A stretch of 37,073 nucleotides of DNA from NCBI GenBank assembly GCA_020627685.1, contig JAHDGK010000043.1, positions 2,973 to 40,045 of the forward strand. Direction: 5' to 3'. A program made the position numbers and the translations under genes. The notes beneath the pieces are model-generated. The model had not been told where the DNA came from. It searched no databases and worked only from the letters and a program-made list of their open reading frames with translations. This document shows positions 1 to 37,073 of the stretch, piece after piece (position 1 is the first letter of the stretch; each line of letters opens with the position of its first letter). The DNA is from Granulosicoccus sp. Lineage in GTDB: Bacteria > Pseudomonadota > Gammaproteobacteria > Granulosicoccales > Granulosicoccaceae.

Positions 1-382
1 CTTCGTGCTCTTCGTGCTCTTCGTGCTCTTCGTGCTCTTCGTGCTCTTCGTGCTCTTCGTGCTCAGATTCCATGGAATTTTCGATGTGCACATCTGTTAG
101 CGAGCAATTGCCGCCGTTTAATGTAAACACAGCATCACCTTGTTGAAGTTGCTCAAGGGCCGCATCGACAAGGGCATGCTGTTCATCTGTGCTGGGCTTA
201 TGCTCAAAGCCGACGAGGTTGTCCCAAGGTGTATCTAATTCGAGAAATGCGTTGGAATCTGCGATGGCAACATTAAGTGATGCCAGTCCGTGTGCGTGAC
301 TGTCTAGTTCACGCTCAGTTTGCGCTGTGGCCACAGTAGAGACGCTCGCCACTGAAACAGCAAGCAATAGAGAAGATTTCAT
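1..382 (-). CDS. ZrgA-like (DUF2796) periplasmic zinc-binding protein, C-terminus cut by window
   Basis: Partial gene: the ATG at 380-382 is present and the reading frame runs off the left edge after 127 codons. The protein begins with a clear Sec signal peptide (MKSSLLLAVSVASVSTVATA, cleavage before QTERE). It then shows the DUF2796 hallmarks: HAHGLASLNVAI near the mature N-terminus, followed by LDTPWDNLVGFEHKPST. A stretch of at least seven Glu-His-Glu repeats then begins and continues past the edge. In known members (ZrgA of Vibrio) such a His-rich segment binds zinc in the periplasm and supports zinc uptake. A DUF2946-like His-rich gene lies 58 bp upstream on the same strand, probably in the same transcript. 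Family assignment is firm; the zinc role comes from family knowledge plus the His repeat. Confidence 0.85.
   Translation of the reverse strand, partial: MKSSLLLAVSVASVSTVATAQTERELDSHAHGLASLNVAIADSNAFLELDTPWDNLVGFEHKPSTDEQHALVDAALEQLQQGDAVFTLNGGNCSLTDVHIENSMESEHEEHEEHEEHEEHEEHEEHE
2..64. repeat. 9-bp tandem repeat (ttcgtgctc x7) encoding Glu-His-Glu
   Basis: Seven perfect head-to-tail copies of ttcgtgctc, continuing to the window edge. On the minus strand each copy is read in frame as GAG-CAC-GAA (EHE) inside the ZrgA-like gene. The unit is a multiple of three, so slippage would change the number of histidines without breaking the frame. Confidence 0.95.
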
Positions 383-440
383 TGTGTGCTCCTAAAAATT
401 GTTAAATGGCAACGAGTTGTTGCCGAATTTGAAAAATTTT

Positions 441-836
441 TCAGGCTTTCAATGGTGGGGCTCTAATGGCGTAGTTTCGAGTCGCTAACTGCTGGACAAT
501 CAACGAATTCGACGATGTTGCAATAACATCGTGAACCATAGGGTGTTCTATACGAACGTATGCCGCTAAACAGGAGCTTAGCGACAAATAGCTGTGGTAG
601 ATCGCGCAATCATTATGTATTGCCTGCGATTCCGCATGTTCATCGCCGTGATGTTCGTCGTGATGAGCTAACTCTGCGAATACGCATTCCACTTTTGCGG
701 AAAGCTCATCGCAGTGATGTGCTGCATGGACATCAAGCTGGAAATGACTGACAACGTGAACCTGCGCGGCTAGTTGGCTAATGCACAACGCCGCTACAAG
801 GAACAACCTTAGGAAAGTTTGCTGGTTCACGGGCAA
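441..836 (-). CDS. Small exported His-rich protein, DUF2946 / zinc-chaperone-like
   Basis: 131-residue protein with an N-terminal signal peptide (FLRLFLVAALCISQLAAQ). A His/Asp/Glu-rich central part follows (HVVSHFQLDVHAAHH, then HHDEHHGDEHAES). The C-terminus ends in RAPPLKA; a terminal RAPP motif is typical of the DUF2946 / 'ABC-type zinc uptake system zinc chaperone' group. Four cysteines are present. It precedes the ZrgA-like gene by 58 bp on the same strand, so the two probably form a zinc-responsive unit. The start is uncertain: the frame opens with TTG at 836, a GTG lies at 830, and neither has a good Shine-Dalgarno. No convincing Zur box was seen upstream. Assignment rests on composition and the C-terminal motif. 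Confidence 0.65.
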   Translation of the reverse strand: MPVNQQTFLRLFLVAALCISQLAAQVHVVSHFQLDVHAAHHCDELSAKVECVFAELAHHDEHHGDEHAESQAIHNDCAIYHSYLSLSSCLAAYVRIEHPMVHDVIATSSNSLIVQQLATRNYAIRAPPLKA

Positions 837-963
837 ACTATAGCTTGATTGACGCTATTTGTGGTTCTTCTTGGCCGGGATTGACCGGTGAATTTTTAAT
901 TACGCGATGGAATAGATTCCGCAGATGAACTAACGCTGAATCAAACCGTCCCCCGAATAGCCC

Positions 964-1980
964 TTAGCGAATAGGGGGGGCGTATATGAGGCCACCATTC
1001 GTCCAAAGCTCGTTGATGCCGCGCTCTAGCCCGACGGCTGTCTCGGGGCCGATGTGTTTGTCATAAACCTCACCGTAGTTGCCCACCTGCATGATAACTC
1101 TACTGCACCATTGCGGGTTAAGGCCCAAAGTCTCCCCGGTAATGCCTTCAGTTCCCAGCAAACGTCGTATGGCCGGTGTTGAACCTGTATCGCGACGACT
1201 GACATTCTCACTGTTTACACCGAGTTCTTCTGCGTTAATCATGCAGTTGAGTGTCCAGCGAACGATGTTTTCCCACTCACTGTCATCGTGGGCAACCATA
1301 GGCCCGAGTGGTTCCTTAGAGATGACCTCGGGAAGCACGACGTGAGCATCAGGCTGTGGAAACGTGGTACGAGTTGCGGCTAAAGCGGAACGGTCGGTAG
1401 TGATGGCTTTGCATTCGCCGTCGATGTATCCCTGGGCAGCTTCCGATTGATCATCAAAATAAACGGGGCGATAGCGTAAATCGCTTACGGTGAAAAAATC
1501 GGCTGCGTTAAGCTCTGACGTTGTGTCCCGGCTAACGCAGATGGGTTGATTGTCCAGTTCAAGAGCGCTACGAATGCCCGTGCGTTTCTGCACCATAAAC
1601 CCTTGGCCATCATAAAAGTTAACGCCGACAAAGTTTCCGTAGAAGGCGTTTCGTTCCAGTGTCCATGTCGTGTTGCGCGACAAAATATCGATGCTGCCCG
1701 TCTCGATAGCCGCAAAGCGTTCACCGGCAGAAACAGGGAACATCTCGACCGCTTCGGCATCGTTGAACACTGCCGCCGCGACTGCACGGCAAACATCAAC
1801 GTCAAATCCGCTGTATTCACCCAAGCTGTTGGCTCGTGCAAATCCTGTTAGTTGTTGATTAACGCCACAGCGCAATGCGCCGCGTTCAATAACTTCATCA
1901 AGCGTTGCCGCATTAACCGGAAGCGTCAGCGCAGATGCCAGAAGAATCGTAACGAATTTCATGGGTCTTATTTGAATCAT
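964..1980 (-). CDS. Periplasmic amino-acid-binding protein of an ABC transporter (AapJ type), orphan
   Basis: 338 residues, full length for the general L-amino-acid binding protein family (AapJ/YhdW). Signal peptide MKFVTILLASALTLPVNA, then TLDEVIERGALRCGVNQQLTGF and GEYSGFDVDVCRAVAAAVF, the family's usual opening. AGERFAAIETGSIDILSRNTTWTLERN and the C-terminal MQVGNYGEVYDKHIG region are also present. The first ATG (1980) lies two bases after the upstream gene's stop. The second ATG at 1962 gives a more compact signal peptide; neither start has a strong Shine-Dalgarno. No permease or ATPase partner (AapQ/M/P) is in the window. It sits instead at the end of a lipoprotein operon, so it may feed a transporter encoded elsewhere or act as a sensor ligand-binder. 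Confidence 0.85.
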   Translation of the reverse strand: MIQIRPMKFVTILLASALTLPVNAATLDEVIERGALRCGVNQQLTGFARANSLGEYSGFDVDVCRAVAAAVFNDAEAVEMFPVSAGERFAAIETGSIDILSRNTTWTLERNAFYGNFVGVNFYDGQGFMVQKRTGIRSALELDNQPICVSRDTTSELNAADFFTVSDLRYRPVYFDDQSEAAQGYIDGECKAITTDRSALAATRTTFPQPDAHVVLPEVISKEPLGPMVAHDDSEWENIVRWTLNCMINAEELGVNSENVSRRDTGSTPAIRRLLGTEGITGETLGLNPQWCSRVIMQVGNYGEVYDKHIGPETAVGLERGINELWTNGGLIYAPPIR

Positions 1981-1981
1981 G

Positions 1982-3049
1982 TTATTTCGGTGTGTAGTGA
2001 ATGAGCTCTACGGGGGTGGGGGAGTCGTCCGAAGCGTGGCGATAACTGGTGCGGGCGCAAGGCGCGATGTAAGCGGACTCAGTAGGAATGCCATAGCCCA
2101 CTAGCTCTTCTTCAACGCGTATGGCTCTGTTCATGGACGGCTGATCAGAGCCGTCTGCATCCTGACAGGCTTTAATGACCATAACGTCGTCATCACTGAA
2201 TTCTCGAACCAGTAAGCGAACGGCTTGTTTGTTCGCAGCACCCATCATTTGTGTTGAGTTGTTATCAAAAATCAGGACCGTACGTCGGTGCTTTCGATAC
2301 CTGGATAAATCAGGTGCGGAACGTTGAGCGTCAGATTCGAAAAACCGTTGTTTCGCCTGTGCGAAAACGAGCTCTTGCCGGGTTCGTTTGTCTTGCGGTA
2401 ATTCATCGAAATCGAACACATCCACCGTCTCGACGCGCAGATTAGGGTTGGCAACTCCGGTACTTTGCGCGCCACTAATAAAGGCGGTGTTGTTGCCCCC
2501 TTGTTCGGCAAATATGTTGTCTGATAAATCAATATCAGCGATGGAATCGGTGCCGCTAATTTTCATCAGTGACGAAGGAAATACCGCGTCGTTTTCAACG
2601 ATGTATTCACGCGATAAGCTCACCTTGCCCACGGCAAGCATATAGTCAGTGACTAAACCGGACTCGGTCTCTGACAGACGCTTGCTATAGGAGACATAGC
2701 GCCTGCCTTGATCTGCACTGACTAGCTGCAATCCGAAACCTGCATCTTCCATGGCACGGACAATCGCATGCCCGAAGCTTGTTACCGGTGCACTGATTTG
2801 CAAGGTTGCAGATTCAGGGCGCATCTCCGGAATTTGAACGAGGGTAGCCACAAGGTTTGTTGCAATGAGTTGTAAATGCGAGCGCTCCTGCGCTGACATC
2901 TCAGCCAGTACTTCTGGGCTTGCGGAAATTCGCGGCAATAGTGAGTCGACACTAACGCCCTTGGAATTATTAGAGGATGCGCACGCACTGATTAACAAGG
3001 CAGATGCTATGACAGATAGCGTTTTTTGTCGCACGTTGACGTTAATCAT
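1982..3049 (-). CDS. OmpA-like lipoprotein A (paralogue 1 of 3)
   Basis: Predicted 355-residue lipoprotein. The signal peptide ends in the lipobox LISAC (Cys about residue 23). An N-terminal module (about 60-160) carries ATLQISAPVTSFGHAIVRAM and LQLVSADQGRRYVSYS. The C-terminal OmpA-like region has NKQAVRLLVREF and MNRAIRVEEELVGYGI. I chose the ATG at 3049 rather than 3064: it overlaps the upstream stop as ATGA and has a GGAG six bases upstream. It is paralogous to the two neighbouring lipoproteins, more diverged in the C-terminus but retaining an Asp in ACQDADGS where OmpA-type domains have their TD motif. The TrbH-like feel of the N-terminal module is an impression. Likely outer-membrane anchored and periplasmic; function unknown. 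Confidence 0.75.
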   Translation of the reverse strand: MINVNVRQKTLSVIASALLISACASSNNSKGVSVDSLLPRISASPEVLAEMSAQERSHLQLIATNLVATLVQIPEMRPESATLQISAPVTSFGHAIVRAMEDAGFGLQLVSADQGRRYVSYSKRLSETESGLVTDYMLAVGKVSLSREYIVENDAVFPSSLMKISGTDSIADIDLSDNIFAEQGGNNTAFISGAQSTGVANPNLRVETVDVFDFDELPQDKRTRQELVFAQAKQRFFESDAQRSAPDLSRYRKHRRTVLIFDNNSTQMMGAANKQAVRLLVREFSDDDVMVIKACQDADGSDQPSMNRAIRVEEELVGYGIPTESAYIAPCARTSYRHASDDSPTPVELIHYTPK

Positions 3050-4146
3050 ACGTCTCTCCGCCACAGCTCCAATACAACGCCACGGTTAGGAAAGCGGTCT
3101 TCTGCGTTGACCGGCGCCCAGCAGCCTTCATCAAGAACGTTCTCTCGAGCAACGCCACGTGCCATTAGTGCTTCGGTGACGCGTTGTGCCCGGCCGAGCG
3201 CAAGCCCTTCATTGCCGATTTCAAGTGCAGTGGGGCCGTTGCTACAACCGATGAGGCTAACGACATCACCTTGCTGCAATTCATTTTCGACAAAGTGATC
3301 GATGAGTGACTTGTTGTTGCCACCGAGTATCATTGAGTCGTTGCCGAAAATGATGACTTGTTTGTGTACTTTTTCATAGTCATCCAACAATGAAGCGAAA
3401 GTTGATTCCGCGCCGTAGAAGAGGTTGTTAACTTCAATTTTGCTGGAGTTAAGCGCCTGTAAAGAAGGCCCGTCGATACTTTTTGCCGCGACCTGCTCAA
3501 CCAATTCAGGCGTGATCAATGAAATAATCGGGGCTTGTTCATCCAACCCAAGTGAAGCGACATATTGCGCTTGAGCCAGTGCAGGGTCGCTGACTTGTTT
3601 TCTGCTTGAGGCAATGTCTGTGACCGTTACGGGGGCTCTCGTTCCTGACAGCTTGTAGACACTGAGCGGTGCCACCATTTTTTTACTCACCAGTCGGTAA
3701 TCACGCGTTACCGATACCGCACCGACAGAGACAGAAAAGCTAATTTCATTGTCATTGCCGGCGCTCAATGGTTCGCGTGTATAGGACACGTAGTTAGCTC
3801 CCTGATCCGCACTAACTCTCTGAATGCCGAATCCTTCTTGTCCGAATAGGGTCATGAAGTATTGAAGCGTTGGATCGGAGTTGGCAGCACTGACTTGTAA
3901 GGTGGTATTCAAGGGATCGTATATTTGGGAGACGATACCGGCGAGATCTTCCACGATAGTGCTATCTATGTCGGAAGGCATAGTGGACTTCGATTGTGCA
4001 CCTATCGACTTAATCGCGTTAGAACCTTCGCTTAATTTTTCATTCAGCGTTGAGCAGGCGCTAACTACAAACACCATGCTTACCAGTAGAGTGCGCATGA
4101 ACCATAAACGCGGGCCTTTCTTATTACTCCAACTTAATGCTTGCAT
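3046..4146 (-). CDS. OmpA-like lipoprotein B (paralogue 2 of 3)
   Basis: Predicted lipoprotein of 366 residues from the ATG at 4146, or 350 from the ATG at 4098. The latter begins directly with a signal peptide (MRTLLVSMVFVVSAC) and could be the true start. The frame is open further upstream, but that sequence is not protein-like. The N-terminal module contains TTLQVSAANSD and FGIQRVSADQGANYVSYTRE. The C-terminal OmpA-like domain has NKSLIDHFVENEL, GCSNGPTALEIGNEGLALG and GRAQRVTEALMARGV. The C-terminal 90 residues closely match lipoprotein C on the opposite strand (shared VTEAL and LDEGCWA). It is first in the minus-strand unit and is coupled to lipoprotein A by an ATGA overlap. Function is unknown; an envelope or peptidoglycan-associated role is inferred. 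Confidence 0.78.
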   Translation of the reverse strand: MQALSWSNKKGPRLWFMRTLLVSMVFVVSACSTLNEKLSEGSNAIKSIGAQSKSTMPSDIDSTIVEDLAGIVSQIYDPLNTTLQVSAANSDPTLQYFMTLFGQEGFGIQRVSADQGANYVSYTREPLSAGNDNEISFSVSVGAVSVTRDYRLVSKKMVAPLSVYKLSGTRAPVTVTDIASSRKQVSDPALAQAQYVASLGLDEQAPIISLITPELVEQVAAKSIDGPSLQALNSSKIEVNNLFYGAESTFASLLDDYEKVHKQVIIFGNDSMILGGNNKSLIDHFVENELQQGDVVSLIGCSNGPTALEIGNEGLALGRAQRVTEALMARGVARENVLDEGCWAPVNAEDRFPNRGVVLELWRRDV

Positions 4147-4316
4147 CACGGTTTCCGTGTCTTTTTGTTTGATGACAGTTTCCCGATCATAGCTAATTGT
4201 TTGACGTTTCAGTAACAAACGTGAGTTTAAGCACGACAAGCGCGCACTGTGTGTCGATATACTGACGCTAACTGTGCATTGATAGCGCTGTGACTTAGCA
4301 AAGGATGTCGTTCTGC
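4147..4316. promoter_or_regulatory. Divergent promoter region between paralogous lipoproteins
   Basis: About 170 bp between the heads of lipoproteins B and C, so both transcripts must start here. It is AT-richer than its flanks and contains a TTGACG near 4200 within an imperfect GTTTG...CAAAC inverted repeat. I could not fix a -10 box with confidence. Confidence 0.45.
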
Positions 4317-5348
4317 ATGAAGAAAAGTCTTCCACTAATGTGTTGCATGGTTTCTGTGTGCTGTGTATTCCTTCTGTCAGCGTGTTCATCTTTGCATCCG
4401 ACCGAAGGCCATGTAAAAAGCAGCAACGAACCAACTACGCCTATAAACAGCAGCGCTATCGATAAGATTGCCGCTGATTTTGTGTCGGCTTTGATACAGA
4501 TACCCGGGTATGCACCGCAGTCCACAACCGTGCAAATTGAAAGGGCAAAACTCTCCGACGCCTTCACCAGCGCCATGCGCGATAAGCTCGAATTGTCAGG
4601 CTATGGCATTCGATGGGTCACCGCGCAAGGTGCTAGCAACTTATTTCAGTATCGACGCGAGAACGAAGCGTCAGATATTCCTGGGACACGCACGCGGTAT
4701 GAACTTGCGATAGGTGAAGTTGAGCTTCGCCGTACGTATGTGGGTGTTGAACAAGAGAATGCCGTTCAACCCATCACGCCGTTATACATCCGAGGTGCCG
4801 ATGCTTCCAAGGTTGTTTTAAACGATGCCGCATTTGCCAGGCAAAAACCTCAGACCAGCAAGAGCCGCCTGAGCGTAAGTGATGAGGTGAGTCCATTGTC
4901 AACGTGGGCCACAAAAGAGCAGAATGAAAATCCGTTGGCTATGCCGCTGGTTGCCTTGCCGACCGTTAGGAACGTTTTCGAACTAGGCGGGTCGAACCAC
5001 AGCGATGCACTTGCTAGCCACAGTATTGTTGTGGAACGACTACTCACGTTTTCAAACGACTCTCTTCGACTGGGAGCCGTCAATAAACAGATCATTCACG
5101 CTGTTGTCTCCGACTATGAAGCTGCAACAGATGTGTTTTCGGTACTGGGGTGTTCAATGGGGCCGACTGAGCTTAAAGGTGGTAATGCAGCTCTGGCACT
5201 TGGCCGGGCCAGCCGGGTTACAGAAGCGCTTTTGTTTGCAGGTGTAGCACCTGACAAGATTCTTGACGAAGGGTGCTGGGCAGGTGATAGTGGCAGCAAT
5301 ACGCTTCCTAAGCGTGGCGTTATATTGACACTTAACAGGCGAATGTGA
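4317..5348 (+). CDS. OmpA-like lipoprotein C (paralogue 3 of 3)
   Basis: 343-residue predicted lipoprotein; signal peptide MKKSLPLMCCMVSVCCVFLLSAC with lipobox LSAC. The ATG at 4317 is preferred over 4305 because an AAGGA at 4301-4305 precedes it and it gives a normal basic N-region. The N-terminal module carries TTVQIERAKLSDAFTSAM, YGIRWVTAQGASNLFQYRRE and LAIGEVELRRTY, aligning throughout with lipoproteins A and B. The OmpA-like C-terminus has NKQIIHAVVSDYE, GCSMGPTELKGGNAALALG and GRASRVTEALLFAGV, then LDEGCWAGDSG. It is divergently transcribed from its two paralogues and followed five bases later by a thioredoxin-fold gene. Function unknown; probably an outer-membrane lipoprotein facing the periplasm. 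Confidence 0.78.
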   Translation: MKKSLPLMCCMVSVCCVFLLSACSSLHPTEGHVKSSNEPTTPINSSAIDKIAADFVSALIQIPGYAPQSTTVQIERAKLSDAFTSAMRDKLELSGYGIRWVTAQGASNLFQYRRENEASDIPGTRTRYELAIGEVELRRTYVGVEQENAVQPITPLYIRGADASKVVLNDAAFARQKPQTSKSRLSVSDEVSPLSTWATKEQNENPLAMPLVALPTVRNVFELGGSNHSDALASHSIVVERLLTFSNDSLRLGAVNKQIIHAVVSDYEAATDVFSVLGCSMGPTELKGGNAALALGRASRVTEALLFAGVAPDKILDEGCWAGDSGSNTLPKRGVILTLNRRM

Positions 5349-5353
5349 AGTAA

Positions 5354-5857
5354 ATGATTGAGTCCCGGTTCATTCAGGCGTGTGTATTTAGATTGCCGCT
5401 TGCTCTTATCTTACTGCTGAGTATGGGGAGCGTCAGTGCGTTCCAGCTTCAAGCATTGGACAAATCTCGCGTCAATCTGCTCGATTACGTCGGAGACGGG
5501 CGGTGGACTTTGGTGATGTTTTGGTCGACAGATTGTATTCCGTGCGAGGAACAAAAGCCGATGATCGAAGACTTCCACCGAACCTACCAGGCCAGCAATG
5601 CCAAAGTGATCGGCATCGCTCTGGACGGAATGGAAAATTATTCCGGTATTAAAAAACTAGTCGATCTTCATCAGCCCACTTACCCGAATTTGGTGGTGTT
5701 CACCGATGTTTTCCATCGGCAATACCAGGAACTGACCAGCAAACAGTTCCGTGCTACGCCCACCTATTTATTGTTTTCCCCAACCGGGCAACTGGCAGGT
5801 ACCCGGGCCGGGAGAATAGAGCGAGCAATGCTCGATTCCATAGTGAGCGCTAAATAG
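5354..5857 (+). CDS. TlpA/ResA-like periplasmic thioredoxin-fold protein
   Basis: 167 residues with an N-terminal signal/anchor (about 10-29, ending SVSA). The thioredoxin fold follows: WTLVMFWSTDCIPCEEQKP holds the active-site Cys61-Ile-Pro-Cys64, and RATPTYLLF supplies the cis-proline (P136). The length fits the TlpA/ResA group of thiol-disulfide reductases acting outside the cytoplasm. It starts five bases after lipoprotein C and is probably co-transcribed. Since the paralogues contain a conserved Cys pair in the OmpA-like domain (GCS... and EGCWA), it may keep those in the right redox state (inference). Its 3' end overlaps the convergent xylB by 8 bp. Confidence 0.85.
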   Translation: MIESRFIQACVFRLPLALILLLSMGSVSAFQLQALDKSRVNLLDYVGDGRWTLVMFWSTDCIPCEEQKPMIEDFHRTYQASNAKVIGIALDGMENYSGIKKLVDLHQPTYPNLVVFTDVFHRQYQELTSKQFRATPTYLLFSPTGQLAGTRAGRIERAMLDSIVSAK

Positions 5858-7313
5858 ACAAATCCTGACTCATGATAGGAGCTAAGGATTGGTAAGTTGC
5901 CCTGTAGCGTTCGTGCAGTTCTACGAATTGACCATGCCGGCTATCAGGTTCGATTGTTTTTCGAGTGGCTGGAGCGCTGCATACTTGAAACGGATCAGCT
6001 TCTTCGGCGGCGATCAAACCTAAGCGAGCTGCTCCCAGACTGGCACCGTAGTCGCCATCGGCAGGGATATCCAGAGGCAGGCTTAAGGTATTGGAAATAA
6101 TCTGTAACCAGTACTCTGATTTAGCACCGCCACCAATAGCCGTGGCTCGATTCAGTTGAGTACCTGCGGACTGCAAGGCTAGATAACTATCGCGGAAAGC
6201 GAAGCTTACGCCCTGCATAACCGCTCGCACCATATCGGCTGTGTCTGTCGTGTGTTTTAAACCGACAAACACACCACGAGCATTGGCATCGTTAATCGGT
6301 GTTCTTTCTCCGCCCAAGTACGGCAGAAAGATTAAATCGGTTGGAGCCGCGTCGCGGTCTTGGACGGATGCTGCTAATTCAGCTGGCGTAGAGTTGACGA
6401 CTTTAGCCAACCAGTTAAGCGCGTCAGTGGCTGCCAGTATGACTCCCATTTGATGCCATGTATCGGGCAGGGCGTGGCAAAAAGCATGAACAGCACTTTC
6501 AGCGTTTGGCTGATAAGCATCATTTGCGGCAAATAAAACACCAGACGTACCCAATGATAAAAATGCGCTACCGCCGGCAACAGTACCCATACCGCAGGCA
6601 CTCGCCGCATTGTCTCCGGCACCACCTGCGATGACAACCTGGGGGCTCATGCCGTAACGTGCGGCCAATTCTTTTCGAAGTGTACCGGATGATTCTGTGC
6701 CTTCTACAAGCCATGGCATTTGCGACGCTTCCAAGTCCATCGCGCCGAGTAGATCGAACGACCATCGACGGTTAGCAACATCTAACCAACCGGTTCCGGC
6801 AGCATCGGACATGTCGGCAACATGTTCACCGGTTAACCAAAGTCTGGCGTAATCTTTTGGCAGTAACACTTTTGAAATACGAGCGAACGCATCCGGTTCA
6901 TGCTCTGCAACCCAGGCAACCTTAGGCGCGGTAAACCCTGGAAACAAGATGTTTCCGGCAATTTTGCGCGACTGTGCAGTGTCCAGACGGCTGGCTTGCT
7001 CATGGCTTCGGGTATCGTTCCAAAGCATGCACGGGCGGATAACTTCGTCTTTATTATCAATTAGGGTAGCGCCATGCATATGACCGGACAAACCAATGCC
7101 TCGGACTGCGGACAGCTCGTCTGCATGACTCGATTTAATGGCGTCCAGTGTCTGTTCTATTGCAGTAATCCAATCGGCCGGATTTTGTTCTGACCACCCA
7201 TCGTGCGGACGACTAACTTCAAGAGACGCTGAATGGCTGGCGACCATGCTCTGATTCTCATTCATCAGAACGGTTTTGACACTGGAGGTGCCTAGGTCAA
7301 TTCCCAAATACAT
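5850..7313 (-). CDS. xylB: Xylulokinase
   Basis: 487 residues, normal length for XylB of the FGGY kinase family, which phosphorylates D-xylulose to D-xylulose 5-phosphate in the cytoplasm. N-terminal phosphate-binding MYLGIDLGTSSVKTVL (Asp6), substrate-side GLSGHMHGATL and LWNDTRS, and the catalytic-Asp motif AGGAGDNAASACGMG (Asp234). The ATP-binding motif AIGGGAKSEYWLQI lies towards the C-terminus. It is last in the minus-strand arm of the xylose regulon, seven bases downstream of the CRTAC1-like gene, with GGAA about nine bases before the ATG. The pathway partner XylA is on the opposite arm. Specificity for xylulose rather than another ketose is supported by that context. Confidence 0.95.
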   Translation of the reverse strand: MYLGIDLGTSSVKTVLMNENQSMVASHSASLEVSRPHDGWSEQNPADWITAIEQTLDAIKSSHADELSAVRGIGLSGHMHGATLIDNKDEVIRPCMLWNDTRSHEQASRLDTAQSRKIAGNILFPGFTAPKVAWVAEHEPDAFARISKVLLPKDYARLWLTGEHVADMSDAAGTGWLDVANRRWSFDLLGAMDLEASQMPWLVEGTESSGTLRKELAARYGMSPQVVIAGGAGDNAASACGMGTVAGGSAFLSLGTSGVLFAANDAYQPNAESAVHAFCHALPDTWHQMGVILAATDALNWLAKVVNSTPAELAASVQDRDAAPTDLIFLPYLGGERTPINDANARGVFVGLKHTTDTADMVRAVMQGVSFAFRDSYLALQSAGTQLNRATAIGGGAKSEYWLQIISNTLSLPLDIPADGDYGASLGAARLGLIAAEEADPFQVCSAPATRKTIEPDSRHGQFVELHERYRATYQSLAPIMSQDLSI

Positions 7314-7319
7314 AATTTG

Positions 7320-8993
7320 TTATTCCGGCGTAGTAGTTGATGTTGAGGCAATGGGAAACCACTGACTAAAGGTATTTTTCGAACGCTCTATGACGACGTG
7401 ATGGTTAGCAAAGAGTTTGAACGGGGCGCTCCATTCGCCATCAGGCCATTGCACTCGCACGGTTGCGCGTTCCGCGACGCCTAAACCGACATGCACGAAT
7501 CCGGCGCTGCCTGAAGCATGTCCGCCACCGACTTGGGTTACGCGGCTTTGGACCTTATTGCCGGTTTTAATAGAGAGCTTTGCACCGATGGCGTTTCGGT
7601 TAGCCCCTTTTTGCTGCAGTTCAATTTTGAGCCAATTCCCGCCTTGGCGAGGACCGTGTTCACTGATCATTCCTTCGTTGCGAAACAAGCTGATATTGTC
7701 TGCCCGATTAACGACAACGATATCCAGCAAACCATCGGCATTTAAATCAACAACGCTTGCGCCGCGACCGCGTGTGTTTAATGCAACGCCGGCGGCTGAT
7801 CCTTGTTCGCTGAAATGGCCTTTTTCCGAACCCATGAGTAAATTGTCCGGATCAAACTGTGCAAAGTCGCTCATGCGTTCGACATTGCCTTTGGTGATGA
7901 ACAAATCCAAATGGGCATCGTTGTTGAGATCTTCAAACTGCGCGTGCCAGCCGGTACTGGGTTTCAAATCATCACCGGTGTAGGGGCGATGCGCTGTTGC
8001 ACCGCGAGTCCAAGCCATGTCTTCGTATCGGGGGCGGTTCTCATCTATTGCTTGTTCCAGATCCAGAATTTGTAGTTTCGTATCGCCCATGGAGGTGAGC
8101 GCATACTCCGGGTAACCATCAGCATTTAAATCAGCCTCCGCAATACCCATTCCCCAAATAACGAGAGGTTCCCAACCTTCTGATGCCGAATATAGTCGCG
8201 GGTAACGGCCACTATTAAGACGCCATAGTTGTTCCTGTCCACCGCGGTAATAGTGACGATCATTCGTGACCCTCAGGGCATTAACACCGGATTTATTCCA
8301 GTCGGTGAACAACAAAGACAACGCACAGTATCCGGGTGAGAGAGGCAAGGGATCAGTATAGTTGGGCGAGGCGTTATCGCTTGCCGGGCGATGTAGTTCG
8401 TTGTCATGACACGTACCCCAGGGAGAGCCCGGCGCTGTGCGATCCACGTAGTTGCCCACGGCCAGCGTGGGAAAGTTATTGCCAGGTTCAAACGTTGCAC
8501 TAAAAGCCGTACTCCAGTCACTGCCACCTGCAAATTTCCAGCGATTATTGGCTTGGATGAATTGACAGTCTGGGCCACCTTCAAACAATAGGTTCTCACC
8601 AACCCGAAGCACGACTAAATCTAAGAAGCCATCGTTGTTAATATCCAATGGATAACTACCGATGACTTTATCAACCGATAAAGGGGACGCATCGGATTTT
8701 TCAAACGCTAATGCGCCTCCGGGCGAGCTTTTGTTGATGTACATAGCGGCATCATTAGTGCCACCGGCAAAGAACAAGTCTGGCATTCGATCCTGATTAC
8801 AATCGAAAGCACTAACGCCACCGCCCACAAAGTATTCCCAGGGGCCATCGTAGCTATGCTTGATGCCTGCTGCTACAGCCTCTTCATGCAGGGATGGAAT
8901 GTCGCCTTGGTATGGCAAGTCTTCAGCCTGCGATGAACTGGCTGATAACACGCTCAGCATTGAAAACATCAGGATGTAAACAAACTTCTTCAT
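7320..8993 (-). CDS. CRTAC1-family secreted protein (FG-GAP/VCBS repeats plus ASPIC/UnbV domain)
   Basis: 557 residues with a Sec signal peptide (ending SSQAEDLP). A beta-propeller-like series of Ca-binding FG-GAP motifs follows: DCNQDRMPDLFFAGG (about 64), DINNDGFLDLVVL (about 117), DLNADGYPEYALT, DLNNDAHLDLFIT and DLNADGLLDIVVV. The C-terminal ASPIC/UnbV domain includes GGNWLKIELQQKGANRNAIG and ends with VRVQWPDGEWS. Such proteins are exported; their biochemical role in bacteria is not settled. Its ATG overlaps the stop of the di-heme oxidoreductase as ATGA, so the two are translationally coupled, and xylB follows after six bases. A place inside a xylose operon is unexpected. Confidence 0.85.
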   Translation of the reverse strand: MKKFVYILMFSMLSVLSASSSQAEDLPYQGDIPSLHEEAVAAGIKHSYDGPWEYFVGGGVSAFDCNQDRMPDLFFAGGTNDAAMYINKSSPGGALAFEKSDASPLSVDKVIGSYPLDINNDGFLDLVVLRVGENLLFEGGPDCQFIQANNRWKFAGGSDWSTAFSATFEPGNNFPTLAVGNYVDRTAPGSPWGTCHDNELHRPASDNASPNYTDPLPLSPGYCALSLLFTDWNKSGVNALRVTNDRHYYRGGQEQLWRLNSGRYPRLYSASEGWEPLVIWGMGIAEADLNADGYPEYALTSMGDTKLQILDLEQAIDENRPRYEDMAWTRGATAHRPYTGDDLKPSTGWHAQFEDLNNDAHLDLFITKGNVERMSDFAQFDPDNLLMGSEKGHFSEQGSAAGVALNTRGRGASVVDLNADGLLDIVVVNRADNISLFRNEGMISEHGPRQGGNWLKIELQQKGANRNAIGAKLSIKTGNKVQSRVTQVGGGHASGSAGFVHVGLGVAERATVRVQWPDGEWSAPFKLFANHHVVIERSKNTFSQWFPIASTSTTTPE

Positions 8994-10408
8994 GGCGTTA
9001 TGACCAGCGTTTTCAACCAGGCAATCAGATCTGTCTGGGAAGCTTCATCAAGCGCTTTCCACGCATCTCTGGATGGACGCGCTGCACCACCGTGTGCATT
9101 AATAGCTTCACGCAACGTTGTCATATCGCCACGATGTCCATAGGGAGCTGTTGAGGCAACTCCCCATAACTCGGTCGTCATAAATACGTTTCTTTCAACG
9201 AAGCGTTGTGACAACAGTTCGTTGCCGAATGCAGCAACTTGCTGGTCTGCGATAACGTGTCGTTTCAAATCGCCGAACAGTGGGACTTTGTAGTCTCCGT
9301 TCTCGTCCTTCTCGAGCGTTGCCGCCCAATCCAGAAGAGCCATGTCATAAACAGTATCGGGTACTTCGCCCATGCGTAGTGTGCCTGCAGCATCCATGTT
9401 TCCAGGGTCTGCGAAAGCTAATGAACTTAATGGCAAGTAGGGTAGGTGGCAGTCTGCACAACCCGCCTCTTTAAAACGTTGCTCACCGCGTTGTGCAGCG
9501 GCCATCCAACGTTCATCTTCAACATTCAATGGCAATGGCGGAGCTAGCGTTGCTTGCCACGCAACCAAGGCTGACACGTCGCCACTGGAAATTTCTTTTT
9601 CAAAGCCATCTTCATCATGGTCGTCGGTACTGGTCCAGCGCGCACCGAAACGTTCTGAGGCCTGCATGCCGTGATGATGATTAAGTGCGTTAACGGTGAA
9701 TTGACGCAAGGATGTCATGACGCCTTTGTGGCTGAACGGTCGTATGACCAAGTCGCTATCGATGCCTTCAATGTTCGATGTGTCCACTCGACCATCGGGA
9801 TACGCGGTAATAAATCCGTACTCAACACCTTTGGCATTTAGTACGTGTTTTACCGGTATTTTCGTAGCCTTTGCTTCCAGCAATGCCTGATGTCTTTGGT
9901 CAATCAATGAGCTTGTCATTTCTCGTGCCAGCAGTTCAACTAGGCCTGCACCAAATAAATGATTCGTGTTTCGCTCGTTTGAAAACTGAGGGTCGGTGGT
10001 GTCGAAGTCGGAATGCTGGAAGCCTTCGGACACGAAAACATTCGCTGAAAAATCACCTGCACCACCGACCACCGGGACGTTGTGGCAACTGGAACACGCG
10101 TTAGCGTCTAATCCAGCCGTGCGTGCAAATTCACTGCGTGGTGGACGTTTTCTTTTGGTCGGTATGATGGCCTGTGTGGCCATAGGCCGACCGACGCCAT
10201 CTTCGCTGGTAAATCGCGCACTGAATAACGTGTTTCCAGCATCTATTAGCGATAGCAACTGCTGTTTGTTTAAAGTGCCTTGGTAGTCGCTAATGTTGAC
10301 GGGTTGGGGAATGGCTTTTTCTGACCACGGATCGTTTGCATGGGCCGTGATGGCGATTGCGATAGTGGCGGCTAAACCACATTTTACAGAGAACATGTGA
10401 TGCTTCAT
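8990..10408 (-). CDS. Di-heme c-type oxidoreductase (DHOR / DUF1111-like), periplasmic
   Basis: 472 residues, with a signal peptide (through TAHA). Two CxxCH heme c sites are present: CSSCH at 105-109 and CADCH at 317-321. The C-terminal TTELWGVASTAPYGHRGDMTTLREAINAHGG is the pattern of the di-heme oxidoreductase family, related to MauG/cytochrome c peroxidases. It would be matured in the periplasm and pass electrons to or from an unknown substrate. Both junctions are ATGA overlaps, with the ROK regulator upstream and the CRTAC1-like gene downstream, so its expression is tied to the regulator. A link to xylose is seen only from gene order. Substrate unknown. Confidence 0.88.
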   Translation of the reverse strand: MKHHMFSVKCGLAATIAIAITAHANDPWSEKAIPQPVNISDYQGTLNKQQLLSLIDAGNTLFSARFTSEDGVGRPMATQAIIPTKRKRPPRSEFARTAGLDANACSSCHNVPVVGGAGDFSANVFVSEGFQHSDFDTTDPQFSNERNTNHLFGAGLVELLAREMTSSLIDQRHQALLEAKATKIPVKHVLNAKGVEYGFITAYPDGRVDTSNIEGIDSDLVIRPFSHKGVMTSLRQFTVNALNHHHGMQASERFGARWTSTDDHDEDGFEKEISSGDVSALVAWQATLAPPLPLNVEDERWMAAAQRGEQRFKEAGCADCHLPYLPLSSLAFADPGNMDAAGTLRMGEVPDTVYDMALLDWAATLEKDENGDYKVPLFGDLKRHVIADQQVAAFGNELLSQRFVERNVFMTTELWGVASTAPYGHRGDMTTLREAINAHGGAARPSRDAWKALDEASQTDLIAWLKTLVITP

Positions 10409-11637
10409 GAGGTTATAAGCGATTCGAATCCGGGGTCGGAAAATAGCTCGTCCACATTGCGTAAACTGCTTTGAATGAGGCCGAATTCCAAAAGCTCTTT
10501 TTCGTTATTAAAATAATGTATGAGGTCTGAGACGGTCTTTTCATCGTCTAGATTTTGCCGAAATACAGATTCGATTCCTTCTCGCATTAAACTGAAGGCA
10601 CGATCATCGTGACCGATAAGTGCAACGGGCATTGGATCGAATAAGGTGAAGAGATTTACCAGGCCCTCCGCCACGGCTGCACCAGCTATAGCAAATGCCT
10701 GTGAGACGGCTTTATCACCATTGATTGCTTGACCGACTAAGTCATCGAGAGTTTCAGAAGAGACTCGACCAACAGGCACATCAGATATCGAGTTACCGAA
10801 GGCCATACGCTCGATACCATAGTTGGCTGCGTAGGCTTCTATACAGCCTAATTTACCGCACCGGCACAGTGCGCCGTTTCGTTCAAAGCGCATATGACCC
10901 AATTCAAGGGCAGAGGATCGTATACCGGAGAAGGGGCGTCCGCCTAAAAATAAGCCAAGTCCGATACCGTGCGAGAAAAGTACGGTGGCAAAAGACTGAC
11001 CGAGTTCTTGTTGGTTTTTTTGGCTAAGCGCCTCGGACATGAGCTGACAATCGTTTTCGACGCTGACCGAGATGTCGTATCGCGACCCGAGAGACTCGCC
11101 CAGAGCGACGTTCTGAAGCTGCAAAATGGGTGACCAGAGTAGTGTGCCGGTCGCGTGTTCTGTCACACCCTGAAACGCGACTGCAATGTGCAGTAAGCGT
11201 TTGGTTGTCTGCTTGTCACAGAGTTCGTCCACCGCTTGGGTGATGCAGCTCAGGAGGTCGTCTTCGCTGAGTGCTCGCGTATCAGTTGTTATGCTGCGCG
11301 ACTCACACACCTTGCCGTCATATTTCACACTTTGAATTTCAATGTGGTCAATGGTGATGTTGACGGTAATCGTAAAGCCTGCCTGCGAATTGAGCGACAG
11401 TAGGGTCTTGGGCCGCCCCCGTCCGGTTTTGCGCACCGATTCGGGGTCTTTCTCACTTTTCAGAATGCCCTGATCGATCAGCTGAGTGGATAGCGTCGAC
11501 ACGGAAGCCGCGCTAAGTCCTGTCAGATCTCGCAGTTTTGCGGGTGCACAGGCGCCGTGTAAACGCAGAGTTTCCAGTAGTCGCCTCCTGTTTTCGCTGC
11601 GTAAATCGTCGCTTCGTATGATCGGGGAACCGCGCAT
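10405..11637 (-). CDS. ROK-family transcriptional regulator, probable xylose repressor
   Basis: 410 residues: N-terminal winged helix-turn-helix (about 14-75; ENRRRLLETLRLHGACAPAK, then LTGLSAASVS) followed by a ROK sugar-kinase-like domain. The ROK zinc motif GALCRCGKLGCIEAY is near residues 250-262, preceded by ALELGHMRFE. Proteins of this type (Mlc, NagC, Gram-positive XylR) repress sugar genes and release DNA on sugar binding. It is divergent from xylF and is the first gene of its own operon, so it likely autoregulates and controls both arms through the inverted repeat at 11711-11734. The start at 11637 lacks a strong Shine-Dalgarno. It could be named xylR, but it is unrelated to the AraC-type XylR of E. 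coli. Confidence 0.9.
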   Translation of the reverse strand: MRGSPIIRSDDLRSENRRRLLETLRLHGACAPAKLRDLTGLSAASVSTLSTQLIDQGILKSEKDPESVRKTGRGRPKTLLSLNSQAGFTITVNITIDHIEIQSVKYDGKVCESRSITTDTRALSEDDLLSCITQAVDELCDKQTTKRLLHIAVAFQGVTEHATGTLLWSPILQLQNVALGESLGSRYDISVSVENDCQLMSEALSQKNQQELGQSFATVLFSHGIGLGLFLGGRPFSGIRSSALELGHMRFERNGALCRCGKLGCIEAYAANYGIERMAFGNSISDVPVGRVSSETLDDLVGQAINGDKAVSQAFAIAGAAVAEGLVNLFTLFDPMPVALIGHDDRAFSLMREGIESVFRQNLDDEKTVSDLIHYFNNEKELLEFGLIQSSLRNVDELFSDPGFESLITS

Positions 11638-11683
11638 CTATGTAGGTCTTGTTATGAATGTTGTGATGAAACAGAAAAACAAC

Positions 11684-11689
11684 TTGACA
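11684..11689 (+). promoter_or_regulatory. Candidate -35 box of xylF promoter
   Basis: Perfect TTGACA in the ROK-xylF intergenic region. No good -10 lies 16-18 bases downstream, so the assignment is tentative; the only AT-rich elements downstream fall within the inverted repeat. Confidence 0.35.
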
Positions 11690-11710
11690 CATTTCGATTC
11701 AGAAGTCACC

Positions 11711-11734
11711 ATTTATTCCAGTCGTGAAATAAAT
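11711..11734. promoter_or_regulatory. Inverted repeat, candidate ROK-repressor operator
   Basis: Perfect 7-bp arms ATTTATT (11711-11717) and AATAAAT (11728-11734) separated by 10 bp, in the region divergent between the ROK gene and xylF. NagC/Mlc operators have a similar AT-rich arm layout (TTATTT...AAATAA type). A repressor bound here would cover the region just downstream of the TTGACA. Confidence 0.5.
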
Positions 11735-11828
11735 ACCTCACGTCTGTCGCAAAACTGCGACTATCGAAACCCGCGCGTCGTATTACAGAATGATATCTGA
11801 CGATGCCGAACAACAACTTGGAGTTAGT

Positions 11829-12866
11829 ATGAATAAATTTGGAGTCCTGTTAGTGGCTGCAACTGTATCGGCTGCTTTTGCTGGTCCGGTTATGGCTGAA
11901 GGAAAGACAATCGGTGTTTCTTGGTCAAACTTCCAAGAAGAGCGCTGGAAGACTGACGAAGCCGCTATGAAGGCAGCTATCGAAGCTGCTGGCGACACTT
12001 ACATCTCAGCAGACGCACAGTCTTCAGCATCTAAGCAGCTGACTGACGTTGAAGCACTGATCGCTCAAGGCGCTGACGCGCTAATCCTGCTTGCGCAAGA
12101 TTCTGGTGCAATCGGCCCAGCCGTTGAAAAAGCCAGTGCTGAAGGTATCCCTGTCGTTGGTTACGATCGCCTGATCGAAAACTCTGACGCGTTCTACATC
12201 ACCTTCGACAACGTTGAAGTCGGTCGTATGCAAGCTCGTGCAGTTCTCGCTGCAATGCCTGAAGGTAACTACGCGTTTATCAAAGGTTCTTCTTCAGATC
12301 CAAACGCTGACTTCCTGTTCGGTGGACAGATGGAAGTTCTTAAAGAAGCTATGGATGCAGGCAAAATCAAGAACGTTGGTGAAGCCTACACAGATGGTTG
12401 GAAGCCTGAGAACGCACAGCGCAACATGGAACAGATCCTGACGGCTAACGACAACAACGTCGATGCTGTTGTTGCGTCTAACGACGGAACAGCTGGTGGT
12501 GTTGTTGCTGCACTGGCAGCTCAAGGCCTTGACGGTTCAGTGCCTGTTTCAGGTCAAGACGGCGATCACGCTGCGCTTAACCGAGTTGCTCGTGGAACTC
12601 AGACTGTATCTGTATGGAAAGATGCTCGTGACCTAGGTAAGAATGCTGCACAAGTTGCGACAATGCTTGCTGATGGCAAAGCCATGGCCGACATTCCAGG
12701 TGCAGTACAGTGGTCAGGTGGTCCTAATGGCGTAGAAATGAACGCTATTTTCTTGGCACCAGTACCTGTCACAGCAGACAACCTAGGCGACGTTATCGAT
12801 GCTGGTTGGATCGCGAAAGACAAAGTATGTGAAGGCGCTGCTGATTCAGTAGCTGCTTGTCAGTAA
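11829..12866 (+). CDS. xylF: D-xylose ABC transporter, periplasmic substrate-binding protein
   Basis: 345 residues from the ATG at 11829, which has GGAG eight bases upstream and begins directly with a signal peptide ([23 protein letters not shown]). The frame is open back to 11790 but that extension would spoil the signal. Mature features match Xyl[60 protein letters not shown] and [19 protein letters not shown]. It binds D-xylose in the periplasm for XylGH. It is the first gene of the plus arm and is followed by a strong hairpin before xylH, fitting the need for more binding protein than permease. Assignment is firm because xylH, xylG and xylA follow. Confidence 0.95.
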
Positions 12867-12922
12867 TCGGTTTTCCTCCGAGAAGTGCCCGTAGGCTTGT
12901 AAAGCTACGGTAGTTAGTGAAG

Positions 12923-12960
12923 GGGCGGTAACACGTGGCCCGTGTTGTCGCCCTTTTTTT
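12923..12960 (+). terminator. Terminator-like hairpin / attenuator between xylF and xylH
   Basis: A 13-bp stem (arms 12923-12935 and 12941-12953, two G-T wobbles) with loop tggcc, followed by seven T. This is a textbook Rho-independent structure inside the operon. It probably stops part of the transcription after xylF. A smaller ccgtag/ctacgg hairpin precedes it near 12889-12910. Confidence 0.85.
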
Positions 12961-12999
12961 ATCCTTTTTTTGTGTTGACTATCGCCAGGTAGGAAGTAA

Positions 13000-14316
13000 A
13001 TGACCGATAACAGCAATGCTACTGCGTCACCGCAAGGTGCTCGTCAGAGTGAAGAATCTGCAATAACCCGATTTTTTCGCGCCACAGAGGTAGATACCCG
13101 CATGTTGGGTATGCTCGGTGCGCTTATGCTCATTTGGATAATGTTCCATCTGTTTTCAGACGGGCGTTTTTTAACACCGAGAAATCTTTGGAACCTCTCG
13201 GTGCAAACATCGTCGGTAGCTATCATGTCAACCGGCATGGTGCTGATCATTGTGACCCGGCACATTGACTTGTCAGTTGGCTCCATTCTTGGCTTTGTCG
13301 CCATGATTATGGGTGTCACGCAAACTTCGTTTCTGCCGGATTTACTTGGCCTTGGCAGTCCCGTCACCTGGGTTATCACTCTAAGTGTGGGGATTGTTGT
13401 CGGGGCGCTTATCGGTGCCATACACGGCTATGTCATCGCGTATTTGGCGGTGCCCGCGTTCATTGTTACGCTGGGCGGCTTGCTTGTTTGGCGCGGTGCA
13501 GCTTGGTGGGTCACCTCTGGACAAACGGTTGCCCCGATGGATGCAACCTTCCGACTCATGGGCGGCGGCCCCTACGGCTCAATCGGTGCTTTCTGGAGTT
13601 GGGTGGTTGCAGCGGTTGCGTGTATCGGCATTTTGCTGATGATTGTCACTACTCGTCGAAACCGAAAACGATTTAATTTTCCCTTACGTCCTTTATGGGC
13701 CGAACTCACGTTAGTTGTTGTTGGCTGTGGCGCTGTGCTATCGGCAGTAGCAGTCGCTAATAATTACCCATGGCCCAAGGGAATTGTTAAGCGCTACGCG
13801 ACGGCAAACAATATCGAAGTACCCGATGGTGGATTGTTCATCGCACACGGCATTGCTATTCCTGTTCTTATCGCGATTGCTGTGGGCATCATTATGACGT
13901 TCATCGCCACCCGGACACGATTCGGCCGCTATGTTTTCGCGATGGGTGGAAACCCGGAGGCCGCTGAGCTTGCCGGTATTAACACTCGTTGGGTCACCAT
14001 GAAAATCTTCATACTCATGGGAATCCTGTGTGCCATCGCCGGTGCAATTTCAACCGCCCGCTTGAATGCTTCAACCAACGCCCAAGGAACACTGGACGAA
14101 CTGTTGGTTATTGCTGCGGCGGTCATCGGTGGAACATCACTGGGTGGTGGAATAGGCACCATCGTCGGCGCCATGATTGGTGCAGTGGTTATGCAATCTC
14201 TGCAAAGCGGCATGGTGCTGTTAGGCGTCGATGCACCGTTTCAAAACGTGGTGGTCGGTATCGTACTGGTATTGGCAGTCTGGTTAGACGGTCTATATCG
14301 TCGTCGCTCTGTGTAA
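13000..14316 (+). CDS. xylH: D-xylose ABC transporter permease
   Basis: 438-residue polytopic membrane protein of the BPD-transp-2 (ribose/xylose) permease family. After a soluble N-terminus of about 35 residues come hydrophobic segments from MLGALMLIWIMFHLF onward. Signature motifs are STGMVLIIVTRHIDLSVGSI and FAMGGNPEAAELAGI; the latter is the conserved cytoplasmic loop that contacts the ATPase. VIGGTSLGGGIGTIVGAMIG lies near the end. Length and the long insertion between the two halves match XylH rather than RbsC. It forms the membrane channel with XylG. The ATG follows AGGAAG by about five bases, and the gene sits 133 bp after xylF with a terminator-like hairpin between. Confidence 0.95.
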   Translation: MTDNSNATASPQGARQSEESAITRFFRATEVDTRMLGMLGALMLIWIMFHLFSDGRFLTPRNLWNLSVQTSSVAIMSTGMVLIIVTRHIDLSVGSILGFVAMIMGVTQTSFLPDLLGLGSPVTWVITLSVGIVVGALIGAIHGYVIAYLAVPAFIVTLGGLLVWRGAAWWVTSGQTVAPMDATFRLMGGGPYGSIGAFWSWVVAAVACIGILLMIVTTRRNRKRFNFPLRPLWAELTLVVVGCGAVLSAVAVANNYPWPKGIVKRYATANNIEVPDGGLFIAHGIAIPVLIAIAVGIIMTFIATRTRFGRYVFAMGGNPEAAELAGINTRWVTMKIFILMGILCAIAGAISTARLNASTNAQGTLDELLVIAAAVIGGTSLGGGIGTIVGAMIGAVVMQSLQSGMVLLGVDAPFQNVVVGIVLVLAVWLDGLYRRRSV

Positions 14317-14334
14317 GTGTCTGGAGAAACAATC

Positions 14335-15144
14335 ATGCAAGAACAAACAACGACGGATAACAACACACAGGCAGCGCCAAAAGTTGTGGAGATGACTGAT
14401 TGCTCCATATCGTTTGGTGGTATTCACGCGGTGGATCACGCCTCACTCGATCTTCACAAAGGTGAAGTGGTTGCCTTGTTAGGCCATAACGGCGCGGGTA
14501 AGTCGACGTTCATCAAATTGCTGTCGGGAGCCTACAAAAGAGATAGCGGCACCATCCGTATTCGAGGTGAAGAAGCCACGATCAACAACCCGCGTGATGC
14601 GAAAGCATATGGTATCGAAACCATCTATCAGACTCTGGCGTTGGCCGATAACGTGGACACGGCGGCAAACCTTTACTTGGGCCGTGAACTGCGCACGGCT
14701 TGGGGTACGCTCGATGATGTTGCGATGGAAGCACAGGCTCGTGAGGTAATGGGACGGTTAAACCCTCGCTTCCAGCGTTTCAAAGAGCCGGTTAAAGCGC
14801 TGTCAGGTGGTCAGCGTCAGTCTGTGGCGATCGCCCGGGCTATTTTATTTAACGCTCAAATTCTAATCATGGATGAACCTACTGCTGCACTGGGACCGCA
14901 GGAAACAGCGCAGGTGGGTGAGTTGATAAAACAGCTGAAAAATGACGGTATCAGTATTTTTCTCATCAGTCACGACATTGAAGACGTGTTCGATTTAGCG
15001 GACAGAGTTGCGGTGATGAAGAACGGGCAAATGGTCGGTACTGCACCGGTGGATGCAGTCACAAAAGATGAAGTGTTAGGAATGATCATTCTGGGTAAGT
15101 GTCCACCGGGCGCCACGCCTGGCCCTGGCGCTATGGACGAGTAA
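14335..15144 (+). CDS. xylG: D-xylose ABC transporter ATP-binding protein, single-domain form
   Basis: 269 residues. Walker [10 protein letters not shown] (50-58), Q-loop near YQT (98-100), signature LSGGQ (156-160), Walker B ILIMDE (176-181) and H-loop His213 are all intact. The ATG at 14335 has GGAG eight bases upstream; the frame also opens with GTG at 14317 right after the xylH stop. Many XylG proteins (E. coli) are about 510 residues with two ATPase domains. This one has a single domain, as in some proteobacterial xylose or fructose importers, so it should act as a homodimer. The Pro/Gly-rich tail ([13 protein letters not shown]) is unusual. It energises xylose uptake through XylH. Confidence 0.92.
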
Positions 15145-15176
15145 GCTCACCGCTTCACACACGTAATTAATTTATC

Positions 15177-15209
15177 AGCGTCGCCAACGTTGTTTATCAA
15201 GGCGGCGCT
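15177..15209 (+). other. Hairpin in the xylG-xylA gap
   Basis: A 9-bp stem (15177-15185 with 15201-15209, one wobble) and a 15-base loop sit in the 85-bp gap, with no T-run after. It may be a processing or mRNA-stability element; no promoter was identified here. Confidence 0.4.
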
Positions 15210-15229
15210 TTGCAACAAGGAAAAAACGA

Positions 15230-16540
15230 ATGAGTACTGGCTTTTTTGGTGATATCGAAAAAATTCCGTTTGGCGGCTCCGATAGCGTAAACCCGTTAGA
15301 GTTTCGTCACTACCAGCCCGATGAGATCATCATGGGCAAGCGCATGGAAGATCACCTGCGCTTCGCGGTTTGCTACTGGCATAACTTTGTCTGGCCGGGT
15401 GGCGATCCGTTTGGCGGGCAAACTTTTGAGCGTCCCTGGTTTGGTGACACGATTGAAAACGCCAAACTCAAAGCCGATGTTGCCTTTGAAATGTTTTCGG
15501 CCCTGGGTGTTCCGTACTATTGCTTTCATGATTTCGATATGCGGCCGGATGGAAACTCGTTTGCAGAGAACACACGCAACCTGGAAATCATGACGGATTA
15601 CCTGGGTGAGAAAATGGATGCCACAGGTTTAAAGTTGTTGTGGGGTACCGCGAACTTGTTTTCACACCGTCGATATATGTCCGGTGCGTCAACCAATCCA
15701 GACCCGGATGTCTTCGCGTTTTCAGCGGCCACCGTGAAAACCTGCATTGATGCAACGCATAAGTTGAACGGCGAAAACTACGTGTTGTGGGGCGGTCGCG
15801 AAGGTTACGAGACGCTACTGAATACTGACGTGGCCAGAGAGTTGGACCAGTTGGGACGTTTTCTTAATATGGTTGTTGAGTACAAACATAAGATTGGTTT
15901 CAAAGGGGCCATCTTGATAGAACCTAAGCCGCAGGAACCCACCAAGCACCAATACGACTTTGACGTGGCCACGGTCTACGGTTTTCTGAAGCGTTATGGT
16001 TTGGAAAACGAAGTGCGAGTCAACATAGAGCAGGGGCACGCGATCCTGGCGGGTCATTCATTCGAACATGAACTGGCCATGGCAAATGCGCTGGGTATTT
16101 TCGGTTCAATCGATATGAATCGAAACGACTATCAGTCCGGTTGGGATACCGATCAATTCCCCAATAACGTACCGGAAATGGCCTTAGCCTACTATCATGT
16201 CTTGCAGGGCGGAGGATTTACGACAGGTGGTACAAACTTTGATGCCAAGCTGCGTCGTCAGTCAATCGACCCGGAAGACCTCCTGATTGCACATATCGGC
16301 GGCATGGATTGCTGCGCTCGCGGTCTGAAAGCGGCGGCGAAAATGCTCGAAGACGGTGCTTTATCGACACCTATGACTGAACGATATGCGGGTTGGGAGG
16401 ACAAAACAGCTAAGCAAATGCTTGACGGTACGTTAGGTCTTGATGACATCGCGGCTCATGTCTTGCAAAATGATGTAAATCCAACTCCGAGATCAGGAAG
16501 GCAGGAGAAGCTTGAAAATATTGTCAATCGATACGTATAA
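15230..16540 (+). CDS. xylA: Xylose isomerase
   Basis: 436 residues, normal length for the class II enzyme that converts D-xylose to D-xylulose in the cytoplasm. Catalytic CFHDFD (His100, Asp103), [10 protein letters not shown], the metal-site motif [16 protein letters not shown] (Glu231 onward), [18 protein letters not shown] (Glu267, His270) and [17 protein letters not shown] are all present. AAGGAAAA lies about eight bases upstream of the ATG. It is the fourth gene of the plus arm, and its 3' end contains the ribosome-binding site and TTG start of the DUF4159 gene, so the two are translationally coupled. Its product feeds XylB on the other arm. Confidence 0.97.
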
Positions 16541-17387
16541 GGCGTTCGGTATAGCCGGCCTGCTCACGGCCGGCTTGTTTACGACCGGCTCGGTACAAGC
16601 CGAGCTGGCTATATGCAGTACTCCTCAGCGACCTGAGTGCCCGGCGGCTTTGAGCCGCCCGGCGAATGAAGAATTTACGTTTTCTCGCCTGATTTTTAAT
16701 GACAACCAGGCGGCAATCGAAAATCTGGGCGATCGCATCGGTTACCCGCACTGGCAGGCAGACTGCTCAGAGTCGGAGCCGCATTTTATTGCAGCCTTGA
16801 AGCGCTTAACCCGATTGGATACCAACTCCGATAGCCAATCCATTTTCTTACTCGATGAGCGCATCTACGACTACCCGATGTTGTACGTGGTTGAAGCAGG
16901 CTTTGCCTCATTTTCAACGCCCGAGGCTGAAAACTTACGCGAGTATTTGCTGCGTGGAGGTTTTCTGCTGGTCGACGATTTTCACGGTTCCTACCAGTGG
17001 GAGCAGTTTGAAAACTGGATGGGACAGGTATTTCCTGATCGGCCCATTGTCGATATTCCACCCGATCACGAAATCTTCAACGTGCATTTTGATATCGATG
17101 AATTCATCCAGATACCCGGCCTAAGAGCATTGTGCCTAAACCCAGGCGAGACATGGGAATTGCCCATTGAGAAAAGCTCGCTGGTCAACGAAAGCAACAC
17201 CTCACGTCAGCAACCTAAATGGCGCGGTGTTCTGGATGATGATGGACGAGTGATGTCTATCATCAATTGGAATATGGATTTAGGCGACGCTTGGGAGCAT
17301 GCTGATATGGAAGAATACAGTGCTCTATACACAGCTACGGCTTATCGTTTGGGCGTGAATTACGTGCTCTACGGTATGACTCACTAG
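16512..17387 (+). CDS. Exported DUF4159-domain protein coupled to xylA
   Basis: 291 residues starting at a TTG that overlaps xylA by 29 bp. The start is supported by AGGAG at 16503-16507, four bases before the TTG, and by the signal peptide it produces (hydrophobic [20 protein letters not shown]). The DUF4159 core is clear: [72 protein letters not shown] and a C-terminal [11 protein letters not shown]. This fold resembles class I glutamine amidotransferases, but the function is unknown. Most members I know of are found beside MoxR/vWA envelope genes rather than in sugar operons. Being last before a strong terminator, it is clearly part of the xylose transcript. Confidence 0.85.
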
Positions 17388-17434
17388 ACGGTTCGAGTAA
17401 TCACACACAGCGTAGTTTTTTAAGGCCTAACGCA

Positions 17435-17473
17435 AAAAAGCCCAACAGGGTTTAACACCATGTTGGGCTTTTT
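17435..17473. terminator. Bidirectional Rho-independent terminator
   Basis: Perfect 13-bp inverted repeat: aaaaagcccaaca (17435-17447) and tgttgggcttttt (17461-17473), 13-base loop. A-tract on one side and T-tract on the other suit termination of both the xylose operon and the convergent GAPDH gene. Confidence 0.93.
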
Positions 17474-17492
17474 CTATTTGTGCGTTTGAATA

Positions 17493-18935
17493 TTAAGAGA
17501 CGTTGACGATATTCAATCCCACCATATGCTGCATAACGCGAAGTACCTGCGTGCTATAACCAAACTCGTTGTCGTACCAGACGTACAGGACACAACGATT
17601 GCCATCAACAATGGTAGCCACTGAATCGAAGATAGCGGGTTCCGGTGTTCCGACAAAATCTGTGGAGACGACTTCAGTACTGTAGGAGTAGCTGATCTGC
17701 TGGTGTAAATCAGAGTTGAATGCCATCTCGCGGACAAACTCATTGAGCTCATCGCGTGTTGTGGCTGTATCTAAATTTAAGTTACAAACCGCCATGGATA
17801 CATTGGGGGTAGGTACACGAATGGCATTACCTGTGAGCTTTCCCGCAAGCTCTGGTAGTGCTTTAGCCACAGCTTTAGCAGCACCTGTCGATGTCAGTAC
17901 CATATTCAGTGGTGCACTACGTCCACGACGTTCAGCCGAATGGTAGTTATCGATAAGGTTCTGATCATTGGTGTAGGAATGGACAGTTTCAACGTGACCA
18001 TTGGCAACACCAAAACGATCATTGATCACTTTCAATACGGGCGTGATTGCGTTGGTGGTACAGCTAGCTGCGCAGATGATTCTGTCAGCGTCGTCAATCA
18101 TGTCATCGTTAACACCGTACACGATGTTTTTGATATCACCACCGGCGGGCGCCGTTAATAAAACTTTCTCAGCACCTTTTGGTACGAGGTGACGACCCAG
18201 GCTTTCTTCGTCTTTAAACACACCGGTGTTATCGACGATGAGAGCGTTTTGAATACCGTACTCGGTGTAGTCGATGTCTTCCGGTTGATTGGCGTATATC
18301 ACTTTAATAAAGTTACCGTTCGCGATGATGGCACTTTGTTCTTCGTCGACCGTGATATGACCGTTAAAGGGTCCGTGAATAGAATCGCGTCGTAATAAGC
18401 TTGCACGTTTTCTTAAGTCACCGGTTTTACCGCCTCGAACAACGATAGCCCTTAAGCGTAAGGGGTTGTTAGAGGTTGTGCGCTCGATAAGAAGACGCGC
18501 GAGGATACGACCAATACGACCGAAGCCGTACAGAACAACATCGCGTGGCTCATTCAATACTGATGGCGAGTCAGGCACATTGTTCAAAGCATCTTGGACA
18601 AACGCTTTCAAGGCAACCGCATCATGTAATGCATTGGCCGAGCGCGCTCTGTAAGCCAACTTACCAATATCAATTCGTGAACTACCTGGATTGATGTCTT
18701 CAATCGCTTTTAATACCGGACTGGTGTCCACAACCGATACGCGCTCTCCAACGACCTGAGTCGCTTGCTGGTGTGCTTTGACGATATCAATAGTTGAACC
18801 GTTCATCAGTTTTCTGCCGAAGACCGTTATGATCACCCCGCGGTTACGATACAGCGAACCTACAGCCGGGATCATTTGCTCGGCAAGTCCTTGTTCTTCA
18901 ATATAGTTTTCGAGATAAGTCTGAGTGTTCGTCAC
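17493..18935 (-). CDS. Glyceraldehyde-3-phosphate dehydrogenase, long form
   Basis: 480 residues, about 140 longer than classical GapA; this matches the long-form GAPDH of pseudomonads and vibrios. The extra N-terminal part is about residues 1-130 (starting MTNTQTYLENYIEEQGL). The Rossmann motif VVLYGFGRIGRILARLL follows, then catalytic AASCTTNAITPV (Cys292), HSYTNDQNLIDNYH (His319), RRGRSAPLNMV, and the C-terminal VLYVWYDNEFGYSTQVLR. It oxidises glyceraldehyde 3-phosphate to 1,3-bisphosphoglycerate or runs the reverse reaction. It would act downstream of the pentose-phosphate products of xylose use, though adjacency alone does not prove co-regulation. It is divergent from a Ser/Thr kinase gene. 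Confidence 0.95.
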   Translation of the reverse strand: MTNTQTYLENYIEEQGLAEQMIPAVGSLYRNRGVIITVFGRKLMNGSTIDIVKAHQQATQVVGERVSVVDTSPVLKAIEDINPGSSRIDIGKLAYRARSANALHDAVALKAFVQDALNNVPDSPSVLNEPRDVVLYGFGRIGRILARLLIERTTSNNPLRLRAIVVRGGKTGDLRKRASLLRRDSIHGPFNGHITVDEEQSAIIANGNFIKVIYANQPEDIDYTEYGIQNALIVDNTGVFKDEESLGRHLVPKGAEKVLLTAPAGGDIKNIVYGVNDDMIDDADRIICAASCTTNAITPVLKVINDRFGVANGHVETVHSYTNDQNLIDNYHSAERRGRSAPLNMVLTSTGAAKAVAKALPELAGKLTGNAIRVPTPNVSMAVCNLNLDTATTRDELNEFVREMAFNSDLHQQISYSYSTEVVSTDFVGTPEPAIFDSVATIVDGNRCVLYVWYDNEFGYSTQVLRVMQHMVGLNIVNVS

Positions 18936-19042
18936 GGATTTTTATACCCTGAGTTGAGTTTTCGCGTATGCGTTGCGCGGTTCGCAGATTGTACCGATGT
19001 TATCGGGCGCGATCTTACTGGCTGTAGCTCACAGTTACGACG

Positions 19043-19055
19043 AATACTTAGTATT
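19043..19055. promoter_or_regulatory. Palindrome AATAC-TTA-GTATT
   Basis: Perfect 5-bp arms around TTA in the 211-bp region between the divergent GAPDH and kinase genes; candidate operator or overlapping -10 region. Confidence 0.35.
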
Positions 19056-19071
19056 GTTGGTGCGGTATGTG

Positions 19072-19085
19072 TTCACAGTTGTGAA
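19072..19085. promoter_or_regulatory. Palindrome TTCACA-GT-TGTGAA
   Basis: Perfect 6-bp arms with a 2-bp centre, about 20 bases upstream of a TAGAAT (19104-19109) that could be the -10 of the kinase gene. The position overlaps the expected -35, so it is a reasonable operator candidate. It is not a CRP site because the half-sites are in inverted order. Confidence 0.4.
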
Positions 19086-19146
19086 TATGTGACATAAATC
19101 GCGTAGAATTTGGCAATCACGGAAAAAGGCCACGGCGCCGTCGTTA

Positions 19147-21096
19147 ATGGACAACACTGCTCCGCATCCACTGCTACGTCAAGGTGAGATGCTCAATTGG
19201 TACAAGATTGAGCGCGTGCTGGGGCGTGGTGGCTTTGGTGTTATCTATCTTGCAACTGATACCAATCTTGATCATAAGGTTGCTATCAAAGAATACAGGG
19301 TGCTGGAAGCTGCCGGGAACGTCGCGACGCGTACGGACAGTTCTGCGGACAATCCTGATTCCAAGGAAGGGATGCAGCGCTTCATATCCGAGGCACGTAA
19401 CCTGGTTCGATTTAAACACCCAAATATTGTGCGTGTTATGTCGGTGTTCGAACTCAATAACACGGCCTACATTGTCATGGAGTTTGAGGAAGGTATTGAT
19501 TTCCGCGAATTCCTTCAGAACCCGACAAATCGCAGTGAATCCTCTCTTAAAAAGTTACTGGTCCCCATTGTTGATGGACTAGCTCAGGTTCATCAATCCG
19601 GTTTTATACACAGAGATATCAAGCCTGCCAATATTCTGGTTCGAAAAGACGGTTCGCCGGTGCTACTCGATTTTGGTTCTGCCAGAAGTTCTCACTCGGC
19701 ACAAACCGAACCGTTGACAGCACTGGTCTCTGCAGGCTATGCGCCGTTGGAACAATACAGTGGTGGTAGTGAGCGTGAACAAGGGCCATGGACAGATATC
19801 TATGCCTTGGGGGCCGTATTGTATTTCGCGGTAACCGGTGTTGAACCGGTGGATAGCGCGAAGCGAGGCTCTGCCATGCTTAACGGTGGGCAGGATCCCC
19901 TGTTAAAAGCTCGTATGTTGGGGCAGGGGCAGTATTCTGCGCCGTTTTTAGCGGCAATTGACTGGGCATTGCAGTTTCGTATTTCAGAGCGCCCTCAATC
20001 TCTGTCGGTTTGGATGCAAGCCATGCTTCGTCAGACGAAAACTGACGATGAAACTCGCAAAGCCTCTACGTTGGAAAGTGCAACTGCGGCAACGACCAGT
20101 GCTTCCGGTGACAGCGCCACACCCAGTGAGGTGACAGCAGGCGATGGCGTGATTTCCATGCACGATCAGCCTATGCCGAAAGAAGTAGAGGCTGCGCGAG
20201 CACGGCGTAGTGTAAGTCGTGGTAGTAAGTGGCTAAAAGGCGGTGCGATTCTATTAGTGGGTGCGCTTGCTACCGCGGGTAGTTGGTATTTCCTAAATGG
20301 TGGACAAATCAGTATGCCTTTCATGCTGGATTCAAAACCGACGGAGACCGCAAGCTCAGAGCCGGTAGAGCCCAATGCCGAATCCCAGCAAAACGCATTG
20401 CTCTTGTCTGAACTTGAACAGGCAAGAGAAGAGGCTAAAGCGCTTGCTGCCGAATTAGCGCAAGAGCAAAAGAGAATTGAAGCGCGTGAGAAAGAGGCGG
20501 AAGCCCGGCGTCTGGAGCGAGAGGCAGCTTTCGCGGCTGAAGAAGAAGCGGCTAAAATACAAGCAGCTGCCAAACAGGAAAGAGAGCTTGCCCAACGCCG
20601 CTTGCTGACCCAGCATTTAGATGCTGCCAGTAAATCTATAGTGCAAGGGAATTTCGACGCAGCAGAGATCTGGTTAGATAAAGCTGCCGCTATTAACGGC
20701 GCGGATTCCCGATTGGTGCAGCTTAGGGCGCGCTGGCGTGTCGCTGTAGCTCTGTCCAGAGCACCAGTCAGCGACCGGGAATTTGATTTGGTGATAGCTC
20801 GATTTGATGCGCTGAGGCGGGCTATACAGGAAAATGATAAGGAGTCGATGGATCAGCTAACCGTAACATCGAATCAAAATGCCCTGTTTTCGCAGCTTAT
20901 GTCCAAGTTTGCTGATCTGAAGCTATCCATCGATGAAATTGAATTAAATAATGCCGATAAATCCATCAGCGCAGTATTACGCATTGACAGAATGGTGCGA
21001 GCGAATGGAGATCTGGCTACACCATCAGATGCCTACCGCGAACGCCGTTTAACCAGTCGACGTATTGGTCGTGAATGGTCACTGATACAATGGTAG
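19147..21096 (+). CDS. Membrane-anchored Ser/Thr protein kinase (PknB/Hanks type)
   Basis: 649 residues. The kinase domain (about 18-295) has the glycine loop GRGGFGVIY, catalytic Lys48 in VAIKEY, HRDIKPANIL (155-164), LLDFGSAR (DFG 175-177) and the Hanks subdomain VIII-like AGYAPLEQY. A Thr/Ser-rich linker, one transmembrane helix (about 363-383), and a Glu/Ala/Lys-rich coiled coil (about 410-480) follow. The extracytoplasmic C-terminal region of about 150 residues has no recognised domain. The helix places the kinase in the cytoplasm and the C-terminus in the periplasm, as in sensor-like bacterial kinases. A lipoprotein gene follows after 36 bp. No cognate phosphatase is in the window. Substrates unknown. 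Confidence 0.93.
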   Translation: MDNTAPHPLLRQGEMLNWYKIERVLGRGGFGVIYLATDTNLDHKVAIKEYRVLEAAGNVATRTDSSADNPDSKEGMQRFISEARNLVRFKHPNIVRVMSVFELNNTAYIVMEFEEGIDFREFLQNPTNRSESSLKKLLVPIVDGLAQVHQSGFIHRDIKPANILVRKDGSPVLLDFGSARSSHSAQTEPLTALVSAGYAPLEQYSGGSEREQGPWTDIYALGAVLYFAVTGVEPVDSAKRGSAMLNGGQDPLLKARMLGQGQYSAPFLAAIDWALQFRISERPQSLSVWMQAMLRQTKTDDETRKASTLESATAATTSASGDSATPSEVTAGDGVISMHDQPMPKEVEAARARRSVSRGSKWLKGGAILLVGALATAGSWYFLNGGQISMPFMLDSKPTETASSEPVEPNAESQQNALLLSELEQAREEAKALAAELAQEQKRIEAREKEAEARRLEREAAFAAEEEAAKIQAAAKQERELAQRRLLTQHLDAASKSIVQGNFDAAEIWLDKAAAINGADSRLVQLRARWRVAVALSRAPVSDREFDLVIARFDALRRAIQENDKESMDQLTVTSNQNALFSQLMSKFADLKLSIDEIELNNADKSISAVLRIDRMVRANGDLATPSDAYRERRLTSRRIGREWSLIQW

Positions 21097-21132
21097 CTGC
21101 GGTTAAACCACAACCATCGAGAACGATTGATC

Positions 21133-21966
21133 ATGATTAAAAGAATTTTACTGCTGGCGAGTGTCACTCTACTGGCTGCTTGCTCAAGTGGAGGTTCAAG
21201 CTCAACTCCTGGCACAACTCCGGGCACAACTGATCCTACAGATCCGACGCCGCCATCAGGCGACGGAGCTCGCGCGGGTGCCTACATTGGCGACTTCGGT
21301 TCAGGCAATGGTGTCTACGTACTGGCCGCAGACAATTCTATTTCCGGCCTTGCCCTGAATGCCGATGGAACTGCTCAGTCGCTTTTTGGCAATCTGGGTG
21401 CGGGCAGCACTTTTACCGGTGATCTGAGAAGCCACTATCACACGGGTAGTACTCCAGCTGGCCAAGGTATTTTCAGCGCGGGAGAGCCGGGTGCAAATGC
21501 ACCAACTCCAGCGGCAACTTCATTTAATCTTAATATCGTTGATGGCCAAACGATTGAGAGCTTATCCGGATCAGCAGTCAACCTGACAGCAGCTGGGGAC
21601 GGTGCTTTATCAGCGGCAACACCGACAGGGGTCGCCGGAAGTTGGTCGGGAAGACATCAGTTCTGCGGTGCTGACTTGACTCAATGCAGCAATCTGCTTA
21701 CTGAGATTACTTTCTCAGGTACCACAGTCACTGGACGTACGGTCATAGTTTCAGCTGCCGGCGAAGAGACATTTCCTAATGCGATTGCGGGTAGCATCGC
21801 AGCTGTCAATGGAGATGTATCCACGTTGACGTTTACCTGGAACAACAACACGTATAACGGAAGTATTGCGTTCTTGCCCAACAGCACAACACAGTTGGTT
21901 TTTCTGGGTGAGACCACTGCTGCTGGCGTGGGTAACGCCACCATCGCGTCTTTGCTCACGCGTTAA
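21133..21966 (+). CDS. Small lipoprotein with Thr/Pro-rich linker
   Basis: 277 residues from the ATG at 21133 (a TTG at 21127 is a less likely start). Lipoprotein signal MIKRILLLASVTLLAAC, then a Ser/Gly/Thr/Pro linker (TPGTTPGTTDPTDPTPPSG). The body is Gly/Ala/Thr-rich with beta-strand character (GAYIGDFGSGNGVYVLAAD, FTWNNNTYNGSIAFLP) and contains one Cys pair (FCGADLTQC). No family was recognised; it resembles surface or periplasmic beta-sandwich lipoproteins. It follows the kinase gene closely on the same strand and is probably co-transcribed, ending at a strong terminator. It might be a partner of the kinase's periplasmic tail (inference). Confidence 0.75.
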   Translation: MIKRILLLASVTLLAACSSGGSSSTPGTTPGTTDPTDPTPPSGDGARAGAYIGDFGSGNGVYVLAADNSISGLALNADGTAQSLFGNLGAGSTFTGDLRSHYHTGSTPAGQGIFSAGEPGANAPTPAATSFNLNIVDGQTIESLSGSAVNLTAAGDGALSAATPTGVAGSWSGRHQFCGADLTQCSNLLTEITFSGTTVTGRTVIVSAAGEETFPNAIAGSIAAVNGDVSTLTFTWNNNTYNGSIAFLPNSTTQLVFLGETTAAGVGNATIASLLTR

Positions 21967-21983
21967 AAGTTCTTAGATATCGG

Positions 21984-22013
21984 GAGCTGCAGCGCGATAG
22001 CTGCAGCTCTTTT
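21984..22013. terminator. Bidirectional terminator between lipoprotein and RluA-family gene
   Basis: Perfect 10-bp stem gagctgcagc/gctgcagctc with a 6-base loop, followed by TTTT. It touches the stop codon of the convergent pseudouridine synthase and likely serves both genes. Confidence 0.85.
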
Positions 22014-22866
22014 AAAGCGACAATCGCTTATTATTAGCAAGGCTGAAGTGTTCTTCTTTACCCTCAATAGGACAGGTAAATTGCAAAGACACAGACTGTA
22101 ACTGCAGATCTCTCTCTCCACCATCTTCCTTGCCATACAACCGGTCTCCGACGATCGGGTGCTTTAATTCACTTAAGTGTTTACGTATTTGATGCTTACG
22201 CCCTGTAAGCAGTTGTATATCCACTAAGGAATGTTGTGCGTCTCTCTGTACATGTGTAAATAGGCTTTTGGCGGCTTTGCCATCCACGGGCGTATTGATT
22301 TCCATCTGTGCTGGGTATTGAGAAAAATCTCCGTGTACTACTGCCTGATAACGCTTATCCACTTTGCCTGTCTGAAATAGATCGCTGAACTGGCGAGCGG
22401 CTTGTTTGGAGTGGCAGATAAGCATCAAACCTGATGTAGCGCGATCTAATCGATGGGCTAGTAAGGCTGGTCGTTCAGTTCCGTTTTGAAGTCTGTGCAA
22501 ATTGGCTTCGACCCAACGGTTGATGCTAGCAAAATCCCCCCAACGGCTACCCTGACAGGCCAGTCCATAGGGCTTAAACCAGACGCTGTAATGCAGCGCA
22601 TCGTGAATAAGTTCGGGCTCTATGACCTCTTGGCTCAGGATGTCCGTGTCGTAGTTCAGGAACAGCTCATCGCCGATGTTCAGACGTTTGCTCGCTCGCC
22701 TGAGACGTTTTTTGTCCTGTCCACGATGCAACCATACGGCACCTTTTTGCATTGCCTCTTTTATAGAAGCCTGGGATAGACCTGTGTGTTCAGCCAGGAT
22801 TTTGCTGGCTTTGAAAAGAGAGTTTTCAGCATCAATGGTTACGCTGGTTTCAATAACATGCGACAT
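22012..22866 (-). CDS. RluA-family RNA pseudouridine synthase
   Basis: 284 residues from the ATG at 22866, giving MSHVIETSVTIDAENSLFKA. The frame is open 120 bases further upstream but that part does not look like protein. An S4-like RNA-binding segment (about 15-70; SQASIKEAMQKGAVWLHRG) is followed by the catalytic domain with HRLDRATSGLMLI, the Asp being the catalytic residue of RluA-type synthases. TGRKHQIRKHLSELKHPIVGD and RLYGKE follow. It converts uridine to pseudouridine in rRNA or tRNA; which site cannot be told from sequence alone. No obvious Shine-Dalgarno was seen. It is convergent with the lipoprotein gene and divergent from the chemoreceptor operon. Confidence 0.9.
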   Translation of the reverse strand: MSHVIETSVTIDAENSLFKASKILAEHTGLSQASIKEAMQKGAVWLHRGQDKKRLRRASKRLNIGDELFLNYDTDILSQEVIEPELIHDALHYSVWFKPYGLACQGSRWGDFASINRWVEANLHRLQNGTERPALLAHRLDRATSGLMLICHSKQAARQFSDLFQTGKVDKRYQAVVHGDFSQYPAQMEINTPVDGKAAKSLFTHVQRDAQHSLVDIQLLTGRKHQIRKHLSELKHPIVGDRLYGKEDGGERDLQLQSVSLQFTCPIEGKEEHFSLANNKRLSL

Positions 22867-23020
22867 AAGTGAAGGATAGCTGCTGCGACAGTTCCGGTGT
22901 TGATTCCCACAAACGGGGCGTTTTCTCGAAAAATTAGGCCAGATCACCGAAAAAATCTGGCTTTTGCGTTTTACGAGAAATTGCACGGGATCCGAAGTTG
23001 GAAGTTGCAGAACGCGTCAC

Positions 23021-23047
23021 TAAATTTTAAGAACAACAAACCGTTAC
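23021..23047 (+). promoter_or_regulatory. Candidate sigma-28 (FliA) promoter of the chemosensory operon
   Basis: TAAATTTT (23021-23028), 11-base spacer, ACCGTTAC (23040-23047), compared with the FliA consensus TAAAGTTT-N11-GCCGATAA: 7 of 8 and 5 of 8 matches with exact spacing. It lies 38 bases upstream of the MCP start codon, where a motility-class promoter would be expected. Confidence 0.5.
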
Positions 23048-23084
23048 TTAGAGAACTGAGAACTATACTGCTAACGGAATTACC

Positions 23085-24989
23085 ATGAGCCCAACTGAGC
23101 AATCTGTTCGAACTGCCGATTTAGCTGATTCTGGCAGCGCCAGTCAGGATGCACTAATTGATGCCTTGCACCGAGTTCAGGCTGTCATTGAATTTGACTT
23201 GGACGGCACGATACTCCACGCAAATGACAATTTTTTGCAAGCTCTTGGTTACCAACTGGATGAAATACAAGGTGCTCACCATAAAATCTTCTGCGAAGAA
23301 AGCCTATACACCTCGCTAGAATATAAGCAGTTCTGGAAGAAAATTTCCGAAGGTGAGTTTCAAAGCGGTGAGTTTAAACGCCTGACCAAACAGGGTGATC
23401 CGATCTGGATATTGGCTTCATACAATCCTGTGTTTGATGAAAATGGTAAGCCGTACAAAGTCGTCAAGTTCGCGACAGATATTACCGAGGAAAAAAATAA
23501 AACAGCTGAATACAATGCAAAGCTTGCTGCAATAAACAAGACGCAAGCTGTCATAGAATTCGATTTAGATTGCGTGGTGTTGGCCGCGAATGAGAACTTT
23601 CTCGAGGCAACCGGTTATCAGTTGGATGAAATAGTCGGGAAAAAACATACACAATTTGTGTCTGCAGAATACGCAGCCAGCCAAGAATACAGAACGTTTT
23701 GGGACAAATTAAGAGCGGGTGAGTTTGATACTGGTGAGTATCTGCGCTTCGGCAAGCATGGCAAAGAGGTCTGGATAAACGCCGCATACAACCCTATTTT
23801 TGATGCGAATGGAAAGGTCATTAAGATCGTTAAGTATGCATCGGACGTCACTGAGCAAAAGCTGCTTGAACTTGAGAATCAAGGCAAGCTAGACGCTATT
23901 GATAAATCTCAGGCGGTTATTGAATTCGATATCAACGGAAACATTCTGACCGCCAATGATGCGTTTTTAAGTACGCTAGGCTATCGTCTTGATGAGATCG
24001 TCGGAAAGCACCATCAAATTTTCTGTGACGCGGAGTATACTGCCACTGAGGAGTATCAAGACTTTTGGAGAAAGCTTAGGGCCGGGGAGTTCGATAGTGG
24101 TCGCTATTGCCGACATGGAAAAAGCGGTGAGCCGGTTTGGATTCAAGCAACGTACAACCCAATCTTCGATTTAAATGGCAAAGTAATCAAGGTTGTAAAG
24201 TATGCCTCCGATGTTAGTGCCCAGGTAGCTGTTGAAGAGTCGGTGACTAAAATAGCCAAAGACGTTACTGAGCAAACTCAAGCCATAGCCACGCGAGCCA
24301 GTGTTGTTGCAGACGGCGCACAAACTCTGGGGGCAACAACAGAAGAAATGAATGCCTCAGTAGAGGAGCTGAGTGCTTCGATAGATTCAATTGCTGAAAA
24401 CAGCAAGCAAGCTGATGATATAGCCAAGCATACGCAAAATGAAGCAGACCAAGGTGTGCAGGCTATTGAGCGCTCAATAGAGTCTATGCACAAAATCAAC
24501 GAATCTGCAGAGGAGATTAGTGAGATCGTCAAGGTGATTGGTGAGATAGCCAATCAAACCAACATGCTAGCGTTTAACGCGGCTATCGAAGCTGCAAGGG
24601 CGGGCGAGCACGGGCTTGGTTTCTCAGTGGTTGCCGATGAGGTCAGAAAATTGGCCGAACGCTCTTCTCAAGCCACTAAGGAAATTACCAAGCTTATTAA
24701 TGAATCGGTTAAGCGCATTGTAGAGGGCGGGGAAATCTCCAAAGAGGCGTCTACGGCGTTTAACCAGATTGTTCAAGGCGTGCAGAAAACCACTGTCGCG
24801 ATTACTGAAATTTCGACGGCTGCTCAGGAGCAGCAGATGGCGGCGCGTGATGTAAGCAACGCGATACAGCAGATCGCCGACTCCACAGAAGACTCTGTCG
24901 TTGCGACTGAATCGATTTCAACAGCTACAAGTACATTGCAGGAATGCGCTCTGACCTTGGACGAGGAACTACAACGGTTTACAGCGTAA
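23085..24989 (+). CDS. Soluble methyl-accepting chemotaxis protein with three tandem PAS domains
   Basis: 634 residues with no transmembrane segment. Three closely similar PAS domains start near residues 31, 153 and 275, exactly 122 residues apart ([30 protein letters not shown]), and each ends in a K(F/Y)A(T/S)D(I/V) motif. The signalling domain (about 395-634) has the conserved hairpin tip [20 protein letters not shown] and [12 protein letters not shown]. There is no HAMP domain and no C-terminal CheR-binding pentapeptide (ends LQRFTA). The layout resembles Aer-2/BdlA-type cytoplasmic receptors that sense redox, oxygen or energy state; the ligand or cofactor is unknown. GGA lies eight bases before the ATG. 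It heads an operon with cheR, cheD and a triple-CheW gene. Confidence 0.93.
23175..24230 (+). repeat. Three 366-bp coding repeats (PAS triplication)
   Basis: Units begin at about 23175, 23541 and 23907, spaced exactly 366 bp (122 codons). The encoded proteins are strongly similar while the DNA has drifted. This points to in-gene duplication of one PAS plus linker unit. Confidence 0.8.
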
Positions 24990-25007
24990 ACCATCGACGG
25001 AATCGCC

Positions 25008-25859
25008 ATGTCGATCCCCACGCTACAGCTAGATGCGAAGTCGTTCGATCAGTTACGTTCCCTGGTGCACCAGATAATGGGAATAACGATAAAGCCCGGA
25101 CGCCACGCCATGATCGAAGGTCGTCTGCGTAAACGCTTACGTGCTTTGGACATGGGGAGTTACGAGGAATACATCCGGAGAGTAAAAAGTAACGCCGAGG
25201 AGCAGCAGGCCTTTATTGATGCCATCACTACCAATGAAACCTACTTTTATCGGACTCCAAGGATTTGGAACTATTTGTATGATAACTATTTAAATGAGCT
25301 TCCTGTCAAACAGGAAAATTTTACCTTAAAGGTCTGGTCGGCTGCGTCATCTACTGGTGAAGAGGCCTATACCTTAGGTATCTTTTTAGAGCACTTTAAA
25401 CGCGCCAATCCTAAGTTTGACTACCACATTGATGGTACAGATATATCATCTCAGGTTCTAGGTAAGGCACGAAATGGTGTGTATGCCGGGCGTAGCATTG
25501 AACGTTTCAAAACAGCGTGTCCGGAACTCTTTGAAAAGTACATGGTGGGCAGTGAGGAGAGTGGCTATTCGGTATTGCCGGGTATTAGGAAAAAGGTAAG
25601 ATTCTTTCCTTACAATTTGTTCGACGAGCCGCGTACAAGCAGTCACTACCATCTTATTCTATTACGCAATGTATTAATTTACTTTGTAAAAACAGATCAA
25701 TGCAGGGTAATGGAAAACATCTTCTATCAGCTGAAAGACTCAGGCACTGTCATTATCGGTGAGTCCGAATCTCTTAACGGCATCGATACGCCGTTGAGAA
25801 GTGTTAGCCCCACCATTTATCAGCATCCTCAGAACATTCAAACGGGAAAGGCCGCATGA
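25008..25859 (+). CDS. cheR: Chemoreceptor glutamate methyltransferase CheR
   Basis: 283 residues, normal length. N-terminal helical domain (about 10-65; FDQLRSLVHQIMGITIKPGR), then TTNETYFYR (74-82) and the SAM-binding stretch WSAASSTGEEAYTLGIF (110-126). DGTDISSQVLGKARNGVY (142-159) and LLRNVLIYF (about 218-226) follow. It methylates glutamates on MCP signalling helices using S-adenosylmethionine. It lies 18 bases after the MCP gene and overlaps cheD by four bases (ATGA). The MCP lacks a pentapeptide tether, so CheR would act by direct docking. Assignment firm. Confidence 0.95.
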   Translation: MSIPTLQLDAKSFDQLRSLVHQIMGITIKPGRHAMIEGRLRKRLRALDMGSYEEYIRRVKSNAEEQQAFIDAITTNETYFYRTPRIWNYLYDNYLNELPVKQENFTLKVWSAASSTGEEAYTLGIFLEHFKRANPKFDYHIDGTDISSQVLGKARNGVYAGRSIERFKTACPELFEKYMVGSEESGYSVLPGIRKKVRFFPYNLFDEPRTSSHYHLILLRNVLIYFVKTDQCRVMENIFYQLKDSGTVIIGESESLNGIDTPLRSVSPTIYQHPQNIQTGKAA

Positions 25860-26329
25860 ATCGTTCGCTCATAAACGTCAGAATGTGTCAGGTTGAAATA
25901 GGGCACGGCGATACGGATCTTGTCGCATTACTTGGTTCATGTGTGGGGATAGGGCTGATATGGGAAGATCGCGGTATCTGTGGTTTAGCCCATTGTTTGC
26001 TGTCCTCATCCAAGCAAGCGACACACGTTATTGGTGCTAAACATGTTGATCAGGCTCTCTACTCCTTAGAGATGCTTATGGGTATCAGTGATTACTCTAA
26101 TGTACGGGCTGTTTTAGTGGGTGGGGCCAACATGACAATACAGGGTGGCCATAAAGCACGCGATATGATTGGCGATCGGAACATAGAATCTGCTGTTGAA
26201 GAGCTGTCTAAAAGGAACGTCATCATCTCCCAGCAAGATACAGGTGGTATAGCCGGGCGTAAGCTCAAAATTAATTGTCAAACTCGCCAAGTGTCTGTTA
26301 GTAAAATTCCACGGATAGAGGCTGCTTAA
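25856..26329 (+). CDS. cheD: Chemoreceptor glutamine deamidase CheD
   Basis: 157 residues, normal length. The catalytic Cys29 in LLGSCVGIGL and His46 in GLAHCLLSS are both present, followed by KHVDQALYSLEMLM, VGGANMTIQG and GIAGRKLKINCQTRQVSV. CheD deamidates receptor glutamines and in some species partners with CheC; no CheC is in the window. The start overlaps the cheR stop as ATGA, giving translational coupling. Two bases separate it from the triple-CheW gene. Confidence 0.95.
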   Translation: MNRSLINVRMCQVEIGHGDTDLVALLGSCVGIGLIWEDRGICGLAHCLLSSSKQATHVIGAKHVDQALYSLEMLMGISDYSNVRAVLVGGANMTIQGGHKARDMIGDRNIESAVEELSKRNVIISQQDTGGIAGRKLKINCQTRQVSVSKIPRIEAA

Positions 26330-26330
26330 T

Positions 26331-27848
26331 ATGAATACACTTCCAGAGGTGCTGAATAACGAAGCGGCTGGTATTCAGCCAGACTTGCCGCAGCCATCAA
26401 TATACGCATCGTTTAGTGTTGATACTTATGAGTTTGCCATACCGGTTAACCAAATACAGGAAGTAGTAAACGAACCAACAGGATACAGTCCGATTCCATT
26501 GACGCCAGATTATGTCCTTGGTTTGTTTAACTTGCGTGGCACAGTTGTTCCCGTCGTGGACTTAAGAAAAATATTCTTACCGGAGTCAAGCGATCCTTCT
26601 GACAATAATCGCAAGGTAACCATCATTGAGTATGGTGAGCTTTGCTTGGGGCTGCTGTTTGATGCCACGGGTGAGGTATTTAATACCGCAAGCGTCGAGT
26701 TATGTCCGTTTGAGAAAAGCGACGACAATCTGAAATCACAGATTATTCAAGGCGTCTTCAAGATGGGCGACGGCCAACGCATTGTTCAGATCCTCGATGT
26801 ATTGGAACTACTTAATCTAGAACACATACCCAATACGCGGTTCTCCAGCAATGCGGCGTCTCGGAGGCGGGCAGGCGTGCGCATGCAGTGCATATCGTTT
26901 TACGTCAGAGATTCGTTATGCGCTTTGGACATCAATACGGTAAAAGAGATTTTTACCTTTGACAAAATAGAGAACTCCGTGCTCTCCTCTAAGCTTTGCT
27001 TAGGTGCAATCGATATCAGAGGTAGCACAGTACCCATTATTGATTTTGCCTATTTGTTGGGTTACCCACCTTACGAAGCCGTCGATGACAGAGAGTTGAA
27101 TGTCGTCGTCTTGCAACTTGGAACTGATTTGTTCGGATTGTTGGTCGATTCGATTGATAGTATCGTCAATTTCTTTAAAGATGATTTATTGGACTTTCCG
27201 GTAATTGGTAGTAACAAGGAAGATCTATTTGCCGGTTGTATTGCAGATGATTCCGGTGCAGCTAATATCATCGTTCTGAATGAATCGAAACTGTTCTCAC
27301 ACGAAGAAGTCCTTGATATCACTCGCGGACATAGCAATCTGTTTCAAAATAATGCAGATTCAGATGAAATAGAATCGAAGAAAGAAATCATGCGCGAATC
27401 ACTAATAACCTTCTCCTTAGGCAATAACTATGGAGTGAATATTCGTGATGTTAAGGAAATTGTTGATACGCCAGAAAAACTGCTAGCCCCGCCAGACTCA
27501 TCAGCCTGTATTAAAGGTTTGTTCAATCTACGCGGAGAGCTGATTACTGTTGTCGATTCCAGGAAGCTATGTGATGAAAATACTATCGTCACTTCAGAAG
27601 CCCCCGACGATACCAAAGTGCTTGTCTACGAATCTGAAGGGCAAAAATTTGGGTTAATGGTAGATTCCGTCGATGCCATAGTGCATTACTATGAACAGGA
27701 AACTATCGAGATACCACAGCTGCTAAAGCCAAGTGCTAATACCGAATTTAAAGCTATTGGTAATGCGGTAGATCAAGCATTGGTAGTTGGACACGAAACT
27801 ATCGGTATTCTAGACTTGGATAAAATTACAACATCCATTGTTGCCTAA
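26331..27848 (+). CDS. Triple CheW-domain scaffold protein
   Basis: 505 residues holding three CheW-like domains: about 23-163, 185-325 and 356-503. Each starts with a beta-strand entry (ASFSVDTYEFAIPVNQIQEV, ISFYVRDSLCALDINTVKEI, ITFSLGNNYGVNIRDVKEI). Each also has the conserved turn (LGLFNLRGTVVPVVDLR, LGAIDIRGSTVPIIDFA, KGLFNLRGELITVVDSR). CheW couples MCPs to the kinase CheA; a normal CheW has one domain of about 150 residues. Domain 2 is the most diverged in the receptor-contact turn. No receiver domain is present, so it is not CheV. It likely builds or bridges receptor arrays. It is the last gene of the operon; the kinase must be elsewhere. Confidence 0.9.
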   Translation: MNTLPEVLNNEAAGIQPDLPQPSIYASFSVDTYEFAIPVNQIQEVVNEPTGYSPIPLTPDYVLGLFNLRGTVVPVVDLRKIFLPESSDPSDNNRKVTIIEYGELCLGLLFDATGEVFNTASVELCPFEKSDDNLKSQIIQGVFKMGDGQRIVQILDVLELLNLEHIPNTRFSSNAASRRRAGVRMQCISFYVRDSLCALDINTVKEIFTFDKIENSVLSSKLCLGAIDIRGSTVPIIDFAYLLGYPPYEAVDDRELNVVVLQLGTDLFGLLVDSIDSIVNFFKDDLLDFPVIGSNKEDLFAGCIADDSGAANIIVLNESKLFSHEEVLDITRGHSNLFQNNADSDEIESKKEIMRESLITFSLGNNYGVNIRDVKEIVDTPEKLLAPPDSSACIKGLFNLRGELITVVDSRKLCDENTIVTSEAPDDTKVLVYESEGQKFGLMVDSVDAIVHYYEQETIEIPQLLKPSANTEFKAIGNAVDQALVVGHETIGILDLDKITTSIVA

Positions 27849-27861
27849 CTGGGGCACAAGA

Positions 27862-27907
27862 TTCCTTTGATGACTGAATATCGGTTTGGATAGGGTCATC
27901 AAAGGAA
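27862..27907. terminator. Long perfect inverted repeat after the chemosensory operon
   Basis: 13-bp perfect arms ttcctttgatgac (27862-27874) and gtcatcaaaggaa (27895-27907) with a 20-base loop, between convergent triple-cheW and ald genes. There is no T-run, so Rho-independent termination is only likely, not certain. Confidence 0.5.
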
Positions 27908-27949
27908 GGTAGTCTCTGTCGATAGTGCTGTGACGTTCTGTTACAAAAT

Positions 27950-29071
27950 TTACGAGGCTGCCAGCATCTCAGTGGCAGCTACGTATTTATAACCCAAGGC
28001 TTCTGCAACCTCTTCACAAACGATTTCTCCGTGAATGACGTTCAAGCCGTTTAGTAAATGTACATCATCACTCAGTGCCTGTTTGTATCCTTTACCAGCA
28101 AGGTTCAGAATATGCGGCAGCGTTACGTTGTTCAACGCGTAGGTAGACGTGCGAGGTACACCACCCGGCATATTCGCTACACAGTAGTGAACAACGTCAT
28201 CAACAACGTAGGTAGGTTCGGCATGCGTTGTTGCTTTGGACGTTTCGCAGCAGCCGCCCTGATCGATAGCGACGTCAACAATAACAGAACCCGGCTTCAT
28301 AGCTTTGACCATCTCGGCCGTGACGAGTTTAGGTGCAGCAGCACCGGGAATAAGTACGCCGCCAATCACCAAATCGGCTTCGAGAACGTGTTTTTCGAGT
28401 GCGTCTCGGGTTGAATACACGCTGTTGGTGCTTCGACCAAATTGCTGCCAATGAGCCTCTAGTACATCGGGGCTACGATCGATGACCCAAGTGTCAGCGC
28501 CCATACCTACCGCAATATGCGCTGCGTGCGTACCGACAACACCACCACCGATAATCACGACTTTGGCAGGGTCAACTCCAGGTACTCCGCCTAACAACAT
28601 ACCCAGGCCGCCGTGCGGTTGCTCCAGACAGTATGCTCCTGCTTGGATGGCCATACGCCCGGCCACTTTTGACATTGGCGCCAGTAGTGGTAATCCACCG
28701 CGAGCTGAGGTGACCGTTTCATAGGCGATGCAAATGGCCCCGCTATTGACCAAATCTTTCGTCTGCTCAGGGTCAGGCGCAAGGTGTAGGTAGGTAAACA
28801 GAATCTGCCCTTTTCTAAGCATTGCGCGCTCTACCGCCTGAGGTTCTTTAACCTTGACGATCATGTCAGCACGCTCAAAGATTTCAGCAGCCTGTTGAAC
28901 GACTTCAGCTCCCGCTGTTTTATAGTCGTCATCGGAGCGACCGATGCCAGCACCGGCTTGTGTTTCAACAATAACCTGGTGTCCGTTTTGAACACATTCC
29001 CGAACACTTGTTGGAGTCATTCCAACACGGTATTCATGATTTTTTATTTCTTTCGGAACGCCTATTAACAT
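27950..29071 (-). CDS. ald: Alanine dehydrogenase
   Basis: 373 residues from the ATG at 29071 (MLIGVPKEIKNHEYRVGMTP), the usual Ald N-terminus and length. The frame opens further upstream but without family similarity. Substrate region EYRVGMTPTSV, Lys/Val-rich MIVKVKEPQ, the NAD Rossmann motif VVIIGGGVVGTHAAHIAVGMG, DVAIDQGGCCETSKATTH, and YCVANMPGGVPRTSTYALNN near the C-terminus. It interconverts L-alanine with pyruvate and ammonia using NAD. GAG lies about seven bases before the start. Lrp-type regulators often neighbour ald, but none is seen here; it appears monocistronic. Confidence 0.96.
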   Translation of the reverse strand: MLIGVPKEIKNHEYRVGMTPTSVRECVQNGHQVIVETQAGAGIGRSDDDYKTAGAEVVQQAAEIFERADMIVKVKEPQAVERAMLRKGQILFTYLHLAPDPEQTKDLVNSGAICIAYETVTSARGGLPLLAPMSKVAGRMAIQAGAYCLEQPHGGLGMLLGGVPGVDPAKVVIIGGGVVGTHAAHIAVGMGADTWVIDRSPDVLEAHWQQFGRSTNSVYSTRDALEKHVLEADLVIGGVLIPGAAAPKLVTAEMVKAMKPGSVIVDVAIDQGGCCETSKATTHAEPTYVVDDVVHYCVANMPGGVPRTSTYALNNVTLPHILNLAGKGYKQALSDDVHLLNGLNVIHGEIVCEEVAEALGYKYVAATEMLAAS

Positions 29072-29440
29072 GATCGTCTCAGCTGTGTTTCCATTTTCGA
29101 TAACGGAAAGTAGCAAACGTTGTACCGCGTGTTAGTAGCCACTTAACAACACTAAGGTAGGCCAGTGCGGTATTTGTCTAGGAACCGTCGGTTATGCCTC
29201 GAATTCAGACAAGCAACGATCTACGAAAAACAGGTACTTACCGTTTCGATATGTGACACTGCTAATATGAGTGGTGATTTAGGTTAGGAGCTGATCTCAC
29301 TTTATTGTGGTTAAACCAGTAACGCTTCAAGGTTAGGTCCAGGAAAATAGGTCTACTCATTAGGTGACTTCAGCGTCCCGGGCTTTTTGAATTAAACTCC
29401 CATCTCGTCTGTGTCCGGTGTCGCTATACATTTCTAAACC
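29072..29440. other. Intergenic region between ald and DMT transporter, promoters presumed
   Basis: About 370 bp between divergent genes. It must hold both promoters, but I could not assign -35/-10 pairs. No tRNA, hairpin terminator, strong palindrome or convincing small ORF was seen. Confidence 0.5.
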
Positions 29441-30367
29441 ATGAAGAACACTACGATTACCGCCATTGGGTTGATGGTATTGGGCATGATCCTCATCCCA
29501 GTAGGAGACTCAATTGCCAAGTATGTATTGAATGTTACGCCGTATTCTCCACAGTTCGTGGCCTGGGTGAGATTCCTTATTGGCGGACTTGTAGTGTTGC
29601 CTTTTGCGTTACGAGGCATAACGTTTAACTGGCTAGATGTGCATTTCCTTAAAAAGCAGCTACTGAGAGCAGTGCTCATTGTGTTGACGGTAGTCACGAT
29701 TATAAAAGCCGTTGGCTTAAGTCCAATTGCCGATGTATTTGGCGCTTTTTTCGTGGGGCCCATTCTATCGGTCGTCTTGTCATCTCTCGTGCTGAGGGAA
29801 CGCGCCACTTGGCTGGAGTGGGCGTCAGTCGCAATTGGATTTGTCGGAGTCTTGCTAGTTGTTCAACCGGCGGTTATCACACAATTCACAACGCTATCAG
29901 AAGAAGTAATTTTCGATCAGGCTCAGACGAGCAAACTCGGTGTGTATTGGGCGTTGTTGGCGGGCATATTTTACGGTAGCTTTTTAACAGCGACGCGATG
30001 GGCTGCGGCTTCCGGGCCACCTATGGTTCAGGTTGCCGTGCAATTTTTACTAGCGGCGCTGATTCTGACGCCTTTCGGTTTGTACGAGCTTTTTCGAACC
30101 GGTGTACATCAACCTGAGTTGCTACTGGCAAATGGCGTCACCTCAGTGTTGGCAAACCTATTGTCTATTTTAGCCTTGGCAAGAGCCAGACCCGCAACCT
30201 TAGCTCCTGTCGTTTATATGCAGGTTGTTGCTGCGACTTTTATCGGTGTGTTTGTGTTTCAGGAAACCCTATCGATGTTGGCCACATTGGGGATATCGAT
30301 CATCATTTTCTCAGGCGTGCTTCGGTTTGATTTTAAATCACTGTATGCTCGTAGAAGGGAACGCTAA
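29441..30367 (+). CDS. EamA/DMT-family inner-membrane transporter
   Basis: 308 residues with about ten hydrophobic segments in two EamA repeats. The first starts TITAIGLMVLGMILIPVGDSIAKYVL with the family-like YSPQFVAWVRFLIGG, then LRAVLIVLTVVTIIKAVGLSPIADVFGAFFVGPI. The second begins after about residue 160 (LGVYWALLAGIFYGSFLTATRWAAASG). These are drug/metabolite transporters, usually exporters, with substrate not predictable from sequence. The HDAC-like gene follows 56 bp downstream and is probably co-transcribed. It may move the substrate or product of the two enzymes behind it (inference). Confidence 0.85.
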   Translation: MKNTTITAIGLMVLGMILIPVGDSIAKYVLNVTPYSPQFVAWVRFLIGGLVVLPFALRGITFNWLDVHFLKKQLLRAVLIVLTVVTIIKAVGLSPIADVFGAFFVGPILSVVLSSLVLRERATWLEWASVAIGFVGVLLVVQPAVITQFTTLSEEVIFDQAQTSKLGVYWALLAGIFYGSFLTATRWAAASGPPMVQVAVQFLLAALILTPFGLYELFRTGVHQPELLLANGVTSVLANLLSILALARARPATLAPVVYMQVVAATFIGVFVFQETLSMLATLGISIIIFSGVLRFDFKSLYARRRER

Positions 30368-30423
30368 CGCCTCGTGCAAATTGTTTAGCCATCGGCGTGA
30401 TTCAAGTGGTGGAGAAATTAGAC

Positions 30424-31539
30424 ATGCAGAAATCAACAGCTTTTGTCTGGGATGAAAAATGTTTTTGGCATTACGGCGGAAACTATGCATTGCTTGCGCC
30501 TGTGGGGGGCTTGGTGCAGCCTATGGTATCGGGCGGACTGCCTGAAGCGCCAGAGACTAAGCGACGACTGAAAAACCTCATCGACGTTACTGGTCTAGCC
30601 GATGAAATGCACATGGTAAGCGGAGCGCCAGCGTCTACAGAAGATCTCCTGCGGGTTCACCCTAGTAGCTACCTTGATCGTTTTAAGGAGCTTTCCGATT
30701 CTGGCGGCGGAGAGCTTGGGTTGCGGACACCGTTTGGTTCTGGAGCCTTCGAGATTGCGGCATTATCTGCAGGTTTGGTAACCGAAGCGTCTAAGCTGGT
30801 TCTCACTCAAAAGGTCCTAAATGCCTACGCACTGTCCCGTCCACCGGGGCACCACTGCCTGCCCGATTTTCCTAATGGTTTCTGTCTGATGGCAAACATT
30901 GCTATTGCCATCGAAGCGATGCGTGCACAAGGCCTTGCAAAGCGTTTCGCCGTGCTCGACTGGGACGTGCACCACGGCAATGGTACGGAAGCCATATTTC
31001 TTGATAGAGATGATGTCCTTGCGATATCGATTCATCAAGATAGATGCTATCCGCAGGACACGGGTTCCAGCGATGTCATTGGAAACGGCGCAGGCGCTGG
31101 TTTTAATATGAACATCCCGTTGCCTCCCGGTTGTGGTCACAAGGCATATCTGGACGCAATGAAAAGGTTGGTTATTCCAAAACTCCAGCAGTACGACGCC
31201 GACCTCGTCATTATCGCGTGTGGTTTTGACGCTGCCGGATTTGATCCTTTGTCGAGAATGATGTGCACGGCGGAAACCTATCGTGAGATGACAAGGCAGG
31301 TGATGGAAATCACTGATGGTCGACTGGTGGCCGCTCACGAAGGTGGTTACTCTGAACTGTACGTGCCCTTTTGTGGTCATGCCATGCTCGAAGAAATGAC
31401 TGGTACGTCTATTCGTGCGTCAGATCCTATGGCTGTGCGTATCAACGGCCAACAACCCGCTGAATACGTTAATGCGTTCCACGCAGATGTCATCAGTCGA
31501 CTAGAGACAGAGTTTCGCAGTACAAGTGTTCTGGCTTAA
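30424..31539 (+). CDS. Class II histone-deacetylase-family amidohydrolase
   Basis: 371 residues from the ATG at 30424 (GGAGA about ten bases upstream; GTG at 30397 is an alternative). HDAC fold motifs are intact: SRPPGHHCLPDFPNGFC (paired His about 143-144), VLDWDVHHGNGTEAIF (zinc ligands Asp181 and His183), IACGFDAAGFDPL (third ligand Asp about 269) and HEGGYSELY (active-site Tyr). Bacterial members remove acyl groups from small amines such as acetylpolyamines or other amides. The opening TAFVWDEKCFWHYGGNYALL is typical of a bacterial subgroup. It precedes a flavin monooxygenase gene by 38 bp, suggesting joint catabolism of an amide or acylated aromatic or amine. Substrate unknown. Confidence 0.88.
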   Translation: MQKSTAFVWDEKCFWHYGGNYALLAPVGGLVQPMVSGGLPEAPETKRRLKNLIDVTGLADEMHMVSGAPASTEDLLRVHPSSYLDRFKELSDSGGGELGLRTPFGSGAFEIAALSAGLVTEASKLVLTQKVLNAYALSRPPGHHCLPDFPNGFCLMANIAIAIEAMRAQGLAKRFAVLDWDVHHGNGTEAIFLDRDDVLAISIHQDRCYPQDTGSSDVIGNGAGAGFNMNIPLPPGCGHKAYLDAMKRLVIPKLQQYDADLVIIACGFDAAGFDPLSRMMCTAETYREMTRQVMEITDGRLVAAHEGGYSELYVPFCGHAMLEEMTGTSIRASDPMAVRINGQQPAEYVNAFHADVISRLETEFRSTSVLA

Positions 31540-31577
31540 CTCTCTGTGCACACGCTTAGTTAAAAAGGGAGCGTTCA

Positions 31578-33215
31578 GTGCGACCAGCAGGGCGTAGCGA
31601 AACAGAATCGCTTTACTTCAAATACCCGCATTTCGATGCTCCGGCGATTGTTGACAGAAATGCAGAGCACACCGCTCAACGCGTAGCGATTGTTGGTGCA
31701 GGCCCCATCGGCATGACTGCCGCTTTGGCGTTGGCCAAAGAAGGTATCGCTTCCGTTTTATTGGATAACAAAGCTACGTTTAATGACGGTAGCCGGGCTA
31801 TTTGTATTGCGCGACCCAGCTTTTATATCTTGGAACAGTTGGGGGCAATCGGCCCTTTTCTAGATAAAGCACTTGGATGGACAACAGGGCGCACGTTCTA
31901 TCGCGGTCAGCAGATTTTAGAATTCGAAATGCCCGATAGCGAAAGTGAAAAATTTCGCCCCATGTACAACCTACAGCAGCAATACATCGAACAGTATTTG
32001 TGGAACGCGGTCAGTGCTAATGATTTGATTGATTGTCGCTGGCAGAGTGAAGTCACCGGGGTGAAAGACATCGGCGATACCACAGAGCTTACTGTAAGGG
32101 ACCCGCACGGTGAATATACTTATGATGCCTGTTGGGTGCTCGCCTGTGATGGTGCACATAGTCCAATGCGAAAACTGCGTGGGCACAGGCTGCGCGGCGA
32201 GAACTTCGAGGGCCGATACGTTATTGCAGATATACAAATGGAGCATGATTATCCGACTATACGACGAGCCTATTTTGATCCTATCTGTCGCCCGGGTGGA
32301 ACCGCATTAATCCATAAACAGCCCGATAACATTTGGAGAATTGATTATCAGCTAGGTGACGATGAAAGTACCGATGATGCTTTAACAGAAGATTCAGTTC
32401 GCCGGAGTGTCTCTCTGCTTTTGCAGGAAATCGCTTATCAGGGAAACTGGGAGTTGGAGTGGTGGAGTGTTTACACAGCGAACACTCTGGCACTTGACGA
32501 CTACAGAGATAATCGAATTTTCTTTGTGGGTGACAGCGCGCATATTGTTCCTATATTCGGAGTTCGTGGTCTTAACAACGGTCTGGCTGATGCTGCGAAT
32601 ATCGGGTGGAAGCTGGGTTGGGTACTTAACGGGAAAGCCGGTGAAGAGCTACTAGACAGTTATACACCAGAGAGACGAGGCGCCACCCTGGATGTTTTTG
32701 CCAACGCGTCTAAAAGCGCAAGGTTTATGACCCCCAACACATACGGCTGGAAGCTCATGCGTGACGCAGCATTGTCACTTGCGCTGACACACCCTTTTGC
32801 CGGGGAACTGGCCAATCCGCGACAGATGACAGCGTTTACGTATGGTCAAAGTCCGGCGGTTATCATTGACGATATGCCGTTGTTTGATGGCCCCGCAGTA
32901 GGTGCGCTTTTACCCGATCACAAACTGCCCGACGGCTATGTCTCAGATCAACTTGGCGAAGGGTTCACTGTGCTGTGTTTCTCTGAGACCCTGTACACAG
33001 CTCTTACTTCGGTTATTGGCCGTACAGCAAAGGGCTTATGCGCTCTGAATCTTTCTCAATATCCGGCAGTTTTTACTGCGTATTCAGCAGATGAAAATAC
33101 CGCCTATCTGATTAGGCCCGACATGCATATAGCGGCCAGGTGGCAGCACGCGACGCCTCAGAAAGTAATAGATGGCTTTCAGCGAGTGACATTCAACCTA
33201 GAGGAGGCTCTATGA
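31578..33215 (+). CDS. FAD-dependent aromatic hydroxylase-like monooxygenase (PHBH/MhpA fold)
   Basis: 545 residues starting at GTG, with GGGAG seven bases upstream. FAD motif VAIVGAGPIGMTAALALAKEG (36-56), the DG motif CDGAHSPMRKL (about 190-200) and GDSAHIVPIFGVRGLNNGLADAANIGWKL (about 317-345, written here in parts: GDSAH, GVRGLNNGLADA) define the group A flavin monooxygenases. A C-terminal thioredoxin-like extension (about 410-545) matches the 3-(3-hydroxyphenyl)propionate or phenol hydroxylase layout. It would hydroxylate an aromatic ring using NAD(P)H and oxygen. The stop overlaps the ATG of a DUF2783 gene. The exact substrate cannot be read from the sequence. Confidence 0.9.
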   Translation: MRPAGRSETESLYFKYPHFDAPAIVDRNAEHTAQRVAIVGAGPIGMTAALALAKEGIASVLLDNKATFNDGSRAICIARPSFYILEQLGAIGPFLDKALGWTTGRTFYRGQQILEFEMPDSESEKFRPMYNLQQQYIEQYLWNAVSANDLIDCRWQSEVTGVKDIGDTTELTVRDPHGEYTYDACWVLACDGAHSPMRKLRGHRLRGENFEGRYVIADIQMEHDYPTIRRAYFDPICRPGGTALIHKQPDNIWRIDYQLGDDESTDDALTEDSVRRSVSLLLQEIAYQGNWELEWWSVYTANTLALDDYRDNRIFFVGDSAHIVPIFGVRGLNNGLADAANIGWKLGWVLNGKAGEELLDSYTPERRGATLDVFANASKSARFMTPNTYGWKLMRDAALSLALTHPFAGELANPRQMTAFTYGQSPAVIIDDMPLFDGPAVGALLPDHKLPDGYVSDQLGEGFTVLCFSETLYTALTSVIGRTAKGLCALNLSQYPAVFTAYSADENTAYLIRPDMHIAARWQHATPQKVIDGFQRVTFNLEEAL

Positions 33216-33397
33216 ATCCTGCTGAGCTGGAGCGTATATACGAAACCTTAGCGCACAAACTTGATGAAGTGGGGCAGGGCGATAGCGAACTGTATTTGGC
33301 CAAACTGGTGTTGTTACTAGCTCACAGTGTTGGGGATGTAGACGTTGTGGAAAAGCATATTGCCGATGCTATGCACGGCTTGAAAATAACTGAATAG
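33212..33397 (+). CDS. DUF2783 small protein
   Basis: 61 residues from the ATG at 33212, which overlaps the monooxygenase stop as ATGA and is preceded by GAGGAGG. The sequence (MNPAELERIYETLAHKLDEV, then LYLAKLVLLLAHSVGD) is helical, acidic and matches my memory of DUF2783, a family usually found directly after FAD monooxygenases. It may help or stabilise the enzyme; function unknown. The longer frame from 33140 lies inside the monooxygenase and is rejected as a start. Confidence 0.8.
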   Translation: MNPAELERIYETLAHKLDEVGQGDSELYLAKLVLLLAHSVGDVDVVEKHIADAMHGLKITE

Positions 33398-33429
33398 GCA
33401 ATCAGGTTAACGTTAATTATTTTGTAGAG

Positions 33430-33954
33430 CTATCGACTTTCAATGACGAAAAAAATGAATGTTTGGTTCAACTGACTTTTATCCTTCAGTGAAATTCTGC
33501 CGTTAGTTCCATCGAGTTCGAATAGATAGGACAGGTATGAGTCCGGGTGATTAACTGGCTGATCTTGACGTATGGTTGTCGTCTCTCCAAGGCAGTTTTG
33601 TGCTTCAGCGACATATTGATTGAAATCAGTTTTGGCTTGTTCGTCGCCTAGTACATATTCCCAAACGCATCTGAATGTGGTCAGCTTGCCGCTACCACTA
33701 ATTTCACAGTTTTTTGAATCTGGAAGCTGGATGTTGCTTTTAGTGGTTCCTGTTTCGTACTGCTCAGCGGATTTAATGGATGAAAATTGATTTGCTGAAT
33801 CGGCAATTAAGTGAGCAACATCATCACAAGGCAATAGCGCAGCAGTTGCCGTACTGCTGGTCAGTAGAACAATGCAGCACCCGAGCAGTACATTTCGACC
33901 CACATGATTCAGTGTTTGAATCGTTGGAAAATGTTTTAAACGATTTTTGTTCAT
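33430..33954 (-). CDS. Small secreted hypothetical protein with four cysteines
   Basis: 174 residues. After a basic stretch comes a signal peptide core (VLLGCCIVLLTSSTATA), then a mature region with Cys at LPCDD, KNCEI, FRCVW and QNCLG, enough for two disulfides. No family was recognised. It follows the LysE-type gene on the same strand by five bases and is probably co-transcribed. The ending (NQTFIFFVIESR) is beta-like. Periplasmic or secreted location is inferred from the signal; function unknown. Confidence 0.65.
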   Translation of the reverse strand: MNKNRLKHFPTIQTLNHVGRNVLLGCCIVLLTSSTATAALLPCDDVAHLIADSANQFSSIKSAEQYETGTTKSNIQLPDSKNCEISGSGKLTTFRCVWEYVLGDEQAKTDFNQYVAEAQNCLGETTTIRQDQPVNHPDSYLSYLFELDGTNGRISLKDKSQLNQTFIFFVIESR

Positions 33955-33959
33955 AGCTT

Positions 33960-34592
33960 TCAGCGCTGATTGTCGAAGGCCAGTCGGGCAGCCAGCCCGG
34001 TAAAGACCACGCCAGTGATATAGCGACTGATTCGTCTGGCTGATGGACTCGCGGTGAGTGCTGATTTTGCGTTTGATGAGATCAGTATGACGGTGCCTTT
34101 TACACAGAAACCGATTACATTCAGGGTTGTTGCCAGTACCAATATTTGCAAGACAAGACTGCCACTCTCGGGGTTGAGAAATTGTGGAAATAGAGCAAGA
34201 AAAAACAGAGCAATTTTTGGATTTAAAATGTTGCTGATCATGCCTTGCCTGAACATAATCCAGTTTGAATAGCTATCAGATTTGTCTTTGCGTAGGCTAA
34301 TGACATCGTTTGATGTAAATGCCTGCCAAGCTAAGTAAAGTAGATATAGGGCTCCTGCAATCCTTACTGCATCATAGGCGAATGGCACTGCAAGAAATAG
34401 TGTGGATAAGCCAAAGGCCAATGCTAAAGCATGGCAATAGGAACCCATGGCAATACCTAAATAGGTGGCTAAGCCTGCCATTTTTCCCTGTGTAGCGCTT
34501 CGAGTAGCAACCAGTAGCATATCAGGGCCGGGCGCAGAGGTCAGGGCCAGGCAAGCAAGCGAAAACATTCCAAGTGTGTATAGATCTGGCAC
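33960..34592 (-). CDS. LysE/RhtB-family amino-acid exporter
   Basis: 210 residues from a GTG at 34592 preceded by AGGGGGAG, giving the usual start (V/M)PDLYTLGMFSLACLALTSAPGPD; an ATG lies seven codons earlier. Family motifs SAPGPDMLLVATRSATQG, the G-rich TYLGIAMGSYCHALALAFGLS, and NPKIALFFLALFPQFL. Five to six transmembrane segments. Proteins of this family export amino acids or homoserine lactones; the substrate is not predictable. Divergent from the MFS exporter gene, with a small secreted protein gene downstream. Confidence 0.9.
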   Translation of the reverse strand: MPDLYTLGMFSLACLALTSAPGPDMLLVATRSATQGKMAGLATYLGIAMGSYCHALALAFGLSTLFLAVPFAYDAVRIAGALYLLYLAWQAFTSNDVISLRKDKSDSYSNWIMFRQGMISNILNPKIALFFLALFPQFLNPESGSLVLQILVLATTLNVIGFCVKGTVILISSNAKSALTASPSARRISRYITGVVFTGLAARLAFDNQR

Positions 34593-34738
34593 CGTGCTCC
34601 CCCTGTACAACATTCAGTTCAAGCACAACGCGCCTTGCATAAGAGCAGGCACCCGCGGATTTGAATGCTATTTGCCAATGTGAAGTAAACTCTCACTTAG
34701 ACAATACGGCGTTGAGAGGCGCTAAAGCAAGCGTTTTT

Positions 34739-34750
34739 TCATCATGATGA
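34739..34750. promoter_or_regulatory. Perfect 12-bp palindrome upstream of the MFS gene
   Basis: TCATCATGATGA lies in the divergent region between lysE-like and MFS genes, nested within GCTAA (34721-34725) and TTAGC (34754-34758) arms. A weak promoter follows (TTTAAC 34762, 17-base gap, CATAAT 34785-34790). Candidate operator. Confidence 0.35.
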
Positions 34751-34843
34751 GCGTTAGCTGATTTAACTATATTCTCATTCGAGTCATAATACGATTTCAG
34801 CAGCTCAACACATTTGTAGCGCTCGTTTCAGGAACGCCACCCT

Positions 34844-36058
34844 TTGTCACAAAATCAAACTGAGAAGGCATCATCCACTGAGTACGTGATGCTGGTGGCG
34901 TTTGTCATATCCATCGGGGCTTTGGCAACCGATTTGATGTTGCCAGCGCTTGACGTAATCGGCCAAGAGCTGCAAGTAAACAACCCGAATGATGTCCATT
35001 TAATTGTGACAGCTTTCTTCCTCGGAATGGCGGGAGGGCAGCTTTTCGTGGGTCCTATTTCAGATGCCTTCGGCAGGAAGCCCACCATATTGGTTGGGTA
35101 TTTTGTATTTATTCTGGGCTGTGCCTTGTCGATGTTTTCCCAGGACTGGACAGTCATGATTCTTGGGCGCATCTTGCAGGGCATGGGAGCCGCTGCCCCA
35201 AGAATCGTTGTGGTCGCCATGATCCGAGATGAGTACGAGGGGCGTGGCATGGCCCGAATACTCTCACTCGTCATGACGGTCTTTATCACCGTTCCCATCG
35301 TCGCCCCGGCCTTGGGAGAAGGCTTCATTTACATCGGTGGTTGGAAAGCGACGTTCGCCGGTCTGATTTTGCTCTCTTTTCTCGTCTCTCTATGGTTCTA
35401 TTTTCGACAGTCGGAAACGCTACTTCAGGCATGTAGAAGGCCGTTACATCTTCAAACTCTGGTAACTGGGTTGAAAGAAGTCGTGACCACCAAAGTCGCG
35501 ATGGGGTACACCATTGCATTAGGCTGCATGAATGGTGTGTTCCTTGGGTATTTAGGTTCTGCTCAGCAGATTTTTCAGGGAACATTAAAGGTCGGTGATT
35601 TATTCGTCGTATTTTTTGCCATTGCATCTGTCTCTCTGGGCGCTGCATCACTGCTCAACGCTAAATTGGTTATGAAGCTGGGTATGCGCAAACTGACTTG
35701 GTGTGCTTTAGTGATATTAACTTTCTTGTCCGCTTGCTTCTTTGGCTTACTATTCCTATATCAGGGGATACCACCGCTGTCGCTTTTTTTGGTGTGGCAA
35801 TTGTCGGCCTTTTTCTGCGTCGGAATTATTTTCGGCAATGTCAGTTCTTTATCGCTTGAATCTATGGGGCATATGGCAGGTCTGGCATCTGCCTTTGTCG
35901 GATCAATTTCAACGTTCATCGCGCTTCCCATGGCGTGGTTGATTGGGTATCTCTACGACGGCACCCTCTTTCCTTTGGTGACAGGTTTTACAGCGATAGG
36001 GCTTTTGGCTTGTTTGGTGGTCTTATGGACCGAACACGACTCGCCATCCACAGATTGA
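34844..36058 (+). CDS. Bcr/CflA-type MFS multidrug exporter
   Basis: 404 residues with about 12 transmembrane segments, initiated at TTG (AGGA about nine bases upstream). The next in-frame ATG (residue 16) would start inside the first helix, so TTG is preferred. Family pattern: ISIGALATDLMLPALDVIG, FLGMAGGQLFVGPISDAFGRKPTILVG (MFS loop 2-3) and LGRILQGMGAAAPRIVVVAMIRDE. Members export drugs or small metabolites in exchange for protons. Probably monocistronic. Specificity unknown. Confidence 0.88.
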   Translation: MSQNQTEKASSTEYVMLVAFVISIGALATDLMLPALDVIGQELQVNNPNDVHLIVTAFFLGMAGGQLFVGPISDAFGRKPTILVGYFVFILGCALSMFSQDWTVMILGRILQGMGAAAPRIVVVAMIRDEYEGRGMARILSLVMTVFITVPIVAPALGEGFIYIGGWKATFAGLILLSFLVSLWFYFRQSETLLQACRRPLHLQTLVTGLKEVVTTKVAMGYTIALGCMNGVFLGYLGSAQQIFQGTLKVGDLFVVFFAIASVSLGAASLLNAKLVMKLGMRKLTWCALVILTFLSACFFGLLFLYQGIPPLSLFLVWQLSAFFCVGIIFGNVSSLSLESMGHMAGLASAFVGSISTFIALPMAWLIGYLYDGTLFPLVTGFTAIGLLACLVVLWTEHDSPSTD

Positions 36059-36205
36059 CTGCTAAGTTGTCGTCGCTTGTGAGCTACTAGCGGCTGCTTA
36101 ATGAGTTCGCAGTACCCTAGAGACTAGCCTGAACTAAAGTGTTGAAATAGCGGTTGCCCACTCAAACGCGCTAGAATTATCTCCTCACCACATCGGATAG
36201 CAGTT

Positions 36206-36571
36206 ATGTCAGATTCAGTCGCAGTATTTTTCAGTGCATGGCAACTCGATTCAGCGGATGCACGGCTTGAAAAAATAAAAAGCTCCGTAACTGCAAACGT
36301 TCGATACGACGATCCGCGGACGCCACAAACCGTTGAAGGCATTGACGCCTTAAACGACTACGTAGGTATGTTCAGCGCAAATGCGCCCGGTTGGACGGCC
36401 AAAGTGGTTCAAAGTAGTAGTACCGCGGGTATGACGCGCGCCACAGTCGCTTTCGGCGGAATGGGCCCCGATGGAAAAGAAATGGAGCAGCTCGGCCAAT
36501 ATTTCGTGGAGACAGAGGGCGATCTTATTTCCCGCATAGTAGGTTTTGTTGGCACTGGGACACCTGAATAA
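36206..36571 (+). CDS. SnoaL-like (NTF2-fold) small protein
   Basis: 121 residues, the usual length for a SnoaL/NTF2-like domain: MSDSVAVFFSAWQLDSADARLEKIKS, YDDPRTPQTVEGIDALNDYV, and the C-terminal GQYFVETEGDLISRIVGFVG. Fold members are isomerases, cyclases or binding proteins, and the fold alone does not identify a reaction. Stands alone between the MFS and Nudix genes, in the same direction; TAGAAT at 36172-36177 may be its -10. Confidence 0.75.
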   Translation: MSDSVAVFFSAWQLDSADARLEKIKSSVTANVRYDDPRTPQTVEGIDALNDYVGMFSANAPGWTAKVVQSSSTAGMTRATVAFGGMGPDGKEMEQLGQYFVETEGDLISRIVGFVGTGTPE

Positions 36572-36662
36572 CAATCATTAGTCGTTGACCGTTCCTTATC
36601 TGAGCAAGCCTATGAGTTATTTACCTTTAGCGAATCACGTTAATGCAATTGTGGAATTCTAA

Positions 36663-37073
36663 GTGGGCTTGCCTGAAACAATTTGGGAAAAGGAAGTACA
36701 CAAGGGTTGGCTTAGAATTCTCAAAAGACGCATAAAGCATCCAAACGGCGGAATACAAGACTATGAAATCGTCAACCCCGATTCGCATTCAGTTTCGGCG
36801 TTGGTGCTTGATCGCCGCGGCAATGTTGTACTGCTAGAACTCTATCGATTCGGGCAACAGCAACGATTATTAGAATTACCAGCGGGTGGTGTTGAACACG
36901 GGGAATCCTACCTCCAGGCTATAGAACGTGAAATCCTTGAAGAGACGGGTTATAAAGGCGAATTGACGGCCGTTGGGCAGCATTTTATCGCTGCGGAGCA
37001 CGGCGTCACTCGGCACGTTTTTGTTGCGCAAAACTGTGTTCAGGTGGCGGAACCACAACCTGAGCAAAGTGAG
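36663..37073 (+). CDS. Nudix hydrolase, ADP-ribose-pyrophosphatase-like, C-terminus cut by window
   Basis: Partial gene of 137 codons, reading from a GTG that directly follows an in-frame TAA at 36660-36662; a TTG at 36669 is also possible. A complete Nudix box is present: GGVEHGESYLQAIEREILEE plus TGY, satisfying G-x5-E-x7-REUxEExGU. The upstream strand VSALVLDRRGNVVLLELYRFGQQ and LLELPAGG are typical of ADP-ribose pyrophosphatases and related NDP-sugar hydrolases. A metal-dependent pyrophosphohydrolase role is firm; the exact substrate is not. Confidence 0.88.
   Translation, partial: MGLPETIWEKEVHKGWLRILKRRIKHPNGGIQDYEIVNPDSHSVSALVLDRRGNVVLLELYRFGQQQRLLELPAGGVEHGESYLQAIEREILEETGYKGELTAVGQHFIAAEHGVTRHVFVAQNCVQVAEPQPEQSE

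Follow-up and report, generated by a model that had tools for sequence, protein, structure and literature searches.

A CRTAC1-family protein and its peroxidase-type partners beside a xylose-type importer in Alpha- and Gammaproteobacteria

We describe a gene module in which a CRTAC1 protein is paired with a di-heme peroxidase-type protein (DHOR) and accompanied by an XylFHG importer and a ROK-family regulator. Comparison of predicted genes across genomes establishes the pairing, its conservation, the exchange of DHOR for other peroxidase types and the tie to the importer, and gives good support to the view that the module is real, conserved and not strain-specific. By the same comparisons, DHOR is one of several predicted peroxidase-type partners of CRTAC1. 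We tentatively propose that the peroxidase-type enzyme matures CRTAC1 oxidatively or re-oxidizes it, as part of the handling of aldoses in the periplasm. To our knowledge, no function has been assigned to the common bacterial CRTAC1/ASPIC and DHOR proteins, and we found no published description of the module, including of CRTAC1 with a xylose operon, in open-licence PMC papers.

Gene layout and the paired proteins

The window, the whole 37,073-nucleotide stretch of Granulosicoccus DNA that was analysed, carries the module as two divergent units (Table 1). A 4-base ATGA overlap lies at each of the ROK/DHOR and DHOR/CRTAC1 joints, with all three frames open, and xylB begins 6 bases past the CRTAC1 stop on the same (-) strand. 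The genes xylF, xylH, xylG and xylA and the DUF4159 gene occupy the + strand (about 11829-17387), divergent from ROK-DHOR-CRTAC1-xylB. These coordinates confirm the arrangement given in a preliminary description, with two overlaps leading into xylB and facing xylFHGA. Its prediction that DHOR and CRTAC1 are exported likewise agrees with the signal-peptide-like N-terminal stretch that we recognized by eye in both.

Table 1. Positions of the module's genes and sites in the Granulosicoccus window
Feature	Position	Strand	Remarks
xylB	5850..7313	-	xylulokinase, variable member
CRTAC1	7320..8993	-	FG-GAP / UnbV_ASPIC protein, signal-peptide-like start, 557 aa
DHOR	8990..10408	-	di-heme peroxidase-type protein, signal-peptide-like start, 472 aa
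DHOR His439 codon	9092..9094	-	same in all 39 sequences; the PDB profile alignment places it opposite a Met of classical CCP (1nml)
DHOR second heme motif	9446..9460	-	CADCH, residues 317-321; from sequence
DHOR first heme motif	10082..10096	-	CSSCH, residues 105-109; from sequence
ROK-family regulator	10405..11637	-	MarR-type DNA-binding N-terminus
Palindrome ATTTATTCCAGTCGTGAAATAAAT	11711..11734	.	candidate operator for ROK, in the ROK-xylF gap
xylF	11829..12866	+	periplasmic binding protein; start codon assigned by eye
xylH-type permease	13000..14316	+	
xylG-type ATP-binding protein	14317..15144	+	short form (275 aa)
xylA	15230..16540	+	xylose isomerase, variable member
DUF4159 protein	16512..17387	+	neighbour only, judged outside module

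The importer and xylose genes score above their NCBIfam cut-offs (XylF 422 against an equivalog cut-off of 389.55; XylB 566 against 380; XylA 682 against 533), and XylF matches the D-xylose-binding protein 3m9w (E 1e-65). Pfam assigns the ROK regulator at 114.8 bits and the DUF4159 protein at 150.9 bits. CRTAC1 is recognized by both FG-GAP_3 (66.5 bits) and UnbV_ASPIC (39.6 bits, cut-off 23.4), and its sole solved relative found by PDB profile search is cartilage acidic protein 1 (9etn, E 3.2e-18). Cysteines 65, 143, 195 and 223 of CRTAC1 are invariant across 126 aligned sequences, a set that excludes four short rows, 14 duplicate loci, L036 and L084-L104; we regard the cofactor residues of CRTAC1 as candidates only.

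AlphaFold models of DHOR and CRTAC1, built from thin alignments (9 and 8 rows), were weak (pLDDT 48 and 54), and thus DHOR was placed by sequence profiles. It matches PF06537 at 30.2 bits (gathering cut-off 22) over residues 407-468 only, and all 39 aligned relatives match the family at E <= 0.001. The residues of both CXXCH heme motifs (C105, C108 and H109; C317, C320 and H321) are invariant in 39 sequences. By alignment alone, DHOR appears to depart from the classical di-heme CCP, having His439 instead of the Met that we take to be the axial ligand of the electron-transfer heme. It also falls below the MauG equivalog TIGR03791 (18.4 against a cut-off of 443.85), and members of its family match TIGR03981 (32/39) and TIGR04039 (31/39) weakly, all under the cut-offs.

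Conservation of the pair and its tie to the importer

CRTAC1 adjoins DHOR in 43/43 family-set loci. A scan of 84,980 species gave 367 relatives, and in the 80 loci retained from these the two genes again adjoin in 80/80, which exceeds chance. The two genes overlap by 4 bases in 42 of 73 complete pairs, some counts depending on start codons picked by closeness to the window's own starts. XylF lies in the locus in 64 of the 69 cases with enough flank, the remaining five genomes carrying ROK//xylFHG elsewhere, and ROK is present in 71 of the 80 scanned loci. Clustering of the 4,819 ORFs of these 80 loci, after removal of clusters whose position and strand suggest shadow ORFs of these genes, returned no further neighbour as frequent as DHOR, CRTAC1, ROK, XylF, XylH and XylG. 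Where the preliminary description saw a fixed, xylose-linked set, the DHOR-CRTAC1 pair stands as fixed and is linked to a xylose-type importer in both Alpha- and Gammaproteobacteria; thus the restriction to a single strain that was to refute it does not hold, the search having found the arrangement well beyond that strain. The DUF4159 protein, included in that set, is rejected as a member because it occurs in 14/80 scanned loci, and in the family set only in loci of Granulosicoccus. The genes xylA and xylB each occur in 33/80 loci and are variable members.

In one alphaproteobacterial order (297 genomes), DHOR was found in 35, CRTAC1 in 63 and XylF in 95, in a nested pattern whose counts are not independent by descent. 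CRTAC1 accompanies DHOR in 34/35 genomes (the exception being a DHOR cut by a contig end), XylF accompanies DHOR in 35/35, and 61/63 CRTAC1 genomes encode XylF, with no XylF match in G582 and G704. As 34 XylF genomes are without CRTAC1, the importer does not need CRTAC1.

This nesting argues against the pair being a functionally unlinked passenger of a mobile xylose operon. Where the pair is split, with DHOR at xylFHG and CRTAC1 elsewhere (G197, G145), both genes are retained, and several gene orders recur with different partners, including a co-directional xylB-xylA-DHOR-CRTAC1-xylFHG in L246, which also speaks against a passenger. We consider a passenger very improbable, even though some pairs lie apart from xylFHG, the module spans Alpha- and Gammaproteobacteria, and the Granulosicoccus rows L050 and L052 group with an alphaproteobacterial row in a tree whose DHOR-paired rows were thinned by hand from 95 to 33. 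Among plasmids, CRTAC1 is matched in 64 records, 58 of them Phaeobacter. Four were examined, and the Phaeobacter and Ruegeria conchae records carry ROK-CRTAC1 with a CCP and an aldose epimerase, accompanied in R. conchae by xylA and xylB. In Phaeobacter inhibens DSM 17395 the ROK, CRTAC1 and CCP genes are PGA1_RS18340, PGA1_RS18335 and PGA1_RS18330. The epimerase was present in only 10 of the loci examined and thus is not universal.

The palindrome between ROK and xylF is conserved, which fits a ROK operator and marks it as a candidate site. In the five genomes with the DHOR pair away from xylFHG, no operator-like site was found before DHOR, 16 to 74 of 200 shuffles being equally good, and this is evidence against a universal regulatory link. 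The substrate may also be broader than the gene names suggest. In the available text of PMC10130141, mutant tests tie xylFGH of Ruegeria pomeroyi to glucose and xylose, and pooled TnSeq agrees for glucose and not for xylose. We infer that this importer is orthologous to that of the module, and thus the label 'xylose' may not cover all that it imports.

The tie to the importer could also reflect attack on a polymer, with CRTAC1 binding or cleaving an algal or plant polymer, the peroxidase attacking it oxidatively, and the freed xylose or glucose passing to the adjoining importer. Some host names are marine, and Granulosicoccus is kelp-dwelling according to the portion of PMC9238374 at hand. The weak CRTAC1 model, which fits 9etn best, also matched aldos-2-ulose dehydratase (4a7y), an enzyme acting on keto-sugars, at rank 7, after CRTAC1 itself. 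With a mean pLDDT of 54 behind it, this match is a lead, not evidence. Clustering of the 80 loci revealed no further universal neighbour, which counts against polymer attack, and we judge it unlikely.

Exchange of the peroxidase-type partner

In 29 CRTAC1 genomes without DHOR, the enzyme adjacent to CRTAC1 is a CCP/MauG-type di-heme protein in 8 and a vanadium-haloperoxidase-type protein in 12; none is adjacent in 8, and one locus ends at a contig edge. XylF falls within the fetched stretch around CRTAC1 in 23/28 DHOR-less loci and lies apart in 5/28. Five of the 8 genomes without an adjacent peroxidase encode the same CCP type elsewhere (41-74% identity), which lends the partnership slight support. 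In G647, G673 and G715, all from a single genus and one of them 71% complete, CRTAC1 sits inside xylBA-xylFHG and the tested peroxidase types were not found. In Ruegeria sp. TM1040 no peroxidase adjoins ROK-CRTAC1, which stands next to xylF and the accompanying permease and ATPase genes.

The CCP-type partners have DHOR's C-terminal half in common by profile (96.5%), and one reaches 263 bits with the MauG-like TIGR03981 (cut-off 340). By profile, the vanadium-type partners as a group show no relationship to DHOR (0.1%). One of them (L243) matches PDB 4cit over its full length (E 3.5e-75), and K337, R344, S371-G372-H373, R423 and H429, presumably the oxyanion site, are invariant in the 8 aligned of 12. 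These features identify the L243 protein as a predicted vanadium-dependent haloperoxidase, although the vanadium-type partners could instead be phosphatases of the same fold. No paper linking CRTAC1/UnbV with such a haloperoxidase was found in the open-licence PMC literature.

That a vanadium-type enzyme without a heme motif can substitute weighs against the two proteins forming one electron-transfer or catalytic complex, as in hydrazine synthase with its propeller and di-heme subunits. One CCP partner weakly matches hydrazine synthase gamma (5c2v_C, 1.5e-5), and CRTAC1 genes also occur near propeller-diheme fusion genes related to that enzyme (PMC12758564, in the part available). The gamma subunit (5c2v chain C) is nevertheless absent from the 17 PDB matches of the DHOR profile at E <= 0.1, and such a complex seems quite improbable.

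The interchange of DHOR, CCP and vanadium types is also what simple peroxide removal would predict: if CRTAC1 or its partner were a sugar oxidase making H2O2, any peroxidase would suffice to clear it, and unrelated types would be found. The tie to an aldose importer and the aldose epimerase of some loci fit as well. However, Pfam finds no known oxidase domain in CRTAC1, the one-to-one coupling seems tighter than scavenging requires, and vanadium haloperoxidases do not make good general scavengers of peroxide. We therefore hold peroxide removal to be a serious but rather unlikely account.

We prefer the reading in which the peroxidase-type enzyme acts on or for CRTAC1. ROK would de-repress both divergent units upon entry of an aldose (xylose or glucose), and CRTAC1 and its partner would be exported. 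The partner, a role that DHOR would fill in the Granulosicoccus window, would carry out a peroxide-dependent oxidation that makes or re-arms an oxidized residue or metal centre, by analogy with MauG/MbnH on their protein partners or with the peroxidase for galactose-oxidase-type enzymes. CRTAC1, an FG-GAP protein probably stabilized by calcium, would then meet the sugar or a sugar precursor in the periplasm. In a bolder and doubtful extension, the CRTAC1 of this clade may represent a new class of periplasmic aldose-active enzyme, whose oxidized-residue or metal-radical centre would be made or re-armed by a peroxidase devoted to it, with three enzyme types (DHOR di-heme, CCP/MauG di-heme and vanadium) having assumed this one maturation task.

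The importer tie suggests xylose and glucose as the probable kind of substrate, and the peroxidase swapping suggests peroxide-dependent oxidation as the probable chemistry. Both are thus testable, for instance in P. inhibens DSM 17395. Should CRTAC1 prove to be modified by the peroxidase, the module would be a case of unrelated maturation enzymes for one protein.

Comparison with known systems

The module resembles xylFHG/ROK xylose operons in its XylF, XylB and XylA and its divergent ROK, and differs in the added CRTAC1-peroxidase pair; we know of no described xyl operon with such a pair. Cartilage acidic protein 1 is a relative of the bacterial CRTAC1 by profile and is the best fold match of its weak model, but it is an animal protein, and the best-aligned stretch covers about 120 residues near the C-terminus.

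Fungal copper radical oxidases are propeller proteins. They are gene-linked to and co-secreted with a tandem peroxidase that activates the oxidase, as the accessible part of PMC9770985 describes. The likeness is that of a gene-linked pair with a peroxidase and claims no sequence relation, as the fungal pair joins a copper radical oxidase to a class II heme peroxidase. Hydrazine-synthase-like clusters (PMC12758564, as far as its text was available) also place a CRTAC1 gene beside di-heme CCP-type proteins, in one clade with ABC binding-protein genes. They differ in having other di-heme proteins, a fused propeller and an extra alpha subunit, and the word 'xylose' does not appear in the main text of that source as available.

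Like MauG and MbnH, the module pairs a two-heme protein of the CCP superfamily with one other protein, and one CCP partner and most DHOR members match the MauG-like TIGR03981, all under the cut-offs. The protein partners of MauG and MbnH are MADH beta and MbnP, whereas that of the module is CRTAC1, and here the heme enzyme appears replaceable by a vanadium-type one.

Gene arrangement and the DHOR-CRTAC1 pair

The preliminary description had the ROK regulator gene, the di-heme peroxidase-type gene (DHOR, PF06537) and the CRTAC1 gene joined by two overlaps and running into xylB, and this arrangement was confirmed, with four bases shared at each joint and 6 bases separating CRTAC1 from xylB downstream. 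DHOR contains two CXXCH motifs and exceeds the Pfam cut-off through only 62 residues near its C terminus; in CRTAC1 the domains are FG-GAP and UnbV_ASPIC, and the relative with a solved structure is CRTAC1 (9etn). An AhpC/TSA thioredoxin-like gene, convergent with xylB, is kept at the locus in close Granulosicoccus relatives. Three adjacent genes in the window encode related lipoprotein-like products, a trio with OmpA-like ends as judged by eye.

Features of the window, with positions within it
Feature	Position	Strand	Basis or remark
ROK	10405-11637	minus	Pfam
DHOR	8990-10408	minus	Pfam
CRTAC1	7320-8993	minus	Pfam
xylB	5850-7313	minus	NCBIfam
xylF, xylH, xylG, xylA, DUF4159		plus	names backed by Pfam and NCBIfam
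AhpC/TSA thioredoxin-like gene	5354-5857		
Lipoprotein-like gene	1982-3064		product 26% identical to that of 4305-5348 (tblastn)
Lipoprotein-like gene	3046-4434		product 34% identical to that of 4305-5348 (tblastn)
Lipoprotein-like gene	4305-5348		no Pfam match
Palindrome ATTTATTCCAGTCGTGAAATAAAT	11711-11734		between ROK and xylF

A DHOR search of 143 related genomes gave matches at E <= 0.001 in 51, and regions were fetched for all 43 genomes with an orthologue (identity of at least 55%), namely 42 within the window's family, its own genome counted, out of the 48 in that family, and one other (G121). The remaining six family genomes had no match (four) or only a weak one (two). CRTAC1 adjoined DHOR in 43/43 of these loci; where at least 2.2 kb lay upstream, XylF was present in 35/35 and ROK in 34/35, and the presence of XylA, XylB and DUF4159 was variable. 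A species-wide scan, using one genome for each of 84,980 species, returned 367 relatives, and among the best 80 of these, which were analysed, 44 are, going by their names, not Gammaproteobacteria and come mostly from Alphaproteobacteria (for example, Hoeflea, Aurantimonas, Mesorhizobium and Pelagibius). The preliminary description had also placed DHOR, CRTAC1 and DUF4159 together with xylA, xylB and ROK. In the best 80 of 367 loci, part of which are the same contigs as the family set, the company of CRTAC1 with DHOR (80/80, in adjacent positions), XylF (69/80) and ROK (71/80) was borne out, but that of DUF4159 (14/80) and of xylA and xylB (33/80 each) was not. Of these loci, 69 extend 3.5 kb or more upstream, and XylF was found in 64 of them. 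Among 73 complete pairs, with start codons picked by similarity, 42 share the ATGA overlap and 9 overlap by a single base.

DHOR-type proteins were rare in a phylum sample of 398 genomes, with matches (E <= 1e-15) in only nine, the window's own included. No CRTAC1 was detected by tblastn in the stretches around distant DHOR genes (L034, L035, L037-L040, L180-L182 and the plasmid loci L183-L185), and on this evidence the pairing seems to belong to the branch of the window's DHOR. One distant gene, on Azospirillum brasilense plasmid p3 (L185, region 1191-7890), lies near genes for a 'tryptophan 7-halogenase' and for a CTQ-dependent oxidase of the LodA/GoxA kind, a further hint of DHOR proteins near enzymes with modified residues; another, on an Antarctobacter plasmid (L184, region 7839-10573), has a gene for a YHYH protein after it.

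Association with a xylose-type importer

Co-occurrence was assessed in 297 genomes sampled evenly, and not picked for the module, from one order (that of G528, inferred to be alphaproteobacterial because XylF has the same place in G591 as in the Rhodobium orientis genome), with presence set at E <= 1e-60 for DHOR and CRTAC1 and E <= 1e-90 for XylF. DHOR was present in 35 genomes, CRTAC1 in 63 and XylF in 95 (21, 31 and 47 of 123 genera, respectively). CRTAC1 accompanied DHOR in 34/35 genomes, the exception (G744) having DHOR cut at a contig end, XylF accompanied DHOR in 35/35 and CRTAC1 in 61/63, and 34 genomes had XylF without CRTAC1; thus, the three are nearly nested in occurrence, and the Fisher values for these counts ignore descent and are not to be taken as probabilities. 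By coordinates, DHOR adjoins CRTAC1 in 32/35. In G197 and G145 they are separated yet both retained; there DHOR faces xylFHG, and no ROK was found in the interval between DHOR and xylFHG. Where CRTAC1 has moved off, a protein with a signal-peptide-like start is encoded next to DHOR and convergent with it (L178, 5248-5976, without a Pfam match; L179, 9656-10336).

Gene order differs among relatives. Alongside the divergent order seen in the window, the single-strand orders xylB-xylA-DHOR-CRTAC1-xylF-xylH-xylG (L246) and xylB-xylA-CRTAC1-xylF (L238, L249, L251) occur, as do xylFHG-DHOR-CRTAC1 (L259, L263) and xylFHG-vanadium-haloperoxidase type-CRTAC1 (L237, L241, L255). Plasmids with a CRTAC1 match numbered 64, and four annotated ones were examined. 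Those of Phaeobacter inhibens DSM 17395 and Ruegeria conchae carry xylF divergent from ROK-CRTAC1, with a cytochrome c peroxidase and an aldose epimerase, and that of R. conchae has xylA and xylB too. On the Ruegeria sp. TM1040 plasmid no peroxidase adjoins CRTAC1; on that of Rhodobacteraceae SC52 CRTAC1 is accompanied by a cytochrome c peroxidase, and the 17 kb stretch examined lacks a xyl gene. Hitchhiking alone would hardly explain this recurrence. An aldose epimerase gene is present in 10 of the examined loci; its position is not constant, and some loci (L267, L270, L247, L140) have it directly beside CCP or CRTAC1. In several Granulosicoccus genomes the operon's xylA is a C-terminal remnant (G023, at L057 about 4245-4445, where five stops interrupt the open stretch; L060 and L062), with the DUF4159 gene and xylFHG retained; G023, G018 and G012 have intact xylA copies at other sites.

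XylF resembles the D-xylose-binding protein 3m9w (1e-65). Mutant tests reported for Ruegeria pomeroyi tie xylFGH (SPO0861-0863) to glucose and xylose, and pooled TnSeq agrees on glucose but not on xylose (PMC10130141). Xylose is among the sugars released by kelp, and another study describes Granulosicoccus living with kelp as capable of taking up kelp-released sugars (PMC9238374).

A 26-base form of the palindrome, taken from L054, recurs unchanged in L057, and the window departs from it in one end base. When 152 upstream regions were compared with 30 single-base shuffles each, the best match to this form was better in the real region than in any shuffle in 84; many regions are the same contig twice, and the relatives are not independent. 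Many sites in the scanned Alphaproteobacteria approximate TTTCGAG-CTCGAAA. We take this motif to resemble the operators bound by Mlc, NagC and similar ROK regulators; scanning window positions 11500-12000 for promoters and terminators found nothing. The five loci that lack XylF despite at least 3.5 kb upstream (L132, L133, L143, L148, L157) carry a DHOR-CRTAC1 pair with no xyl genes or ROK nearby, and ROK divergent from xylFHG lies elsewhere in each genome. No operator-like site was found ahead of DHOR in these five, and thus co-regulation finds no support in those genomes.

Exchange of the peroxidase-type partner

CRTAC1 surroundings were fetched for all 29 genomes with CRTAC1 but without DHOR, and XylF was present in 23 of 28 judgeable stretches. 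In eight of the 29, CRTAC1 has a di-heme protein beside it (430-467 amino acids in the seven read), convergent with CRTAC1 in 7/8; three were Pfam-scanned, all CCP_MauG (PF03150), and the others were assigned by tblastn. In 12, a neighbour of another kind lies upstream on the same strand (433 and 455 amino acids in the two fully read); these two were Pfam-scanned as PAP2 and the others assigned by tblastn. One of these is similar along its length to 4cit, a vanadium-dependent haloperoxidase (3.5e-75), and an NCBIfam scan of three gave no match. Neither type adjoins CRTAC1 in eight, and one lies at a contig end. XylF was found with the CCP type in 7/8, with the vanadium type in 9/12 and with neither adjacent in 7/8; three more rows of this tally belong to other genomes. 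Of the eight without an adjacent partner, none encodes a vanadium type anywhere, and five encode a CCP type at another site (41-74% identity); the other three, of one genus, have neither.

The C-terminal half of DHOR is shared with the CCP type (hhalign 96.5%); DHOR and the vanadium type show no similarity (0.1%). Of the 126 CRTAC1 proteins, 64 were placed in a tree, built by a quick method with no root inferred, in which all 12 vanadium-type-paired proteins form one clade; with unpaired rows excluded, only two partner changes are needed, the minimum for three labels, and partner type thus follows the descent of CRTAC1. Different versions occur within one bacterial family (for example, f181 and f186).

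Possible action on CRTAC1 and known systems

The trait common to the three partner types is the use of peroxide for oxidation, DHOR being a 'putative peroxidase' only. The heme partners are closest to MauG-like models, yet under the cut-offs; DHOR has an invariant histidine aligned with a methionine of classical CCP, and the CCP partners have one in the same region. Across 126 aligned CRTAC1 sequences, four cysteines are conserved in all, and W349, H350, H501, M282, M302 and M374 are each present in at least 97%; these are candidates, nothing more, for disulphide or cofactor-site residues. Taken together, these features lead us to prefer, with somewhat less than even confidence, a reading in which the peroxidase-type enzyme would act on CRTAC1 as its target. 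The main rival is that the partner enzyme is a scavenger.

For a peroxidase-type enzyme with CRTAC1 as its target, MauG and MbnH, each acting on its own partner protein, offer a comparable mode of working. Among the open-licence PMC papers found, judged from titles and the beginnings of abstracts, none describes CRTAC1 paired with a peroxidase at a sugar importer. CRTAC1 genes also lie beside hydrazine-synthase-like di-heme proteins, according to one report (PMC12758564). Fungal oxidase-peroxidase pairs work in a manner comparable to that proposed for CRTAC1 and its peroxidase-type partner (PMC9770985).
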